A DNA stretch of 64,000 nt from Hyphomicrobiales bacterium (GTDB lineage: Bacteria > Pseudomonadota > Alphaproteobacteria > Rhizobiales > Rhizobiaceae), in assembly GCA_900469965.1 (NCBI GenBank), contig UBZP01000017.1, forward strand, positions 186,001 to 250,000, in the 5' to 3' direction. Below are positions 1 to 64,000 of the stretch, piece after piece. Numbering within the stretch: the stretch's first letter is position 1; each line of letters opens with the position of its first letter. Below the pieces are notes generated by a model. The model searched no databases, was not told where the DNA came from, and saw only the letters and a program-made list of their open reading frames with translations. Both the position numbers and the translations under genes were made by a program.

Positions 1-127
1 GGAAGACGGCGTCGATCTGGTCCTGGTTGGACAGATTGTGCAGGAGATCGAGAAGCCCCGCCTCGATCTGCTCGAAGAGTTCGGCCGCTTCCGTCCTGAA
101 AACCTGGATCGGGTCCAGCGTGGTCAT
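1..127 (-). CDS. cheA: Chemotaxis histidine kinase CheA, N-terminal fragment
   Basis: Only the first 42 codons are in the window; the gene runs off the left edge. The peptide begins MTTLDPIQVFRTEAAELFEQ and continues as an acidic helix, as expected for the P1/Hpt phosphotransfer domain of CheA. CheA autophosphorylates on a P1 histidine and passes the phosphate to CheY and CheB; that histidine lies beyond the part seen. The ATG overlaps the cheY stop codon by 4 bp (ATGA), so the two are translationally coupled. The identity rests on a short N-terminus plus context (STAS-cheY-cheA). Confidence 0.75.
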   Translation of the reverse strand, partial: MTTLDPIQVFRTEAAELFEQIEAGLLDLLHNLSNQDQIDAVF

Positions 128-492
128 TTTCCGAGCACCTTCCGCGCGATCTTGACCAGCTGCTCCGGATCGAAGGGCTTGGTGATCCAGCCCGTGGCGC
201 CCGCTGCCTTGGCGCGGTTCTTCATGTCGGCATCGGATTCGGTGGTCAGGAAGATGATCGGGATGCCGGTATGGGCCGGCGAACTGCGCAGCGCCTCGAT
301 CATGGCGAGGCCGTTCATGTTCGGCATGTTCAGATCGGTGACGATCATGTCGAAGCTGCCGGCCTTCGCCTTGTTCAGCCCGTCCAGCCCGTCGACCGCC
401 TCCGTCACCTGGTAGCCGGCGCCGGTCAGCGCGATCTTGGTGGTCAGGCGGATGCTCGCCGAATCGTCGACGGTCAGGATATGCGCGGTCAT
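124..492 (-). CDS. cheY: CheY-like single-domain response regulator
   Basis: This 122-aa stand-alone receiver domain has the full set of receiver residues: acidic pair D9/D10, phospho-acceptor D53, T83 and K105. There is no output domain, so it should act by protein contact, either at the flagellar motor or as a phosphate sink. The start is ATG at 492, overlapping the end of the STAS gene by 4 bp; the stop overlaps the cheA start. It sits directly before cheA, like cheY1 of the S. meliloti che operon. Whether it is the motor-binding or sink type cannot be told from sequence. Confidence 0.9.
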   Translation of the reverse strand: MTAHILTVDDSASIRLTTKIALTGAGYQVTEAVDGLDGLNKAKAGSFDMIVTDLNMPNMNGLAMIEALRSSPAHTGIPIIFLTTESDADMKNRAKAAGATGWITKPFDPEQLVKIARKVLGK

Positions 493-821
493 TGTTGTTC
501 CTTCCGATGAAGCCAGAATTCGCGGTCGCGCGGATCCGCATCGGTCAGGAAACCTGCGCGCTCGAGAGTGGAGAGAAGATTGCCGCCGGCCGGGCGCTCC
601 AGGGCGATCGTCCGCCCGTCCGCCGCCGCCTGCAGCCGCGCCGCGTGGACGAGCTGGAGGAAGCTCAAATCCACCTCGGCGTCCTCGGCTATGTTCAGCA
701 GCACAGGCCCCTGCGCTTCGAAGGCAGAGCGGATCGCCTCGTGCACGGCGGCAACCTGCCGGATCGTCAGCGGTCCCGAAAGATCCACTTTGCCGTTGGA
801 CGGAGCGGGCGCTGGAGACAT
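489..821 (-). CDS. STAS-domain protein of the chemotaxis operon
   Basis: This 110-aa protein has a STAS fold signature: an N-terminal strand with VDLSGPLTIRQVAAVHEAI, a central VDLSFLQLVHAARLQAA helix and a C-terminal LSTLERAGF segment. A serine (S in VDLSFLQ) sits where anti-sigma antagonists are phosphorylated. Rhizobial che operons carry a small STAS protein (orf2 in S. meliloti) before cheY; its biochemical role is not settled. It is first in the operon here and overlaps cheY by 4 bp. I see no chemoreceptor gene upstream, unlike S. meliloti, where a receptor gene leads the operon. Confidence 0.75.
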   Translation of the reverse strand: MSPAPAPSNGKVDLSGPLTIRQVAAVHEAIRSAFEAQGPVLLNIAEDAEVDLSFLQLVHAARLQAAADGRTIALERPAGGNLLSTLERAGFLTDADPRDREFWLHRKEQQ

Positions 822-1235
822 GAGACACCTCTTCGGAAGTCATGAGCCGGCACCGATGCAACCGCATCCTCGGCCGAGACAAAGCGCTGAGCCGCGGGCC
901 GTGAAGGCCAGGCGGGGACAGTGCACCACAGGCGGGCGAGCGCTCGGGGCGGCCAGATATGGATGGGGGAATCTTGCAGGGGAGCCCGATGATATGCTCG
1001 CATCATGCGGGCGGGCACATTTCCTTCAAGCACGCCTCATGGCGCTCGAATGGTCGAATTAACTATGCGCGTTAACCAGTTAAAGTTGTCTTAACTCCGA
1101 TCGATCCGAGGCGGCAGTCGTCGCTCGTGTGCCGATTTTCCGTGCAGTCACGACGCAGCCATGGCTGATTGCGGCCGGGATCGCGCGATCCGACCTGCCA
1201 GCGGGCACCGGGAAAGGGGGATGGGCTCGAAACCG
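822..1235 (-). other. Intergenic region between apnL and the che operon
   Basis: These 414 bp separate the 3' end of apnL from the start of the STAS gene. No convincing coding frame is present. An AT-richer segment at 1055-1100 carries four TTAA tetramers, two of which form a CtrA-type site (listed separately). The che operon promoter should lie here on the minus strand. Confidence 0.7.
1080..1095 (+). promoter_or_regulatory. CtrA-type binding site (TTAA-N7-TTAAC)
   Basis: The sequence TTAA-AGTTGTC-TTAAC is an exact match to the alphaproteobacterial CtrA consensus TTAA-N7-TTAAC. Two more TTAA tetramers lie at 1059 and 1072, the latter inside the palindrome GTTAAC. The site is about 260 bp upstream of the STAS-cheY-cheA operon. 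CtrA is known to control motility and chemotaxis genes in several alphaproteobacteria, so a regulatory role is plausible. The distance is long, and actual binding is inference. Confidence 0.5.
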
Positions 1236-3095
1236 CTACCGTGTGAGCGCGACGGTCTCGACCGCATAAGGGGCGAGGACCGTGCTGCCCGCATTCGAGA
1301 GCGGTTCCAGCCCGCGCAGGTCGACCGTCTTGGCTGTCGGCGTCAGGTTGACGAGGTGGAGGGTCGCTTCGCCCGCACGACCGGCCATGAGGGCCAGCAC
1401 CTGCGACGAGTCGGAGGAGACGCAGGCCTGCCAGGGCGCGCCGGCCAGGCGGGCCAGGGCCTTGACCGTCCGGAACAGCGGCCGCCTGCCGCCTTCCGGC
1501 GTCGGTTCGCCGCTGCCGGCGACAAGGCCGAAGGGGCCGGTGAGCGCTGCGAGCGTCAGGCACTCGAGATCCGCGTCGAGCACGCGGATGGCATAGCCGA
1601 GCGCGAAGGCCTCGGCGAAGCGGCCGTTGTGGCGGGGATCGCGGTTCGCCATCGGGATGCGGCCGAGCCCGGGATTGTCCATCGTCCGGCTGCCATAGGG
1701 GTTCTGCCGCATGGCAATGGTGGACGGGCCGATGCGGTAGGGCATGTCGCCATAGATCGCCCGCACGGAGCGGGTGATGAAGGGCAGCGCCTCCAGCGTC
1801 TGCATGACGCTGAGGTCGTCGGCGGCATGGACGATCGGGTTCGTGCAATGCGAAACAACGGAAAGCTGTTCGGGCGGGACGCGCTTGCGGTTCAGCTCGG
1901 TGAAGTAGCTGAGCATGCCGCCGCCGATCCGGACGCCCGGGAAGGCCGCATGGGCCGCCGCATAGACTTCCGTAAGAGGGGGGCACTCCGGCCATTGGCT
2001 GCCGGGTGGCGTCGACTGGCGATCGACGGACGGGGAGATGACGATCGTATCGGGCGCAAGGCCAGCGGAACGCAGCTGCCGGCCGATCTCCAGGGTTTCG
2101 TCCTGCGGCGCGGCGCGGCAGGGCAGCGCGATTTCCAGCGTCGTGCGGCCGGGATGTCGCGCGGCGATCTTCGCAAAATCCTTCAGGGCCTCCAGGCCGT
2201 GGCCGGCAGCCGGATCGAAATGGAACAGGAGTTCCTGGGGAGCGATCTCGGCCATAATCGCGTGCGCGGCAATCGAAGGCTTTGCCTCCTCCGGGGTGAT
2301 GACGAGGCCGATTGCGGGCATCCGGCCCTGGTGCTGTCCCGGCTGGATCGTGATGGCTTCGCGGCTGTTCGCCGTCCCGGCGGACCTGCCGGCGCGGTCG
2401 TCGCGCACCGAGAGGACGATCTCTTGCCGGACGGGTTCGCCGGCGGGGATCCGGTAGGGCCAGGGCAGCGCCAGCGGACGCACATAGGTCTTGTAGGAGG
2501 CGTCGGACCAGTTGCGCTGGTCCTCCATCTCGAAGGTGTCGCCTTCCATCCGGCATTCGGCGGTGACACCGGCGACGACCGTGTGGGTGATCGCCCGCAT
2601 GTCCTTGAACGGCTGCCACGGCTCGATCAGGTCGGGAAACAGGGTCTCGCGGCGTTGCCCGTCCACGTGCTCGACCATGACCGGCTTGCCGGCGACGCCC
2701 ACGATCGGATGAAGGATGCAGAAGCCGCAGCGGTTGGTTTCGAAGCCGGTCGCCGACTGCGCCTTCGCTTCGAAGGTCAGCCGCCCTTCGGAGGCGGCGA
2801 TGCGCACGTCGATCGAAAGCGCGGTTCCGGCGGGGCCGTCGCAATGGGCGCGATAGCCGACGACGAAGGCTTCGTCGAGCTGCTGCACCTTCAGGTTTTC
2901 GATCCTGGGGCTGTAGGTGCCCCAGTCGCGATCGCGAACGAGATAGGAGATGGCGCGCAGGACCTCGACGCCGTCATAGGTGATGGTCCTCAGATTGCCG
3001 TCCGCGAGATCGGCCGACAGCCGACCCGCCACCAGCCGCACCGGTGCTTCCTCGGCTTCATGCGTACCGTAGAGCAGGAACGGCTCCGTACTCAT
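1236..3095 (-). CDS. apnL: D-apionolactonase (ApnL)
   Basis: This 619-aa protein has no recognisable signal peptide. By family and context it matches ApnL, the lactonase that opens D-apionolactone to D-apionate after ApsD oxidises D-apiose. The N-terminal half looks like a beta-rich domain (FLLYGTHEAEEAPVRLVAG onward) and the C-terminal half resembles a TIM-barrel/glycosidase-like fold ending in a beta-sandwich. I assign function mainly because it is last in an operon with apsD, the apiose importer and apnO. The ATG at 3095 overlaps the apsD stop by 4 bp. A second long frame on the same strand (1072-2844) is out of register and not coding. Confidence 0.75.
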   Translation of the reverse strand: MSTEPFLLYGTHEAEEAPVRLVAGRLSADLADGNLRTITYDGVEVLRAISYLVRDRDWGTYSPRIENLKVQQLDEAFVVGYRAHCDGPAGTALSIDVRIAASEGRLTFEAKAQSATGFETNRCGFCILHPIVGVAGKPVMVEHVDGQRRETLFPDLIEPWQPFKDMRAITHTVVAGVTAECRMEGDTFEMEDQRNWSDASYKTYVRPLALPWPYRIPAGEPVRQEIVLSVRDDRAGRSAGTANSREAITIQPGQHQGRMPAIGLVITPEEAKPSIAAHAIMAEIAPQELLFHFDPAAGHGLEALKDFAKIAARHPGRTTLEIALPCRAAPQDETLEIGRQLRSAGLAPDTIVISPSVDRQSTPPGSQWPECPPLTEVYAAAHAAFPGVRIGGGMLSYFTELNRKRVPPEQLSVVSHCTNPIVHAADDLSVMQTLEALPFITRSVRAIYGDMPYRIGPSTIAMRQNPYGSRTMDNPGLGRIPMANRDPRHNGRFAEAFALGYAIRVLDADLECLTLAALTGPFGLVAGSGEPTPEGGRRPLFRTVKALARLAGAPWQACVSSDSSQVLALMAGRAGEATLHLVNLTPTAKTVDLRGLEPLSNAGSTVLAPYAVETVALTR

Positions 3096-4126
3096 TTCAA
3101 CAGCGCCCCGATCTCGACCGGGTTGCCGGATGCCGCGCTCTCATAGGCGGCCTCGACCAGGGCGAAGGTCTTCAGGTTGTCCGCGCCCGAGGTCGAGGTT
3201 TCGCCGCCGTCCCTCAGCCGGTCGGCCCAGTGTTGCTGGATGGCGAAGACGCTTTCCTGGATGTTGTGCCAGGGGCGCGAGGCCCAGGAGAGGAGCTGCG
3301 GGGCGACGTCGGTGACGGACGTGCCGGACGCATTGGTGATCTCGAGGCGATAGCCCTGCGACAGGCGGATCGTACCCTCCGTGCCGTCGAGCTCGATCAG
3401 GGTCTCGGGAAAGGGCTCGGTGCCTAGCTTCGTCGCGTAGCTCACGTCGACGATCGAGGTGGCGCCGCCTTCGTGATCGAGCAGGATCGTCGCCACGTCC
3501 TCGCCCCTGATCTTCGGGTTGACCCGCCGGGTGCGCGCCACGAGCTTCGTCACGTCGCCGAGAATGAAGCGGGCGATGTCGAGGGTATGGATGCCGAGGT
3601 CCTCGATGATGAAGCGCTCGCCCTCGGCGAGATAGGGCTGGCCGGAGAAGACGTCGAAGCCGGAGCGGAAGGAGAAGCGGCCCCAGAAGGGTTCGCCGAT
3701 CGCCCCTGCGTCCAGCGCCTTGCGCACCGCCTGGATCGGCGTCTGCCAGCGGAAGTTCTCGTGCACCATCAGCGGAATGCCGGCCGCGTGGCAGGCCGCC
3801 ACCATGGCCTTTGCGTCCGACAGCGTCCTGGCGAACGGCTTCTGGCAGATCGCCGGCACCTTGTGGGCCGCCGCCATCTCGACCAGCGCCCGGTGGCTCT
3901 GCACGGTGGTGGCGATGTCGACGAAGTCGAAGCCGCCGTCGGCAAACATCTGCGCCGCATCGCTGTATCGGCGCGCAATGGCGAACTGGTCGCCGACGAT
4001 CCTCAGCCGCTCGGCATCACGGTCGCAGATGGCGACGATCTCGGCGCCCTCGACATCGTTCCAGGCGTGCATCTGGTTCACGGCGAAGAAGCCGCATCCG
4101 ATCAGGGCGCCACGAAGCTTCTGCAT
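3092..4126 (-). CDS. apsD: D-apiose dehydrogenase (Gfo/Idh/MocA family)
   Basis: This 344-aa enzyme has an N-terminal Rossmann domain (GALIGCGFFAVNQMHAWNDV, NAD(P) binding), a QKP motif (CQKPFA, equivalent to the EKP motif that carries the catalytic lysine) and the DLGIHTLDIAR segment that holds the active-site D/H pair. ApsD oxidises D-apiose to D-apionolactone, the first step of apiose breakdown. It lies 4 bp after the permease gene and overlaps apnL by 4 bp, so import, oxidation and lactone opening are co-expressed. The family alone would allow other sugar substrates; the RuBisCO-like/OiaK/ApnO neighbours make apiose the best call. Confidence 0.8.
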   Translation of the reverse strand: MQKLRGALIGCGFFAVNQMHAWNDVEGAEIVAICDRDAERLRIVGDQFAIARRYSDAAQMFADGGFDFVDIATTVQSHRALVEMAAAHKVPAICQKPFARTLSDAKAMVAACHAAGIPLMVHENFRWQTPIQAVRKALDAGAIGEPFWGRFSFRSGFDVFSGQPYLAEGERFIIEDLGIHTLDIARFILGDVTKLVARTRRVNPKIRGEDVATILLDHEGGATSIVDVSYATKLGTEPFPETLIELDGTEGTIRLSQGYRLEITNASGTSVTDVAPQLLSWASRPWHNIQESVFAIQQHWADRLRDGGETSTSGADNLKTFALVEAAYESAASGNPVEIGALLK

Positions 4127-4130
4127 GCGG

Positions 4131-5195
4131 TCAGTCCTTCTTGGCGAGCTGCATCAGGGCGACCCGCTGCTGCAGGCGGCGCTGGGCCTGGTCCACCACC
4201 ACGGCCACGATGATCACGATACCCTTGATGACCATCTGCCAGAAGGAGGAAACGCCCATCATGACGAGGCCGTCCGACAGGATGCCGATGACGAAGGCGC
4301 CGATGATGGTGCCGCCGATCGTGCCGCGGCCGCCCGACATCGATGTGCCGCCGAGGACGGCCGCCGCGATCGCGTTGAGCTCGAAGGAGTTGCCGGTGGC
4401 CGGGTGCGAGGCCATCAGCTCGGAGGAGATGACGATGCCGACGATGGCGGCGCAGAAGCCGGAGAACATGTAGACGAACATCTTCACCCGGTCGACCTTG
4501 ATGCCCGACATGCGGGCGGCGCGCTCGTTGCCGCCGACGGCGAAGATCTGGCGGCCGATCGGCGTGTATTTCGCGATATAGGCCGCAGCCAGCGCCACGA
4601 TCACCAGGATCCACACCGAGACGGGCAGGCCGAGGATGCGGCCGGAGCCGAGGAAGGCGAAGCCGGTCGTGCCGAGGTCGGGGTTGCCCTGCAGGTTCGG
4701 GAAGGTCTGGCCGTCGGAGGACAGGAGCGCCAGCCCCCGGGCGACGTAGAGCGTTCCGAGGGTGGCGATGAACGGCGCCACGTTGAGCTTGGTGATCAGC
4801 AGGCCGTTGATCGCCCCGATCGCAATGCCGACAAGCAGCGTGATGACGGCGACCTCGACGACGTTGAAGTACACCGTGTAGCCGATCTGCAGGTCGATGC
4901 CGTACAGGATGAGGCCGCCGGCGACCATGCCGCAGAGGCCGACGATCGAGCCGACGGACAGGTCGATGCCGCCGGTGATGATGACGAAGGTCATGCCCAT
5001 GGCGAGAAACGCGTTCAGCGCCACGTGCTTCGACATCAGGATGATGTTGGCGGTCGACAGGAAGTTCGGCGCGAACACCGAGAAGAAGGCGATCACGGCG
5101 AAGAGCGCGATGAAGGTCCGAAGCTTCATCAGGGTCAGAAGCAGCGAGCCGCCGTCGCCTGCCTGAGCGTTCTCAGTCGAAGTTACCGTGGTCAT
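4131..5195 (-). CDS. Sugar ABC transporter permease (D-apiose importer)
   Basis: This 354-aa RbsC-type inner-membrane permease has about eight to ten hydrophobic segments. It carries the family motifs GGIDLSVGSI near residue 80 and NELNAIAAAVLGGTSMSGGRGTI-like residues toward the C-terminus, which contact the ATPase. It forms the channel of a CUT2-family importer with the ATPase just upstream and the binding protein further upstream. The ATG at 5195 overlaps the ATPase stop by 1 bp. Apiose as substrate is inferred from the catabolic genes in the same operon. Confidence 0.9.
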   Translation of the reverse strand: MTTVTSTENAQAGDGGSLLLTLMKLRTFIALFAVIAFFSVFAPNFLSTANIILMSKHVALNAFLAMGMTFVIITGGIDLSVGSIVGLCGMVAGGLILYGIDLQIGYTVYFNVVEVAVITLLVGIAIGAINGLLITKLNVAPFIATLGTLYVARGLALLSSDGQTFPNLQGNPDLGTTGFAFLGSGRILGLPVSVWILVIVALAAAYIAKYTPIGRQIFAVGGNERAARMSGIKVDRVKMFVYMFSGFCAAIVGIVISSELMASHPATGNSFELNAIAAAVLGGTSMSGGRGTIGGTIIGAFVIGILSDGLVMMGVSSFWQMVIKGIVIIVAVVVDQAQRRLQQRVALMQLAKKD

Positions 5196-6739
5196 CACGC
5201 GATTTCCCTTGTCGATTTGTGCCCCTCGGAGGCGGCCTGGACGATGAGTTCCTCGGTCGCTTCCGCCCGGTCGAAAATTCTGGTGATCCTGCCGTTGCTC
5301 ATGACCGCGATCCGGTCGGACAGCGCCATGACCTCTTCGAGGTCGGAGGTCGAAAACAGGATGGCGAGGCCCTCGCCGGCGAGCCGGCGCATGGTGCGGA
5401 ACACGTCGGCCTTGGCGCCGACGTCGATGCCGCGGCTCGGCTCGTCCATGAGCAGCACCTTCGGATTGGTCATCAGCGCCTTGCCGATCACCACCTTCTG
5501 CTGGTTGCCGCCCGACATCGACGTGACGTCGAAATCCGGGTTCGGCGCCTTGATGGAAAGATCCCGGATCGCGTCCTTGATCGCGCCCTGTTCGCGCTCG
5601 CCGCGGATATGGAAGCCGAAGCGCGTCAGCTTCTCCAGACTCGCAAGGGTCAGATTGGCGGCGATCGACAGCACCTGGACGAGGCCCTCGCGCTGCCGGT
5701 CCTCCGGGATCAGCGCCAGTCCGCGCTTGATGCGCGTCGGCGTGTCGCGTTCGACGATCTCCTTGCCGGCGACGAAGACCTTGCCGGTCGAGTGCGGGTG
5801 CTGGCCGATGACGCATTCGAAGAACTCGCTGCGGCCGGCGCCCATCAGCCCGTAGATGCCGAGGACCTCGCCGGCGCGGACGGAGATCGACAGGTGGTCG
5901 ACGGCGAGCCCGCCGGTCTTGCGCGGCAGGCTGATCTCCTCGGCGCGGAAGGCCTCGGCGCCGAGCTTGTGGTCTACCGACTTGGCGAAGTCCTTGGCGT
6001 CGGAGCCGATCATCGAACGGACGATCCAGCGGGTGTCGATGTCCTTCACCATCGCCTGGCCGGTGATCTGGCCGTCGCGCAGCACGGTGATGTAGTCGCC
6101 GATGCGCATCAGCTCTTCCAGGCGATGCGAAATGTAGACGATCGCCACGCCTTGCGCCTTCAATTCGCCGATCACCTTGAACAGGATGTCGACCTCGGCT
6201 GCCGAAAGCGCCGAGGTCGGCTCGTCCAGGATCAGGATGCGGGTGTCGAGCGAGATCGCCTTGGCGATCTCGACCAGCTGCTGCTGGCCGATCGGCAGGT
6301 CCTCGACCATGGTCTCGGCACTGATGCCGGCGTCCAGCTTGTCGAGAAAATGGTTGGCCTTCTCCACCTGCGCCTTGTGGTCGATGCCGCGAATGCCGCG
6401 GATGATCTCGCGGGTGGCGAAGATGTTCTCGGCGACCGAGAGGTTGCCGAACAGGTTCAGCTCCTGGAACACCATGCCGATGCCGTGCTTCTGCGCGTCG
6501 GCCGGCGAGTTGAACTCGACTTCCCGGCCTTCGAGCAGGATGCGGCCGAGCGAGGGCTTCTCGACGCCCGCGATCATGCGCATCAGCGTCGACTTGCCGG
6601 CGCCGTTCTCGCCGACCAGCACGTTGACCGCGCCGCGCCGCAGCGCCAGGTTGGCATGCTTGACGGCGACGATGCCCGAATAGACCTTCGTCACGTCGTC
6701 CAGCTTGAGGATGATGTCGCCTTCGTCGATTGCGGCCAT
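5195..6739 (-). CDS. Sugar ABC transporter ATPase, two nucleotide-binding domains (D-apiose importer)
   Basis: This is an RbsA/XylG-type tandem ATPase of 514 aa. The first domain has Walker A GENGAGKST and Walker B ILILDEPTSAL; its signature is the degenerate LPIGQQQ. The second has a degenerate Walker A-like loop (GLMGAGRSE), signature MSGGNQQK and LLMDEPSRGID. Such asymmetry is normal for CUT2 transporters. I chose ATG at 6739, directly after the DUF2291 stop; an in-frame GTG at 6748 would add three residues and overlap that gene. It powers the importer formed with the downstream permease. Confidence 0.92.
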   Translation of the reverse strand: MAAIDEGDIILKLDDVTKVYSGIVAVKHANLALRRGAVNVLVGENGAGKSTLMRMIAGVEKPSLGRILLEGREVEFNSPADAQKHGIGMVFQELNLFGNLSVAENIFATREIIRGIRGIDHKAQVEKANHFLDKLDAGISAETMVEDLPIGQQQLVEIAKAISLDTRILILDEPTSALSAAEVDILFKVIGELKAQGVAIVYISHRLEELMRIGDYITVLRDGQITGQAMVKDIDTRWIVRSMIGSDAKDFAKSVDHKLGAEAFRAEEISLPRKTGGLAVDHLSISVRAGEVLGIYGLMGAGRSEFFECVIGQHPHSTGKVFVAGKEIVERDTPTRIKRGLALIPEDRQREGLVQVLSIAANLTLASLEKLTRFGFHIRGEREQGAIKDAIRDLSIKAPNPDFDVTSMSGGNQQKVVIGKALMTNPKVLLMDEPSRGIDVGAKADVFRTMRRLAGEGLAILFSTSDLEEVMALSDRIAVMSNGRITRIFDRAEATEELIVQAASEGHKSTREIA

Positions 6740-6740
6740 C

Positions 6741-7385
6741 TCAGCCACCGATCACGATCGTTGCGGGGGTCAACAGCGGCAGCTGGCCCTTGGTGGGAAG
6801 CGGATAGGCGCCGACGGCTTCGACCTTCTTGCCTTCCAGCGCCTCGCGCGGCAGCCTTTCCAGCGTCACGGCGACGAGGTGGTTGTTGAAGGCCTTGCCG
6901 AATTCGGCCCACTGAATCTGGTTCTTGAATTCGTTGAAATTGACGAAGTCGAGGCTGTCGCGGATCGCCGTGCCCTTGATCACCGGGCCGATCTGGATGC
7001 GCACGTCCGCCTTGCCGTCGCCGTCGATGTCGGTGTCGAGATAGGCGGCGCGCGACTTGGTCTCGGCCTTCACGACGGTGCCGGAGACCTTGGCCGCAAA
7101 GGTCCAGGGCGCGCTGCCCTGTTCTTCCTTGTGGCCGTACTTGGCGCCCGCGGCATCGACGTCGCTGCCGGCGAGGGCTGCGACCTCCTGGATCGGTCCG
7201 GCGCGCTGGTCCAGATAGGGGATCACCTTCTCGCTCCAGAGCTCGGCTGCCTGCCGCTCCGGATTGAAGCCGCCGCTCGCCGCCTCGGCCGCCTCTTCCG
7301 CGGTCGGCGTCTCGATGATCTTGCAGCCGGACAAACCCAGCGAAAGCGCGAGCGCCGTCAGCGTCGCAATCCGGACAAATGCCAT
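6741..7385 (-). CDS. DUF2291 lipoprotein of a sugar ABC operon
   Basis: This 214-aa protein has a lipoprotein signal (MAFVRIATL, hydrophobic stretch, lipobox LSGC at about residue 20), so it should be anchored in an envelope membrane. It matches the DUF2291 family, commonly encoded between binding-protein and ATPase genes of ribose-type importers. Its molecular role is unknown; an accessory role in uptake is likely. The ATG at 7385 is preferred to the upstream ATG at 7403 because it begins a clean signal peptide. A strong 12-bp hairpin separates it from the binding-protein gene. Confidence 0.8.
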   Translation of the reverse strand: MAFVRIATLTALALSLGLSGCKIIETPTAEEAAEAASGGFNPERQAAELWSEKVIPYLDQRAGPIQEVAALAGSDVDAAGAKYGHKEEQGSAPWTFAAKVSGTVVKAETKSRAAYLDTDIDGDGKADVRIQIGPVIKGTAIRDSLDFVNFNEFKNQIQWAEFGKAFNNHLVAVTLERLPREALEGKKVEAVGAYPLPTKGQLPLLTPATIVIGG

Positions 7386-7415
7386 GGATACGCACTCCGT
7401 CATGAAGATATGCGA

Positions 7416-7445
7416 CTTGCGAGGCGGATCGCTCCGCCTCGCAAG
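7416..7445 (-). terminator. Intra-operon hairpin behind the binding-protein gene
   Basis: A perfect 12-bp inverted repeat, CTTGCGAGGCGG with a 6-nt loop and its complement, lies between the binding-protein stop (7462) and the DUF2291 start (7385). No T-run follows, so it is more likely a partial attenuator or mRNA 3'-end stabiliser, which would let the binding protein be made in excess over membrane subunits. Confidence 0.65.
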
Positions 7446-7461
7446 CCTGTCCTGGGAGGAT

Positions 7462-8476
<1,015 letters not shown>

Positions 8477-8483
8477 GAGGGCA

Positions 8484-9311
8484 TCAGGTGATGCGCCGGA
8501 TGCTTTCGGCGATCTCCTGAGGTTCGAAAACCTTCTTCCAGTCGTCGCGCATCAGCGCGGGAATTCCGAACTCGATCGCCTTGTTGCAGGCATCCGAGAA
8601 CACGCCGGGCGTCTCCTCGAAGATGACCGCGCCGAGGACGTTCATGTGGCCGAGCAGGAAGTCGCGGGCCGCTTCCTTGTCGACGCCGCGGCGGACGCAT
8701 TCGTCCATGGCCTGGCGCATGACCACCAGCAGCGAGGCGCACAGCGTTTCCGACAGGCCGGGCTCCAGCATCGCCATCTGTTCGACGGTGACGCGGTGCG
8801 AGCGCATGACCGGGGCCCAGATGACCTTGGCGATCTCTTCGCCGAGCGCATAGGCCTCTTCGGGACCCTGCATCAGCGCGGAGACGATGTGCTGCTTGGC
8901 GGCGATGCCGCCGAAGAAGTCGCGCTTGGCGGCCGGATCCGTCTCGTCGTTGAAGATCGGCGGATGGCAGGGGTGCGTGACGAAATAGGTGAGGTCCGGA
9001 CGCTCGGGCAGATGGCCGGCAAACGGGGCCGCGGCGTCGAGGGCGACGACCATCGTGCCCGGCTTGAGCTTGTCGACGATGCCGGCTGCGACCTTGCCGA
9101 TCGCGGTGTCCGGAACGGCGAGGATGACGACGTCGGCGCCGTTCAGGCCGTCATCGGCGGAAACGCAGGCGATTCCGAGATCGTCCTTCAGGCGCGCCTT
9201 GCCGACATCGCTGACTTCGATATGGCGCACGTCGAAGCGCGAGCCCTTCAGGTTCTTGGCGAGCCGGTAGCCCATTTTGCCACCGGCGCCGAAGAGAGCA
9301 ATTGCTGTCAT
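8484..9311 (-). CDS. apnO: D-apionate oxidoisomerase (ApnO)
   Basis: This 275-aa NAD-dependent enzyme is related to 6-phosphogluconate/ketol-acid dehydrogenases. It begins with a Rossmann motif (ALFGAGGKMG at residues 5-14), followed by VVILAVPDTAIG and a conserved THPCHPP segment. A helical C-terminal domain includes the conserved lysine-bearing HMNVLGAVIFEE/DACNKAIEFG region. ApnO oxidises D-apionate and shifts its hydroxymethyl group to give 3-oxo-isoapionate, the substrate for the kinase encoded upstream. The gene heads a second transcription unit; a candidate operator lies at 9335, just upstream. Confidence 0.82.
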   Translation of the reverse strand: MTAIALFGAGGKMGYRLAKNLKGSRFDVRHIEVSDVGKARLKDDLGIACVSADDGLNGADVVILAVPDTAIGKVAAGIVDKLKPGTMVVALDAAAPFAGHLPERPDLTYFVTHPCHPPIFNDETDPAAKRDFFGGIAAKQHIVSALMQGPEEAYALGEEIAKVIWAPVMRSHRVTVEQMAMLEPGLSETLCASLLVVMRQAMDECVRRGVDKEAARDFLLGHMNVLGAVIFEETPGVFSDACNKAIEFGIPALMRDDWKKVFEPQEIAESIRRIT

Positions 9312-9334
9312 GTTTCCTCACCTCAGGGTTGGAT

Positions 9335-9353
9335 TGGTATAATAACTGGTATG
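9335..9353. promoter_or_regulatory. Candidate GntR operator upstream of apnO
   Basis: TGGTATAATAA here is identical over 11 bp to the site in the oiaX-gntR intergenic region. It is followed by a second TGGTAT 12 bp downstream, giving a direct repeat. It lies 24-42 bp upstream of the apnO start, in the gap after the RpiB-type gene. It is probably bound by the GntR-family regulator encoded at 12639; this is inference from the shared motif. Confidence 0.55.
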
Positions 9354-9391
9354 ATGAGTCAATCACAATCCCATCATTATTGTTGGGGCGC

Positions 9392-9835
9392 TCAGGCTTT
9401 CTTGCCGGCGTCCAGCCGGTCGATCGCCTGGACGTTTCCGGCCGACGGACCGTCGGGGTCGAAGCTGGAGGCCAGCCACTTGTCGACGACGGCCTTGGCG
9501 AGCTCCGGGCCGATGACCCGGGCGCCCATGGTGATGATCTGCGCGTTGTTCGACTTGGCGGCGCGCTCGGCCGAATAGGTGTCGTGCGTCAGCGCGGCGC
9601 GGATGCCGGGTACCTTGTTGGCCGAGATGCAGACGCCGATGCCGGTGCCGCAGAACAGGATGCCGCGCTCGTATTCGCCGTCGACGATCGCCTGTGCGAG
9701 CTTCTGCGACAGGTCGGCGTAGAAGCCGGACTGGCTGAGGTCGACAACCTCGAGACCGGCGTTTCCGGCAAGGTGGGCGGCAATGACGTCGAGCAGCGGC
9801 TTGCCGGCGCTGTCTGCTCCGATGGCAATCTTCAT
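9392..9835 (-). CDS. RpiB/LacAB-type sugar-phosphate isomerase
   Basis: This 147-aa protein has the RpiB signature: [18 protein letters not shown] at the N-terminus, the active-site cysteine in [19 protein letters not shown] and [16 protein letters not shown]. Family members isomerise aldose/ketose phosphates. In the apiose decarboxylase pathway an RpiB homologue (DerI) converts D-erythrulose 4-phosphate to D-erythrose 4-phosphate, so that is the most likely role. The preceding isomerase (LerI, a TIM homologue) is not in the window. It follows the kinase gene in the same operon, separated by 55 bp. Confidence 0.75.
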
Positions 9836-9890
9836 GATGCTTCCTTTCGATCGCTCTGATGGCGTGAAGTGTGGTCCGGCCGACGGCCTG

Positions 9891-11225
9891 TCAGGCTCGC
9901 CTGCCGTCGCGGATCTGCGCGAAGTAGCCGTCGGTACCGATCTGGCCGCCCTTCAGCGCGATCTGCAGGCCGTCGGTCGGGGCGTAGTTGCCGTGGGCGG
10001 TGCAAAGCGGCGAACCGGGCGTCTGCGGCAGCGGCAGAAGCGTGGTCAACGCCTCGACGCGCAACTCCTTCAGGGCATGGCTGGAGGTGTCGCCGCCGGC
10101 GATGACGGCGCGGCCCAGCCCCTCGCTCTCGACGAGGCGGCGCAGGATCGTTCCGAGCGCCCGGCCGAGCCGGTGGCGGGCGCCGGCGACACGGTCGATC
10201 TCCGAGCCGCGGTCGGCGGAGGGGCCGAGGGCGGTGTGCAGGAGCACGCTGCTGCCTTCCTTCAGCGCGGCGATCCCGGAGGCGACGGCGGCCTCGATCG
10301 CCCGGTCGCCGCTTTCGCCTATGAGCGACAGCGGGTCGAGGTCGATGCCCTTGAAACCGTCCGAAAGCGCCGTACGGATCTGCCGCTCGGTGGTGGGCGA
10401 GACGCTGCCGGAGACCACCGCGAGGCGGTCGACCTTGCCGGGCTCGGCGAAGTCGACGGTGCCGCCGACCAGGCCCTCGGCGCGCCATGCGGCCAGCAGC
10501 GCGTATTCCACGCCCGAGGAGCCGGTGACGAAGAGGCCGCCGTCCCGCCTGAGGCGCCAAAGCTGGCGTCCGGCCGCAGCCTGGCTCTCGGGCGAATCGA
10601 CGTCCAAAAGCAGGATGCCGGCCTCGCCGCCTGCGATCGCATCGAGGCGCGCATCCGCATCCGCTGCGGCAAGCGTGACGATATCCGCCAGCGCGACGGG
10701 AAGATCGGTCTGCCGGCCGAGATGGACGGCGAGGTCCGCCTCGGCCATCGGCGTGACCGGGTGGCGGCTCATCACCGGGTGGCGGTCGATGCGGTAGACC
10801 TGCCCCTGATAGGCGGCGAAGAGGTGGCCGAAGGCGGTGTAGCGCTTCAGTTGCGGCGCGCCGACGATCACCGGCACCTGGCGCTGGCCGAACAGGTCCC
10901 TGCCGATCTCGATCGCCTTGCCGATGCTGCCGACCCCGGGCGCGGAATCGAAGGTCGAGCAGACCTTGTAGTGGCAGACCGCGGCGCCCAGATCCTGCAG
11001 CCAGCGGAAGGCCGGGGCGAGGTTCTGCTGCATCCATTCGGGCGTCTCGCTGCGGCTGGTGCCGGCGATGCCGACGGCGCGGCAATCGGCAAAGCGTTGC
11101 AGCATGTCCGGATGCGGCACGCCGAGAAACAGCACGGTCGGGATGCCGCTGGAGGTGAGCGATTCCATGACGTCGGTCGAGCCGGTGAAATCGTCGCCGT
11201 AGTAGCTGACGAGAAGATCGGACAT
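9891..11225 (-). CDS. oiaK: 3-oxo-isoapionate kinase (DUF1537 family)
   Basis: This 444-aa four-carbon acid sugar kinase family protein has two domains. The N-terminal one starts with [17 protein letters not shown], which carries the substrate-binding DDFTGS motif. The C-terminal nucleotide-binding domain includes [15 protein letters not shown]. OiaK phosphorylates 3-oxo-isoapionate at O4 using ATP. Its placement 6 bp after a RuBisCO-like gene, with apnO downstream, is the hallmark of apiose loci and separates it from the threonate and erythronate kinases of the same family. Confidence 0.82.
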
Positions 11226-11231
11226 GAAGGC

Positions 11232-12485
11232 TTACTCCTTGCCGTCACCGAATTTCGCGAGCGAGGCCGCGAGTTCGGGATGGTCCTTGGCGTAGTCGCC
11301 AAGCGGGATGTCGGCGACCGCCGCCTGCCAGGCCTGCTGGACGGCGCGGACGCCGGCCGCCGGGCCGCCCGGATGGCTGACGATGCCGCCGCCACAGAGA
11401 TAGAGGAGGTCGGTGGTGCGGCCCGTGCGCTGGTAGGTCTCCGGCGCCTGCCCGCCCCACTGGCCGGACCCGGCCACCGGCAGCGGTCGGTCGGAAGGGT
11501 CGAACAGCGGCGTGCTGACGGCCTTGAAGGATTCGACGAAGCTGTCGTCCGGCTCCCAGTACTTGATCCGGATGCCGTTGATCTGGAACTGGTCGACGCC
11601 GAGCAGCCGCCAGAACTGCTGGTAGACCTTGAAGTCCATGCCGGCGCCGGGATCGCGGGTCAGGACGTCCCAGCCGTTGCGATGGGCATGCAGGACGAGG
11701 CCGGAGCGCTTGCGCAGGAAGCTCATGCCGCCGAAGCCGATGGAATTGATGTTGACGACCGCGCAGTTGCCGCCGGCCTCGAGCACGAGGTCGTGGTTGC
11801 GCATCATCTCGTCCGGGTCGGCATGCGAGATGCCGAAGGCGTACATCACCTTCTTGCCGGTCTTCTGCTCGTGATCGAGGATGCGCGGCATGATCGCCGC
11901 GACGCGGTCCTTCAGCGGCGAGTAGGCCGGGCTCATCAGCTTCTCGTCGTCCTTGATGAAGTCGACGCCGGATTCGATCAGATCGCCCACGAGTTCCGCC
12001 GTCTCGTGCGGACGCAGGCCGAGCGCCGGCTTGACGATCGTGCCGATGATCGGCCGGCCCTCGACGCCGGTCAGGCGGCGGCTGCCGTCGATGCCGAACT
12101 GCGGGCCGGGGTGAGCGGCCTTGAAGGCCTCCGGCAGCTTCATGTCGACGATGCGGATGCCGGTCATGCCCTTGATGGAAAAGACGCCGCCGATCGCGAT
12201 CGTCATCAGGGCGGCAAGGTCGGTGCCGATGGCGTCGAGCGGAAAGGCGATGTCGACGTCGGCCCGGTTCAGCCGCTTGCCGGGTTCGGCTTCCGGCCAG
12301 GTCGGGGAGAAGGAGGCTTCGAGCGGACGGATGGCGAGCACGCGCGCTGCGACCCGGGCCTTCAGCTCTTCGGTTTCGCCGGGGACCGCGACGAAGGTGC
12401 CGGTGGACTGGTCGCTGGCGATCTTGTTCGCCATCGCTTCGACGCTGCCGGGCGTCTCGATGCGGTAGGTCAGGGTAATCAGCAA
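11232..12485 (-). CDS. oiaX: RuBisCO-like protein acting on 3-oxo-isoapionate 4-phosphate (OiaX or OiaC)
   Basis: This 417-aa RuBisCO large-subunit homologue keeps the metal-binding carbamylation motif KDDE (K178, D180, E181) and the catalytic lysine in IVKPALG (K152, equivalent to RuBisCO K175). The second lysine of RuBisCO's KPKLG is alanine (A154), which argues against true carboxylase activity. The C-terminal GGGIVSHPGG phosphate-binding loop is present. Family members in apiose loci are either a transcarboxylase/hydrolase (giving 3-phosphoglycerate and glycolate, OiaX) or a decarboxylase (giving L-erythrulose 1-phosphate, OiaC). I cannot separate them by eye. The start is TTG at 12485, placed 7 nt after GGAGGAG. 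Confidence 0.78.
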   Translation of the reverse strand: MLITLTYRIETPGSVEAMANKIASDQSTGTFVAVPGETEELKARVAARVLAIRPLEASFSPTWPEAEPGKRLNRADVDIAFPLDAIGTDLAALMTIAIGGVFSIKGMTGIRIVDMKLPEAFKAAHPGPQFGIDGSRRLTGVEGRPIIGTIVKPALGLRPHETAELVGDLIESGVDFIKDDEKLMSPAYSPLKDRVAAIMPRILDHEQKTGKKVMYAFGISHADPDEMMRNHDLVLEAGGNCAVVNINSIGFGGMSFLRKRSGLVLHAHRNGWDVLTRDPGAGMDFKVYQQFWRLLGVDQFQINGIRIKYWEPDDSFVESFKAVSTPLFDPSDRPLPVAGSGQWGGQAPETYQRTGRTTDLLYLCGGGIVSHPGGPAAGVRAVQQAWQAAVADIPLGDYAKDHPELAASLAKFGDGKE

Positions 12486-12536
12486 GCCGTTGCTCCTCCT
12501 CGCCACTTCAGTTTGTCGTGGCGTCAACTCGTGATC

Positions 12537-12555
12537 TGGTATAATAAGTATTCCA
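12537..12555. promoter_or_regulatory. Candidate GntR operator between oiaX and gntR
   Basis: TGGTATA-ATAAG-TATTCCA is an imperfect inverted repeat (arms TGGTATA and TGGAATA) in the divergent intergenic region. Its left 11 bp (TGGTATAATAA) recur exactly upstream of apnO. FadR-subfamily GntR proteins usually bind short palindromes of this kind. Likely autoregulation and control of the oiaX-oiaK-rpiB unit. Confidence 0.6.
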
Positions 12556-12638
12556 ATTTGTGCAACGGAAAAATTTCAGCAAAGGGATTCCCAGCGTCCC
12601 GCCTTGTCGCAAAATGCAGAAATGTTAAGGGAGGGAGA

Positions 12639-13361
12639 ATGAGCCAGAGAGACGCCATGACCCAAACCATCGAGCCGATCGTCAGGCGCAAGCTGTCCGA
12701 CGAAGTCTTCGACCGGCTGGAGCGGATGATTACGTCGGGGGAGCTGAAGCCGGGCGACGAGATGCCGTCGGAACGCGTGCTGATGGAGCGCTTCGGCGTC
12801 GGCCGCCCCGCCATCCGCGAGGCGATGCAGTCGCTCGCCAACAAGGGATTGCTCAGCATCTCCCACGGCGAGCGGGCGAAGGTCCTCCAGCTCACCGCGC
12901 AGTCGATCTTCCGCCAGGTCGACCTGACCGCGAAGATCATGCTGTCGCAGTCGGAGGATTCCCTCGAGCATCTGAAGAGCGCGCGCATATTCTTCGAGCG
13001 CGGCATGGCGCGCGAGGCGGCGCAACGCGCCCGCGCCGGCGACATCGACGACCTCGGCGCCATCATCGAGCGCCAGCGTCGCGCGCTCGGCGATGCGGAG
13101 GCTTTCATCGCCGCCGACATGCAGTTCCATACCCGCATCGCCCAGGTTTCCGGCAATCCGATCTACGTCGCCGTCAGCGAGGCCATGCTGGCCTGGCTGA
13201 AGGAGTACCATACGGAAATGCTGATCTGGACCGGCAAGGAGAAGTTCACGCTGGTGGAGCACGAGGAAATCCTCGACCGGCTGAGGAACAAGGATGCCGA
13301 GGGCGCGGAAGCAGCGATGCTGAAGCACCTCGAGCGGTCGCGATCGCTCTACAACAGGTGA
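12639..13361 (+). CDS. GntR-family (FadR subfamily) regulator of the apiose locus
   Basis: This 240-aa regulator has an N-terminal winged helix (about residues 13-80; LSDEVFDRLERMITSG, then PGDEMPSERVLMERFGVGRPAIREAM) and a C-terminal all-helical FCD ligand-binding domain. Metal- and ligand-contact positions are suggested by D and H residues (DMQFHTRIAQVSGNP, LVEHEEILDRL). It is transcribed away from the apiose operon across a shared operator, the classic arrangement for a local repressor relieved by a pathway intermediate. ATG 12639 follows GGGAGGGAGA. The inducer is unknown; apionate-type acids are reasonable for an FCD protein. Confidence 0.85.
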   Translation: MSQRDAMTQTIEPIVRRKLSDEVFDRLERMITSGELKPGDEMPSERVLMERFGVGRPAIREAMQSLANKGLLSISHGERAKVLQLTAQSIFRQVDLTAKIMLSQSEDSLEHLKSARIFFERGMAREAAQRARAGDIDDLGAIIERQRRALGDAEAFIAADMQFHTRIAQVSGNPIYVAVSEAMLAWLKEYHTEMLIWTGKEKFTLVEHEEILDRLRNKDAEGAEAAMLKHLERSRSLYNR

Positions 13362-13780
13362 CCCCACCACGTCCGCCTCGTGCACTCGACCGGCGCGGGG
13401 CCTCTCTTCCAATCGGATCTTCGACTGTTGCGATTGCGACGGTCGCGCCGTGAACCGCGTTTCCGCGAGGGCGATCCTGCGGTCGTCCCGGGTCGACGCC
13501 GATCACTGCTTGGATGTGTCATGTTATAAAATAACTTTCCGGTTGACGGATGTAATACTATTACACTAAGCAGGTCGGGTCAGCTCCAGAAGGAAGATCG
13601 ATGACCTGCTCACCCCATTCCGGGCCAGCCTGGCCACCGGCCGTGCGTGCCGGCCCTCTGCCGCCGCTGGCGGTCGCAACCGCAGCGGCGAGAGCACGAT
13701 ATCGATCGCGTGCAGAACGTGCAGGCGCCGATCTCTCGCGCTTGACGATAGGGCCGGCAAGCGTCTATCTGGAGGACGAC
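13362..13780 (+). other. Promoter and leader region ahead of the cobalamin riboswitch
   Basis: These 419 bp hold no convincing gene. An AT-rich patch at 13515-13570 contains a -35-like TTGACG (13543), the palindrome TGTAATACTATTACA (listed separately) and a second short inverted repeat GTTAT-AAA-ATAAC at 13523-13535. Transcription of the riboswitch operon probably starts near 13570-13590. No -10 box at standard spacing from TTGACG is clear to me. Confidence 0.5.
13551..13565. promoter_or_regulatory. Perfect 15-bp palindrome in the btu operon promoter
   Basis: TGTAATA-C-TATTACA is a perfect inverted repeat just downstream of the -35-like TTGACG. Its position would place a bound protein over the core promoter. 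It resembles Fur-superfamily metal-regulator sites in shape, but I cannot assign a regulator. Confidence 0.45.
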
Positions 13781-13980
13781 GGTTCCCCGCCCACGAAGCG
13801 GAGGGGATTAATAGGGAACACGGTGCGGACGACCCAAGTCGGGACCAAAACCGTGGCTGCCCCCGCAACTGTAAGCGGATTGCCGTTCATCCTCGTGGCG
13901 CCACGGCGCCATGCCACTGCGCGCGGCGCGGGAAGGCAGATGAACGTCACAGATCCGCGAGCCAGGAGACCTGCCGTCAA
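13781..13980 (+). ncRNA. Cobalamin (AdoCbl) riboswitch
   Basis: Conserved elements appear in the right order: GGTTCC at the 5' end (13781), AATAGGGAACACGGTGCGG, the GGCTGCCCCCGCAACTGTAA core near 13852-13872, a CCACTG element near 13914, GGGAAGG (13930) and the 3' B12 box GCCAGGAGACCTGCC (13961-13975). It should bind adenosylcobalamin and repress the downstream importer when cobalamin is plentiful. A 5-bp hairpin CGGGC/GCCCG at 13998-14013 lies just before the next ribosome-binding site and could be part of the expression platform. Confidence 0.93.
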
Positions 13981-14028
13981 GCATCGATCCAACGTCACGG
14001 GCGGGGAAGCCCGGAACAGGAGCATTTC

Positions 14029-14145
14029 ATGACGACCATTGGCGCCCTGCTGAGCGTCTTCGCGCTGCCTTTCCCGAGACCTGCCGATCTTCGAGCAACC
14101 GCACGAATTGAAGACCTTTCGGTTCTTCACCGCCGTCATTTCTAA
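14029..14145 (+). CDS. Possible 38-aa leader peptide
   Basis: An ATG preceded by a good ribosome-binding site (AGGAG at 14018, 7 nt spacing) opens a 38-codon frame: MTTIGALLSVFALPFPRPAD, then an arginine-rich segment ending LHRRHF. It lies between the riboswitch and btuF and stops 18 bp before the btuF ATG. The riboswitch expression platform may act on this start, with btuF translated by coupling. It could equally be chance; the peptide matches no family I know. Confidence 0.4.
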   Translation: MTTIGALLSVFALPFPRPADLRATARIEDLSVLHRRHF

Positions 14146-14163
14146 CCTTTTCGGGAAAAATCC

Positions 14164-15195
14164 ATGACGATTTCATTCAAGCAACCGCTTTACGCGGGCA
14201 TTGTCGCTTTGTGGCTGGCCGCATCGTTCTTCCATGGCGAGGCGCGTGCGGCGGAGACGACATATCCGTTGACGCTGCAGAACTGCGGACGTCCCGTCAC
14301 CTTCGAAAGAGCGCCGTCGCGTACCGTCTCGATCGGCCAGAGCAGCACCGAGATCCTCTACCTGCTGGGCCTTGCCGACAAGGTGGCGGGCACCGCGCTC
14401 TGGGTCGGCCCGGTGCTGAAGGGCTACGAGGACGTCAACGCCCGGATCGACAGGCTGGCAGACAACGATCCGAGTTTCGAGAGCGTGCTGGCCAGGAAGC
14501 CGGACATCGTCACCGTGCAGTTCCAGTGGCAGATCGGCCCCGAGGGCGTGGTCGCCCGGCCGGAGCAGTTCGAGGAGCTCGGCATTGCCGTCTACACCTC
14601 GCCGTCCGATTGCGTCGGCAAGGAGAACTCCGCCGCCAGCGACGGCGTGCGCCACCAGGTCTTCACCATGGACCTGGTCTACCAGGAGATCCGCGAGCTC
14701 GCACAGATCTATAATGTCCAGGACAGGGGCGAGGCCGTCGTCGCCGATCTGAAGCGGCGCGAGGCAGCCGCGCGCGCCAAGGTGAAGCCGGCCGAAGGCA
14801 AGCTCAAGGCCGTCTTCTGGTTTTCCAGCGCGGCCGATGCCGATCCCTATGTTGCCGGAAAGAACGGTGCGCCCGGCTACATCATGTCGGCGCTCGGCAT
14901 CGAGAACATCATCAAGACCGACGACGAATGGCCGACCGTCGGCTGGGAGACGATTGCCAAGGCCGATCCCACGATCATCGTCGCCGGCTCGATGGAGCGC
15001 CGCCGCTATCCGCTCGATAGTCTCGAGGCCAAGCTCGACTTCCTGAAGACCGATCCGGTCGCGAGCCTGATGCCGGCGGTCAAGAGCGGCCACGTCTTCG
15101 CCATGGACGCGCAGGCGATGAACCCGACGATCCGGACGATCGAGGGCATCGAGGCCCTGGCGGACGCCATCGCCGATGCCGGCCTCGCCCAGTGA
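14164..15195 (+). CDS. btuF: ABC transporter substrate-binding protein, cobalamin/metal-chelate type
   Basis: This 343-aa periplasmic protein has a signal peptide (hydrophobic residues 10-24, cleavage near ARAAE). It has the class III (BtuF/FhuD) fold signatures: RTVSIGQSSTEILYLLGLADKVAGT in lobe 1, KPDIVTVQF, then lobe 2 with WETIAKADPTIIV. It is longer than E. coli BtuF (266 aa). The upstream cobalamin riboswitch is the main reason to call the ligand a corrinoid; iron-siderophore binding cannot be excluded by family. It ends in a 4-bp overlap (GTGA) with the permease gene. Confidence 0.82.
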   Translation: MTISFKQPLYAGIVALWLAASFFHGEARAAETTYPLTLQNCGRPVTFERAPSRTVSIGQSSTEILYLLGLADKVAGTALWVGPVLKGYEDVNARIDRLADNDPSFESVLARKPDIVTVQFQWQIGPEGVVARPEQFEELGIAVYTSPSDCVGKENSAASDGVRHQVFTMDLVYQEIRELAQIYNVQDRGEAVVADLKRREAAARAKVKPAEGKLKAVFWFSSAADADPYVAGKNGAPGYIMSALGIENIIKTDDEWPTVGWETIAKADPTIIVAGSMERRRYPLDSLEAKLDFLKTDPVASLMPAVKSGHVFAMDAQAMNPTIRTIEGIEALADAIADAGLAQ

Positions 15196-16220
15196 GCCGG
15201 ACGCTGACATCGGGCACGCGGATGGGCGCGGCGTTTGCCGCGCTCGCCGTCCTGCTGCTGGCGCTCTGGATGGGGGCGGCGATCGGCGAGACGGCGATCC
15301 CGTTTCGGACGGTCGCCCAGACGGTGGCGAACCGGCTGTGGAGTGCCGGCTACCCGCTGGAGCCGATCGACGAGGGTATCATATGGAGCTACCGGCTGAG
15401 CCGGGCGGTCGTGGCGGCGTCCTGCGGGGCAGCACTCGCGCTCTCCGGCGCGGTGCTGCAGTCGCTGCTGCGCAATCCGCTCGCCGATCCCTACATCCTC
15501 GGCATTTCCGCCGGTGCCTCGACGGGCGCGGTCGGCGTGGCGATCCTGGGCGTCGGCGCGGGCATGCTGACCCTGTCGCTCGGCGCCTTCCTCGGCGCGA
15601 TCATCGCCTTTGCGCTCGTCAGCGTGCTGGCGGTCAAGGCGGGACGCGGCACGGCAGCGATCATCCTCGCCGGCGTCGCGGGCTCGCAGCTCTTCAACGC
15701 GCTCACCTCCTTCATCGTCACCAAGGCGGCGACGGCGGAGCAGGCGCGCGGCATCATGTTCTGGCTGCTCGGAAACCTGTCGGGTGTGCGCTGGCCGGAT
15801 GCCTGGCTGGCCGTGCCGGCCGCGCTCGCCGGCCTCGTCGTGTGCCTCTGGCATGCGCGCGCGCTGGACGCCTTCACCTTCGGCTCGGAATCGGCCGCCT
15901 CGCTCGGCATTTCGGTGCGGCGCACCCATCTCGCGCTCGTCGGGGTCTCGGCGATGATGACCGCGGTGATGGTCTCGATCGTTGGTTCGATCGGCTTCGT
16001 CGGCCTCGTCATCCCGCATGCGGCGCGACTGCTGGTCGGCGTCCGGCATGGCGTGCTGCTGCCGGCGGCGGCGCTCGCCGGTGCCGTCTTCATGATCGTC
16101 GCCGACATCCTGTCGCGCACCATCATTGCCGGTCAGGTGCTGCCGATCGGCGTGATCACGGCGCTGATCGGGGCGCCGGCCTTCGCGGTGATCCTTGCAA
16201 GAGGAAGGAGCAGGGCATGA
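15192..16220 (+). CDS. btuC: FecCD-family ABC permease (BtuC-like)
   Basis: This 342-aa inner-membrane protein has about ten transmembrane segments. Typical FecCD motifs are present: GAVLQSLLRNPLADPYILGIS near residue 85 and VGFIGLVIPHAARL-type residues near 275 (here IGFVGLVIPHAARLLVG). It forms the homodimeric channel for the binding protein upstream and the ATPase downstream. GTG at 15192 overlaps the btuF stop; it is the only start that gives a complete first membrane segment. Confidence 0.88.
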   Translation: MSRTLTSGTRMGAAFAALAVLLLALWMGAAIGETAIPFRTVAQTVANRLWSAGYPLEPIDEGIIWSYRLSRAVVAASCGAALALSGAVLQSLLRNPLADPYILGISAGASTGAVGVAILGVGAGMLTLSLGAFLGAIIAFALVSVLAVKAGRGTAAIILAGVAGSQLFNALTSFIVTKAATAEQARGIMFWLLGNLSGVRWPDAWLAVPAALAGLVVCLWHARALDAFTFGSESAASLGISVRRTHLALVGVSAMMTAVMVSIVGSIGFVGLVIPHAARLLVGVRHGVLLPAAALAGAVFMIVADILSRTIIAGQVLPIGVITALIGAPAFAVILARGRSRA

Positions 16221-17035
16221 GGCTTTCCGCCAGGTGCGTTTCGTGGTCGGCCGGCAGCGCCGATATTTTGAAGGATGTCTCGCTGGCGGTCGAGACGGGC
16301 GAGTTCCTCGGCATCATTGGGCCGAACGGCTCGGGCAAGACGAGCCTGATGTCGCTGCTCTCCGGCATCCGGAAGCCGAAGGCGGGCGACGTGCTGCTCG
16401 ACGACGTTCCGATCGCCGCGCTGGGCCGGCGCAGGCTGGCGCAGCGGCTGGCGCTGGTCGAACAGCAGGCGGAGACCGGCGAGCGCATCACCGCGCGCCA
16501 GGCGGTCGAGCTCGGCCGCACCCCCTATCTTGGCCCGCTGTCGCCGTGGTCGGCCGAAGACGACCGCATCGTCGACGCGGCGCTGGCGAACGTCGACATG
16601 GGCCATCTTGCGGGCAGGCTCTGGCACACGCTGTCGGGCGGCGAGCGGCAGCGGCTGCACATTGCTCGCGCACTCGCCCAGCAGCCGCGGATCCTGCTCC
16701 TGGACGAGCCGACCAACCACCTCGATATCGGCCACCAGATCGGCCTTCTCGACCTGGTCCGGCGCCAGGGGCTGACGGTGGTGGCGGCCCTGCACGACCT
16801 CAACCATGCCGCCATGTTCTGCGACCGGATCGCGGTGATGCAGGGCGGAAGGCTTATCGCCCTGGGGCGGCCGCAGGAGGTGCTGACGGTCGGGCGCATC
16901 CGCGAGGTCTTCGGCGTCGAGGTCGAGATCGGGCACGATCCCGACGGGAGTTGCCACATTCGCTTCCGCACGAAAGGGACGCCGGCGCGGCCGCGCCCCG
17001 CTCCCACAGCAAGCCTCTCGGTCCTGGGGGCCTGA
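16217..17035 (+). CDS. btuD: ABC transporter ATPase (BtuD/FepC-like)
   Basis: This 272-aa ATPase has Walker A GPNGSGKTS (about residue 37), Q-loop, signature LSGGERQR, Walker B ILLLDEPTNHLD and a switch histidine in ALHDLNHA. It couples ATP hydrolysis to the upstream permease. ATG 16217 overlaps the permease stop by 4 bp. The C-terminal 25 residues are proline/arginine rich and probably disordered. The operon continues with a methyltransferase after 5 bp. Confidence 0.9.
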   Translation: MRLSARCVSWSAGSADILKDVSLAVETGEFLGIIGPNGSGKTSLMSLLSGIRKPKAGDVLLDDVPIAALGRRRLAQRLALVEQQAETGERITARQAVELGRTPYLGPLSPWSAEDDRIVDAALANVDMGHLAGRLWHTLSGGERQRLHIARALAQQPRILLLDEPTNHLDIGHQIGLLDLVRRQGLTVVAALHDLNHAAMFCDRIAVMQGGRLIALGRPQEVLTVGRIREVFGVEVEIGHDPDGSCHIRFRTKGTPARPRPAPTASLSVLGA

Positions 17036-17040
17036 CGCCG

Positions 17041-17895
17041 ATGGATGTTCGAAACCACCACCTGAAGGAAGACATCCGCGAGTACTGGTCGAAGCGGTCG
17101 GAGACGTTCGACCTGGCCTTCGGCCATCGCATTCCGCCGGGATCGGAGTTCGAGGCCTGGGCGGCCGCGATCCGCGACGCGTTGGGGGCGGCGCCATGCA
17201 GGGTCCTGGAACTGGCCTGCGGCACCGGCGAGGTCACCAATGTCCTGCTCTCGCTCGGTCATCAGGTGGTGGCCCTCGATTTTTCCGAGGCGATGCTGCA
17301 GGTCGCCCAGCGCAAGCACGCGGGAAACGACAGGGTGCGCTTCATCCTGGCCGACGCCGAAAACACGATGGAGCCGGATGCGGCCTACGATGCCGTCGTC
17401 TGCCGGCATCTCGTCTGGACCCTGACCGCGCCGGAGCAGGCGCTCGCCGACTGGTACCGGCTGTTGAAACCGGGCGGCAGGCTGCTCGCCTTCGACGGCA
17501 ACTGGGCGCGACCGACGGCGATCGGGCGGCTGGCGCAGGGCGCGGTCGGAGCCCTGGAGCGCATCGTCGGCCACGATCCCCACTACGACGGGGCGATGAG
17601 CGAGCGCCACCAGGCCATCATGAGCCGCCTGCCGTTCGGCGACGGGCTGACGGCCGAACGGCTCGTGCCGCTGGTGGCGGCCGCGGGCTTCGGCGATATC
17701 CGCGTGCTGTCGCACCGCCCGATCGCGTCCGCCCAGCGCCGGACGGCCGATCTTCGCAACAGGCTGCGGACGCTGTTCTACCGCCGCTTCATCCTGACCG
17801 CCGCACGGCCGACCGTGCCGGAAGCGAGGAAGCAGAGAGAGGGCGGCGCAGGCGCGGATCCCGTTTCCGACACAGGGAACGAAAGACGACCTTGA
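17041..17895 (+). CDS. Class I SAM-dependent methyltransferase in the cobalamin-import operon
   Basis: This 284-aa protein has a Rossmann-like SAM domain: motif I LELACGTGEVTN (about residue 56), acidic loop VALDFSEAMLQVA, then ILADAEN and LKPGGRLLAFDGNW. It resembles UbiE/Coq5-like methyltransferases. The substrate is unknown. It lies 5 bp after btuD and so is under the same riboswitch. A role in modifying the imported corrinoid or a metal-chelator ligand is suggested by position only. The last 30 residues are low-complexity and charged. Confidence 0.75.
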   Translation: MDVRNHHLKEDIREYWSKRSETFDLAFGHRIPPGSEFEAWAAAIRDALGAAPCRVLELACGTGEVTNVLLSLGHQVVALDFSEAMLQVAQRKHAGNDRVRFILADAENTMEPDAAYDAVVCRHLVWTLTAPEQALADWYRLLKPGGRLLAFDGNWARPTAIGRLAQGAVGALERIVGHDPHYDGAMSERHQAIMSRLPFGDGLTAERLVPLVAAAGFGDIRVLSHRPIASAQRRTADLRNRLRTLFYRRFILTAARPTVPEARKQREGGAGADPVSDTGNERRP

Positions 17896-17934
17896 GCATT
17901 TCCTTCCCAGCTTCGGGAGGGAACGACAGTCCAG

Positions 17935-18759
17935 ATGCAAGACGATGCCACGCGTGCCGACGAACTGAGCGCGGATTCTCTGTGGACGACGCAGGGCGGC
18001 GGCGCATCGCCGGTCGTCGGCACGGCCATTCATGACGGCCATGCGGTGCGCCCGGACCTCCTTGACCGGATGCGGATTTCCGAGGACGGCCGGCTGCGCG
18101 AGGAGGATCCCTTCACGGGCACGATGATCCGCGACCTGCAGAACCGCATCGTCTTTCACCGCTCCCGCTTCGAGATCGACCTGAACAGGGCGCGCGACGG
18201 CGCCGTCTACCTCAGGCCGGAGCAGGCCTGGGGGATCGAGGTCTGGCGCGAGCAGCCGTCACCGGCGATGGTGGCCGAGAGCCTTGCGATCCACGATGCC
18301 TATTACGCGATGCTCGAGACCTACCTGCGCGAGATCGAGGAGCGGCACGGGCGTTTCGTCGTGCTCGACATCCACAGCTACAACCACCGCCGCGCCGGTC
18401 CCGACAAGGATCCGACGGATCCCGAGGCGGCCCCCGACATCAACATCGGCACCCATTCGATGGACCGGGAGCGCTGGGCGCCCGTCGTCGACGCCTTCCT
18501 CGACGTCGCCCGCAATTTCGATTTTCCGGGCAGGCGGCTGGACGTGCGCGAGAACGTGGCGTTCGAGGGGCGCGGCGAGCAGACGCGCTTCATCCATGAG
18601 CGGTTCGCCGAAAACGGCTGCGCGCTGGCGGTGGAGTTCAAGAAGGTCTTCATGGACGAGTGGACCGGAATGCCCGACCCGCGCGCGATCGCAGCCCTGC
18701 GGGCGCTGGTCAAGGCGTCGGTGCCGGCGCTGGAAAGGGCGCTGCGGGAGGTCTCATGA
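17935..18759 (+). CDS. N-formylglutamate amidohydrolase-family protein
   Basis: This 274-aa protein matches the FGase family (zinc amidohydrolases of the HutG type). Recognisable blocks are VVGTAIHDGHAVRP near residue 27, FHRSRFEIDLNRARDG and the VLDIHSYNHRR block that carries metal-binding residues. The known activity hydrolyses N-formyl-L-glutamate to glutamate and formate in histidine breakdown. There are no hut genes here. The gene instead leads a three-gene cluster with a MATCAP-type metallopeptidase (4-bp overlap) and an ATP-grasp ligase, so a different amide substrate is likely. Confidence 0.75.
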   Translation: MQDDATRADELSADSLWTTQGGGASPVVGTAIHDGHAVRPDLLDRMRISEDGRLREEDPFTGTMIRDLQNRIVFHRSRFEIDLNRARDGAVYLRPEQAWGIEVWREQPSPAMVAESLAIHDAYYAMLETYLREIEERHGRFVVLDIHSYNHRRAGPDKDPTDPEAAPDINIGTHSMDRERWAPVVDAFLDVARNFDFPGRRLDVRENVAFEGRGEQTRFIHERFAENGCALAVEFKKVFMDEWTGMPDPRAIAALRALVKASVPALERALREVS

Positions 18760-20651
18760 ACGCGGCGAGGACGGACGCCAGGAAAGGGCCGCCAAAGCAG
18801 GCCCCTGCGGTCGAGGACGCGCTGGCTGCGCTTGCGGCGGGCAGGTCCGTGCGCCAGGAGTTTGCGGGCGGGCGACTGCACATCGACCGCCCCCTGCCGT
18901 TCCTTTGCGTCCATGTGGGCGATCCCGACCATCATGCGGTGGCCCGCGAGATTGCGGCGGCGCACGCGTCCTACCTGCTTGTCGCCAAGGTCGAGGATGC
19001 CGTGGCGATCATTCCGCCACTTGCCGATGCGTTGCGGGAGCGCTTCGGTACGTTCGTCCTGCTCGATGTCGACGAACTACAGCGGGATCGGCTGCTGTCG
19101 GAGGATGCCCCGTTCCTGCAACCCTTCGAGGTCAAGCTGTCGGCGACGGACGGTACGTCTGCCACCGCCGCGATGATGGCCTTTGCCGGCGCCGTGGAGG
19201 CCTTCAAGGCGCGGTTTCGCACGCCGCGGGTCGAATGCCGCAAGGCGGCGGACGATCCTTGCGTCCGCGCGCCGTTGCTGGCGCTGCAGCTGCCGCTCCT
19301 CACCCTGCGCTTCGCCCCCATCCATCGCTCTCCGGGGTCGGATGCGATCTATCCGGAATTGCGCGACCGCATCGTCGACAACTTCCTCGATGCCGGCCTG
19401 CAGGCCTTCACGACGTTCCTCGCAGAAGAGGGCTTGCCGAAGCCCGCCACCCATCGGGTCTTGGGGCGCAAGGCCTTCATCGATGCCGTGGAACGCGCCG
19501 ACCGCGGCATGGACGAGGTCGCCTCCAGCTTCGATTTCCTGCTCGCCGTCACCCCCATCAATGCGAGCGCGGCGTGGCAGGAGTTCAAGGCCGACCGCTA
19601 CGACCGCCCGCCGCGGTTTCTCTACCGGCCGCTGGCGCTCCTGGTGGAGCGCGAGAAGCGGCGGCTCTATTCGATCGCGCTCGACCGGCTGGAGGATCCC
19701 GTCCTGCACCAGCTGTACCGCGAGAAGCAGCAGGAACTCGATCTGCAACTGACCCTGATCGGGCACCGCGAGAAGACCCGGTTCGTCGAGTTCGGCCGGG
19801 CCCTCTATGGTCCGGTCGAGCCGTCGCTGCGCGCCGTCGCGCTCGACGTGCTCGATCGCACCCGCGGCGCACGGCGCATGCCCTCGCTGGCGCAGGACGA
19901 CCGGGAAACGGTGGACTGCGCCTTCGTCGAGGATCGCGCCCGCGCGATGATGTCGGCCTATCATCGGCGCTATGACGGGTTCGACGCGAAGATCGAGCTG
20001 CGCGACGACGTGCCGGCCGGCCTGATGGTGTCGGGCAGGCGGCTTCTCATCTCGCGCCGCACGCGCATGATGCGCCACCGCGTCGATGCGCTTCTCAGCC
20101 ACGAGGTGGGCGTCCATCTGCTCACCTATTTCAACGGCTCCGCGCAGGGCCTGCGCGTCTTCCGCACCGGACTTGCCGGATATGAGGGCATGCAGGAGGG
20201 GCTTGCCGTCTTTGCCGAGTTCCTGGCCGGAGGCTTCACCTCGGAGCGGCTGCGCCTGCTCGCCGCCCGGGTGATCGGTTGCGAGCTGATGCTTTCGGGC
20301 GCGTCCTTCGTCGAGGCGTTCCGGGCAATGACGGACGAGCACGGGCTCGACGCCGAAACGGCCTTCGGGCTCTTGCTGCGCGTCTACCGCGGCGGCGGGC
20401 TCGCGAAGGATGCGATCTATCTCCGCGGTCTGCTGACGCTTCTGAGCCACCTGAAGGCCGGGGCGGCACTCGATCCGTTCTGGATGGGCAAGATCTCGGC
20501 GGCCCACTTCGGCGTCATGGAGGAGCTGGGTGCGCGCGGGCTCCTGAAGCCGCCGATCCTGCGGCCGCTCTGCCTCGACACCGACCGCGGCCGCGAGCGC
20601 CTGGCCAGGGCGCGCGCCGGCCTTTCCCCCCTTGCCATGCTCGAACCTTGA
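18756..20651 (+). CDS. QEGLA-motif (TIGR02421/DUF1704, MATCAP-like) putative metallopeptidase
   Basis: This 631-aa cytosolic protein carries the diagnostic QEGLA motif (Q480-A484) and, 26 residues before it, HEVGVH (H449, E450, H454), an HExxxH zinc-site pattern. The family is annotated as flavohemoglobin expression-modulating. The same Pfam domain (DUF1704) includes the eukaryotic tubulin tyrosine carboxypeptidases MATCAP1/2, which use HExxxH for zinc. I therefore infer a carboxypeptidase-like activity; this has not been shown for bacterial members to my knowledge. The N-terminal 300 residues are less conserved. Overlaps the FGase gene by 4 bp and precedes the ATP-grasp gene by 10 bp. Confidence 0.78.
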   Translation: MNAARTDARKGPPKQAPAVEDALAALAAGRSVRQEFAGGRLHIDRPLPFLCVHVGDPDHHAVAREIAAAHASYLLVAKVEDAVAIIPPLADALRERFGTFVLLDVDELQRDRLLSEDAPFLQPFEVKLSATDGTSATAAMMAFAGAVEAFKARFRTPRVECRKAADDPCVRAPLLALQLPLLTLRFAPIHRSPGSDAIYPELRDRIVDNFLDAGLQAFTTFLAEEGLPKPATHRVLGRKAFIDAVERADRGMDEVASSFDFLLAVTPINASAAWQEFKADRYDRPPRFLYRPLALLVEREKRRLYSIALDRLEDPVLHQLYREKQQELDLQLTLIGHREKTRFVEFGRALYGPVEPSLRAVALDVLDRTRGARRMPSLAQDDRETVDCAFVEDRARAMMSAYHRRYDGFDAKIELRDDVPAGLMVSGRRLLISRRTRMMRHRVDALLSHEVGVHLLTYFNGSAQGLRVFRTGLAGYEGMQEGLAVFAEFLAGGFTSERLRLLAARVIGCELMLSGASFVEAFRAMTDEHGLDAETAFGLLLRVYRGGGLAKDAIYLRGLLTLLSHLKAGAALDPFWMGKISAAHFGVMEELGARGLLKPPILRPLCLDTDRGRERLARARAGLSPLAMLEP

Positions 20652-20661
20652 GGAGAGCACC

Positions 20662-21708
20662 ATGCGGATTGCCTTTTTCGTCAATTCCATCGAGGGCGAG
20701 TCCCCGAACTACACCACGACGGGGCTCGCGCTCGCCGCCCTCGGCCGCGGCCACGACATCTGCTACCTGACGCCCGACGACTTCGTGCTGCGCGCCGATG
20801 ACAGCCTCTGCGTGCGCGGTCGCGCCCTGCCGTCCCGTCGCTACAAGAAGGTCGAAAGCCTCCATGCGGCGCTGCAGGGGGACGAGGCGACCGTCGAGAC
20901 GATGGACATCCGCGACATCGACGTGCTGTTCCTGCGCAACGATCCCTCGCTCGACGCGGACGCCCGGCCCTGGGCGGCGCATGTAGGGGCCATGTTCGGC
21001 CGGCTCGCTGCGGCGCGCGGCGTCGTCGTCGTCAACGACCCCGACGGTCTGTCGCTCGCGCAGAACAAGCTCTATTTCCAGGGCTTTCCGCCGGCCGTCC
21101 GGCCGGAGACGCTGATATCGAAGAGCATCGACGAGATCCGGGGCTTCCTCGACGCCCATCCCAAGGGCGCGATCATGAAGCCGCTGCAGGGCTCCGGCGG
21201 CAAGAACGTGTTCAAGATCGGTTCGCCCGACGAGACCAACCTCAACCAGATCTTCGAGGCGGTGAGCGGCGAAGGATACCTGATCGCGCAGAACTATCTG
21301 CCCGCGGCCACGGAGGGCGATATCCGCCTGTTCCTGATGAACGGCCGGCCGCTGGAACGGGACGGCAAGTATGCGGCGATCCGCAGGGTGCCGGCGAAGG
21401 GCGAGGTGCGCTCCAACATCCATGCGAGCGGCAAGGCCGTGGCCGTCGAGATCACGCCGGAGATCCTCGCCATCGCGGAGATGGTGCGGCCCAAGCTCGT
21501 CGAGGACGGCATGTTCCTGGTGGGCCTCGACATCGTCGGCGACAAGATCCTCGAGATCAACGTGTTCACGCCGGGCGGCCTGAACATCATGCATGATCTC
21601 TACGAGGTCGACTTCGCCGAAACGGTCATCCAGGCGCTGGAAGGAAAGGTCGCCCAGCGCGACGCCTATGCCGGCGCGATCGCCAACCGGACGCTCGCCA
21701 CGCTCTAG
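20662..21708 (+). CDS. Glutathione-synthetase/RimK-like ATP-grasp ligase
   Basis: This 348-aa protein has an N-terminal preATP-grasp domain (MRIAFFVNSIEGE) and an ATP-grasp domain with KPLQGSGGKNVFKI (glycine loop, about residue 175). The C-terminal metal-binding EINVFTPGG is also present. Such enzymes join a carboxylate to an amine through an acylphosphate. True glutathione synthetase is normally encoded elsewhere in rhizobia, so this is likely a paralogue with another substrate. ATG 20662 follows GAGGAGAG. It is the last gene of the trio with the FGase-like and MATCAP-like proteins. Confidence 0.8.
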   Translation: MRIAFFVNSIEGESPNYTTTGLALAALGRGHDICYLTPDDFVLRADDSLCVRGRALPSRRYKKVESLHAALQGDEATVETMDIRDIDVLFLRNDPSLDADARPWAAHVGAMFGRLAAARGVVVVNDPDGLSLAQNKLYFQGFPPAVRPETLISKSIDEIRGFLDAHPKGAIMKPLQGSGGKNVFKIGSPDETNLNQIFEAVSGEGYLIAQNYLPAATEGDIRLFLMNGRPLERDGKYAAIRRVPAKGEVRSNIHASGKAVAVEITPEILAIAEMVRPKLVEDGMFLVGLDIVGDKILEINVFTPGGLNIMHDLYEVDFAETVIQALEGKVAQRDAYAGAIANRTLATL

Positions 21709-22000
21709 GGGCGGGCCGTTGCGACCTGAACCCTTCGGAGCAGGCGAGGGGGGCGCGGCTTGTCGCGGCATACACTGACCGCCGCGGCCATTCACCCGAT
21801 GCGATACCCATGGATCACCACGTGCCGTTGACGTAAGATTCGGCGGAGCGGGCTTGCGCGCCTCGCGGCACGGGACGAAGTGCCTGCACGGGGGCGGGCG
21901 GCCAGGCATGGACGTCGTATGGCGCAGCCGGCCCGCGGCGGCCGCCCGGGTGCCGCGGAGGCAGGCGAGCGGACCTATGCCGCGACCACAGGGAGCATGG

Positions 22001-23710
22001 ATGAGCAACAGCTTTGGCCTGCCCATCTTCAGGGGACTGTCTGGATACAGGGCGGCCTGGGTGCGTGGCGACATCTCGGCGGGGCTCTCGATTGCGGCCG
22101 TCGGCCTGCCCAGCGCCATCGCCTATCCCGCCATCGCCGGGCTGCCGCCGGAGACGGGCATCTATGCGAGCATCGCCGCACCTTTGGCCTATGCCGTCTT
22201 CGGCGATTCCAGGCGCCTGATCGTCGGCCCCGATGCAGCCACGATGACGGTCCTTGCGGCAGCAATCGTGGCGATTGCCGCAGGCGTGCCCGCCTCCGCG
22301 GGCATCGACCCGGCGGGGATCGCGGCCGCCCTTTCCATCGGCGTCGGCGTCCTCTGCCTCATCGCCAGGGTGATGCGGCTCGGCGTGCTTGCGACCTTCC
22401 TCTCCCGCCCCATTCTCGCCGGCTTCTTCGCCGGCATCTCGGTGTCGATCCTGATCGGCCAGATCGGCCGCTTCACCGGCGTCCGGATCGAGGCAGACGG
22501 GTTGCTCGCGCCGCTGGTCGAACTCCTGCAGAAGCGGGACCTGATCCATTGGCCGACGGTGGCGCTGGCGCTTGCCATGTTCGCGCTCCTGCAGGTGGTC
22601 AGGGCCCTGCGCTTCCCGGTGCCCGGCCCGGTGGTGGTCGTCGCGGCCGCCGTCGCGCTGTCGGCCCTGTTCGATTTCAAGGGAATGGGCATTGCCGTCG
22701 TCGGCGACATTCCCACCGGCTTTCCCACCCTCTCTCTGCCGCCGCTCGCCAGCCTGCCGATCGACGGCCTCCTCCTCGGGGCCGCCTCGGTGTTCCTCGT
22801 CAGCTTCGGATCGGGCATCGTCGCGGCGCGGAGCTTCGGCGCCCGGATCGGCGAGGACGTGGATGCCAACGGAGAGCTGTCCGGCCTCGGCAGCGCCAAT
22901 ATCGCGAGCGGGCTCTTCGGGGCCTTTCCCGTCAGCTTCTCGGATTCCAGGACGGCGATCAATCTCTCCGTCGGCGGCCGGTCGCAACTCGCCGGCGTGG
23001 TGTCGGCGCTGGCGCTGATCGCGACGCTGCTCTTTCTCAACGATGCCCTGCGCATCCTGCCGGTGGCAGCGCTCGCGGCGATCCTGGCCGCGGCCGCGAT
23101 CGGCCTCATCGACATCGCCGAACTGAAGCAGGTCTGGCGGATCAGCCGCATGGAATTCGTCTTCGCGCTGATCACCATGTGGGGGGCCATCAGCCTCGGC
23201 GTCCTCAACGGCGTCGTCATCGCGATTGCCGCGACCCTCGTCTACCTGCTCAGAAACATGATGTACCCGCGCGATGCCTTCCTCGGGCGCATTCCCGGCC
23301 GGGACGGTTTCTACAAGCTGCATCGCCGCGCCGACGCGCAGCCGGTGCCCGGCCTCGTCCTCTGGATGCTCGAGGGCAGCCTGCTGTTCTTCAACACGGA
23401 CTACGTGCACGACCGCCTGCGCGCCATCATCGCGGAGCTTCCCAAGGACACGCGCTGGTTCATCCTGGACGCGAGCGCCATCACCCAGATGGACAGCACC
23501 GCGACGGCGATGATGGACGAAATCCGGGAGGAGATGGCGGCCTGCGGCATCGAGCTCGGCCTCGTGGAGGTTCACGCCGAGGCGCGGGTGCTTCTCGAGC
23601 GGGCCGGCGTGATCGACAGGATCGGCGCCGGTCGCGTGTTCGACGATCTCGACGATGCGCTGCAGGCATTCGGGGACCAGGACATCAAGGACGGCGCCGC
23701 CGGACGCTAA
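22001..23710 (+). CDS. SulP-family anion transporter with C-terminal STAS domain
   Basis: This 569-aa membrane protein has about 11-13 hydrophobic segments, with SulP signatures such as GLPPETGIYASIAAPLAYA near residue 48. A cytoplasmic STAS domain follows from about residue 440 (VLWMLEGSLLFFNTDYV, FILDASAITQMDSTATAMM). SulP proteins move sulfate, bicarbonate or other anions, usually with Na+ or H+; the substrate is not predictable here. I chose ATG 22001 after GGGAG because the N-terminus then matches the family; the open frame extends 49 codons further upstream with poor, arginine-rich sequence. Confidence 0.85.
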   Translation: MSNSFGLPIFRGLSGYRAAWVRGDISAGLSIAAVGLPSAIAYPAIAGLPPETGIYASIAAPLAYAVFGDSRRLIVGPDAATMTVLAAAIVAIAAGVPASAGIDPAGIAAALSIGVGVLCLIARVMRLGVLATFLSRPILAGFFAGISVSILIGQIGRFTGVRIEADGLLAPLVELLQKRDLIHWPTVALALAMFALLQVVRALRFPVPGPVVVVAAAVALSALFDFKGMGIAVVGDIPTGFPTLSLPPLASLPIDGLLLGAASVFLVSFGSGIVAARSFGARIGEDVDANGELSGLGSANIASGLFGAFPVSFSDSRTAINLSVGGRSQLAGVVSALALIATLLFLNDALRILPVAALAAILAAAAIGLIDIAELKQVWRISRMEFVFALITMWGAISLGVLNGVVIAIAATLVYLLRNMMYPRDAFLGRIPGRDGFYKLHRRADAQPVPGLVLWMLEGSLLFFNTDYVHDRLRAIIAELPKDTRWFILDASAITQMDSTATAMMDEIREEMAACGIELGLVEVHAEARVLLERAGVIDRIGAGRVFDDLDDALQAFGDQDIKDGAAGR

Positions 23711-23749
23711 CCAGGCCTGCCTGGAGCGGAGGGGGGCGGTTGCTGTCCG

Positions 23750-24892
23750 TCAGGGTGCGGCGTGCGGTCCACCGGGGCTCGCCCCGGGGTCGTCGGCCGG
23801 CGGCTGCGGCCCGTCCGCCTGTCGGACCCAGGCGACCAGCAGGTCATAGAACACGCTGAGCACGATCGGCCCGAGGAAGAGGCCGATCAGGCCGTAGGCG
23901 ATCGTGCCGCCGATCACGCCGGTGAGGATCACCAGCATCGGTGTCGACAGGCCGCGCGAGACGAGGATCGGCTTCAGGATGTTGTCGATCACCGCGATCG
24001 GCACGAGCAGCAGGGTCAGGACCAGCGCCGTCCCGGCCGGCATGGACAGCCAGCCCCAGATGACGACGGGCAGCAGCACGAGGCCGGGGCCGAGCTGGAT
24101 GATGCAGAGAATGAGGATGACGAAGGTCAGGATGGCGGTGGCGGGCACCTGAAAGGCATAGAGCACCATCCCGGCGAGGAGCGTCTGCAGCAGGGCGACG
24201 CCGATGACGCCGCTTGCGACGTTGCGGATCGTCGAGGTGGCAAGCCGGATGAAGCCGACGCCGCGATCGCCGGCGATCCGGTAGGCGAAGCGATCGGTGT
24301 TCTCCGCCAGCCGCGGGCCGGGCACCAGCAGGAAGCCCGAGACGATCACCGAGGCCATGAAGGCCAGGAGACCCATGCCGATGCTGGCGATCTTGCCGAG
24401 CACCGCGCCGCCGGCCTTGATCAGCGTCGGCTGAAAGCGATCGATGGTGTCGGTGAGGTTGGTGGTCGCGAGCGACCAGGCCCGATGCAGCTCCTCGCCG
24501 AAGACGGGCCATTCGCGGAGGCTGGCGGGCGGGGTCGGAAGATGCAGCGTGCCCGCCTCGAGGTCGCGCGCCAGGCGCTCCGAAGCCTCGAGAAAGCCGA
24601 GGCTCAGGGCCGCCAGCGGTCCCAGGATGATGGCGATGTTGAGCGCCGTCAGCATGATGGCGGCGAGCCGCTTGCTGCCGCCGAGCGCGACCGTGAGAGC
24701 CCGGTATGCGGGATAGAGCGCCACCGCCAGGATCGCCGCCCAGATGACGATGACGAGGAACGGCGCCACCAGCTTCAGCGACCAGTAGGCGAAGAGGCCG
24801 ACGATGCCGAACCGGACGACGTTGGTGACCGTCGCTTCCATTCCCGCGTTGTCTTTCCGTGCAGCGGGAGCTTGGGACACGTGTTCGTCCAT
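23750..24892 (-). CDS. AI-2E family (PerM/TqsA-like) transporter
   Basis: This 380-aa membrane protein has the family pattern: two N-terminal membrane segments, a central soluble loop (about residues 95-155) and a C-terminal block of five to six segments. The conserved LIGLFLGPIVLSVFYDLL segment is close to the C-terminus. Family members include the AI-2 exporter TqsA and Na+/H+ antiporters; substrate unknown. It is convergent with the SulP gene. The C-terminal 20 residues are Pro/Gly rich. A second, distinct member is encoded at 45928-46980. Confidence 0.85.
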   Translation of the reverse strand: MDEHVSQAPAARKDNAGMEATVTNVVRFGIVGLFAYWSLKLVAPFLVIVIWAAILAVALYPAYRALTVALGGSKRLAAIMLTALNIAIILGPLAALSLGFLEASERLARDLEAGTLHLPTPPASLREWPVFGEELHRAWSLATTNLTDTIDRFQPTLIKAGGAVLGKIASIGMGLLAFMASVIVSGFLLVPGPRLAENTDRFAYRIAGDRGVGFIRLATSTIRNVASGVIGVALLQTLLAGMVLYAFQVPATAILTFVILILCIIQLGPGLVLLPVVIWGWLSMPAGTALVLTLLLVPIAVIDNILKPILVSRGLSTPMLVILTGVIGGTIAYGLIGLFLGPIVLSVFYDLLVAWVRQADGPQPPADDPGASPGGPHAAP

Positions 24893-25154
24893 GCGCCTCC
24901 TCCAGGTCTCTGCATGCTGTCGAAAAACGTGCTCGCCGTATGTCGTGCGCAGAAGCGGCGATCTTCGGGCCGCGGCCGGTCGGTCGGGGGGTGGTGATGA
25001 CCTTCGAGGGGAATCCGCTTGCGTGTGCGCCCTGCCGCCAACCCTGAAAAAAATGATACCAACTATCCCTGTCCGGGGCGAGCGGATTGAACGAAGGGCT
25101 TGCTGCCTGGTTCCGACCGCCCGTATCCTGCACGGGCCATGGGGGCGATGCCGG

Positions 25155-25889
25155 ATGCACGAACAGGATGCCGCTGCGGCGGAAAACCACGAAAGGGCGC
25201 GCGACTGGGTCGTCGCGGTGCCGGTCGCAGCCGCCCTTGCCGTGCTCGGCGACCGGGATCTGCTCGACCGGGCGGAGCGCCGGCAGGCCGCGACCTTCGT
25301 CCGGCAGGAGGACCGCGACCGCTACACGGCCGCACACCTTTTGATGCGCCAGGCGCTCGGTGCATCGATGGGCCGCCACCCCGCGGGGCTGGCGTTCCGG
25401 CGGGAGCCCAACGGCAAGCCGGTGCTCGTCGATGCGCCGGGCGTGGACGTCAATCTCTCCCACAGCGGCGCCTGGATCGCCGTCGGGCTGTCCCGGTCCG
25501 GCCGGCTCGGCGTCGATGTGGAAGAGGACAGGCCGGAGGCGTTCTGGCGCGAGATGGCCGCGTCCTTCCTGTCTCCCGACGAGATTGCCGCCACGACGCT
25601 GCCCGGCAGCGCGCAGTTCCTGAAATTGTGGACGGCGAAAGAGGCGGCCCTGAAGGCGGAAGGCAGCGGTCTGTCGATCGCGCCCGACCGGATCACGGTG
25701 GCCCACCGGCCGGACGGCTTCCGCGTTTGTCTGCCCGCGGGCACCTATGACGGCGGCTGGCTGCGCCTCGACGACGCCCACATGCTGGCCGCGGCAACGG
25801 ACGGCGCGCCCTTGCGGCTCCTGCGGTGCAGCGATCAGGCGGCGTTGCGGCAGGTCCTGCACGACCTCGGCGACGGCGCCATCGGCTGA
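25155..25889 (+). CDS. 4'-phosphopantetheinyl transferase (Sfp type)
   Basis: This 244-aa Sfp-superfamily enzyme has motif P1-like NLSHSG, the Mg2+-binding GVDVEED (about residue 120) and WTAKEAALKAEGSGL (WxxKEAxxK, about residue 160). It transfers 4'-phosphopantetheine from CoA to carrier-protein serines of NRPS, PKS or similar systems. No carrier-protein gene is in the window. The start is ATG 25155; the frame is open further upstream without coding character. It stands alone on the plus strand between two minus-strand genes. Confidence 0.88.
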   Translation: MHEQDAAAAENHERARDWVVAVPVAAALAVLGDRDLLDRAERRQAATFVRQEDRDRYTAAHLLMRQALGASMGRHPAGLAFRREPNGKPVLVDAPGVDVNLSHSGAWIAVGLSRSGRLGVDVEEDRPEAFWREMAASFLSPDEIAATTLPGSAQFLKLWTAKEAALKAEGSGLSIAPDRITVAHRPDGFRVCLPAGTYDGGWLRLDDAHMLAAATDGAPLRLLRCSDQAALRQVLHDLGDGAIG

Positions 25890-25929
25890 CGGCCGGCGTT
25901 CCCGCCGGGCGCCTGCCGGGAGGGGGCGA

Positions 25930-26310
25930 TCAGGCGGCTTCGACGTCCTGCTGTCGCAGGGCGTCCGGCTTGCCGTAGAGCCCGATATTCGCGTCCCCCC
26001 AGGCCTTCAGGGCCAGCAGGACCGGCTCCATGCTTCGCCCCAGCGCCGAGAGACTGTATTCCACCTTCGGCGGGACCTGGGCATAGACCTTGCGATCGAC
26101 CAGCCCGTCCTGCTCGAGTTCGCGCAGTTGATTGGTCAGCATGCGCTGGGTCACGCCGGGAACCTGCCGGCGGATCTCGTTGAAGCGGAGCGTGCCGCCC
26201 AGAAGGTGAAACAGGATCACAGACTTCCACTTGCCGTCGATCAGCGCGATCGCCGCCTCGACGGAACAGCCGGGACTGCAATCGAAGCGCGTGTGACGGA
26301 CCTTGGCCAT
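25930..26310 (-). CDS. HxlR-family transcriptional regulator
   Basis: This 126-aa winged-helix regulator has the HxlR core GCSVEAAIALIDGKWKSVILF, then LRFNEIRRQVPGVTQRMLTNQL (recognition helix) and VPPKVEYSLSALG (wing). A cysteine at residue 10 (FDCSPGC, near the N-terminus) is typical of redox- or electrophile-sensing members. It is divergent from an alcohol dehydrogenase-like gene with repeated motifs between them, so it probably controls that gene and itself. ATG 26310 gives the normal family length; an upstream ATG would add an atypical tail. Confidence 0.85.
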   Translation of the reverse strand: MAKVRHTRFDCSPGCSVEAAIALIDGKWKSVILFHLLGGTLRFNEIRRQVPGVTQRMLTNQLRELEQDGLVDRKVYAQVPPKVEYSLSALGRSMEPVLLALKAWGDANIGLYGKPDALRQQDVEAA

Positions 26311-26316
26311 GACAGT

Positions 26317-26384
26317 ATCCTTTTGTGCACTATAGGCTTTGTTTGTGCGTATTGCGCTTGAAGAAGCATAGACCCATCCTTTTG
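26317..26384. promoter_or_regulatory. Repeat-bearing divergent promoter of the HxlR/oxidoreductase pair
   Basis: Two direct repeats lie in the intergenic region: ATCCTTTTG at 26317-26325 and 26376-26384, and TTTGTGC at 26322-26328 and 26342-26348. The latter pair is 20 bp apart, about two helical turns, as expected for two bound regulator dimers on one DNA face. Binding by the HxlR protein is inferred. Confidence 0.4.
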
Positions 26385-26412
26385 CCATATCAACTCATGC
26401 AAGGAGAACGTC

Positions 26413-27426
26413 ATGAAAGCCGTCGCCTACAAGGTCGCAGGAGAGCTCGATCGGCAGGATGCGCTGGTGGATGTGGAACTGGAGAGGCCGGCCGCGACGG
26501 GCCGGGACATCCTGGTGGAGGTTTCGGCCGTGTCCGTCAATCCGGTCGACTACAAGGTCCGCAAGGGGGTCTCCGCCGAACCCGGCCAGTGGAAGGTTCT
26601 CGGCTGGGATGCGGTCGGCCGTGTGGTCGAGGCCGGCGAGAACGTCCGCTCGTTCAAGCCCGGCGATCGCGTCTTCTATGCCGGCTCGCTCATCCGCCAG
26701 GGCGCCAACAGCCAGTATCACCTGGTCGACGAGCGGCTCGTCGGGCACGCGCCGAAATCGCTGTCCGATGCCGAGGCGGCCGCGCTGCCGCTGACGGCGA
26801 TCACGGCCTGGGAAATGCTGTTCGATCGTCTCGACATCCGCAGGCCCGTTGCCGGCGGCGCCCGGTCGATCCTCATCATCGGCGGCGCCGGCGGTGTCGG
26901 CTCGATCGCGATCCAGCTGGTGCGTGCCCTGACGGACCTGACCGTGATCGCCACGGCGTCCCGGCCGGAGACGCAGGCCTGGGTGCGGGAACTCGGCGCC
27001 CACCATGTGGTCGACCACGGCAGGCCGCTGGCCGAGCAGGTCGAGGCGCTCGGCATCGGCGCGCCGTCCTACGTGTTCTCCACGACCGAGACGCATCGCC
27101 ACCTCGCCGAGATCATCAAGCTGATCGCGCCGCAGGGGCGCTTCGGCCTGATCGACGATCCGCAGAGCCTCGACGTCACCGGCTTCAAGCGCAAGGCGGT
27201 TTCCATCCACTGGGAACTGATGTTCACCCGGTCGCTCTTCGAGACCGCCGACATGGACGAGCAGGGCAGGCTCCTGAACGAGGTCGCGCGCCTCGTCGAT
27301 GACGGGCAGATCAGGACGACCGTGACCGAGGTGCTGAGGCCGATCAACGCTGCGAACCTCAGGCAGGCGCATGCCGTCCTGGAAAGCGGCAAGGCCCGGG
27401 GCAAGATCGTCCTGGAAGGGTTCTGA
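26413..27426 (+). CDS. Zinc-independent alcohol dehydrogenase / quinone oxidoreductase family protein
   Basis: This 337-aa MDR-superfamily enzyme has a GroES-like N-terminal domain (SAVSVNPVDYKVRKG, VLGWDAVGRVVEAG) and a Rossmann cofactor domain with SILIIGGAGGVGSIAIQL (about residue 155), fitting NADPH use. Structural and catalytic zinc cysteines are missing. Close relatives reduce quinones or enals. Control by the divergent HxlR regulator suggests induction by electrophiles or aldehydes. ATG 26413 follows AAGGAGA. A hairpin terminator follows at 27440. Confidence 0.85.
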   Translation: MKAVAYKVAGELDRQDALVDVELERPAATGRDILVEVSAVSVNPVDYKVRKGVSAEPGQWKVLGWDAVGRVVEAGENVRSFKPGDRVFYAGSLIRQGANSQYHLVDERLVGHAPKSLSDAEAAALPLTAITAWEMLFDRLDIRRPVAGGARSILIIGGAGGVGSIAIQLVRALTDLTVIATASRPETQAWVRELGAHHVVDHGRPLAEQVEALGIGAPSYVFSTTETHRHLAEIIKLIAPQGRFGLIDDPQSLDVTGFKRKAVSIHWELMFTRSLFETADMDEQGRLLNEVARLVDDGQIRTTVTEVLRPINAANLRQAHAVLESGKARGKIVLEGF

Positions 27427-27439
27427 CCCTTAAGGAGGA

Positions 27440-27470
27440 GGGGCGGGCCGGTCGCGCCGGTGTCCGCCCC
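27440..27470 (+). terminator. Hairpin after the oxidoreductase gene
   Basis: Stem GGGGCGG (27440-27446) pairs with CCGCCCC (27464-27470); an inner CCGG/CCGG pairing shortens the loop. It lies 13 bp after the stop. Only TTCGG follows instead of a T-run, so termination strength is uncertain. Confidence 0.5.
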
Positions 27471-28027
27471 TTCGGCCATCCCGGCGCCTATGGACCGCGC
27501 GGATCTGTCGGGCGTTCCCCATCTGGCGCTCGGCGAGTGATGATCGTGCCCACTAAGCGTCCGGGATATATGAATAACTTCGTATGTCTTACAGTTGAAA
27601 CGTGCTGAATTAGCGGCTAGGCTTGGTACACAGTCGGAGCAAATGCACGTCCCGGATCTGTCGCGACCTTCGCGGCAAGAGTATTAGGCCAGCCGAACGG
27701 CTCTCCACGAGAAGAACGATCGGCATCAATATTGCATCGCAAAAGTCCACTCGAATGGGTGATTCTTCAGCCGCGGAGTGTCGATCTTGTCAGAAGCGAA
27801 CAGCAGCCATTTCGATCTTGCAGCCGTCGAACCCGGTTTGGACAAGCGTTAACTGAGGCCGAACCGGCGGGGAGGCCCGTCGTTCCGACGGCGCCGCATC
27901 AACAATCGTTCTCAGGAGGAAACACACTCTCCACCCTGGCGGCTGGTGCCGCTCAAATCACCACCGAGCCCTCCGCGAACCATCGTTCCAGGATGAAGTT
28001 GGACGTCATGCGAATGGGAGTTCTGTC
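27471..28027 (+). other. Long intergenic region upstream of the AraC-type gene
   Basis: These 557 bp have lower GC than their surroundings around 27540-27850. Short open frames exist (27623-27856 and one running from 27732 into the AraC gene), but their composition is Ser/Arg rich with no family resemblance. The 9-mer TCGATCTTG occurs at 27781 and 27812. The region probably holds the AraC gene's promoter, and possibly an unrecognised small RNA or a decayed gene. Confidence 0.5.
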
Positions 28028-29215
28028 ATGCGTACAGACAATCGAGTGAGCATATCGTCAGCCTCCGAGACCGTCTTCAATCCCGCCCTCCTGCGTTCGC
28101 GCCGGCCGGAAGCCAGGGCCGTGCCGGTGCCGGAGCATGTCGCCGGCGGAGCGGCGTCCCCCGCGCTTTCCGCCTACACCTTCTCCACCGAGGAGGTTCC
28201 GGTCGCCGACCGCTTCGATGCCTGGCGCCGCAGTTTTGCGCCGATGGTCGACCTGACGCGGGATGCGAAGGGGGACTTCCGCGGCAGCCAGGTCCTCTGG
28301 GACCTCGGCGGTATCGGCTTTTCCCGCATCCGGACGCAAGCGCTGCGGTTCTCCAGCCGCCCCGCCCATCTCCAGTGCCATCCGCTCGACCACTGGGTGA
28401 TGACGTTGCTGCTCAGCGGCCAGTGCACCACGACGACGGCGCGCACCACGTTCCAGGCGCGTCCGGGCATCGTGCAGATCCATGCGCTGGGCCGGCCGTT
28501 TCACGGCACGCTTTCGGACAGCGAGATGCTGATGCTCTGGGTGCCGCGGGATTTCTGCCGCGACCTGGCGCGCACGCTCGATGCCGCGGAGTTCACGACA
28601 CTGGACACCGCCATGGGGCGCATGTTCACGAGCTTCATGATCGGTCTCGCCCATCAGCTCGCCTGCATGCGGGTCGATGAGCTGCCGAGACTGATGTCGG
28701 CCACCCGCGACATGATCCTGGCCTGCGTGCCCCCGCCGCGTGATCGCGCCGAAGAGGGAGGCGATGCGATCTCGGGCGGCCTGCAGGAGCGGGCGCGGCA
28801 GTTTGTCCAGATGAACCTGTTCAACCCGCGACTGAGCGCGAAACTTCTGATGCGCGAGCTGGCCGTTTCGCGCACCCGGCTCTACCGGCTGTTCGAACCG
28901 GTGGGCGGCGTCAACCGCTACATCCAGCACCGGCGCCTGCTCGACGCCCATTCCGCCTTGGCGAACCCGAACGAGCAGCGCCGCATCCTGGAGATCGCCG
29001 AGCAGCGCTGCTTCGACAGCGCCGATTTCAGCCGGGCCTTCAAGCGCGAATTCGGCTACAGCCCCAGCGAGGTCCGCAAGGGCATGCGGATCGGCTCGCC
29101 GCGCTATGGCGAGACTAACCTGTCCAGCCTGCCGCCGGAAGACCGGCTCGGCGCGCTCCTGTGGAGGCTACAGACCGGGGCGAAGCCCGATGTTGCCCCC
29201 TGCAGCATGACCTGA
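28028..29215 (+). CDS. AraC-family transcriptional regulator
   Basis: This 395-aa regulator has an N-terminal AraC-binding-like domain (about residues 50-220; VADRFDAWRRSFAPMVDL, then LDHWVMTLLLSGQ) and a C-terminal double helix-turn-helix with MRELAVSRTRLYRLFEPVGGVNRYIQ. It ends in the usual second motif, RCFDSADFSRAFKREFGYSPSEVR, plus a 40-residue tail. Similar proteins are numerous in rhizobia and mostly uncharacterised. It is convergent with the RND efflux operon, so it need not regulate it. The 40 residues before the sensor domain are low-complexity. Confidence 0.85.
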   Translation: MRTDNRVSISSASETVFNPALLRSRRPEARAVPVPEHVAGGAASPALSAYTFSTEEVPVADRFDAWRRSFAPMVDLTRDAKGDFRGSQVLWDLGGIGFSRIRTQALRFSSRPAHLQCHPLDHWVMTLLLSGQCTTTTARTTFQARPGIVQIHALGRPFHGTLSDSEMLMLWVPRDFCRDLARTLDAAEFTTLDTAMGRMFTSFMIGLAHQLACMRVDELPRLMSATRDMILACVPPPRDRAEEGGDAISGGLQERARQFVQMNLFNPRLSAKLLMRELAVSRTRLYRLFEPVGGVNRYIQHRRLLDAHSALANPNEQRRILEIAEQRCFDSADFSRAFKREFGYSPSEVRKGMRIGSPRYGETNLSSLPPEDRLGALLWRLQTGAKPDVAPCSMT

Positions 29216-29321
29216 GAGGGCGGCGGCCGCCGGCTTTCCGGGCGCGGTCCGTATGGCGCCTGCGACCGGCGTGACAGGGGCGCCGGCCCAGTCCAAGACG
29301 GCTGGATCGCCGAGGCGCCCG

Positions 29322-32300
29322 TCATGCCGGTGACGGCGCGGCTTCCGTTTCGCCGGCGGCGGCCGCTTGCGTCTTTGCCTCCGGAGGGACGCGGAACCAG
29401 ACCACGTAGAGCGCCGGAAGGAAGATCAGCGTCAGCACCGCCGCCACGATCAGGCCGCCGATCACGGTGAACGCGAGCGGCTTCCAGAAGGGATCGCGCA
29501 CGATCGGCAGCATGCCGAGGATGGTCGAGCCGGCGGTCAGGAAGATCGGGCGGACGCGGTTTGCGGTCGCATCGATGACGCTCTCCCAGCTCTTGCCCTT
29601 CTCCGCGATCCGCTTGTCGATCTGGTCGATGAGCACGACCGAGTTGCGGATGATCATGCCGATCAGCGCGATCATGCCGAGGACGGCGATGAAGCCGACC
29701 GGCGTATTGGTGATCAGCATGATCGCCACCACGCCGATCAGCCCGAGCGGCACGACGCTGAGCACCAGCAGCAGGCGATTGACGCTCTGCAGCTGGAACA
29801 TCAGGATGACGACCATGATGATCGCCATGATCGGCAGCATGGCGGTCACCGAGGCCATGCCGGTCTCCGCTCCCTCCACCGATCCGCCGATCTCGATCTT
29901 GTAGCTCGGATTGTCCAGGCGCAGCTGCGCGATCCGCGGTTCGGCCTCCTCGACCACCGAGGCTGCGAGCACGCCTTCGGTCATGTCGGCCTGGACGGTG
30001 ATGGTGGTGACGCGATCGCGCCGCCAGATCAGCGGCTGGGTCGTGCGGTATTCGATCGTGGCGATGCTTGCCAGCGGCACGGTGCGGTTCGGGCCGATCG
30101 GTATCTGCAGCGACCGCAGCGTCTCGATGTTGGCGCGCTCCTCCGGCGCCGAGCGCGCTACGACGTTGACGAGGTAGATGGAATCCCGCACCTGGGTGAT
30201 CGGCAGGCCGGAGGTGGTGGCGAAGAGCGATTGCCCGATGGCGGTCGAGTTCAGCCCGACGAGGCGGGCGCGATCCTGGTCGACATCGATGACGACCTTG
30301 CGGATCGGCTCGTTCCAGTCGAGGTTCGGGGTGATCACGCCGCGGACGTCGCCGATCACGTCGGCCACCTTCCAGGCGAGATCGCGCACGCCTGCGACAT
30401 CGGGGCCGCTGATGCGATACTGCACCGGCCAGCCGACCGGCGGCCCCATCTCCAGCGGCGAGAGCCGCGCGACGACATTGGGGAATTTCTCGTCCAGCTC
30501 CGTCTGCAGGCGGGCCTGCAGGGCATCGCGGCCATCGACGCTGCTGGCGATGATGACGGCCTGCGCCCGGAACGGCGCCGGCGGCTGGATATCCATCGGC
30601 AGGTAGAAGCGGATCGCATCCGAGCCGACATAGAAGCTCCAGTCGACCACGTCCTCATCCGCGGCGAGGATCTCCTCGACCTCGCGCGCCGTCGCTTCGG
30701 TCGCATGGATGGAGGCGTTCTGCGGAAGCACCAGCTGCAGCATGAGTTCAGGGCGGTCGGACGGCGGGAAGAACTGCCGTTTCATCAACCCGGAGGCCAG
30801 CAGCGAAACCACGAACAGGCCGACGGTCGCGGCGATCACCACGAAGCGCATCTGCACGCAAGTGTGCAACAGGCGGCGGAAGGTTCCGATCAGGGCGCTT
30901 TCCGGCTTGCGGTCCGCGGGCGTGCCCGACTTCAGGACCGCAAGCCCGATGATCGGCATCAGGAGCACCGCGATCAGCCACGAGATGATCAGCGCATAGG
31001 CGATGACGAGGAAGAGCGAACGGGCATATTCGCCGGAGACGCTCTGGGCGAAGCCGACCGGAATGAAGCCGGCGATGGTCACGAGCGTGCCGGCGAGCAT
31101 CGGGAAGGCCGTCGAGGTATAGGCGAAGGAGGCGGCCTGGACCCGCTCCATCCCTTCCTCGAGCTTGGCCAGCATGATCTCGACGGCGACCATGGCATCG
31201 TCGATCATCAGCGTCAGCGCGATGATCAGGGCGCCGAGCGAGACGCGCTGCAGCGCGATCCCGGTCATCTCCATCATCAGGAAGGTCATGGCCATCACCA
31301 GCGGGATGGACACGGCGACCACGAGGCCGGCGCGCAGGCCGAGTGCGACGAGGCTGCAACCGAGCACGATCAGGATCGCCTGCATCAAGGAGACGGTGAA
31401 GCCGCGGATCGCATTGGTGACGACCGCCGGCTGGCTTGCGACCTGCACCATCTCGATGCCGATCGGCAGGTCGTGCTGGAATCGCGCCATCACGGTGTCG
31501 ATGTTGCGGCCGAGCGCGAGGATGTCGCCCCCGCTCGCCATCGACACGGCGATGCCGATCGCCGGCTTGCCCTTGACGCGGAACATCGGCTGCGGCGGGT
31601 CGACGGTGCCGCGCATCACGGTGGCGATGTCGCCGAGGCGGACGAAGCCGGACGAGGTCGGAATGTTCAGGTTGCGGATGTCGTTCTCGTCCTTCAGGTC
31701 GCCTGTGACCTCGAGCACCGTGCGGTCAGCATCCGTCGTCACCATGCCGGCGGGCAGGACGGCGTTCTGCGCCTGGATCGTCGCAATGATCGTGCTGCCG
31801 CTCAGGCCCAGGCTGGCCAGCCGTTGCGTCGAGAATTCGATGAAGATCGTCTCGTCCTGGGTGCCGAGCATCTCGACCTTGCCGATGTTCTCCACCTGCA
31901 GCAGGCGATTGCGCGCCTCGTAGGCCCAGTCCCGCAGCTCCCGGTCGCTGAAATCCTCCGACGTCAGCCCGTAGATGATGCCGAAGGTGTCGCCGAACTC
32001 GTCGTTGAAGAACGGGCCGAGGACGCCGGCAGGCAGCGTATGGCGGATGTCGCCGACCGTCTTGCGGACCTGGTACCAGACATCGGCGACCTCGGCCGGC
32101 GGGGTGGAATCCTCCAGCACCACATAGATGACGGACTGGCCGGCCGTCGTCAGGCTGCGCAGGGAATCGAAGAACGGCACCTGCTGCAGCGCGCGCTCCA
32201 GCCGGTCGGTCACCTGGTCGCTCTGCTGCTCGATCGTCGCCCCCGGCCAGGCCGCGGTGACGAGCATGGTCTTGACCGTGAAATCCGGATCCTCGCTGCG

Positions 32301-32411
32301 GCCGAGGTTCCAGAAGGACAGCGCGCCGGCGATCGCGCCGAGCAGCATCAGGAAGATGATCAGGCCCTGGCGCCGGATCGCCCATTCGGAGAGGTTGAAG
32401 CCGCCGCTCAT
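29322..32411 (-). CDS. RND efflux transporter, inner-membrane permease
   Basis: This 1029-aa AcrB/MexF-type protein has a first membrane helix at residues 13-32, a large periplasmic loop, then helices 2-6. The proton-relay pair is in LIIALTLMIDDAMVAVE (two adjacent Asp, as D407/D408 of AcrB). A second similar half ends with GLIVAAVLTLIFLPALYVVWF. It exports drugs or other amphiphiles with the adaptor encoded upstream (4-bp overlap). No outer-membrane channel gene is adjacent, so a shared TolC-type channel is expected. Substrate cannot be predicted. Confidence 0.92.
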   Translation of the reverse strand: MSGGFNLSEWAIRRQGLIIFLMLLGAIAGALSFWNLGRSEDPDFTVKTMLVTAAWPGATIEQQSDQVTDRLERALQQVPFFDSLRSLTTAGQSVIYVVLEDSTPPAEVADVWYQVRKTVGDIRHTLPAGVLGPFFNDEFGDTFGIIYGLTSEDFSDRELRDWAYEARNRLLQVENIGKVEMLGTQDETIFIEFSTQRLASLGLSGSTIIATIQAQNAVLPAGMVTTDADRTVLEVTGDLKDENDIRNLNIPTSSGFVRLGDIATVMRGTVDPPQPMFRVKGKPAIGIAVSMASGGDILALGRNIDTVMARFQHDLPIGIEMVQVASQPAVVTNAIRGFTVSLMQAILIVLGCSLVALGLRAGLVVAVSIPLVMAMTFLMMEMTGIALQRVSLGALIIALTLMIDDAMVAVEIMLAKLEEGMERVQAASFAYTSTAFPMLAGTLVTIAGFIPVGFAQSVSGEYARSLFLVIAYALIISWLIAVLLMPIIGLAVLKSGTPADRKPESALIGTFRRLLHTCVQMRFVVIAATVGLFVVSLLASGLMKRQFFPPSDRPELMLQLVLPQNASIHATEATAREVEEILAADEDVVDWSFYVGSDAIRFYLPMDIQPPAPFRAQAVIIASSVDGRDALQARLQTELDEKFPNVVARLSPLEMGPPVGWPVQYRISGPDVAGVRDLAWKVADVIGDVRGVITPNLDWNEPIRKVVIDVDQDRARLVGLNSTAIGQSLFATTSGLPITQVRDSIYLVNVVARSAPEERANIETLRSLQIPIGPNRTVPLASIATIEYRTTQPLIWRRDRVTTITVQADMTEGVLAASVVEEAEPRIAQLRLDNPSYKIEIGGSVEGAETGMASVTAMLPIMAIIMVVILMFQLQSVNRLLLVLSVVPLGLIGVVAIMLITNTPVGFIAVLGMIALIGMIIRNSVVLIDQIDKRIAEKGKSWESVIDATANRVRPIFLTAGSTILGMLPIVRDPFWKPLAFTVIGGLIVAAVLTLIFLPALYVVWFRVPPEAKTQAAAAGETEAAPSPA

Positions 32412-33511
32412 TCGAGGCTTCCTTCGAGCAGGCGCACCGGCATGCCCGGCCGCAACTGCTGGGCGCCGGCGACGACGACGTGGTCGCCGTCTGCGACGCC
32501 GGTCGTGACCAGGAAGTCCTGCGTCTCGAAACGAAGGACCGTCACCGGCACGAGCTTGGTCGTGCTGCTGCCGGGATCGACGATCCAGACCGCCGAGCCG
32601 CTGCCCTGGTTGAACAGCGCCGTCATCGGCAGGCGGGCCACGGGATCGCCCGCCTGGCGGACGCTGCCGCGCACGGCGCTGCCGAACCGGAAGTCCTCCG
32701 GCGGATTGTCGAGCGCGACGCGGATGGTGAAATTGCGGGTGATCGGATCGGCCACCGGCGAGATCTCGCGCACCCGCCCGCCCGCCGTGCTCTGCGGATT
32801 GCTGAGCAGGCGGACCTCGATCCGCATGTCGCGGCTTGCCGACTGGATCGCGCTCTCCGGCACCTGGAAGACGGCGTCCTTCTCCTCCATCCGGGCGACC
32901 CGCACCACCATCTGGCCGGCGCCGACGTTCTGGCCCGTCTCGGCGCCGACGGCGGTCACGACGCCGTCGGCGTTCGCCTTCACCGTGCGGTTGTCCAGAT
33001 TGTTGTTGGCGACGCGGAGCGCGGCATTGGCCGCGTCCACGCTCGCCTGCGCGGTCGTCGCCTGGGCGATCGCGGCGTCGAGCGCCTGTCGGGTCGCCGT
33101 TCGCGGATAGAGCGACTGCAGCCGGTCGCGGTTCATGACCGCGTTGTCCAGGTTCGCACGGGCGGCGAAGACGTTGGCCTCGGCCTTGCGGACGGCGTCC
33201 TGCTGGTCCTCGGAATCGAGCTGGGCCAGCACGTCGCCGGCCTTGACGAGATCGCCGACGTCGACGGTCCGCTCGCGCACCTCGCCGCCCTGGCGGAAGC
33301 TGAAGTTGGTCTCGAATCGCGGCTGGACCTCGCCGACGAGGGAGCCGAACGTATCGTCCGGGTTGAAGGACACTGTGACCGTCTTGACGGGCCGCGGCGG
33401 CAGCTCCGCCTGCTCGTCCTCGCCTTGGCAGGCAGAGAGCAACAACAGCGCTGCGGCGAGCGACAGGCCGCGCAGCAGGGCACTTCTCGATGCGGAAAGC
33501 TTCGGCGTCAT
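32408..33511 (-). CDS. RND efflux periplasmic adaptor lipoprotein
   Basis: This 367-aa membrane-fusion protein has a lipoprotein signal (LLLLSAC, lipidated cysteine about residue 28). A biotinyl-lipoyl-like hairpin domain follows (FRQGGEVRERTVDVGDLVKAGDVLAQLD), then a coiled-coil hairpin (residues about 95-165) and beta-barrel domains. It links the inner-membrane pump to the outer-membrane channel. It is first in the two-gene operon and overlaps the pump gene by 4 bp. Confidence 0.9.
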   Translation of the reverse strand: MTPKLSASRSALLRGLSLAAALLLLSACQGEDEQAELPPRPVKTVTVSFNPDDTFGSLVGEVQPRFETNFSFRQGGEVRERTVDVGDLVKAGDVLAQLDSEDQQDAVRKAEANVFAARANLDNAVMNRDRLQSLYPRTATRQALDAAIAQATTAQASVDAANAALRVANNNLDNRTVKANADGVVTAVGAETGQNVGAGQMVVRVARMEEKDAVFQVPESAIQSASRDMRIEVRLLSNPQSTAGGRVREISPVADPITRNFTIRVALDNPPEDFRFGSAVRGSVRQAGDPVARLPMTALFNQGSGSAVWIVDPGSSTTKLVPVTVLRFETQDFLVTTGVADGDHVVVAGAQQLRPGMPVRLLEGSLE

Positions 33512-33537
33512 CGGGGCCTCATCTGGACGGGAGGTGG

Positions 33538-33564
33538 CTGCGCGCGGCGGCTGTCCGCGCGCAG
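33538..33564 (-). terminator. Perfect 10-bp hairpin after arcA
   Basis: CTGCGCGCGG (33538-33547) pairs fully with CCGCGCGCAG (33555-33564) across a 7-nt loop. It lies 15 bp downstream of the arcA stop codon and before the RND adaptor gene on the same strand. No clear T-run follows on the minus strand, but position and stem strength favour a transcript end. Confidence 0.6.
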
Positions 33565-33578
33565 GCTTGCGGGCGTCG

Positions 33579-34823
33579 TCAGTAGTCGACCGCGTCGCGG
33601 ATGATCGGGCAGGTCATGCAGTGGCCGCCGCCACGCCCGCGGCCCAGCTCGGCGCCGGTGATCGTGATCACCTCGATGCCTTCCTTGCGCAGCAGCGTGT
33701 TGGTGTAGGTGTTGCGGTCGTAGGCATAGACGACGCCCGGTGCGGCGCAGACGAGGTTGGCGCCGCTGTCCCACTGGGTGCGCTCGCGCATGTAGTCGTT
33801 GCCGCCGGTTTCGACCACCCGCATCTTCTTCAGGCCGAGGGCGTCGCGCACCGTCTCGACGAAGGTGCCCTTGTCCTTGTGCAGCTCGACCCCGCCCTTG
33901 CCGTTCGGACGGTAGGAGAAGGCCTCGATGCCGTTGACGATGTCGGGATAGAGCAGCACGCAGTCGCGGTCGGCGAAGGTGAAGACGGTGTCGAGATGCA
34001 TGGCCGCGCGCAGCTTCGGCATGGCGGCGACGATGACGCGCTCGGCCGCACCCTTCTCGAACAGGGCGGCTGCGACCTGGCTGATCGCCTGGCGCGAGGT
34101 GCGCTCGCTCATGCCGATCAGGACGTTGCCCTTGCCGATCGGCATGACGTCACCGCCCTCGAACGTCGCAAGGCCCCAGTCCTTCGTCGGGTCGCCCCAC
34201 CAGACGTTGACCTTGCCGGCGAAGTCGGGATGGAACTTGTAGATCGAGGAGGTGAGGATCGTCTCCTCGTGCCGCGCCGGCCAGTAGAGCGCGTTCAGCG
34301 TCACCCCGCCATAGATCCAGCAGGTGGTGTCGCGCGTGTAGAGCGTGTTCGGCAGCGGCGGCAGCAGGTACTCGTTGACGCCCGCCGCATCGCGGATCAG
34401 CGCCAGCTGCTCGCCGCCGATCGCCTCGGGGAACTCGAAGGTCGACAGCCCGCCGATCAGCGTCTCGGCGAGCTCGCGGTTCGACAGGCCCTCCAGATAG
34501 GAGCGGACCTCGTCGAGAAGGCCGAGGCCGATCTGGTTGGGGGCGACCTGGTTGTCGAGGATCCATTTCTTGGCTTCGGGGATCGCCACCGTTTCGGCCA
34601 GCAGATTGTGCATCTCCACGACCTCGACGCCGCGGTCGCGCATCTTGGTCATGAAGTCGAAATGGTCGCGCTTGGCATTGTCGACCCAGAGCACGTCGTC
34701 GAACAGCAGCGCGTCGCAATTGCTGGGCGTGAGGCGCTGGTGCGCGCGCCCCGGGGCGCAGACCATGACCTTGCGCAACTGGCCGACTTCGGAATGGACG
34801 CCGAATGGAGTGTCTTGTGTCAT
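33579..34823 (-). CDS. arcA: Arginine deiminase
   Basis: This 414-aa enzyme hydrolyses arginine to citrulline and ammonia. Catalytic residues are visible: the nucleophile Cys in GGGHCMTCP (C402), the FEGGD loop and the histidine in [10 protein letters not shown]. Length matches bacterial ArcA (about 410-420 aa). It is 19 bp after an ArcD-like antiporter gene and probably in one operon with it. The next pathway enzymes, ornithine carbamoyltransferase (arcB) and carbamate kinase (arcC), are absent from the window, so the pathway may stop at citrulline or use copies elsewhere. Confidence 0.95.
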
Positions 34824-34842
34824 GACGCTTCCGCCTTTCCGT

Positions 34843-36276
34843 TCAAGGTGTGATGGTGCCGGTGACCAGGCCGTAGAAGCCGATCAGGCCGGCGACGACC
34901 GTGACTGCGAACACGATGAGTTCTATCGGGGTGAACAGCTGCAGCTTCTGCTCGCGGCGCGCCCAGACGTAGAGAATGGTGCCGGGCACGAACAGCACCG
35001 CGACGAGCAGCACGTATTTGAGGCCCGCGGCAATGAACATGAAGATCGTGTAGACGACCGCGATCCAGGCGAAGACCTGGTCCCGGCCGCGCTCGTCGGG
35101 CGTGGTCTCGTAGCCGACGCCGCTGCGGGCGAGCAGCACACCGTAGCCGGCGACGAGCAGATAGGGCAGCAGCGAGGTGACGCTGGTCATGTCGAGCATG
35201 AAGTTGAACGCGTCCCGCGACCAGTAGGTGGAGATCACGAACAGCGACACGACGATGTTGGTCAGCCAGAGCGCGTTGGCCGGCACCCGGTTGTTGTTCT
35301 GTGCGGCGAAGAGCTTCGGCATGTCCTCGGACTTGGCCGCGGCAAAGAGGACTTCGGCGCAGATCAGCGACCAGGCGAGATAGGCGCCCAGGACCGACAC
35401 CAGGACGCCGATGGAGATGAAGACGGCGCCCCAATGGCCGACCACCGCCTCGAGTACGGTGGCGAGCGACGGCTGCTGGACGGCCGCGATCGTCGACTGG
35501 GGCAGCGCCGCATAGGGCAGGAGCGTGACCGCGACCATCAGCCCGGTGACGCCGACGAAGCCCAGGATCGTCGCCGTGCCGACATCGGAACGCTTCTGGG
35601 CGAACCGCGAATAGACGCTCGCGCCTTCGATGCCGATGAACACGAACACGGTGATCAGCATGGTGTCGCGCACCTGCGCGATCAGCGGTTTTGCGGGCAT
35701 GTCCGGGCCGCCGAAGAAGTTTTCGGCGAATTGCGCATAGTTGAAGACGAAGGCCAGTGCCAGGATGAACACGATGATCGGCACGATCTTGGCGATCGTG
35801 ACGATCGTGTTGATGAACGCCGCCTGCTCGACGCCGCGCAGGATCATGAAGTGGAACGCCCAGATGCCGATCAGCGATACGATGATCGCAATGGTGCTGC
35901 TGCCGTCGCCGAAGATCTCGGGAAAGAACCGCCCGAGCGTCGAGCCGATCAGCACCCAGTAGAAGACGTTGCCGAGGCAGCTGCCGAGCCAGTATCCGAA
36001 GGCCGACAGAAAGCCCATGTAGTTGCCGAAGCCGGCCTTGGCGTAGGCGAACACGCCCGAATCGATGTCAGGCCGCTTTTCCGCAAGCGCCTGGAAGACG
36101 CGCGCCAGCATGTACATGCCGGTGCCGGCGATGGCCCAGGCGATCAGGGCGCCGAACGGGCCGGTGGCCGCCCCGAACCGCCCGGGCAGGTTGAAGATGC
36201 CGGCGCCGACCATGGAGCCCACGACCATGGCCGTGAGCGCGAAAAGCGAGAGTTTCTGCGTCGATTGCGATGCCAT
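34843..36276 (-). CDS. arcD: Arginine/ornithine antiporter, APC family (copy 1, next to arcA)
   Basis: This 477-aa inner-membrane protein has 12-13 hydrophobic segments. Near the N-terminus it has the APC substrate-binding loop [17 protein letters not shown]. It exchanges external arginine for internal ornithine (or citrulline in some relatives), feeding arginine deiminase. ATG 36276 gives a start matching the paralogue upstream (both begin MAxxxxQKxSL followed by LTAMVVGS). It is separated from the paralogue by 246 bp with a short inverted repeat, CTGTG-ATCAG-CACAG, at 36364-36378, so it likely has its own promoter. Confidence 0.88.
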
Positions 36277-36522
36277 GATTCCCCCGATAAGTGCCTCAAT
36301 TGTCCCGATGTTTCTGCTCAGGACCGGTGCGCTCGCTGAAATTAATAGGCGGAATAGCAATTCCTGTGATCAGCACAGAATCCCAAAACTATGCTGTGCG
36401 TTCAGAATTGGTGTTTCGCGCGAAGAAGCATCGGACAGTATGCAGACAAACAATGCATGTATCGCGTCGCGATCTACTGCCGCAGATTGTCATCTATGGA
36501 TGCACCGACTGGCGTCGATGCT

Positions 36523-37953
36523 TCAGACGGCGGCGGCGCCCGTTGCGATCATGTAGATCCCTGCGCAGGCACCGAGCACGGCCAGGCTGAACAGGACGAG
36601 TTCGGCAAGGGTGAAGACGCGCGCACCCTGTTCGCGGCGCGCAAGGATGTAGAGGATCGTGCCGGGGCCGTAGATGACGGTGGTCAGCAGCAGGTGCTGG
36701 GCGCCGGCGGCGTAGATCAGGCCCGCGGTATAGATCGTGGCGATGCCCGCCTGCACCAGATTGGCGCGACGGTCCGACGGATCCCGGTCATAGGTCTCGC
36801 CGCGATAGGCGAGCTTGAGGCCGTAGGCGGCGACGAGGAAATAGGGGATCAGGATCATCGAGCTCGTCAGTTCGAGCGCCAGGCGGAAGGCGTATTGCGT
36901 GAACAGCGTCAGGATCAGGAAGAGCTGGACGACGATGTTCGTCAGCCAGAGCGCGTTGGAAGGGACGCCGCGCGCGTTCTCATGGCTGAGGAAGCGGGGC
37001 ATCGTTTCGAACTTCGAGGCCGAGTAGAGGATCTCGGCTGCGAGCAGCACCCAGGAGATGTAGGCGCCGGCCACCGAGATCAGCAGGCCGATGCTGACGA
37101 AGACGGCACCCCACGGGCCGACGACCGCCTCCAGGACGCCCGCCATCGACGGATTGCGCAGGGCGGTGAGTTCCGGCCGCAAGAGGACGCCGTAGGACAG
37201 AAGCGTCACCAGGACCATGAGGCAGAGCACGCCCAGGAAGCCCATGAGTGTTGCAAGCCCGACGTCCGAGCGGCGCCGGGCATAGCGCGAATAGACGCTC
37301 GCACCCTCGATGCCGACGAAGACGAAGACGGTCACGAGCATCGTGGCCCGGACCTGGCCGGCGATGCCGGCGAGGCTGACGTCGTCGTCGCCCCAGAAGC
37401 TCTCCGCGAACGTGTCGGTATCGAGGTTCAGGCCGACGAGGATGATGAAGAGAACGATCGGGATGATCTTCGCCAGCGTGACGACGTTGTTCAGGGCGGC
37501 TGCTTCCTTGATGCCGCGCAGGATCAGCGCATGCATGAGCCAGAGGAGCGCAGACGAGACGACAACGGCGGTCACCGTGTTGCCGTCGCCGAACACGGGG
37601 AAGAACAGCCCGAGCGTGGAGTTGATCAGCACGAAGTAGGAGACGTTGCCGAGAAGGGCCGCGGACCAGTATCCGAGCGCGGAGAGGAAGCCGGGGTAGT
37701 TGCCGAACCCGGTCTTGGCGTAGGCGTAGATGCCGGCGTCGAGATCGGGCTTGCGGCGCGACAGCGTCTGGAAGACCAGCGCCAGCATCAGCATGCCGAT
37801 GCCGGCGATCGCCCAGGCGACGAGGGCGCCGAACGGCCCGGTCGCCCGCCCGAACGCCTGCGGCAGGGAAAAGATACCGGCGCCGACCATCGAGCCGACC
37901 ACCATCGCCGTCAGCGTCCACAACGAGAATTTCTGCGGCGTATCCTGCGCCAT
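36523..37953 (-). CDS. arcD: Arginine/ornithine antiporter-like APC transporter (copy 2)
   Basis: This 476-aa protein is co-linear and clearly similar to the neighbouring ArcD (shared [15 protein letters not shown], a [19 protein letters not shown] segment and a similar C-terminus). Tandem duplication followed by divergence is the simplest origin. It may take a different exchange pair, such as arginine/citrulline. ATG 37953 is chosen to match copy 1; the upstream extension of the frame has no membrane protein character. A palindrome GCAAC-ATC-GTTGC lies 58 bp upstream. Confidence 0.85.
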   Translation of the reverse strand: MAQDTPQKFSLWTLTAMVVGSMVGAGIFSLPQAFGRATGPFGALVAWAIAGIGMLMLALVFQTLSRRKPDLDAGIYAYAKTGFGNYPGFLSALGYWSAALLGNVSYFVLINSTLGLFFPVFGDGNTVTAVVVSSALLWLMHALILRGIKEAAALNNVVTLAKIIPIVLFIILVGLNLDTDTFAESFWGDDDVSLAGIAGQVRATMLVTVFVFVGIEGASVYSRYARRRSDVGLATLMGFLGVLCLMVLVTLLSYGVLLRPELTALRNPSMAGVLEAVVGPWGAVFVSIGLLISVAGAYISWVLLAAEILYSASKFETMPRFLSHENARGVPSNALWLTNIVVQLFLILTLFTQYAFRLALELTSSMILIPYFLVAAYGLKLAYRGETYDRDPSDRRANLVQAGIATIYTAGLIYAAGAQHLLLTTVIYGPGTILYILARREQGARVFTLAELVLFSLAVLGACAGIYMIATGAAAV

Positions 37954-38010
37954 GCTCGTCCATCCTCGTTGCGCGCAAGCGGTTTTTCGAAACCGGCCAC
38001 CGGCGATCCT

Positions 38011-38023
38011 GCAACATCGTTGC
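38011..38023. promoter_or_regulatory. Short palindrome upstream of the second arcD gene
   Basis: GCAAC-ATC-GTTGC is a perfect inverted repeat located 58-70 bp before the ATG of the distal ArcD paralogue, in the divergent region shared with the lipoprotein hydrolase gene. The shape suits a dimeric regulator; none is identifiable. Confidence 0.3.
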
Positions 38024-38183
38024 CGCGGTGTAATTGGCGCACCGTCCCGGGATTTGGCCTGCAGTCTCACAATGGGAATTATTTCCACTCTATCGAGGTC
38101 GATGATCATCCGGCTTCTGCGGTTGCCGAGCGGGCGGCGGGATGCTCTAAATCTCCGTCATGTGACTCGAACCCCGGCGCCGG

Positions 38184-39335
38184 ATGATGCCAGCGAAGCG
38201 CGTGCTTGCATTCGTGATGATGGTTACAGCGCTCGTCGGCTGCGGCGGACCGCGCGCGGTGACCGGTCTTCCGGCCGACAGCACCGGTCCCGGCTCGAAG
38301 GCGGTGGTCCCGATCTTCCTTGCGACCTCGCGGGAGCGTTCGGACGATCCGGCCAAGCCCTATTCCGCCGGACGTTCGCAGGAGCTGAATTTCGCCGCGT
38401 TCGACATCGGCATCCCGGCCGGGCACCGGCCGGGCCGCGTCGAGACGAGCGGCCGCGCTCCGGATCCCGAGCGCCATTTCACGGCACTCTCCTACGCCCC
38501 GATTGCCGACCGCCGCGCCTTCGTCGCCGCGCTCGATGCCGCGCTGGAGCAGCGCAGGCCGGAGAGCCGCGAGATCTTCATCTTCGTCCACGGCTACAAC
38601 AACAACATCGCCGAGAGCCTGTTCCGCAACGCGCAACTCACCCACGACTACGCCATGGGGTCGGTTTCCCTGCACTATGCCTGGCCGTCGGGCGCCTCCA
38701 TCCCGCTCTATGTCTTCGATCGCGACAGCGCCATCGTCGGCCGCGGCGGGCTTGCCGAGACGATCGCGATCGCCGCCGAGACGAAGGCTGCGAGGATCGT
38801 GCTTCTCGGTCATTCCATGGGCGCCTATGTGGTGATGGAAGCCCTCCGGGACCTCGCGATGAGCGGCAGGGAACGCGTCCTGAAAAGGCTCGGCGGCGTG
38901 GTGCTGGCTGCACCCGACATCGACATCGACGCCTTCCAGAGCCAGGCCGACGACATCGGCACGCTGCCCCAGCCCTTCACCATCGTCGTATCGCGCCGCG
39001 ATCGCGCGCTCGGCTTCTCCCGACGGATCGCGGGCGGTCATCCGCGCGTCGGCAGCGGCGCCGACATCGCCTTCCTGCAGTCGCGCGGCATCACCGTGCT
39101 GGACGTCTCGGATGTCGACGGCGGCAGCCACAGCGTCTTTGCAAGCTCGGAGACGCTGATGAAGCTGATCGACAACAGCCGCCTGATGCGGGCGACGCTG
39201 GAGGACGAGCAGGCGGCGACGTCGCCCACCGCCCTTGCGGCCGGTGCCGCGGCCGTCGGAGAGGCGACGTCGCTGACGGTCTTCCTGCCGGCGCGGCTGA
39301 TCGGCCGGCTCGCCACCGTACCGCCGGCACAATAG
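38184..39335 (+). CDS. Alpha/beta hydrolase lipoprotein (DUF900 family)
   Basis: This 383-aa protein has a lipoprotein signal (VMMVTALVGC, lipidated Cys at about residue 20). The alpha/beta-hydrolase fold includes the IFIFVHGYNNN oxyanion block (about residue 135) and the nucleophile elbow GHSMGAY (Ser about residue 212). A C-terminal catalytic His is likely in DGGSHSVFASSE. DUF900 proteins are poorly characterised esterase-like enzymes. The C-terminal 50 residues are Ala-rich with a final hydrophobic stretch. It is divergent from arcD copy 2 and upstream of, but probably separate from, the antiporter operon. Confidence 0.8.
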   Translation: MMPAKRVLAFVMMVTALVGCGGPRAVTGLPADSTGPGSKAVVPIFLATSRERSDDPAKPYSAGRSQELNFAAFDIGIPAGHRPGRVETSGRAPDPERHFTALSYAPIADRRAFVAALDAALEQRRPESREIFIFVHGYNNNIAESLFRNAQLTHDYAMGSVSLHYAWPSGASIPLYVFDRDSAIVGRGGLAETIAIAAETKAARIVLLGHSMGAYVVMEALRDLAMSGRERVLKRLGGVVLAAPDIDIDAFQSQADDIGTLPQPFTIVVSRRDRALGFSRRIAGGHPRVGSGADIAFLQSRGITVLDVSDVDGGSHSVFASSETLMKLIDNSRLMRATLEDEQAATSPTALAAGAAAVGEATSLTVFLPARLIGRLATVPPAQ

Positions 39336-39461
39336 GCGGACGCCCTCTTGGGGTGCTGCGGCCGGCGTCGAATGGGACGCTGTGCCATGTACAACCCTGT
39401 TGCCGCGTGCATCATGACCGCATCGTCGCAATCCGTGCGCCCTTTTCGGAGTGGATGGCCC

Positions 39462-39995
39462 GTGTCACCGGTGGAGGAAGAGAGCCAGCGTGCACCGAAC
39501 GCCCTGCCGGGGGGACTTGCGGCCCTGTGGCTGCTGCTCCTGGTGCTCTGGATCGTCTTCAACGCCTCGGCGGCGCCCGCCATCCTTCTCGTCGGGGTCC
39601 TGGCGGCCGGCGTCATCGCATGGATCTTCACCACGCGAAGTGCGGTCTGGAGCGACGTGCGCCTGACGCCGCTGAGGCTCTACCATTTCCTTTGCTACGC
39701 GGGCGTCTTCCTGGTCGAAATGGTCAAGGCGAACCTCGGCATGCTGCGCTACGTCTACGCGCCGCGCATCGACATCCACCCCGGGATCGTCCGGATCGAC
39801 CTGCGGCTCAGCTCGCCGATCGGGCGCCTGGCGCTCGCCAATTCGATCGCGCTGACGCCCGGATCGCTGGTGATGGACATCGACGACGATGCGCTCTTCA
39901 TCCACTGGCTGGACGTCAGGACGACGGATGCCGAGCTGGCGACCGAAATGATCGCCGGCGCATTCGACAAGCATCTGGGGAAGGTCTTTGGCTGA
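39462..39995 (+). CDS. mrpE: Mrp/Mnh antiporter subunit E
   Basis: This membrane protein of about 177 aa matches MnhE/PhaE, with two to three N-terminal hydrophobic segments (GGLAALWLLLLVLWIVFNAS) and the conserved LANSIALTPGSLVMDIDDD. MrpE is needed for assembly and function of the multisubunit cation/proton antiporter. Start choice is uncertain: GTG 39462 gives near-family length; the frame is open back to 39348 with non-membrane sequence. It overlaps the next gene by 8 bp. Confidence 0.82.
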   Translation: MSPVEEESQRAPNALPGGLAALWLLLLVLWIVFNASAAPAILLVGVLAAGVIAWIFTTRSAVWSDVRLTPLRLYHFLCYAGVFLVEMVKANLGMLRYVYAPRIDIHPGIVRIDLRLSSPIGRLALANSIALTPGSLVMDIDDDALFIHWLDVRTTDAELATEMIAGAFDKHLGKVFG

Positions 39996-40248
39996 CGCGA
40001 TCCTCATGCTGGCCGGACTCCTGATCTTCTTCAGCATCGTGTTTTCCGTGCTGCGGCTGATCCTCGGCCGGACGGTCGTGGACCGCGTCGTCGCGATCGA
40101 TACGCTGACCGTGATCTCGCTGTCGCTCCTGGCGCTCTACGCCCATCTCTCCGGGCGCTTCGTCTACCTCGACGTGGCGCTGGTCTACGGGCTCCTGAGC
40201 TTCCTGGCCGTGCTCGCCCTGGCGCGCTTCCTGGAAAGGGGGCGGTAG
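39988..40248 (+). CDS. mrpF: Mrp/Mnh antiporter subunit F
   Basis: This 86-aa protein has three membrane segments and the family core RLILGRTVVDRVVAIDTL, with the conserved RxxxGPTxxDRVxALD-like pattern. A TTG start at 39988 overlaps mrpE; ATG at 40006 is the alternative and would remove six residues. Part of the Mrp-type complex in the inner membrane. Confidence 0.85.
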   Translation: MADAILMLAGLLIFFSIVFSVLRLILGRTVVDRVVAIDTLTVISLSLLALYAHLSGRFVYLDVALVYGLLSFLAVLALARFLERGR

Positions 40249-40250
40249 CC

Positions 40251-40499
40251 ATGCTGCAGGAATTGCTCGTCATCCTGATCTGCATCAGCATCATCGTCAG
40301 CGGGCTACTGGCCGTGACCCTGCGCGGGCTGACGGCGGCGATGGTCAGTTCGGGCCTGGCAAGCCTGTTTGCGGCCGTGTCCTATGTCCTGCTCGCCGCG
40401 CCCGACGTCGCGATGGCGGAAGCGGCGATCGGGGCGGGGCTTTCGACGCTGGTCTTCCTCCATGCGATCCGCCGGACGAGCGCGGGAAAGGAGGAGTAG
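40251..40499 (+). CDS. DUF4040 (MbhD-like) antiporter subunit
   Basis: This 82-aa hydrophobic protein has three membrane segments and the motif LLAAPDVAMAEAAIGAGLST. The same motif lies in the C-terminal part of MrpA in classic Mrp systems, and in the separate small subunit MbhD of archaeal membrane-bound hydrogenases. Here it is a free-standing gene, 2 bp after mrpF. Classic seven-subunit Mrp operons carry this sequence fused to MrpA, so this operon has the split, Mbh-like layout. Confidence 0.75.
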   Translation: MLQELLVILICISIIVSGLLAVTLRGLTAAMVSSGLASLFAAVSYVLLAAPDVAMAEAAIGAGLSTLVFLHAIRRTSAGKEE

Positions 40500-40502
40500 G
40501 AG

Positions 40503-40850
40503 GTGACGGAAACGATCGGCAGCATCATCATCCTCGCCGGCGCATTCTTCCTCTTCTCCGCAGGCGTCGGCCTGCTGCGCATGCCCGACACCTATACGCG
40601 CATCCAGGCGGGCACCAAGGCCTCCACCCTCGGCAACATCCTGGTCCTGGCCGGCCTCGGTTTCCATCATCCCGACTGGGCGCTGAAGCTGCTGGTGATC
40701 GCGGCCTTCGTCCTCTTGACCAACCCGCTCTCGTCGCATGCCCTGTCCCGCGCCGCCCATGCCATCGGTGTTCCATTGGCTCCGTCGACCGTCGTGGATG
40801 CGCTGGCGGAGCGCAACCGCGCGCGCGCCGAAGAGAAGCGATCGTCATGA
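40503..40850 (+). CDS. mrpG: Mrp/Mnh antiporter subunit G
   Basis: This 115-aa protein has three membrane segments and the MnhG signature GLLRMPDTYTRIQAGTKASTLG followed by FVLLTNPLSSHALSRAAH. GTG start at 40503 follows AGGAGTAGGAG. It overlaps mrpB by 4 bp. Structural subunit of the antiporter complex. Confidence 0.88.
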   Translation: MTETIGSIIILAGAFFLFSAGVGLLRMPDTYTRIQAGTKASTLGNILVLAGLGFHHPDWALKLLVIAAFVLLTNPLSSHALSRAAHAIGVPLAPSTVVDALAERNRARAEEKRSS

Positions 40851-41545
40851 AGAGGATCCGGGCTGCAATCGTCGTCCTCCTCTTTGGCGCGGCCTTCGCC
40901 GGGCTCGCCGTCGGCTACAGCGAACGCACCGTGCCGTCCGCGCTGGCGATGCGGTATCTGCAGGAGGTTCCGGCAGAACTCGGCGCCGCCAATGTCGTCA
41001 CCGGCATCCTCATCACCTATCGCGGCTTCGACACGCTGGGCGAGGTCGCCGTGCTGTTCATGGTCGCCGCCAGCGTCGGCATGCTGCTTTCCGCCGGGGC
41101 CGGCCGGCGTGCCGTTCCGGCAGGCGCCAGTGCCCCTCCGGCCCGGCCGCCGAGCGAGTTGGTGGTCAACGGTGCGGAAGTCGTCCTGCCCGTGGCGTTC
41201 CTGTTCGGCGCCTATGTCATCGTCAACGGCCATCTTTCGGCAGGCGGCGGTTTCCAGGGCGGGGCAGTCGTCGCCTCCGGGGTCGTCCTGCTCGTTCTCG
41301 CGCGGCCGTCGGTCGCGCTGCACCACGGTTTCCTGAGCGTGACGGAGTCGCTCGCCGGCGTCTTCTACGTCGCGCTCGGCATTCTCGGGCTGATCTTCGC
41401 CGGCGGCTTCCTCGACAGCCACATCCTGCCGCGCGGCGAATTCGGCGCGTTTATCAGCGCCGGCGCCATTCCGCTGATTTCGGCGCTCCTCGGCATCAAG
41501 GTCGCAGCCGAGCTCAGCGTCATCATCGATCGCTTCCGCAGTTGA
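40847..41545 (+). CDS. mrpB: Mrp/Mnh antiporter subunit B with MbhE-like N-terminus
   Basis: This 232-aa membrane protein has a C-terminal MnhB domain (VVLPVAFLFGAYVIVNGHLSAGGGFQGGAVVAS, which holds the conserved HxxPGGGFQGG-like loop). Its N-terminal 90 residues (ILITYRGFDTLGEVAVLFMVA) resemble MbhE, the segment found at the MrpA C-terminus in classic systems. Thus the missing MrpA tail is spread over this gene and the DUF4040 gene. Overlaps mrpG by 4 bp. Confidence 0.83.
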   Translation: MKRIRAAIVVLLFGAAFAGLAVGYSERTVPSALAMRYLQEVPAELGAANVVTGILITYRGFDTLGEVAVLFMVAASVGMLLSAGAGRRAVPAGASAPPARPPSELVVNGAEVVLPVAFLFGAYVIVNGHLSAGGGFQGGAVVASGVVLLVLARPSVALHHGFLSVTESLAGVFYVALGILGLIFAGGFLDSHILPRGEFGAFISAGAIPLISALLGIKVAAELSVIIDRFRS

Positions 41546-41562
41546 GCGGGGCAGGAGGGGCG

Positions 41563-41931
41563 ATGGGGCTGCCGATTTCACATCTGCTTCTGGTGACCGG
41601 CCTCGTGCTGATGCTGATCGGGATGTGGGGCGTCTTGGTGCATCGGAACATCCTGCGCATCATCATCGGCTTCTCGCTGTTCGGCACCGGCACGCATATC
41701 GTCATCGTCGCGACAGGTTATGTCACCGGCGGGACGGCGCCGATCATCGACGCCGCGCTTCCGGCAGGTGCTGCGGGTGCCCGGGCCGTGGATCCCATCC
41801 CCTCCGCCCTCGTGGTGACGGCGATCGTCATCGGCTTTTCGGTGACGGCGGTGATGCTGTCCTACGCGATCCGGCTCTACGCGGCGCGCAAGACACTCTC
41901 CATCGACGCGTTCACGGAGCAGAAATGGTAG
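41563..41931 (+). CDS. mrpC: Mrp/Mnh antiporter subunit C (NuoK-like)
   Basis: This 122-aa NuoK homologue has three membrane helices (LLLVTGLVLMLIGMWGVLV, then the RNILRIIIGFSLFGTGTHI segment) and DPIPSALVVTAIVIGFSVTAVMLSYAI. NuoK-type subunits carry membrane glutamates or equivalents in complex I; this region forms part of the ion path in Mrp. ATG 41563 follows GGAGGGG. It overlaps the fused antiporter gene by 7 bp. Confidence 0.88.
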   Translation: MGLPISHLLLVTGLVLMLIGMWGVLVHRNILRIIIGFSLFGTGTHIVIVATGYVTGGTAPIIDAALPAGAAGARAVDPIPSALVVTAIVIGFSVTAVMLSYAIRLYAARKTLSIDAFTEQKW

Positions 41932-44900
41932 AGGGGCTTCTCCAGCCTTTGAACATCTTCCTGCTCGGACTGGGCGGCGGCTTCCTGATCCCGCTGCTCC
42001 ATCGGCTGTCGAAGCGTCTGCCCGCCACGGCGTTCTGGGTGAGCCTCGCCGGCATGACGCTCGTGTCCGGCGTTTGCCTCTGGCGCCTTCTCGGCGGCGC
42101 GGACGCCTTCGAAATCCGGACTGCCGGAACCGCGCCGCCGCTGGCGATCAGCCTGCGGCTGGGCCTGGCGGAGGGGTTCTTCGCCTTCTGCGTCAACCTC
42201 GCGGCCCTGCTCGGCGCCTGGCAGCTTTGGCCCCGCCTGCGCGACAGCTACACCTTCCTGCTGCTGTTTCTGATCCTCGTCATGGGCATCAACGGCATGA
42301 TCATGACGCGCGACCTCTTCAACCTGTTCGTCTTTCTCGAGATCGTATCGATCGGCACCTATGGCCTGTTCGGCCTCGGGCAGACGCCGGCGGCCGTGGC
42401 GGGCGCGTTCAAGTACATCATGGCGACCGTGCTCGCCTCGTCGTTCTTCCTGCTCGGGGCGGCCTTGCTCTATCATGTGACGGGAACGCTCAGCATCGAC
42501 GAGATGGTCATGCGGCGCGACCTGATCGCGGGCCCCGTCGGTTTGACCGCGCTCGTCCTGGTGCTTTCCTGCCTCATCGTCGAGCTGAAGCCTTTCCCGG
42601 CGAACGGCTGGGGGCTCGACGTCTACGAGACGGCGCCTGCCGGCGTGGCGGCGCTCGTCTCCGTGGGCGTCTCGGCCGGCGTGTTCTTCGCGCTCTTCAA
42701 GCTGATGCCGCTCTTTGCCGCGCATCTGACGCTGATCGCGTTCTCGGCCGCCGTGACCTTCCTCCTCTCCAATCTGGTGGGCCTCAGGCAGACGAACGTC
42801 CAGCGCATGCTCGGCTGTTCCTCGATCGCGCAGATGGCGCTGCTGGTGCTGGCGCTGGCACTGCTGTTGCGGCAGGGCGCCGACGACGCGCTGGCGCTCG
42901 TGGTCGGCGGGCTCTTCTTCAGCCACCTGTTCGCCAAGGCGGGGTTGTTCTGGCTTGCGGGCGCCGTGCGGCGTGAAAGGATCCGGGACTGGAACGTCCT
43001 GGCGGCGGGGCCTTCCTTCCTTCTGGTCTTCTGCTGCCTGCTCGTGGCGATCGCGGGCCTGCCGCCCTTTCCCGGCTTCTGGGCGAAGTGGGAACTGGTG
43101 CTGAGGCTTGCGCGGGAGGGCGGTTACGCGTGGATCGCGGTGGTCCTCATGGGCTCCCTGCTGGAGGCCGCCTACCTGTTCCGGTGGTTCGGCCGCGCCA
43201 TCAAGGCCGGCCGCAGGGACACCGGCGGCCCGCTCTCACACGGGCGGCTGTTTCCGGCCGCAGCCTGCGTCGCGCTTCTGGTCATGGGCGGCGGCGTCGC
43301 CGCCTCGGCAGCCGGGATCACCTCCCTCTGGGTCTACACACCGTTAGCGGCAGGGGGGCTCCTGGTTGCGGCCGAGGGCCTGCCGGGACGGGCAAAATGC
43401 GGATTGATGCTGCTGGCGGTCGCCGTCCTCGGGGTCTGGATGGCGCAGGGCACCGGCGGCATCAACGGCCTGTTCGCGACGCTTCTGCTTTCCGGCGGGC
43501 TGGTGATCGCCGCGGCCGGTCTCTACCGCCGCGACGCACGGCCCGGTTACTATCCGCTGATGGCGGTGCTTCTGCTGTCGATCGTCGCGCTGCTGCGGGC
43601 CTCGACGAGCCTGGAGTTCTTCTTCGCCTGGGAACTGGTGACGCTGGCGTCGTTCTTCATGCTTGCGCTCGCGCCTGCCGCGCGCGGGGTCGTGCTGCAG
43701 TACCTGCTGTTCTCGCTGGCGTCCGCCTTCGTGCTTCTCGTGGGGCTTGCGGTCGCGGCGTCTGCGACGGGCACCACCAGCCTCTCTTCGTTCCTCGCCG
43801 CCGGTCCGGTCGCCGCGCCGGCATTCGTGCTGATCGCGCTCGGGTGCATGGTCAAGATCGGCGTCATCGGCGTTCATGTCTGGTTACCCGCAGCTTACGC
43901 AAGGGCGGACGACGATTTCTCCGCCATGCTGTCCGCCGTCGTCGGAAAGGTGGCCGTCTTCGGCCTGTTCATGGCCGCCTATCTGGCGACGCGCGCGGAA
44001 GCAGGGCTCGAGCTTGCGCGCATTGTCGGCTGGATCGGCATGCTGACGACGGTGGTTGCCGCCCTTCTCGCGCTCCAGCAGGCCGACATGAAACGGATGC
44101 TCGCCTATTCCAGCCTCAGCCAGACCGGCTACATCGTCACCGCCGTGGCGTTGATCAGCCATCTCGGCTGGGTGACGGCGCTCTACCTCGTCGCCAACCA
44201 TCTGATGGTCAAGGGCATCCTGTTCCTCGCGGCGGCCGCGGTGATCGAGCGAACCGGCCTCAGGCGGCTGGAGGCGTGCGGCGGGCTGGCGAGGCGGATG
44301 CCGCTGACCTTTTCGGTGGCGGTCATTGCGCTGGTCTCCATGTCGGGCCTGCCGCCGCTCGCCGGCTTCGGCGGGAAGTGGCTGCTCCTGAGCGCGATGA
44401 TGGAGCGGGGCTGGTACGGGCCGCTGGCTCTCGGGATCCTCGCGACCCTGGTCGGTCTGCTCTACATGGTTCGTTTCGGCCACGCGGTCTTTCTCGGCCC
44501 GCTGAAGCCGGAGCGTGGAGCGGTGCGCGAGGCGCCGGCAGCGCTGCTGGTCCCGCAGTTCGTGCTGGTTGCCGGCATCCTGCTGCTGTCGTTCTTCACC
44601 AAGCTGTTCATGGATCCGGTTTCGGCCGCGATCGACCCGCAGTTCGCCTCGACCCTCGTCTGGCAGGGCATGTCGCTGGAGCTGATCTATGCCTACTGGA
44701 ACCCGGCGAGGGCGATGGCGGGCGCCGTCGGCCTGGCACTGGTCGGCGCGGTGGTGCTGTGGCTCTCCTACAGGATCGGGCGCCGGCCGTCGCAGTCTGG
44801 CGGCCTTGCGCGGTTCTTCCGCTACTACCGGCCGCTGCTCGCGCCGGTGCTGGCATCGCATGCCGAGCGCTTCTGGGACGCGGTGTCGGTCGTATTCGGT

Positions 44901-45026
44901 GCGGCCGCCGGGGCGGCGCGACGGGTCTATGGCGGCAACGGCCAGACCTATGCGATCCAGGTGCTGGCCTATGTGCTGGTGCTCTATTTCTTCGTCGTGG
45001 CCTATCCGCTGCTGCAGTCCCGGTAG
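41925..45026 (+). CDS. Fused double antiporter subunit (two NuoL/M/N-type modules)
   Basis: This 1033-aa membrane protein holds two complete proton-antiporter modules in tandem. Module 1 (about residues 1-490) has the key TM5 glutamate in FVFLEIVSIGTYG (E139) and a lysine in VELKPFPANGW (K222), as in MbhH/MrpD-like proteins. Module 2 (about 510-1030) has FFAWELVTLASFF (E570) and VKIGVIGVHVWLPAAY (K644). In standard Mrp these are separate MrpA and MrpD chains. The frame is continuous with no sign of a frameshift, and the overlap with mrpC supports the ATG at 41925. It likely drives Na+/H+ or K+/H+ exchange. Confidence 0.85.
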   Translation: MVEGLLQPLNIFLLGLGGGFLIPLLHRLSKRLPATAFWVSLAGMTLVSGVCLWRLLGGADAFEIRTAGTAPPLAISLRLGLAEGFFAFCVNLAALLGAWQLWPRLRDSYTFLLLFLILVMGINGMIMTRDLFNLFVFLEIVSIGTYGLFGLGQTPAAVAGAFKYIMATVLASSFFLLGAALLYHVTGTLSIDEMVMRRDLIAGPVGLTALVLVLSCLIVELKPFPANGWGLDVYETAPAGVAALVSVGVSAGVFFALFKLMPLFAAHLTLIAFSAAVTFLLSNLVGLRQTNVQRMLGCSSIAQMALLVLALALLLRQGADDALALVVGGLFFSHLFAKAGLFWLAGAVRRERIRDWNVLAAGPSFLLVFCCLLVAIAGLPPFPGFWAKWELVLRLAREGGYAWIAVVLMGSLLEAAYLFRWFGRAIKAGRRDTGGPLSHGRLFPAAACVALLVMGGGVAASAAGITSLWVYTPLAAGGLLVAAEGLPGRAKCGLMLLAVAVLGVWMAQGTGGINGLFATLLLSGGLVIAAAGLYRRDARPGYYPLMAVLLLSIVALLRASTSLEFFFAWELVTLASFFMLALAPAARGVVLQYLLFSLASAFVLLVGLAVAASATGTTSLSSFLAAGPVAAPAFVLIALGCMVKIGVIGVHVWLPAAYARADDDFSAMLSAVVGKVAVFGLFMAAYLATRAEAGLELARIVGWIGMLTTVVAALLALQQADMKRMLAYSSLSQTGYIVTAVALISHLGWVTALYLVANHLMVKGILFLAAAAVIERTGLRRLEACGGLARRMPLTFSVAVIALVSMSGLPPLAGFGGKWLLLSAMMERGWYGPLALGILATLVGLLYMVRFGHAVFLGPLKPERGAVREAPAALLVPQFVLVAGILLLSFFTKLFMDPVSAAIDPQFASTLVWQGMSLELIYAYWNPARAMAGAVGLALVGAVVLWLSYRIGRRPSQSGGLARFFRYYRPLLAPVLASHAERFWDAVSVVFGAAAGAARRVYGGNGQTYAIQVLAYVLVLYFFVVAYPLLQSR

Positions 45027-45045
45027 GGGGCGGGAAAGACCCCCT
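45025..45045 (+). terminator. Terminator hairpin of the antiporter operon
   Basis: AGGGGG (45025-45030) pairs with CCCCCT (45040-45045) over a 9-nt loop, followed by CGATTTTA. It overlaps the stop codon of the last antiporter gene. Confidence 0.55.
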
Positions 45046-45130
45046 CGATTTTACAGGACCGCCTTTGCGGGCTAACGTTGGGGATCGTGGGCCGAAGATG
45101 AAGCATTCAACGAGCAGGAAAGGAAGAGAA

Positions 45131-45391
45131 ATGCGCAAGTTATCCCTTTTACTCGTTCTGGCCGCGATTGCTGCCACCGGCTGCACGCCGACCGAAAGAG
45201 GCGCCGGCATCGGTGCGGCAACCGGTGCGGTCATCGGCGGTGCCGTCACCGGCAATGTCCGGGGCGCCGCAGTCGGCGCTGCCATCGGCGGCGTCTCGGG
45301 TGCGGTGATCGGCAATGTCGCCGGCCGGCCGGGCCAGTGCTACTACCGCGACCGATACGGCCGCCGCTACATCGCGGCCTGCCCGGGCTAG
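45131..45391 (+). CDS. Small glycine-zipper lipoprotein
   Basis: This 86-aa protein has a lipoprotein signal (MRKLSLLLVLAAIAATGC, lipidated Cys at residue 18). An alternating Gly/Ala glycine-zipper follows (GAGIGAATGAVIGGAVTG, then GAAVGAAIGGVSGAVIGN), then a basic, aromatic tail with two Cys. Such proteins insert into or rigidify the outer membrane and are common in rhizobia (osmotic- or envelope-stress genes). ATG 45131 is preferred over the upstream ATG because it starts a clean signal. Confidence 0.8.
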   Translation: MRKLSLLLVLAAIAATGCTPTERGAGIGAATGAVIGGAVTGNVRGAAVGAAIGGVSGAVIGNVAGRPGQCYYRDRYGRRYIAACPG

Positions 45392-45564
45392 CCGCCCGAA
45401 GGGGTTCGCCTGTCGCCGGCGGCGCGTCATGCCGCCGGGGACAGGGCGGCCCCGCGCGGGTACCCTCGACCGAAAACGGGGACCTCGCGCCGATAGCCTC
45501 GGTCCGGCCAGTCGCCGATCGCAGATGCATCCGTCACGCAAGTCCGAGCTTCCAGGAGGCCGCA

Positions 45565-45873
45565 TTGAGCCGGTTCATCGTCTCGTCACTCTTCGTCGCC
45601 CTTCTCGCCATGCCGCCGGTGTTGGCGCCTGCCCCCGCCGAGGCGGTGACGATCAACATCCATATCGGCAGCAATGTCAGCGGCGGGCGCTCCATCAGCT
45701 GCCGCGAGGGCCAGAGGCGGTTGCGAAACCGCGGATTCCGCGATGTGCGGAAGGTCGATTGCCGTGGCCGCTTCTTCGTCTACAGGGCCTGGCGGGGCGC
45801 GAGCCGCTACGAGATCGCCGTCAACCGCCACAACGGTCGCGTCGTTGACGTGCGCCGCCTGCGGCGGCGGTAG
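45565..45873 (+). CDS. Small secreted basic protein, function unknown
   Basis: This 102-aa protein has a Sec signal (hydrophobic residues 6-20, cleavage near AEA). The mature part is short and very basic (about 20 Arg), with two Cys flanking a repeat-like FRDVRKVDCRGRFFVYRAW segment and ending RRLRRR. The TTG start at 45565 has a good AGGAGG 8 nt upstream. The pattern of a strand pair ending in DVRRL resembles small periplasmic proteins common in Rhizobiaceae; I do not know a function. Confidence 0.65.
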   Translation: MSRFIVSSLFVALLAMPPVLAPAPAEAVTINIHIGSNVSGGRSISCREGQRRLRNRGFRDVRKVDCRGRFFVYRAWRGASRYEIAVNRHNGRVVDVRRLRRR

Positions 45874-45927
45874 CAGGGGGTCGCCGCGCCAGTCCCGACA
45901 GGCCGGTTCCGGGCCGGGCGCCCTGCG

Positions 45928-46980
45928 TCATGGGTCGGCCGGCGCCGGGACGTCGGTTTTCGGCGGCTCGCCGGACAGCAGCGTGGCGATCCATCGGGTC
46001 GTCTCGATCCGCGAACCGTACTCGATCAGGCCGATCAGGATGGGCACGCCGATGAACGCACCGGGCAGCCCCCACATGAAGCTCCAGAAGAACACGGCGA
46101 AGATCACCGCAAAGGGCGAGATCGCCAGCGAGGCGCCGGTCAGGCGCGGCTCGAAATAGCTGCCGATCACGAACTGGATCACGTTCAGGCCGGCGAACAC
46201 CACGACGGCTGATTGCCAGGTGTCGAACTGGGCGATGGCGAAGAGGGTGGGGAAGGCGGTTGCGATGAAGGGGCCGAGGAAGGGGATGTAGTTCAGGGCG
46301 AAGGCGATCGCCCCCCAGGCGGCGGCCAGTTCCAGCCCGACGACGCTGGCGAAGATCCAGACGACCAGCCCGGTCAGAACGCTTGCGAAGGTACGCACGG
46401 CCATGAAGCGCCTGAGCTTGGCGGCGATCCGCAGGTTGGCTTCCAGGATCGTCGCCCCGAGCGGCTGGATGCTCGGCAGCATCAGCCGGCGCTTGAAATC
46501 CTCGACTTCGAGCAGCCCCAGCAGAACCGAGATGAAGATCACGAGCGTGAAGCCGGCGAAGCTGTTCATCCGCCCTGCCACCCCCTGGAGCATGCCGACA
46601 AGCCAGCCGACGTTGAACCGCTCGGACAGCGGGCCGGCAATGGCGATGCCGTGTTCCTCTAGCCATTGCGACCAGTCGAGGTAGATCGCCTGGAACCGGC
46701 CGGCGTTGATGAACAGCCAATGTCCCAGCACGCTCAGCCCCCAGGCGATCGCCGAGCCGACCGCGACGACGGCGATGATGGTGACGGTGAGCGTGATCAG
46801 GAGCGCCAGCAGGCGCGGCATCACGCGCTGCAGTGCGGCCTGCATCGGCCAGATCAGCGCGATGGCGAGGATCGAGAAGGCCAGCGGTACGAAGACCGAT
46901 TGCGCCACGTAGAGAAGCGCCAGGGTGAGCACGCCGGCCGTCACCAGCGCCGTGATGCGTCCTTCATCCAGTTTCATCAT
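45928..46980 (-). CDS. AI-2E family transporter (second copy)
   Basis: This 350-aa membrane protein has the same topology as the member at 23750 but low similarity. Its C-terminal block has FALNYIPFLGPFIATAFPT and FMWGLPGAFIGVPILIGLI, typical of the PerM branch. Substrate unknown; family proteins export small molecules or Na+. Monocistronic, convergent with the small secreted protein gene. Confidence 0.86.
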   Translation of the reverse strand: MMKLDEGRITALVTAGVLTLALLYVAQSVFVPLAFSILAIALIWPMQAALQRVMPRLLALLITLTVTIIAVVAVGSAIAWGLSVLGHWLFINAGRFQAIYLDWSQWLEEHGIAIAGPLSERFNVGWLVGMLQGVAGRMNSFAGFTLVIFISVLLGLLEVEDFKRRLMLPSIQPLGATILEANLRIAAKLRRFMAVRTFASVLTGLVVWIFASVVGLELAAAWGAIAFALNYIPFLGPFIATAFPTLFAIAQFDTWQSAVVVFAGLNVIQFVIGSYFEPRLTGASLAISPFAVIFAVFFWSFMWGLPGAFIGVPILIGLIEYGSRIETTRWIATLLSGEPPKTDVPAPADP

Positions 46981-47145
46981 GCCGCGTCCCCTCCCGTGCC
47001 GGTGATCGGCAGCACCCGAAGGAGATTACGCAGCGTTCGGGGAGAACTGCAACGTGCCCGGGAAGCATTTCGTCGACCCGGTGTGGACCGCCGCAATATC
47101 CGGTCGTCTCTCATCCGCTCGACGCCCCGGTCCTGGCGCTGTTTG

Positions 47146-47883
47146 TCAACCGCGCGCGCCTTCCTTGGTCTGCAGCCAGGTACGGATGAGGTGGCGGTAG
47201 CGCTGCCCGTCGAAGCTCGGGAAATGGCCGCCGTGGACGATGCGCACCGGGTAGTCCAGCAGGCGCTTCATCGAGGCGAGGTAGTCGGCAGCATCGGAGT
47301 GGTAGGTGTCCTCGATCAACGGGCCGTCATAGAGGATGTCGCCGGAAAAGAGGATGCCGGTCGCCTTCTCGAACAGGGCGATCCCGCCGGGCGAGTGGCC
47401 GGGCGTGTGGATCACCTCGAAATGCCGGTCGCCGAGATCGATCACGTCGCCGTCCGCAAGGATCCGCGTCGCCGGTGCCGCCTTCACCGCATAGCATTTC
47501 GAGCAGTAGGGTTCCGGCGGAAGCGCGTCGAAGATCTCGTCGGTGACGTAGGGATCGGCGAGCGTGTTGGCGCGGGTGGGATGCGCGAGCAGATCGGCCT
47601 CGGCTGTGTGGACGGCGCGGCAGTCGAATTCGTGGTGGCAGCCGATGTGGTCGAAATGGGTGTGGCTGGCGACGGCGGTCAGCGGCCGCTCCGTCACCAG
47701 CGGCACCCATTGCCTGAGCGAGACGACGCCCATGCCGCTATCCACCAGCATGTCGGCATCGCGGCCGCGCACGTGCCAGATGTTGCAGCGGTAGAACTCC
47801 TTGATGTGCGGCTCGCAGATGAAGGTGACGTCGCCATCGAGACGCCGGACCGCATACCAGTCTTCGGGGGCCATGCGCTGCAT
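47146..47883 (-). CDS. Metallo-beta-lactamase-fold hydrolase
   Basis: This 245-aa MBL-fold enzyme has the zinc motif SHTHFDHIG (HxHxDH, about residue 75), a further His in IHTPGHSPGG, an Asp in LFSGDILYDG and a final His in VHGGH. The set is complete for a dinuclear metal site. The family spans lactonases, glyoxalase II and thioesterases; substrate unknown. It starts 2 bp after the ABC ATPase stop and so is likely the last gene of the polyamine-type importer operon, where it may act on the imported compound. Confidence 0.82.
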   Translation of the reverse strand: MQRMAPEDWYAVRRLDGDVTFICEPHIKEFYRCNIWHVRGRDADMLVDSGMGVVSLRQWVPLVTERPLTAVASHTHFDHIGCHHEFDCRAVHTAEADLLAHPTRANTLADPYVTDEIFDALPPEPYCSKCYAVKAAPATRILADGDVIDLGDRHFEVIHTPGHSPGGIALFEKATGILFSGDILYDGPLIEDTYHSDAADYLASMKRLLDYPVRIVHGGHFPSFDGQRYRHLIRTWLQTKEGARG

Positions 47884-47885
47884 GC

Positions 47886-48977
47886 TCACGCCTCCCTGGT
47901 CTCGGGCAGGGCGGTGACGCCCGCAGGGTCGAAGGAAAGCGCGATCCGATCGCACGGCGCGATCGTTGCGGTCGGCGGCAGGTGCGCCACGAACCTCTTC
48001 TCCGGCGAGGCGACCGGCACGAGATGGCAGCGGTAGTGGGTGCCGAAGAAGGAGACGTCGCTGACGACCGCCTCGCTGAGGCCGGCGACGGCGCGCTGGT
48101 CGACGGCGCGGAAATGTTCGGGACGGATGCAGATCGTCACCCGCGCGCCGGCCTGCGGCCGGGCAATCGTGAAGTTGGCGATCGGCAGCACGATCGGGCC
48201 GATCCCGGTCTCCACCTCGGCGGTATCGCAGTCGACGCGACCGACCCGGCCGTCCAGAAAATTGACCTCGCCCATGAAGCCGGCGGCGAAGATCGACTTC
48301 GGCCGCATGTAGATGTCCGACGGGGGACCGAAATCCTCCACCCGGCCACGGTTCATCACGACGATGCGGTCGGCGATCGCCATCGCCTCCTCCTGGTCGT
48401 GGGTGACGTGGACGAAGGTGGTGCCGACGCGCTTCTGCAGCGCCTTCAACTCATCCTGCATCTGCCGCCGAAGTTTGAGATCGAGCGCGCCGAGCGGTTC
48501 GTCGAGCAGCAGCACGTCCGGGTCGACCGCCAGCGCGCGGGCCAGCGCCACGCGCTGGCGCTGGCCGCCGGACAGCTCGTGCGGCTTCTTGCGGGCGGAC
48601 GATTTCAGGCCGACCAAGTCGAGGAAACCGGCCGCCTTCGCCTCCCGGCTGGCCCTGTCCATCCCGCGCATGCGCAGGCCGAAGCCGACATTGTCGATCA
48701 GCCGCATGTGCGGAAAGAGGGCGTAGTCCTGGAACATCGTCGTCGTCGGCCGCCGTGCCGGCGGAACGCCCGCCATGTCGCGGTCGCCGATCTTCACCGT
48801 GCCGCTTGTCGGCGTGAGAAACCCGCCGAGGATGGACAGCAGCGTCGTCTTTCCGCAGCCGGACGGGCCGAGCAGTACGATGAACTCGCCGGCGGCGATA
48901 TCGAGCCAGACGTCGTCGAGCGCCTTGAAGGTGGCGAAGGTCCGCGTGAGGTTCCTGATCGATACGGATGCGGTCAT
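47886..48977 (-). CDS. potA: ABC transporter ATPase, spermidine/putrescine (PotA) type
   Basis: This 363-aa ATPase has Walker A GPSGCGKTT (about residue 38), signature LSGGQRQR, Walker B LLLDEPLGALD and switch His in HVTHDQEEA. A C-terminal TOBE domain follows (ICIRPEHFRAV onward) as in PotA and related importers. ATG 48977 overlaps the upstream permease gene by 4 bp. A longer same-strand frame extending to 49616 is out of register with the permease and not used. Confidence 0.9.
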   Translation of the reverse strand: MTASVSIRNLTRTFATFKALDDVWLDIAAGEFIVLLGPSGCGKTTLLSILGGFLTPTSGTVKIGDRDMAGVPPARRPTTTMFQDYALFPHMRLIDNVGFGLRMRGMDRASREAKAAGFLDLVGLKSSARKKPHELSGGQRQRVALARALAVDPDVLLLDEPLGALDLKLRRQMQDELKALQKRVGTTFVHVTHDQEEAMAIADRIVVMNRGRVEDFGPPSDIYMRPKSIFAAGFMGEVNFLDGRVGRVDCDTAEVETGIGPIVLPIANFTIARPQAGARVTICIRPEHFRAVDQRAVAGLSEAVVSDVSFFGTHYRCHLVPVASPEKRFVAHLPPTATIAPCDRIALSFDPAGVTALPETREA

Positions 48978-49816
48978 GTCTTGCGGCTCCTGCCGAAGAG
49001 AGCGAGTTCGAGGACGACCAGCACGACGATCGAGGCGAGGAACACGAGAGATCCGATGGCATTGGTCTTCGGGTTCAGGCCCGAGCGCAGCATGCTCCAG
49101 ATCTCCACCGGCAGCGTCACCTCGAAGCGTGACAGCAGGAAGGCAATGATGAACTCGTCCCAGCTGAAGGTGATGGAGAGGAAGAAGGCGGCCATGATCG
49201 AGGGCATCAGCATCGGGGCCGTCACCAGCGCCATGACCTTGATGTCGCTGGCGCCGAGGTCGCGCGCGGCGCGCTCGATATTGACATGATGGTCGCCCAT
49301 CGAGGCATAGATGATGGCAAAGCAGAGCGGCAGGTTGATCACGACATGGCCGATGCCGACCGTCCAGAGCGACAGCGGCACCTGCAGCGCGTTCAGCACC
49401 ACCAGCAGCCCGAGCGCGATGATCAGGTAGCTCACCGTCATCGGGGCAATGAGCAGCCCGCGCATCAGCGCCGAGCCGGGCAACCGGTAGCGCGCCAGCG
49501 CATAGGCGGCGAGGAAGCCGAGCAGGCAGGCGACGAGCGAGGAGAGGATTGCGACCAGCAGCGAATTGCCGAGCGCGGCCATCAGCTTGCCGTCGGCGAA
49601 GACGGCCTCGTACCATTGCAGCGAGAAGCCGTTGAACGGCGGCACCGGCAGGCGGCCGTCCTGGAAGGAGAACAGCACCAGGACCGCGACCGGCAGGAAG
49701 ATGAAGACGTAGAGGGCGGCGAGATAGAGCCAGCTTGCGAGCGATGCGAGCAGTCGCCGCACGCCGCCGGCGGGGAATGTGATATCGCTCGATCGTGTTT
49801 CGCCGGGCCGTGCCAT
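48974..49816 (-). CDS. potC: ABC transporter permease, PotC type
   Basis: This 280-aa inner-membrane protein has six membrane segments and the EAA-type loop NIERAARDLGASDIKVMALVTAPML that docks on the ATPase. PotC-like permeases pair with PotB to form the channel. It overlaps the ATPase gene by 4 bp and is 4 bp after the PotB-type gene. Confidence 0.88.
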   Translation of the reverse strand: MARPGETRSSDITFPAGGVRRLLASLASWLYLAALYVFIFLPVAVLVLFSFQDGRLPVPPFNGFSLQWYEAVFADGKLMAALGNSLLVAILSSLVACLLGFLAAYALARYRLPGSALMRGLLIAPMTVSYLIIALGLLVVLNALQVPLSLWTVGIGHVVINLPLCFAIIYASMGDHHVNIERAARDLGASDIKVMALVTAPMLMPSIMAAFFLSITFSWDEFIIAFLLSRFEVTLPVEIWSMLRSGLNPKTNAIGSLVFLASIVVLVVLELALFGRSRKT

Positions 49817-49820
49817 GGTC

Positions 49821-50684
49821 TCAGGCCCTCTCGATCTTCAGCCAGCGGGCGCAGGCGATGTAGGCCACCGTCACCGCCAGCATCAGGATGATGGAGAGGG
49901 CTGCCGCCATCGGGAAGTCGGCGCGGCGGCCGATCTGCAGCATGATGATCTGCGGCAGCACCAGTTCGTTGTTGCCGCCGAGGATCTGCGGGGTGATGTA
50001 GTCGCCGATGCAGAGCACGAAGGTGAGGAAGGCGCCGGTCATGATGCCCGGCAGCGTCAGCGGCAGGATCACGTGCCGGAAGGTCTGGAAGCCGTTGGCG
50101 CCGAGATCGGCCGCCGCGCGGCGATAGTTCGGCGAGAGCTGGATCAGGTTGGAATAGATCGTCAGCGTCAGGAGCATGACGAAGAAATGCACGAAGCCGA
50201 TGACGGTCGCCGTGCGGTTGCTGGCGAGTTCCAGCGGCTCGGAGATCAGCCCGATGCCGAGCAGAGCCTGGTTGATGACGCCGCCCTTGGAGAGCACCAG
50301 CAGCCAGGAATAGGAGCGCACCACGTAGCTCGTCCAGAACGGCAGGATCGCCAGGATCAGCGCCATGCGCTGCCAGCGTTTCGGCACGCGCTCGGCGATG
50401 ATCCAAGCGAGCGGATAGGCGAGCAGGACGGAGAGCGCCGTCACCGTCAGCGTGATCTCCAGCGAATTCGTCAGGCCCTTCAGCAGCGCGCCTTCGGTGA
50501 GGAACCGGGCGTAGTTGTCGAGGTTCCAGGCCCGGACGATGTCGCGGCCCTGCCGCGACCACAGGCTCATCGCCACCATGTAGACGAACGGCACGACGAA
50601 GAACGCAAGGGTCCAGATGAAGGCCGGGGCGACGAAGCCCCAGGCCTTGCGGCGTTCCCTGTCTTCAAGCGTGGCGGTGGTCAT
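49821..50684 (-). CDS. potB: ABC transporter permease, PotB type
   Basis: This 287-aa inner-membrane protein has about six membrane segments and the loop NYRRAAADLGANGFQTFRHVILPL (EAA motif). ATG 50684 is chosen (MTTATLEDRERR start); an in-frame TTG at 50708 would add eight residues. It is separated from the binding-protein gene by about 150 bp with a hairpin, so it is probably expressed at a lower level. Confidence 0.88.
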   Translation of the reverse strand: MTTATLEDRERRKAWGFVAPAFIWTLAFFVVPFVYMVAMSLWSRQGRDIVRAWNLDNYARFLTEGALLKGLTNSLEITLTVTALSVLLAYPLAWIIAERVPKRWQRMALILAILPFWTSYVVRSYSWLLVLSKGGVINQALLGIGLISEPLELASNRTATVIGFVHFFVMLLTLTIYSNLIQLSPNYRRAAADLGANGFQTFRHVILPLTLPGIMTGAFLTFVLCIGDYITPQILGGNNELVLPQIIMLQIGRRADFPMAAALSIILMLAVTVAYIACARWLKIERA

Positions 50685-50766
50685 GGCCGAGGGTATCACT
50701 GTTTGCAAGGCGCCGGCGCAACTCTTCCTCCGTTCAACGGTGCAAGGGTCGCGGCCCGGATTTGGC

Positions 50767-50793
50767 GATCAGGGGCGGGCAACGCCCCCGATC
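50767..50793 (-). terminator. Intra-operon hairpin after the binding-protein gene
   Basis: GATCAGGGGCG pairs with CGCCCCCGATC across a 5-nt loop, with a single A-C mismatch. It sits between the binding-protein stop and the permease start and probably causes partial termination or protects the upstream message. This echoes the hairpin behind the apiose binding-protein gene. Confidence 0.55.
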
Positions 50794-50835
50794 GGGCCGT
50801 TCGGTCCGGTTCGCGCCCCGCGGATGCGGCAGGCG

Positions 50836-51918
50836 TCACTGCTGCATCATGTTGGTCCAGGCGTCCTGCATCTTCTGGTCCAGTTCGGCGCTCGGAACCG
50901 GATAGAGCTGGGTGTTCTGCAGATAGCCCGCCTGGTCGTCCCATCGCAGCGCCTGCTTCTGCTCGGGCGCCAGATGCTCGCCGGCCTTCTGGTTGGTCGG
51001 CATGCCCCAGTAGCAGGACGAGGTGGCGAGCCGCGCCTGGCCCTCCGGGCTCATGATGTACTGGACGAATTTCAGGGCGAGGTCCGGCTTGGCCGAATCC
51101 TTCATGACGGCGATCGACTGCGCCCAGCGGACGGCTCCCTGCTTCGGCACGATCCAGTCGAGGTTGGGCTTGTCCTTGGCGAGCGAGGCGGTGATCCATT
51201 CGCCGCCGCCGACGAGGATGTCGACCTCGCCGGTCGCAAGTGCCGTCTGGGACGAGATGACGTCGCTGACCTGCTTGGAGACCGCCTTCATCGCCGACAG
51301 CTTCTCCTCGATCGCCGGCATGTCAGCCTCGGAGAGCTCGGCGGTCTTCTTGCCGAGGCCCAGCTGCACCAGGCCGATCATCGGCAGGTAGTAGTCGTAG
51401 AGCGCGATGCGGCCCTTGTACTTGTCCGACCAGATGACGGAAAGGTCCTCCATGTCCTTCGGGTCGACCTTCGTCTTGTCGTAGGAAATGGTGTTGTAGC
51501 CGAACTTTTCGGTCACGGCATAGGTCTTGCCGTCCTTGGTGTTGTTGGCCTCCATCCGCAGTTCGGGGAACAGGTCGGCGGACGGCAGGGCGTCGGCCGG
51601 CATTTCACCGAGGAGACCCATGTCTATGACGCGGTGAACGTCGACGGCGTCGATCACCATCACGTCCCAGTCCCCGGGGCGCGACTGCTCGAGGATCGAG
51701 ATGCCGGCGCCGGTGCCCTCGTATTCCTTCAGGTTGACCTTGACGTCGTTGGCCTTCTCGAACGGCTCGATCAGGGCCGGATCGGTGTGGTCGCACCAGA
51801 CAAGCGCGTTGAGTTCTTCCGCCGCAGCCGCCTGCCCGGCAAGAAGTGCAACGAAAGCAACGGCTGCAGTGGTGCTGAAAAGTCGGTGTGCGGTGGAGCC
51901 CGCGCTAGATCTGGTCAT
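50836..51918 (-). CDS. potD: ABC transporter substrate-binding protein, PotD type
   Basis: This 360-aa periplasmic protein has a Sec signal peptide (hydrophobic residues 15-30, cleavage after QAAA). Class II (PotD/PotF-like) fold: LNALVWCDHTDPALIEPFEKAN at the mature N-terminus, then YAVTEKFGYNTISYDKTKV and KFVQYIMSPEGQARLA. The ligand may be a polyamine or a related cation, but the usual acidic polyamine-binding residues cannot be confirmed by eye. It is the first gene of the importer operon, divergent from a TetR regulator. Confidence 0.85.
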   Translation of the reverse strand: MTRSSAGSTAHRLFSTTAAVAFVALLAGQAAAAEELNALVWCDHTDPALIEPFEKANDVKVNLKEYEGTGAGISILEQSRPGDWDVMVIDAVDVHRVIDMGLLGEMPADALPSADLFPELRMEANNTKDGKTYAVTEKFGYNTISYDKTKVDPKDMEDLSVIWSDKYKGRIALYDYYLPMIGLVQLGLGKKTAELSEADMPAIEEKLSAMKAVSKQVSDVISSQTALATGEVDILVGGGEWITASLAKDKPNLDWIVPKQGAVRWAQSIAVMKDSAKPDLALKFVQYIMSPEGQARLATSSCYWGMPTNQKAGEHLAPEQKQALRWDDQAGYLQNTQLYPVPSAELDQKMQDAWTNMMQQ

Positions 51919-51970
51919 CTTCGTCCCTCTGGTTTTGGCGCTCGTTTTGGCGCCTTTACAAAAAGACTGA

Positions 51971-51982
51971 ATGAATTCATTT
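51971..51982. promoter_or_regulatory. Palindromic operator candidate between potD-type and tetR genes
   Basis: AATGAATTCATT is a perfect 12-bp palindrome in an AT-rich stretch, 53 bp from the binding-protein start and 48 bp from the TetR start. The location suits joint control of both divergent promoters by the TetR protein. Confidence 0.55.
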
Positions 51983-52029
51983 TTTAAGTCAATCTGAAAA
52001 CCGAGGCGGTTCAAGAAGGGGCGAGGCGT

Positions 52030-52653
52030 TTGACGGGACTGCGCGCAAGACAGAAGGCGGACAAGAACCGGCGGATCCTCGAGGCTGCCACGGGCCTCTT
52101 TCGCGAGGTGGGCTACGATGCCGCGCGCATCGAGGACATCGCGGAACGCGCCGCCGTTTCGGTCGGGACGTTCTACAACTACTACCAGAGCAAGGGCGAC
52201 ATGCTTCTCGCCACCGTCGCCATGGAGGTCGAGGAAGTGATCGATGCCGGCCGCTCGATCGTCAGTGATCCGCCGCGGGACGTGCTGTCGGCGGTGAGCC
52301 GGCTCATCGACCAGTACTACGACCATTCGCTGGTCTATCTCAGCAAGGAGATGTGGCGCACGGCGATGGCGATCTCGATCCAGCAGCCGGAGACACCGTT
52401 TTCCAGACGTTATACCGATCTCGACAGGGCCCTCTGTGCCCAGGTCTCGACGCTGGTGCGCAATCTGCAGGCCAGGGGCGCCGTTCGCGAGGGGATCGAT
52501 ACGGCCGCCGTCGGCGCGATGTTCTTCAACAATCTCAACATGATGTTCACCGACTTCGTGCGCGACGAAGCCATGACGCTCGAACGGCTGAAGCACGAGG
52601 TGGCCCGCCAGAACCGGCCGCTGGCGACGCTGATCAGCGTCGGGGCAGACTAG
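52030..52653 (+). CDS. TetR/AcrR-family regulator of the adjacent ABC importer
   Basis: This 207-aa regulator has an N-terminal helix-turn-helix (RILEAATGLFREVGYDAARIEDIAERAAVSVGTFYNYYQSKGDML, residues 15-58) and a helical ligand-binding C-terminus. TTG start at 52030; the next ATG would delete the DNA-binding domain. It is divergent from the PotD-type importer and shares its promoter region, so local repression relieved by the substrate is likely. Confidence 0.85.
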   Translation: MTGLRARQKADKNRRILEAATGLFREVGYDAARIEDIAERAAVSVGTFYNYYQSKGDMLLATVAMEVEEVIDAGRSIVSDPPRDVLSAVSRLIDQYYDHSLVYLSKEMWRTAMAISIQQPETPFSRRYTDLDRALCAQVSTLVRNLQARGAVREGIDTAAVGAMFFNNLNMMFTDFVRDEAMTLERLKHEVARQNRPLATLISVGAD

Positions 52654-52729
52654 GGGCGTCGCGCTCGGGACATCTGCGACAGCCATCCTGCGAGCGCAGC
52701 CCTACCGGGCGAGCGCGCCGATGACCCGC

Positions 52730-52746
52730 GCTCCCCGATGGGGAGC
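52730..52746 (-). terminator. Hairpin at the end of the exo operon
   Basis: GCTCCCC-GAT-GGGGAGC is a perfect 7-bp stem with a 3-nt loop, 6 bp after the exoP stop codon. It lies between the convergent exoP and tetR genes and may serve the exo operon; no T-run follows. Confidence 0.45.
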
Positions 52747-52751
52747 CGGCC

Positions 52752-55094
52752 CTACTCGGTATAATACTTGGCGTAGTGCTTGCGGTATTTCTCCGAGCCG
52801 CCGCTGTCGCCATAGGTCGGCAGCTGCTCCATGTCGGTCTTGTTCAGCACCACGCCGAGGATCTTGGCGTTGATGTCGATCTCCGCCTCGAGGAGATCGC
52901 GAACGAGGCGCGCCGGCGTCTTTCCCCATTCCAGCACGAGGATGAAGCCGTCGGCATGCTGGGCGAAGGCCTTCGCGTCGACGACCGGGCCGAGCGGCGC
53001 AAGGTCGACGACGGTGTAGTCGAAGGTCTTGCGCGCATTCTCCATCAGCGTCCCCATCCCCGCCGAGGCAAAGATCTCGTTCGTGTAGTGGAACTGCTCG
53101 ATGCCGCTATGGGGCACGTTCGGCAGGACGGCGAGCCTGGTCTGCTGGTCGACCTTGATCGCCGAAGCCCAGGGAGCGTCCCCGAGCACGGCCTCGACGA
53201 GGCCCGCCTTCGGCGCGGGCTTCAGCATCCGGCTGAGGCTCGGGTTGCGGATATCGGCATCGACCAGCAGCGTGCGCTTGCCGGCAGAGGCGAGCAGCAG
53301 CGCGAAGTTGGTGGCAAAGGTCGTCTTCCCCTCGCCGGGAACGGCGGAGATGATGCCGATCACCTTGTTCGGGCGGCGCTGCAGGAGCATCTCGCAGGAG
53401 AGCTTGGCATGGCGCAGCGTCTCGGCGAAGGTCGACTGCGGCGCGTCGCGGACGATCCGCGTCATCTGCTCCAGCGGCATCGGCGCTACCTCGACGTCCT
53501 CCTGCTCCTCCTCTTCGGGCTTCCTGCGGCCCTGCAGCGGCAGCCAGCCGAACCGGGAAGGCTTCTTTCGTCCGCCGCCGATCAGGGGGAGGTAGCCGAG
53601 GGAGCGCAGGCGCAGCTGGGTGCGAACGTCGCTTTCGAGCCGCAGGCCCCGTTCCTGCATTTCCTGCAGGAAGGCGAAGGCGCCGCCCGCCATCAGGCCG
53701 AGAACGGCCGAAAGCGCGAGCACCATCGTCTTCTTCGGGCTGGACGGGGAGACCGGCACGCCGGCTTCCGAGATCACCCGCGCCTTGGCGATCGGGAACG
53801 AGCGCTGCTGCGACGCCTCCTCGTAGCGGTTGAGGTAGGATTCGTAGACGGCCTTGAGGGCGGTGGCCTTCTGTTCCAGCTCGCGCAGCTTCACCTGCGC
53901 CTCGTTGGCGTCGGAGTTGCGGCCGGCGACCCGGTCGATGTTGTCGCGCAGCGACTGCTCGCGCGACTGGGCGACCTCGTATTCGTTCCGGTAGGTGGCC
54001 GTCATCTGCTGCAGTTCCTGGAAGATCTGCTGTGCGAGGTCGCCCTTTTCCGCGCGCAGCGCCACCGCCTGGGGATGATCGGCGCCGAAGTTCTTGGTGA
54101 TGTCCTGCTCGCGCTTGGTGACGGCCGAGTAGCGCGTCCTCAGCTCCTGGATGACGGAATTGTCGATTTCCTTCGAGGCCACCGCCGCATTCTCGACGGC
54201 GCTCTCCGCACCCGATTTGACGATCGCGGCGAGCTGATTGTAGCGGGCGGACGCGCTGGCCGCATCGGCCTGGGCGATGATCAGCTGGCTGTTGAGATCG
54301 GCAAGCTGCTGATCCGACATCAGTGCGCCGCGGGTGGAGATCAGGTTGTTCTCGCGCTTGTAGGTCTCGACCTCCATGGCAGCGGCCTGGGCGCGCTGGC
54401 CGAGATCGCCCAGACGCTCCTGCAGCCAGCCGGAGGCGCGTTCGGAGGCTTCGAAATTCGCGCTCAGCTGGTCGGACAGGAAGGCGTCGGCATAGGTCTT
54501 GGCGACGAGCGCCGAGAGCTGCGGATCGGCGGAGGTGAACGCGATCGAGACAACCGAGCTGCGCGAGACGCGCTCGACGCGGAGCGACTGCTGCAGCATG
54601 GCCGCCGCCTTCTGGCGCCGGGCGTTCGCCAGGGCCTCGTCGGAGACGCGCCCCTGCTTGCCGAACATGCCGCCGAGCGACTTGAACCAGCCCTTGATCA
54701 TTGCGACCGGCGATTGCGGCGGGTCCACCAGCAGCGGATTGGTCGAAAGGTCCGCCTGGTCGACCACGCGCAGCGCCAGCTTGCCCGATTTCAGGATCTC
54801 GACGGTGCTCGCAATTCGCGTGTCGAGCTGCTGGCCGTTCTGCGCGGTGTTCTGTTCCTCTTCCGCGTAGCGCGAAAGGCTGTCGTCGATGAGCACCTGC
54901 GTCATCGACGTATAGAGAGGTGTTGCCGTGGCCAGATAGGCTGCACCGCCGATGACGAAGACGACCGCGCAGATCGCCAGCGTCTTCCAGCGCCGCAACA
55001 CTGCCGAGACAAGGCGATCGAGATCGATGAAGGCGTCGGAACTGTCCGCGGTGTGCGGCAGCGGCCTGTTCAGCGGTAGAGTTCTCTGGTTCAT
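52752..55094 (-). CDS. exoP: Succinoglycan co-polymerase / BY-kinase (ExoP)
   Basis: This 780-aa polysaccharide co-polymerase has an N-terminal membrane helix (about residues 35-55), a long coiled-coil periplasmic domain and a second helix after a proline-rich SEAGVPVSPSSPKK segment. A cytoplasmic bacterial tyrosine kinase domain follows, with Walker A GEGKTTFATNF and A' LLVDADIRNP, plus a C-terminal Tyr cluster (YRKHYAKYYTE). ExoP sets chain length and drives Wzy-type polymerisation of succinoglycan. ATG 55094 begins MNQRTLPLN. Last gene of the exoHKLAMONP block. Confidence 0.92.
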   Translation of the reverse strand: MNQRTLPLNRPLPHTADSSDAFIDLDRLVSAVLRRWKTLAICAVVFVIGGAAYLATATPLYTSMTQVLIDDSLSRYAEEEQNTAQNGQQLDTRIASTVEILKSGKLALRVVDQADLSTNPLLVDPPQSPVAMIKGWFKSLGGMFGKQGRVSDEALANARRQKAAAMLQQSLRVERVSRSSVVSIAFTSADPQLSALVAKTYADAFLSDQLSANFEASERASGWLQERLGDLGQRAQAAAMEVETYKRENNLISTRGALMSDQQLADLNSQLIIAQADAASASARYNQLAAIVKSGAESAVENAAVASKEIDNSVIQELRTRYSAVTKREQDITKNFGADHPQAVALRAEKGDLAQQIFQELQQMTATYRNEYEVAQSREQSLRDNIDRVAGRNSDANEAQVKLRELEQKATALKAVYESYLNRYEEASQQRSFPIAKARVISEAGVPVSPSSPKKTMVLALSAVLGLMAGGAFAFLQEMQERGLRLESDVRTQLRLRSLGYLPLIGGGRKKPSRFGWLPLQGRRKPEEEEQEDVEVAPMPLEQMTRIVRDAPQSTFAETLRHAKLSCEMLLQRRPNKVIGIISAVPGEGKTTFATNFALLLASAGKRTLLVDADIRNPSLSRMLKPAPKAGLVEAVLGDAPWASAIKVDQQTRLAVLPNVPHSGIEQFHYTNEIFASAGMGTLMENARKTFDYTVVDLAPLGPVVDAKAFAQHADGFILVLEWGKTPARLVRDLLEAEIDINAKILGVVLNKTDMEQLPTYGDSGGSEKYRKHYAKYYTE

Positions 55095-55122
55095 GAAAAC
55101 CTCTCTGTTCCCGAAGAGGGAA

Positions 55123-55151
55123 ACCTGTCCTGGCGTCTTGCCGGGACAGGT
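55123..55151 (-). terminator. Hairpin in the exoN-exoP gap
   Basis: ACCTGTCC/GGACAGGT forms an 8-bp stem continued by GGC/GCC across a single mismatch with a 5-nt loop. A smaller stem TTCCC-GAAGA-GGGAA follows at 55108-55122. They lie in the 94-bp gap before exoP, the only long gap in the exoLAMONP run, and could lower or process exoP message. Confidence 0.5.
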
Positions 55152-55188
55152 CGAAGATGGGATGCGCCCCGGGCGGGCCGGGCGCATG

Positions 55189-56094
55189 CTATGCAGCCTG
55201 AATGCGGCTCTCATGGGTCAGGACCATGTCCCTGACCGATTCGAACACCATTCCGCCGATGTCGGAACGCGACAGCGCCAGAGCGACGTTGGCCTCGATG
55301 AAGCCCTGCTTCGAGCCGCAGTCGAAGGTGCGGCCGTCATAGGGATGGGCATGGAAGCGCTGGGACTTCGACAGATGCAGCATGCTGTCGGTCAGCTGGA
55401 TCTCGTTGCCGGCGCCGCGCTCCTGCCTGGCGAGAAGATCGAAGATCTCCGGCTGCAGGATATAGCGACCATTGAGGAAATAGTTCGACGGCGCCTCGCC
55501 GGCCTTCGGCTTCTCGACCATCGCGGTGACGACAAAACCGTGCGGCACGCTCTCGCCCTTGCCGACGATGCCGTATTTGTAGGCCTCTTCCGGCGGGCAC
55601 TGTTCGACGCCAACGACATTGCCGCCGGCGAAGCGGTAGAGGTCCATCAGGCCGGCCATGCAGCCGCGCTCGCCGTGGCAGATCATGTCCGGCAGAAGCA
55701 GCGCGAACGGCTCGTCGCCGATCAGGTCGCGCGCGCACCACACGGCATGGCCGAGCCCGAGCGGCGCCTGCTGGCGGGTGAAGCTGACGGTGCCGGCGGC
55801 CGGCAGCATCGCCTCCAGTTCGCTGACCTGCGCGTCCTTGCCGGCGCGCGACAGCGAGGAGATCAGTTCGGGCGCATCGTCGAAATGATCCTGGATCGCC
55901 TGCTTGTTGCGGCCGGTGACGAACACGATGTGCTCGATGCCGGCCTCCCGCGCCTCGTCGAGCGCATATTGCACGACCGGTCGGTCGACGACGGTCAGCA
56001 TCTCCTTGGGCATGGCCTTGGTGGCGGGCAGGAAGCGGGTTCCGTTGCCGGCGACAGGAATGACTGCCTTGCGTACGCGTCTGATAGTGTCCAT
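55189..56094 (-). CDS. exoN: UTP-glucose-1-phosphate uridylyltransferase (ExoN/GalU)
   Basis: This 301-aa nucleotidyltransferase has the signature [23 protein letters not shown], the VEKP motif in [13 protein letters not shown] and [14 protein letters not shown] near the C-terminus. It makes UDP-glucose from UTP and glucose-1-phosphate, the donor for ExoA, L, M and O. It lies 4 bp after exoO. Length matches bacterial GalU (about 300 aa). Confidence 0.93.
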
Positions 56095-56098
56095 CGCG

Positions 56099-57100
56099 CT
56101 ATCCTTTGCTGGTGTGGGGGCCGCGGCCCGGGGAACTGTGGCCGGCCGCATTGCGGCCGGATCGTTTGTCTTTGCCTGCGAGCCGGCGAAGCCGCGCGGC
56201 GATCGGCATGCGAAGGTGCCGCACGGCGGCAGGGTCGCCGAAGGCGGTGCGCAGCGCCTGCACGAACGCGCGGTTCTTCAGGTGCTCGACGAGATCGAGG
56301 AAGGAGCGGGCCTCGGTCAGGCTGCGGGTGCGCAGCCGCTGGGCCCTGCGAGCGTCCGGATCCAGCTTGTGCCCGCCGACGAAGCGGTCGTCGGCCAGTA
56401 GCATCGCCTCCACGTGGTGCTTCTTCAGCACCCGCGAGATCGACCCTTCCCGGATGTGGTAGACATAGCCGGCGGTCGGCTCGACGACGCAGCGTCCGCC
56501 TCGAGCCAGCGCCGAGGCGAGCAGGATGTAGTCCTCGCCGATGCGCAGGCTCTCGTCGAAGCGCAACCCGTTGTCGTTCAGGAACCGGCGCAGGAACACC
56601 GGCTTCATGTAGCCGTAGTTGTGGGTCGAGCGGAAAAGGGCATTGGAGGTGATGAAGGCCGGCAGCGTCAGCTGGGTCTGCCGCGCCAGTTCCGCCTCGG
56701 GGAACATGCGCTCGCGCGAACCGTCCTGCGCGACCATGTCGAGATTGTCGACGGCGATCTGCGCGCCCGCCTTCTCGGCGCGCGCGAGCATGCGGGCGAG
56801 CCGGTCCGGCTCGACGGCGTCGTCGGAATCGAGGATCGCGATCCAGCGCCCGGATGCCGCATCGAGGCCGGCATTGCGCGCGCCGCCGGGGCCGCGGTTC
56901 TTTTCGAGCGCGATCAGCTTGACCCGCGGGTCGGCAATGCCGCGGACGACCTCGCAGGTGTCGTCCGAGGACGCATCGTCCACGACCAGCACTTCGAGCG
57001 TGACGCCGCTCTGGGCGAGCGCGCTGTCGATCGCACGCCCGATCGATGCGGACGTGTTGTAGGCGGCGATGACGAAGGAGACGTCGGGCGCTTCGCTCAT
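56099..57100 (-). CDS. exoO: Succinoglycan glucosyltransferase ExoO
   Basis: This 333-aa GT2-family enzyme has the GT-A fold: [19 protein letters not shown] at the N-terminus, [10 protein letters not shown] and the DxD motif in [14 protein letters not shown]. In S. meliloti ExoO adds the fourth glucose (first beta-1,6) to the lipid-linked unit. Its segments resemble ExoO closely ([23 protein letters not shown]). It overlaps exoM by 4 bp. The C-terminal 30 residues are basic. Confidence 0.85.
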
Positions 57101-58047
57101 GGGGTTCGGGTCTCCGGCATGCCGTATTGCTGGATCTCGCGCACGCCCGAAAGCCCGCTGACGACGCCGGCGTGGAGCACGGCCCTGAGGCCGTAGGCGT
57201 AGCGGCGGGCGGGCGAGAAGGCGGTCGCGACGCTGGCTGCGGCGCAGAACAGCATCTTGGCGCCGGCAAGGCCGAGCTGCGAAAGCCGGCGTGCGGGGCC
57301 ATCGGCGCGTTCGGCCAGAAGACGGCCGTGCGTCTGGCCCATCCGGTAGCGGCGCCTGGCCAGCCAGCCGAGCGTGGCGCGGTTCTGCGTCACCGGCTCG
57401 TGCACCCAGGCCTCCGGTGCGAAATCGATCCGGGCGCCGGCGGCGGTGGCAAGGGTGAAGAACTCCGTGTCCTCGCCGCCGGTCTTGCCGAGCGCCAGGC
57501 TGAAGCGCCGGCCGGAAAGGGCAGGCGAGGTCAGCCGCATCAGCACGTTGCAGGTATAGCCGGTGCGGATCTTGCCGCCGACCCAGACGGGACGGGTCGA
57601 ATGGAGATCGGCGCGGCGCATCCATTTCGGCGTCGGCGTGCCGTAGATGGCCTTGACCGGCCCGAGCACGACGTCGGCGCCGCTCTCGTCCATCTTCGCC
57701 ACCAGGCTTGCCAGCCACTGCGGCGTCGCCGTCTCGTCGTCGTCGATGAAGACCAGAAGCTCGCCGCGGCTGTGTTCGAGGCAGGCGTTGCGCGCGATCG
57801 AGATGTTGGCGGCCGGGCAATGGACGTATTCGATCGGGAAGGGGATCTGCGAGCGCAGCCCGTCGACGAGACCGGCCGCACTGGGGATGGCGTCGTTGTC
57901 GGCGACGATGATGCGGACGGCATGGCCGTCCGGCACCGACAGCGATGCCAGCGAGCGCAGCGTCCGCTCCAGCTCCGGGCGCCGGTAGGTGCAGATCGCG
58001 ATATCGACCAGCCTGAACGGCAAGGGTGCGAGGGAGGTGCCGTTCAT
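57097..58047 (-). CDS. exoM: Succinoglycan glucosyltransferase ExoM
   Basis: This 316-aa GT2 enzyme begins with DIAICTYRRPELERTLRSLA and has ANISIARNACLEHSRGELLVFIDDDE, carrying the metal-binding DDD. ExoM adds the third glucose (beta-1,4) in S. meliloti succinoglycan. The C-terminal YGLRAVLHAGVVSGLSGVREIQQYG matches the ExoM pattern. Overlaps exoO and exoA by 4 bp each. Confidence 0.87.
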   Translation of the reverse strand: MNGTSLAPLPFRLVDIAICTYRRPELERTLRSLASLSVPDGHAVRIIVADNDAIPSAAGLVDGLRSQIPFPIEYVHCPAANISIARNACLEHSRGELLVFIDDDETATPQWLASLVAKMDESGADVVLGPVKAIYGTPTPKWMRRADLHSTRPVWVGGKIRTGYTCNVLMRLTSPALSGRRFSLALGKTGGEDTEFFTLATAAGARIDFAPEAWVHEPVTQNRATLGWLARRRYRMGQTHGRLLAERADGPARRLSQLGLAGAKMLFCAAASVATAFSPARRYAYGLRAVLHAGVVSGLSGVREIQQYGMPETRTP

Positions 58048-59066
58048 GACGTCACCTGTGCCCGGGTGAAGGACGAGGCCTGCCGCCGGCGGGGTGCCAG
58101 CAGTTCGCGCCAGAAGCCGGCGGACCAGGCGAAATGCATGATCATCGCCGAGACGGCGGCGAGCGGTCCGTAGGGGTTGCGCTGGCCGATCGCCATCCAG
58201 ACGCCGTAGCCGAGGCAGGCGGCCGCCCAGAAGCCGAACGGCAGCACCGCCGCCCAGTTGACGACGGCGAGCAGCGCGCCGGCCGCCACCGGCGCCACGC
58301 TGAGCGGGATCATCTGGCGCAGGCTCGGCATGGCGCGGTGCTTCAGGAGATTGCGGGCCCGGCCGCGGCCATAGGCGAAGTATTGCCGGAACAGCGGCCC
58401 GGCGCTCGAACGCGGATAGTAGATCATGTTCGTCCGGTCGGTCATCCAGATGCGGTAGCCGGCCTTGTTCAGGCGGAAGTCCAGCTCGGCATCCTCGTTG
58501 TGGCTGAATTCCTCATCGTATCCGCCGACGGCGCGGAAGGCGGCGATGCGCATCAGCGCGTGGTGGCCATGGTCGGCCCAGTGGCTCTTGGCGCCGACGC
58601 GGTGGCGGGCGCCGCCGTTGCCGAGCTTGGAGTTCTGCGCATAGGCCGTCGCCTTCTGGAAGGCGCCCACGCCGACGGTGTCCATGGCGACGACGACCGA
58701 ATCCGCGCCCGTCGCCGTGGCCTCGTCGACGAGCACCTGGCAGTAGTCCTCGGGATAGTCGCCGTGGGCGTCGATGCGGATCAGGTAGTCGTACTGGTCG
58801 CCGAAGGTGGCGACGGCGAGGTTCACCGCCGCACTCTGGATGCGCTTCGGATTGTCGAGCAGGGCGATGTCGTCGCGCAGGGCGGCGATGTCGCGCACGA
58901 TCTCGCGCGTGCCGTCGGTGCTGCCGCCGTCGGCCACGACCATCATCGCATCGAGCTCCTCGAGCGCGCCGCCCAGCCTCTGGATCAACGGCCCGATATG
59001 GCGGGCCTCGTTGAGGCAGGGGATGACGATCAGGCAGCGAACGGATTTGAGCGGTTCACCGGTCAT
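58044..59066 (-). CDS. exoA: Succinoglycan glucosyltransferase ExoA
   Basis: This 340-aa GT2 enzyme has the nucleotide-binding region CLIVIPCLNEARHIGPLIQ and VVADGGSTDGT, the DAHGDYP metal motif and SHNEDAELDFRLNKAGYRIW. A hydrophobic C-terminal pair of helices anchors it to the membrane. ExoA adds the first glucose (beta-1,3) onto the galactosyl lipid. 13 bp after exoL. Confidence 0.87.
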   Translation of the reverse strand: MTGEPLKSVRCLIVIPCLNEARHIGPLIQRLGGALEELDAMMVVADGGSTDGTREIVRDIAALRDDIALLDNPKRIQSAAVNLAVATFGDQYDYLIRIDAHGDYPEDYCQVLVDEATATGADSVVVAMDTVGVGAFQKATAYAQNSKLGNGGARHRVGAKSHWADHGHHALMRIAAFRAVGGYDEEFSHNEDAELDFRLNKAGYRIWMTDRTNMIYYPRSSAGPLFRQYFAYGRGRARNLLKHRAMPSLRQMIPLSVAPVAAGALLAVVNWAAVLPFGFWAAACLGYGVWMAIGQRNPYGPLAAVSAMIMHFAWSAGFWRELLAPRRRQASSFTRAQVTS

Positions 59067-59079
59067 GTTGCTTCATCTC

Positions 59080-60276
59080 CTAGATTGCGGCCGACCCCGG
59101 TCGGGTCTGTGCGCGGCCACGGAAAGCGGTTTCCCCTGAATGTGCGATCGCCGAGAGGCGCTGGACGAGGTCGAGGCAGTCGTCGCGGCGGAAGGTCCAT
59201 TGCCGTGCACCCTGCGCGACGATGCTGCCGGCCGCCTCGACGTAGCGCTGGCGGTCGATCTGCGAGAACAGCGCGACCAACCCCTCCACCGAGGCATCCT
59301 TCAGCACGAAGCCGATGTCCCTGCCTGCAATGAAGCGGGCGGTCTCGGTGCCTTCGATGGCGATCGGCACGGTGCCGTAGCGGCATCCCTCGTAGATGCG
59401 GTTCGGCAGCAGCCAGGCGGAATTCTGGCCCTCCTCGAAGAAGTCGATCGCCCAGGTGAACTGGACCTCGCCGTAGATCTCCGACAGGTCCTCCGGGTTG
59501 CGATAGGCGCCGCGGAAGCTCATGAACGGCTCGGCCCGCATGAAGCTGTCGAAATCCTTCAGTTCGGCATAGGTCGGACGGCCGCGGACGACGATCTCGA
59601 CCTTGCCTTCCATCGCCCGCGAGAAGCGCGAAAGCAGGTCCAGCGACTTGCGGCAGCGGAGCGCGCCGAACCAGCCAATCCGCCAGGGCTCGTCGTCGGC
59701 CGGCGGCCGCGGGTCGGGCACCAGCGCAATGTCGTCGTCGAGCTCGAGGACCTTGTTTTCCAAGAGCATCACCGGCGCTTCGATGCCCGATAGCGGCTGG
59801 AAATAGTTCTCGACGAAGGCCAGCGAACTCGTCACCAGCAGGCTGACGTCGCGGCCGAGCCTGGCCTCGGCGGCGCGCAGCATCCGCCCGCTGAAATCCT
59901 GGCGCAGCAGCAGCCGGTGGATGTCGAGGCATTCGTAGACGATGGGAACGTCGCCGCCGAACAGCGAGACCGCCCGCCGCGCGACGGCGAGCATCTCCAG
60001 ATTGCGGGCGATCACGATGTCCGGCTTCACGACGCCCCGAAGGGCCGTGCCGAGGTTCAGGCAGGCGCGGGCGACGGCGCCGGCTCGCTGGATGAAGCGC
60101 GCATCCTCGGTGGTGCCGAGCTCGATCGTCGTCAGGCTGCCGATGGCAGCGCCGGCGCTCTCGCCCCGGCGGAAGCCGGCGAGCGTCACCTCGGCATTGC
60201 CGGTCTGAAGCGCAAGGACCCTGCGGCGGATCGCAGGGTCGGAGAGGTCATGCGCCAGATAGAGGATACGCAGCAT
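59080..60276 (-). CDS. exoL: Succinoglycan glucosyltransferase ExoL
   Basis: This 398-aa protein has a GT-B-like layout, with MLRILYLAHDLSDPAIRRRV at the N-terminus and a donor-site region GWFGALRCRKSLDLL plus NRIYEGCRYGTVPIAIEGTE with the C-terminal glutamate. In S. meliloti ExoL adds the second glucose (beta-1,4). Position between exoK and exoA supports the name. It is 78 bp after exoK. Confidence 0.85.
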   Translation of the reverse strand: MLRILYLAHDLSDPAIRRRVLALQTGNAEVTLAGFRRGESAGAAIGSLTTIELGTTEDARFIQRAGAVARACLNLGTALRGVVKPDIVIARNLEMLAVARRAVSLFGGDVPIVYECLDIHRLLLRQDFSGRMLRAAEARLGRDVSLLVTSSLAFVENYFQPLSGIEAPVMLLENKVLELDDDIALVPDPRPPADDEPWRIGWFGALRCRKSLDLLSRFSRAMEGKVEIVVRGRPTYAELKDFDSFMRAEPFMSFRGAYRNPEDLSEIYGEVQFTWAIDFFEEGQNSAWLLPNRIYEGCRYGTVPIAIEGTETARFIAGRDIGFVLKDASVEGLVALFSQIDRQRYVEAAGSIVAQGARQWTFRRDDCLDLVQRLSAIAHSGETAFRGRAQTRPGSAAI

Positions 60277-60354
60277 GGGATGATCCCGTTTTCAGACCCG
60301 GCAACATCCCGGGCGTTGGCGAAGGCAATGGTGGAGGGGCATTCGCCCGCTCCT

Positions 60355-61149
60355 TCAGTTCAGGACGCAGGCGACGGATTCGGCGAACTGGCAGTCCTCG
60401 CCGGGGGCCGTGTAGGCGATCCGGTCGATCTGCATGGACGTCGGTTGGGTATAGTTGAAGGCGCCCATCCAGCCGCTGAGCGTGTCGGTGCCCCAGAGGC
60501 TGACGAAGATCTTCTGCGCATGCGTCGGCAGCTTCGCCGGGTCCGTCACCTCGTGCACCATCTGGCCGTTGACGTAGTAGCGCAGGCGGGACTGCTCCCA
60601 GACGAAGGCATAGTCGTTGAAGCCGTTGTTGGCGCCGCCCGGCACGTCGACCAGCTTCTCGTTGCCGCCCTTGGCGGCGATGTACTGGTTGAGCTGGACC
60701 TTGGCGGGGTTCTTGCCGAGCACCTCGAAGTCGATCTCGTCATGCGGCTTCTTGTCGGCCGGTCCGATATAGGTGAAGAAGGCCGAGTTCAGCCCTGAGC
60801 CGTCGGCCGTTTTCATCCGCACCTCGTAGGTGCCGTAGCCGAAGCGCTTGCGGGTCTGGACCTCGCCGCAGGCGAATTCGCGCTCGCCGAGCTTGCGCTG
60901 CTCGAAGGTGAGGTTGAGCACGCCTTCTGCGATCTTCACCTGATCCTTCGACCAGGTGCAGTTCTGGTGCTTGCCGTTGTTCCAGCCGTCGGAGACGTAC
61001 CAGACCTTCCGGTCCAGCGTGTCGAAATTCTCCACGAAGGAGGTGCCGGTGGCGCCTTCCTGGGCGCGGGCAGGGACGGCCGTGGCGGCTGCGGCAAGGG
61101 CTGCGGCCAGCGTGGCGAGGGCGGTTTTCTTCATCGTTTGTGTCGTCAT
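60355..61149 (-). CDS. exoK: Secreted endo-beta-1,3-1,4-glycanase ExoK
   Basis: This 264-aa glycoside hydrolase family 16 enzyme has an N-terminal Ala-rich signal (to about residue 30). Catalytic residues are in HDEIDFEVLG (the ExDxxE motif) and flanking aromatic residues bind the polymer. ExoK cleaves nascent succinoglycan to set its molecular weight. ATG 61149 is chosen; starts at 61134 or upstream ATGs are possible and change only the signal length. The two C-terminal Cys (CQFAESVAC) fit the S. meliloti protein. Confidence 0.92.
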   Translation of the reverse strand: MTTQTMKKTALATLAAALAAAATAVPARAQEGATGTSFVENFDTLDRKVWYVSDGWNNGKHQNCTWSKDQVKIAEGVLNLTFEQRKLGEREFACGEVQTRKRFGYGTYEVRMKTADGSGLNSAFFTYIGPADKKPHDEIDFEVLGKNPAKVQLNQYIAAKGGNEKLVDVPGGANNGFNDYAFVWEQSRLRYYVNGQMVHEVTDPAKLPTHAQKIFVSLWGTDTLSGWMGAFNYTQPTSMQIDRIAYTAPGEDCQFAESVACVLN

Positions 61150-61165
61150 GGGCGATCGCATCCTT

Positions 61166-62278
61166 TCACCGTTGCGGGGTCGAGTAGCGGACATCATGGG
61201 CGGCGTTGGCGAGGGGCTTCCGGCCGCCCGAACGGCTGCCGGTCAAGAGGGCGTGCAGGCCGGGGAGGCTCTTCTGGACGAGCGCGTGGGTGGCCACGAG
61301 GATGGCGATCGTCAAAAGCGGCGCTGCGAAATAGAAGGCGACGTAGCCGTCGATGCCTGCGCGGTTCCACACCATCCACAGGGCGATGAGCAGCGGATAG
61401 TGGGCGCAGAAGATCCAGAAGCTGAGGCCGCCGCCCTTCGAAAGCCGCGCGCCGAGGCGGGTGCGCAGCAGGAGGTCGGACAGCGCCCAGGCGCCGACGA
61501 TGCCCGAGAGGGCGGTGACGGCGCGCAGCATGTCCAGCCAGACCGGGAATTCCGGGCCTATGGAAAAGAGCGCGACCGACAGGAGCAGGGCTGCGGCGAT
61601 GACGGCGGCCGAAATCTGGCTCGCATAGCGGTCGATCGCGCCGACATCGACGCGGTGGAGGGCCACGGCAATGCCGGTGCTGAAGCCGAACAGGATCGAT
61701 TTCTTCAGGAAGATCCCGTTCGGCACCGGCAGCACCGCATAGGCGAAGAACAGGAGCAGCGTCGCTCGCGGATAGCGCATCACGAGGACGGCCAGGACCG
61801 GCGAGAGCACCAGGCAGAGCAGGAGGTCGCGCAGGAAATAGAGCGGCAGGTTGATCGGCCAGCCTTCCAGCGCGAAGGCAAACGTCGCCATTTCGCGCGG
61901 TGTGGCGTGCAACACGTCCGGCAGGTAGCCGAGGCCGACGCCGACCTTCTGCGCCAGGAAGACGAAGGCCAGGAACGACAGGTTCCAGAGCAGGAAGGGC
62001 ACCAGCACCGTCGTCGCCTTGGTGCGCAGCGTCTTGCCGTAGCTGAAACCGTCGAGGCCGCGACGGAACAGAAGGTAGCCGGAGATCGCGCTGAGGCAGG
62101 GGACGCCGATCCTGAACAGGCTGTCGCCCAAAAACACGCGCAGCCAGTCGACCAGGCCGTTGACGCCCAGGAACGGGCTGTTGGCCTGGTCATAGGGAAC
62201 GTGCACGAAAACGATGCCCGAAATGAGCACGATGCGCATCAGGTTGATCCGCGAAGAAACGCCCGCGTTCATATCCAC
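61166..62278 (-). CDS. exoH: Succinoglycan succinyltransferase ExoH (acyltransferase 3 family)
   Basis: This 370-aa integral membrane protein has about ten hydrophobic helices. It belongs to the acyltransferase-3 family, with the catalytic His in GIVFVHVPYDQ and FRIGVPCLSAISGYLLFR. ExoH adds succinyl groups to the succinoglycan repeat, which matters for nodule invasion in S. meliloti. First gene of the exoHKLAMONP operon; 16 bp before exoK. Confidence 0.87.
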   Translation of the reverse strand: MDMNAGVSSRINLMRIVLISGIVFVHVPYDQANSPFLGVNGLVDWLRVFLGDSLFRIGVPCLSAISGYLLFRRGLDGFSYGKTLRTKATTVLVPFLLWNLSFLAFVFLAQKVGVGLGYLPDVLHATPREMATFAFALEGWPINLPLYFLRDLLLCLVLSPVLAVLVMRYPRATLLLFFAYAVLPVPNGIFLKKSILFGFSTGIAVALHRVDVGAIDRYASQISAAVIAAALLLSVALFSIGPEFPVWLDMLRAVTALSGIVGAWALSDLLLRTRLGARLSKGGGLSFWIFCAHYPLLIALWMVWNRAGIDGYVAFYFAAPLLTIAILVATHALVQKSLPGLHALLTGSRSGGRKPLANAAHDVRYSTPQR

Positions 62279-62689
62279 GATATCAGCTTCTCCTAATGGG
62301 CCCCATTTCCGGCAGCCGTTTCGGACAGAGCAGACTTGCGCCCGCGGTCAAAATGGTAGGGTGGTTCGGGCGGAAAAATATGGCGGTGCAGCAAATTTCT
62401 GCGGCGGTTTTGGTTGCGCTGCACAATAACCGCCGCGCCGGCGGCCGGCGAAACGTGTTCGAAAGGCTGCGGCCACCGCCGAAAAGGCCCGATAGCACCG
62501 GAAATTGCAGAAAGTGCTAATAGACTCAAATAGATGCACGTTCTGGCTGTGGCCGGGCCGCGGAATTTTCGGGATTTTTGCGTTTCGCCGCGGTTTCAGG
62601 TTCCAAAACTGGCGCCTGGGATGATCAAATATGGCGAAAAGGCGGCAAAACGATTCAAGCCTCCGTCACGGAAGGCCTGTCGTGCCGTG
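62279..62689 (-). other. exoT-exoH intergenic region (no exoI)
   Basis: These 411 bp separate exoT from exoH. In S. meliloti exoI (a nuclease-like gene) lies here; I find no exoI frame or remnant. The region is AT-richer around 62365-62400 and 62500-62660. A perfect 9-bp inverted repeat GCGGCGGTT/AACCGCCGC at 62401-62436 with an 18-nt loop lies about 125-160 bp upstream of exoH and may act as an exoT terminator or a regulatory structure. The exoH promoter must be here. Confidence 0.6.
62401..62436. repeat. Inverted repeat upstream of exoH
   Basis: GCGGCGGTT (62401-62409) and AACCGCCGC (62428-62436) are exact complements separated by 18 nt. On the minus strand the structure lies between exoT and exoH. 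Confidence 0.6.
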
Positions 62690-64000
62690 TCACTCGGCTG
62701 GGCTCGGCGCGGCCGCGGGCGAGCGCTTCCGGGCCAGATCGATCAGCTTTTTCAACAGCGGCCGCTCGGTCAGGACGACGAGAACGGCATAGATCACGCC
62801 ACCGATCACGGCACCGAGCGCGACCTGCAGCGCTGCGTTCGGTACGAGATGACCGAACTGCTCCAGGAGAAGGCGGAGTGCGATCGCCATCGCCGCAGCG
62901 GTGAACATCGGACGGCAGCAGGTCAGGAAACCGCGCAGGAAGGGCGTGCCGTCGGCCCGGAAGACGACGAGCGAATAGCCGACGAGGACGAAGGCGTTGA
63001 CGGCGCAGAGCCAGACCATCGCCGCGACCAGCGTGCCGTCATAGGCGCCGTAGGCGACGGCGGCGGTGGTGATCACTGCCCGCAGGATCGCCCACCAGAA
63101 CAGCGTGCCGCCGTGGCCGGCGCCCTTCAGGTAGGGGATGAACGTGCTGCAGGGGGTGAGGATGCCCTTCGACAGCGCCAAGAGGCCGAGCACCGGCCAG
63201 GCATAGGCCCACTGGTGGCCGAACAGCGTCAGCATCGCCGGCTCCGCGAGCGCCCAGAGGCCGAACATCATCGGCGCCAGCAGCACGGTGGTGACCTGGG
63301 TGCTGAGCATCAGCGCGTTCGAGCGGCGGGCGCTGTCCTGCATCATGCTGCTGAAGGCGGGAAAGAGGACGCCCATGACGGCCGAGAGAACGACCTGGTT
63401 CGGGATGCTGGAGAACCGGTTGGCCGCCGAATAGGCGCCGGCGTCGGCGAGGCCGAGGAACCGCGAAATCACCACCATCGGCGACTGGAAGCTCACGAAA
63501 TTGGCGATCTCCGAGCCCATCATGCTGAGGCTGAAGCGGGTCAGGCCGATGACGCGGCCGATCGACATCTGCAGCGCCGGGACGTAGCGCGAGACGGCGA
63601 AGAGCCCCACGAGCCGGATCGCCGCCGACAGGAACAGCTGGGCCATCAGGGCCCAGACGCCGAAGCCGGCAAGGGCGAGGAGGACCGCGGCGATCGCGCC
63701 GGCGGATTCCGACACCATGCTCCAGAAGGCGTCCTTGCCGAACTGCATCCGCCGCGCCAGCAGCGCATAGGCGACGTCGCCGGCCAGCTGCAGCGGGATC
63801 AGAAAGCTCATCAGCCGGACGAGATAGGCGGCCTCGGTCGCCCCCAGCAGCCCGGCGATCGGTTCGGCCCAGACGTAGAGGCCGAGCGCCATCAGGCAGG
63901 CGATCGCCAGATTGGCCCAGAAGACCGAGTGGATCGTGCGCATGTCCTCGTCGCGCTGGATGATCAGCGCCGAGGCCAGACCGGCGCCGCCGATCATCGC
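62690..64000 (-). CDS. exoT: Succinoglycan flippase/export protein ExoT (Wzx-like), C-terminal part
   Basis: The start lies beyond the right edge; 436 codons are in the window. It is a polytopic Wzx/MOP-superfamily protein with about ten to twelve hydrophobic segments, including FVSFQSPMVVISRFLGLADAGAYSAANR and LFGHQWAYAWPVLGLLALSKG. ExoT is implicated in translocating or exporting succinoglycan units, especially low-molecular-weight forms. Its place before exoH fits the S. meliloti order. A Met at 63997 is not taken as the start because the preceding codon is also open. Confidence 0.85.
   Translation of the reverse strand, partial: AMIGGAGLASALIIQRDEDMRTIHSVFWANLAIACLMALGLYVWAEPIAGLLGATEAAYLVRLMSFLIPLQLAGDVAYALLARRMQFGKDAFWSMVSESAGAIAAVLLALAGFGVWALMAQLFLSAAIRLVGLFAVSRYVPALQMSIGRVIGLTRFSLSMMGSEIANFVSFQSPMVVISRFLGLADAGAYSAANRFSSIPNQVVLSAVMGVLFPAFSSMMQDSARRSNALMLSTQVTTVLLAPMMFGLWALAEPAMLTLFGHQWAYAWPVLGLLALSKGILTPCSTFIPYLKGAGHGGTLFWWAILRAVITTAAVAYGAYDGTLVAAMVWLCAVNAFVLVGYSLVVFRADGTPFLRGFLTCCRPMFTAAAMAIALRLLLEQFGHLVPNAALQVALGAVIGGVIYAVLVVLTERPLLKKLIDLARKRSPAAAPSPAE

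Follow-up and report, generated by a model that had tools for sequence, protein, structure and literature searches.

Three closely packed genes in the window, the whole stretch of 64,000 nucleotides analysed here, may constitute a self-contained module for ligating and trimming amide bonds, probably one that helps cells adapt to low osmolarity and to altered ion (Mg) conditions; we give this reading a probability of roughly one half (0.48). The genes, designated FG, QE and AG, encode an N-formylglutamate amidohydrolase (FGase)-like hydrolase, a MATCAP-type peptidase and an ATP-grasp ligase. A functional link among them is supported by the co-occurrence of the ligase with window-like QE proteins, together with the invariant zinc-site residues of QE and its MATCAP-like predicted fold. 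The trio is a widespread three-enzyme unit that has been masked by misleading names ('flavohemoglobin expression-modulating', 'glutathione synthase', 'N-formylglutamate amidohydrolase').

The initial annotation described a cluster of overlapping or near-touching genes at 17935-21708, and these coordinates hold. All three are genuine genes on the + strand, with strong family matches. QE starts at the ATG at 18756, which overlaps the stop codon of FG as ATGA; given this start, the numbering proposed for the metal-binding residues (H449, E450, H454) is exact, and the QEGLA motif reported for this DUF1704 protein is likewise in place. For AG the start is most likely the ATG at 20662, preceded by GAGGAG and lying 10 bases past the QE stop, rather than the TTG at 20632.

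Table 1. Coordinates of the trio and of features within QE.
Feature	Position	Strand	Description
FG	17935..18759	+	N-formylglutamate-amidohydrolase-like M14-fold metallohydrolase, 274 aa; PF05013 89.7 bits
QE	18756..20651	+	Decayed FGase-like N-terminal domain (from sequence) plus MATCAP/TIGR02421 metallopeptidase, 631 aa
QE residues ~20-225	18813..19430	+	Degenerate FGase-like domain, FG catalytic segments missing
HExxxH metal-binding motif of QE (H449, E450, H454)	20100..20117	+	Invariant in 64/64 aligned sequences
QEG of QEGLA (QE residues 480-482)	20193..20201	+	E481 probably supplies the third metal ligand; in human MATCAP the aligned motif is EEG
AG	20662..21708	+	PRK12458-type (GshB-like) ATP-grasp ligase, 348 aa

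The description of FG as an FGase-like amidohydrolase is borne out by its match to PF05013, well above the cut-off of 28.9 bits, and by its predicted model (pLDDT 94.4), which matches the fold of the FGase 2q7s with a TM score of 0.74. The likeness to 2q7s was seen by fold comparison; a profile search of the PDB with FG gave no match, and no NCBIfam family, including HutG-type N-formylglutamate deformylase, was matched at E<=0.001. Eight residues (H33, E56, E57, H147, E234, R78, N84 and R85) are unchanged in 50/50 aligned sequences.

QE passes both PF08014 (295.5 bits, cut-off 27) and TIGR02421 (353.5 bits, cut-off 338.65). The parallel with MATCAP drawn in the initial annotation is supported by profile search, in which the C-terminal domain matches human MATCAP (7z5g) with E 2e-14, and by fold comparison of the predicted model with the same structure (TM 0.69 by target); a single-sequence search of the PDB with QE gave no match. 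H449, E450, H454 and E481 are all kept in the 64 aligned sequences and lie within the MATCAP-like predicted fold, which supports a predicted metal site.

Residues ~20-225 of QE form a separate domain that had been overlooked. Judged from its sequence, this N-terminus is a decayed FGase domain, an origin first recognised in this analysis. Profile-profile comparison of the domain with FG gave 96.6% (E 6.3e-10), against 0.2% for a control comparison with AG, and an intact FGase occupies the same N-terminal position in fused relatives of QE. Arguing against an FGase origin, the domain alone has no FGase match in Pfam, and its Foldseek match to 2q7s is weak (E 0.058).

AG passes NF009110/PRK12458 (472.7 bits, cut-off 408) and matches PF02955 (172.2 bits). 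Its nearest relative of solved structure is GshB, followed by RimK, so that its earlier assignment as an ATP-grasp ligase of the glutathione-synthetase type stands; K136, K173, R222, R242, R250, D290, E298 and N300 are unchanged in 44/44 aligned sequences. The proposed parallel with tubulin tyrosine ligase fared less well. The TTL family is not among the Pfam matches of AG at E<=0.001, GshB and RimK are closer, and a TTL relationship is rejected; the link is one of analogy.

Among the 80 named loci, the best 80 of at least 570 confirmed and mostly from Rhizobiales, FG, QE and AG always appear in the same order and on the same strand (80/80). By record title the trio occurs in six phyla: Pseudomonadota, Planctomycetota, Acidobacteria, Gemmatimonadota, Verrucomicrobia and Calditrichaeota. 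The expectation that the genes travel together was sustained in part. Across all TIGR02421 proteins in a survey of Pseudomonadota the trio is a minority arrangement, AG adjoining 14/52 loci, and most of these proteins stand alone. When QEs from two surveys are divided at 330 bits by an in-house profile built mainly from trio-type sequences, AG lies beside 41/49 of the window-like A-type and 0/35 of the other, B-type proteins; three of the eight A-type QEs that have no adjoining AG are at contig ends. The association also holds from the side of the ligase. NF009110 is matched above cut-off in 14/398 Pseudomonadota genomes, 13 of which contain QE (in the lone exception the NF009110 hit begins at base 48 of its contig), and in 12/189 Planctomycetota genomes, all 12 with QE, or 25/26 genomes when pooled. 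In 18 non-alphaproteobacterial loci of the split type, distances among the proteins covary (Spearman 0.60-0.77). Some AG-QE loci have no FG nearby (L048, L177, L180, L184 and L187), and in L181 FG is on the opposite strand.

Fusions and duplications of the genes were also seen, both new in this analysis. A single protein combines FGase with QE in Vibrio, Photobacterium and other lineages (loci L039, L045, L070, L071, L073, L074, L172, L170, L222 and L223). The fused FGase domain of L071 is degenerate, and a second FG was not found within that locus; in Vibrio sp. HDW18 the fusion has no adjoining AG. Elsewhere ligases or QE-ligase pairs are repeated in tandem as copies 57-75% identical: AG copies accompany a single QE in L159, L162 and L175, with three AGs in each of the last two, L183 has two AGs, and L196 contains one FG, three QEs and three AGs.

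The suggested role in osmotic and ion adaptation comes from gene neighbourhoods and from expression. Genes for mechanosensitive channels or Mg transporters of the MscS, CorA and MgtE families, which were picked for the test after their recurrence had been noticed, lie near 16/47 non-alphaproteobacterial trio loci, compared with 0/37 QE loci lacking AG (p 2.4e-5) and 1/20 arbitrary loci, nine of the same genomes being represented (p 0.010). One class supplies 5 of the 16; with it removed, the count is 11/39 (p 2.9e-4 and 0.033). L045 was left out of the non-alphaproteobacterial count since its genome belongs to the class of the window. In Alphaproteobacteria 8/74 loci are near a channel, MscS only, and the trio of the window has no MscS, CorA or MgtE neighbour. 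In Photobacterium at low salt, RimK (52x), a GshB-like protein (38x) and QEGLA (27x) rise together (PMC10308900), and the strongly salt-regulated 'GshB' of Photobacterium damselae is probably an AG-type ligase, the QEGLA protein probably QE. A role in anti-phage defence was considered and rejected: FG, QE and AG each match 0 PADLOC families at E<=0.01.

We infer the following scheme. AG would couple an amino acid or amine to a carboxylate acceptor at the expense of ATP. QE would act as a bacterial MATCAP-type zinc carboxypeptidase that strips a terminal residue, and FG, as an M14-fold metallohydrolase, would split an amide of the N-acyl-amino-acid type. FG and QE may work as physical partners. 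Some lineages have them fused; in others FG, presumably active, stands apart, and the dead FGase domain retained by QE may dock it. Ligation and removal might oppose each other in a cycle, as had been suggested, although loci in which a single peptidase is accompanied by several ligases (L162, L175) point to stepwise synthesis instead.

That observation leads to the alternative that the trio makes a small peptide-like metabolite or osmolyte, the ligases adding residues in order and FG and QE stripping protecting or leader residues, in series rather than in a cycle. The tandem ligases and the multiplied genes of L183 and L196 fit this proposal, which is possible if on balance unlikely. One ligase with two hydrolases would be unusual, in our judgement, for plain synthesis, and no recurrent extra biosynthetic or export gene was seen beside the trio; as a fourth conserved gene the 74 alphaproteobacterial loci offer merely LysR genes and, as the sole widespread neighbour, a generic ABC ATPase group (30/74, in varying positions). 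A more doubtful alternative is protein-tail modification resembling that by RimK and RimB, in which AG would extend the tail of a ribosomal or membrane protein and QE and FG would remove residues. The place of RimK-type ligases as next in line among the solved relatives of AG, the joint low-salt response in Photobacterium, and the RloA/B/C-like genes directly downstream of the trio in L044, L046 and L087 (3/47 non-alphaproteobacterial loci) favour it. RloA is reported to cleave poly-Glu and to be required under hypo-osmotic conditions (PMC12239564), and MATCAP/TMCP enzymes work on tubulin tails (PMC10499314). On the other side, no candidate target protein is conspicuous beside the trio. GshB-like ligases, moreover, classically take small substrates.

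It is improbable that the trio is a glutathione or gamma-glutamyl-peptide operon with AG as a second glutathione synthetase and FG and QE as hydrolases for peptide salvage. AG retains the aligned GshB residues, and a review counts PRK12458 as GshB (PMC3462692); in genome G026, which contains a GshA-type match, AG is the sole match to NF009110; and the AGs of L070 (281) and L045 (277) narrowly pass one glutathione-synthase cut-off (272) while failing the other model. AG of the window, however, fails both models, TIGR01380 (191.4 against 299.05) and NF003573 (208.1 against 272), and a PF04107 search, which covers GshA of that type, found none in G549 and G263. A further gene passing both models is present in the window genome (L225) and in G263, G361, G323 and G387. 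With a true GshB alongside AG in these five tested genomes, although G026 has AG only, housekeeping glutathione synthesis is rejected as the chief role. Chance or plain rhizobial synteny might be entertained since Rhizobiales supply the majority of the 80 named loci, yet it is contradicted by the spread across phyla and other pseudomonadotal classes, by gene fusion and by altered surroundings, and its likelihood is negligible.

A bolder and quite unlikely reading is a bacterial protein-tail code: residues at the terminus of a ribosomal or membrane protein would be written by AG and erased by QE and FG, tuning osmotic and Mg handling, and a module of this kind could be the ancestor of eukaryotic MATCAP. 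If so, one bacterial operon would hold the fold types that act on eukaryotic tubulin tails: ATP-grasp ligases, MATCAP and M14 carboxypeptidases. Searches of the open-access literature on MATCAP, QEGLA/DUF1704/TIGR02421, PRK12458/COG3930 and amidoligases found no description of the trio; the study of amidoligase neighbourhoods by Iyer et al. 2009 (Mol Biosyst) may have recorded an FG-QE-AG neighbourhood. Recognition of the trio corrects annotations such as the Photobacterium damselae 'GshB', very probably an AG-type ligase, provides bacterial kin of the tubulin-tail peptidase MATCAP with a partner gene and with a stress setting open to testing, and defines a gene set for the discovery of a new metabolite or protein modification.

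Each protein resembles a known enzyme and departs from it. FG shares the fold of 2q7s at an identity of 18% and has no NCBIfam counterpart; bacterial and eukaryotic CCPs of the M14 carboxypeptidases are remote structural matches, a likeness of general M14 fold (TM 0.3-0.4). AG is homologous end to end with E. coli GshB (1gsa), whose aligned catalytic and ligand residues it keeps, but belongs to the PRK12458 subfamily and coexists with the true enzyme. QE shares with human MATCAP1/TMCP1 (KIAA0895L) a homologous C-terminal domain, HExxxH and an equivalent third-ligand Glu. It differs in its FGase-derived N-terminal domain, in its operon partner ligase and in having QEG where MATCAP has EEG, and a tubulin substrate is not expected. 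The peptidases of RimK/RimB and RloABC are retropepsin-like, whereas those of the trio are of the MATCAP and M14 types, none of the three proteins matching the retropepsin-like PF05618. Like both systems, the trio encodes an ATP-grasp ligase together with a peptidase, and the Rlo peptidases, whose relatives trail it in three loci, are reported to be required for hypo-osmotic survival (PMC12239564).

The genes for FG (an N-formylglutamate-amidohydrolase-like protein of the M14 fold), QE (a decayed FGase-like N-terminal domain joined to a MATCAP/TIGR02421 metallopeptidase) and AG (a GshB-like ATP-grasp ligase) constitute a real and widespread unit. In the window an ATGA is common to the FG stop and the QE start, and ten bases separate the QE stop from the AG start, which is preceded by GAGGAG. 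The closest named relative among the matches listed is Mycoplana azooxidifex (88% over QE). Since only four of seven genomes in the window's genus have TIGR02421, its distribution there is patchy. The importer genes upstream are best matched by the EitA/EitC and 'F420-0' ABC families, every one below cut-off, and the accompanying methyltransferase gene ends 39 bases before FG. The phosphopantetheinyl transferase, AraC regulator and AcrB-type pump farther downstream may belong to a siderophore cluster or something similar.

Features of the window in and around the trio
Feature	Position	Strand	Model or remark
FecCD-type importer (binding protein, permease, ATPase) and class I methyltransferase	14164-17895		upstream of FG
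FG	17935-18759	+	PF05013
QE	18756-20651	+	PF08014 and TIGR02421, above cut-off
AG	20662-21708	+	NF009110/PRK12458, above cut-off
SulP-family anion permease with STAS domain	21995-23710	+	downstream of AG
4'-Phosphopantetheinyl transferase	24804-25889
AraC regulator	28028-29215
AcrB-type pump	29322-32411	-

A scan with the QE alignment gave at least 570 confirmed loci; in the best 80, mostly from Rhizobiales, FG, QE and AG occur in one order on one strand (80/80). Counted among them are loci with AG (L164, L154) or FG (L163) cut by a contig end, one split between frames (L168) and one with a single gene between QE and AG (L166). Besides Proteobacteria, the titles of these best 80 include Gemmatimonadota, Phycisphaerae/Planctomycetota, Verrucomicrobia, Acidobacteria and Calditrichaeota. 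A survey of 398 Pseudomonadota genomes detected TIGR02421 in 47, and all 52 places were examined, the window's own genome being set aside. QEs scoring at least 330 bits on a self-built profile, made mostly from trio-type sequences, were called A-type and the remainder B-type. AG lies beside 14 of 18 A-type QEs, with FG also present in 11 of the 14 (fused in six), whereas neither AG nor FG lies beside any of the 34 B-type QEs. In other phyla TIGR02421 reaches 1e-40 in 46/294 genomes (the phylum of the Planctomycetota-titled seed), 11/247 (Acidobacteria), 3/240 (Verrucomicrobia) and 5/150 (Gemmatimonadota). Thirty stretches from these four phyla, a selected sample since mostly long reading frames were chosen, hold 31 A-type QEs, 27 with AG alongside and 18 of those with FG; the sole B-type QE lacks AG. 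For the initial annotation, its cycle idea would fail if the three genes seldom occurred together; over both surveys AG lies beside 41 of 49 A-type QEs and 0 of 35 B-type ones. The majority of TIGR02421 proteins lie outside any trio. B-type proteins, for example L035-L037, L049-L051 and L056-L069, where FG and AG were not found adjacent, look like a subfamily of their own.

From the ligase side, 14 of the 398 Pseudomonadota genomes have an NF009110 hit above cut-off; QE is present in 13 of them, and in the 14th the hit lies at a contig end. Of 189 genomes from the Planctomycetota group, 12 have such a hit, each together with QE. A few extra AGs lie on contigs lacking a QE match (G557:C20, G552:C120, G599:C286). 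Across 18 split-type loci outside the alphaproteobacteria the proteins covary (Spearman 0.73 for FG-QE, 0.60 for FG-AG, 0.77 for QE-AG; at most 1 of 2000 permutations reach the observed values), as is equally expected from linked co-inheritance.

The QE model (pLDDT 93.6) matches human MATCAP best in the PDB (7z5g/7z6s, E 6e-8, TM 0.69 by target), followed by M32 carboxypeptidases, and a profile search finds MATCAP at E 2e-14. His449, Glu450, His454, Gln480 and Glu481 are invariant in 64 aligned sequences. For FG (pLDDT 94.4) the top fold matches are the FGases 2q7s and 2odf, then M14 carboxypeptidases (3k2k, 4b6z, 4a37; E about 4e-4, TM 0.3-0.4); CCP5 (8v3p) matches at E 2.5e-3.

FGase and MATCAP domains occur in a single protein in L045, of the window's class, in L039, L070, L073 and L074, of other Pseudomonadota classes, and in L172 from the Planctomycetota survey; the fusion is also present in Vibrio sp. 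HDW18 (L170) and in each of two Photobacterium records (L222, L223). Window-type QE retains an N-terminal domain of about 200 residues, in which no Pfam FGase was found; its profile matches FG (96.6%, E 6.3e-10; control against AG, 0.2%), the catalytic segments of FG are missing from the alignment, and Foldseek with the whole model reaches 2q7s at E 0.058 only. A separate FG plus a decayed domain on QE is thus the counterpart of the fused protein, and L071, whose fused FGase domain (still PF05013, 52 bits) has lost the DIHSYN motif, is an intermediate. From this correspondence we infer that FG and QE are in contact and share a substrate. Three MATCAP-only proteins of 393 residues (L038, L075, L076), close in sequence to the fused type, have no FG or AG nearby.

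The AG profile is nearest GshB (1gsa, E 3e-61; RimK-type ligases, 3e-19 to 2e-18), and Lys136, Lys173, Arg222, Arg242, Arg250, Asp290, Glu298 and Asn300 are invariant in 44 aligned sequences; these eight align with residues through which GshB binds ATP, Mg and substrate. The window AG falls below both glutathione-synthase cut-offs, and another gene of its genome (L225) passes both models, as does a gene in each of G263, G361, G323 and G387. The AGs of L070 and L045 narrowly pass one of the two. AG is found in tandem (two copies in L159, three in L162 and L175), and two copies precede FG-QE in L183; the largest array seen, L196 (G1087:C17), has one FG and then three QE-AG pairs. The AGs of one locus share 57-75% identity. 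Joint multiplication of QE-AG pairs suits a ligase/peptidase unit, and multiplication of AG alone suits successive ligations.

The 47 non-alphaproteobacterial loci (short L163 and L164 aside), which include QEs without AG such as L043 and Vibrio L170, have neighbors encoding an MscS-type channel (12), CorA (7) or MgtE (4); 16 have at least one, and 17 when Rlo genes are added. MgtE lies between QE and AG in L166, and an MscS gene is immediately 3' of the last AG in L162. With identical seeds in the controls, the 16/47 compares with 0/37 for QE loci without AG (p 2.4e-5) and 1/20 for loci picked arbitrarily in nine of the genomes that carry the 47 (p 0.010), and 11/39 remain when the class of G133 is left out (p 2.9e-4 and 0.033, respectively), p-values that are optimistic because the families were picked after clustering. 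Alphaproteobacterial loci give 8/74, MscS only. Rlo-like genes (retropepsin, 7TM inactive transglutaminase, TIGR02291 ATP-grasp) lie 3' of AG in L044, L046 and L087, with fragments in L048; PMC12239564 reports that P. aeruginosa requires Rlo peptidases under hypo-osmotic stress and that RloA cleaves poly-Glu. A LysR gene lies upstream on the opposite strand in L042, L044 (HdfR-like, below cut-off), L048, L055, L170 (with maoP/DUF413 intervening), L222 and L223, and is possibly a shared regulator.

At low salt, according to PMC10308900, Photobacterium damselae induces 'GshB' RS17020 38-fold, the QEGLA gene RS17025 27-fold and RimK RS00405 52-fold; its authors interpret RS17020 as glutathione synthetase. 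Since AG lies immediately 5' of fused FG-QE in two other Photobacterium records, RS17020 and RS17025 are, by analogy, very probably AG and FG-QE. A V. vulnificus table in PMC3091676 places VV2_1203 (COG3930) beside VV2_1204 (glutathione synthetase).

The best reading, at about even odds, is a putative ligate-and-trim role for FG-QE-AG in adapting to osmotic or ionic conditions. The ligation/removal cycle of the initial annotation was modeled on tubulin tyrosine ligase and MATCAP; the ligase parallel stands as analogy only. QE, which bears HExxxH, resembles human MATCAP by both profile and model, and differs in having QEG where MATCAP has an aligned EEG.
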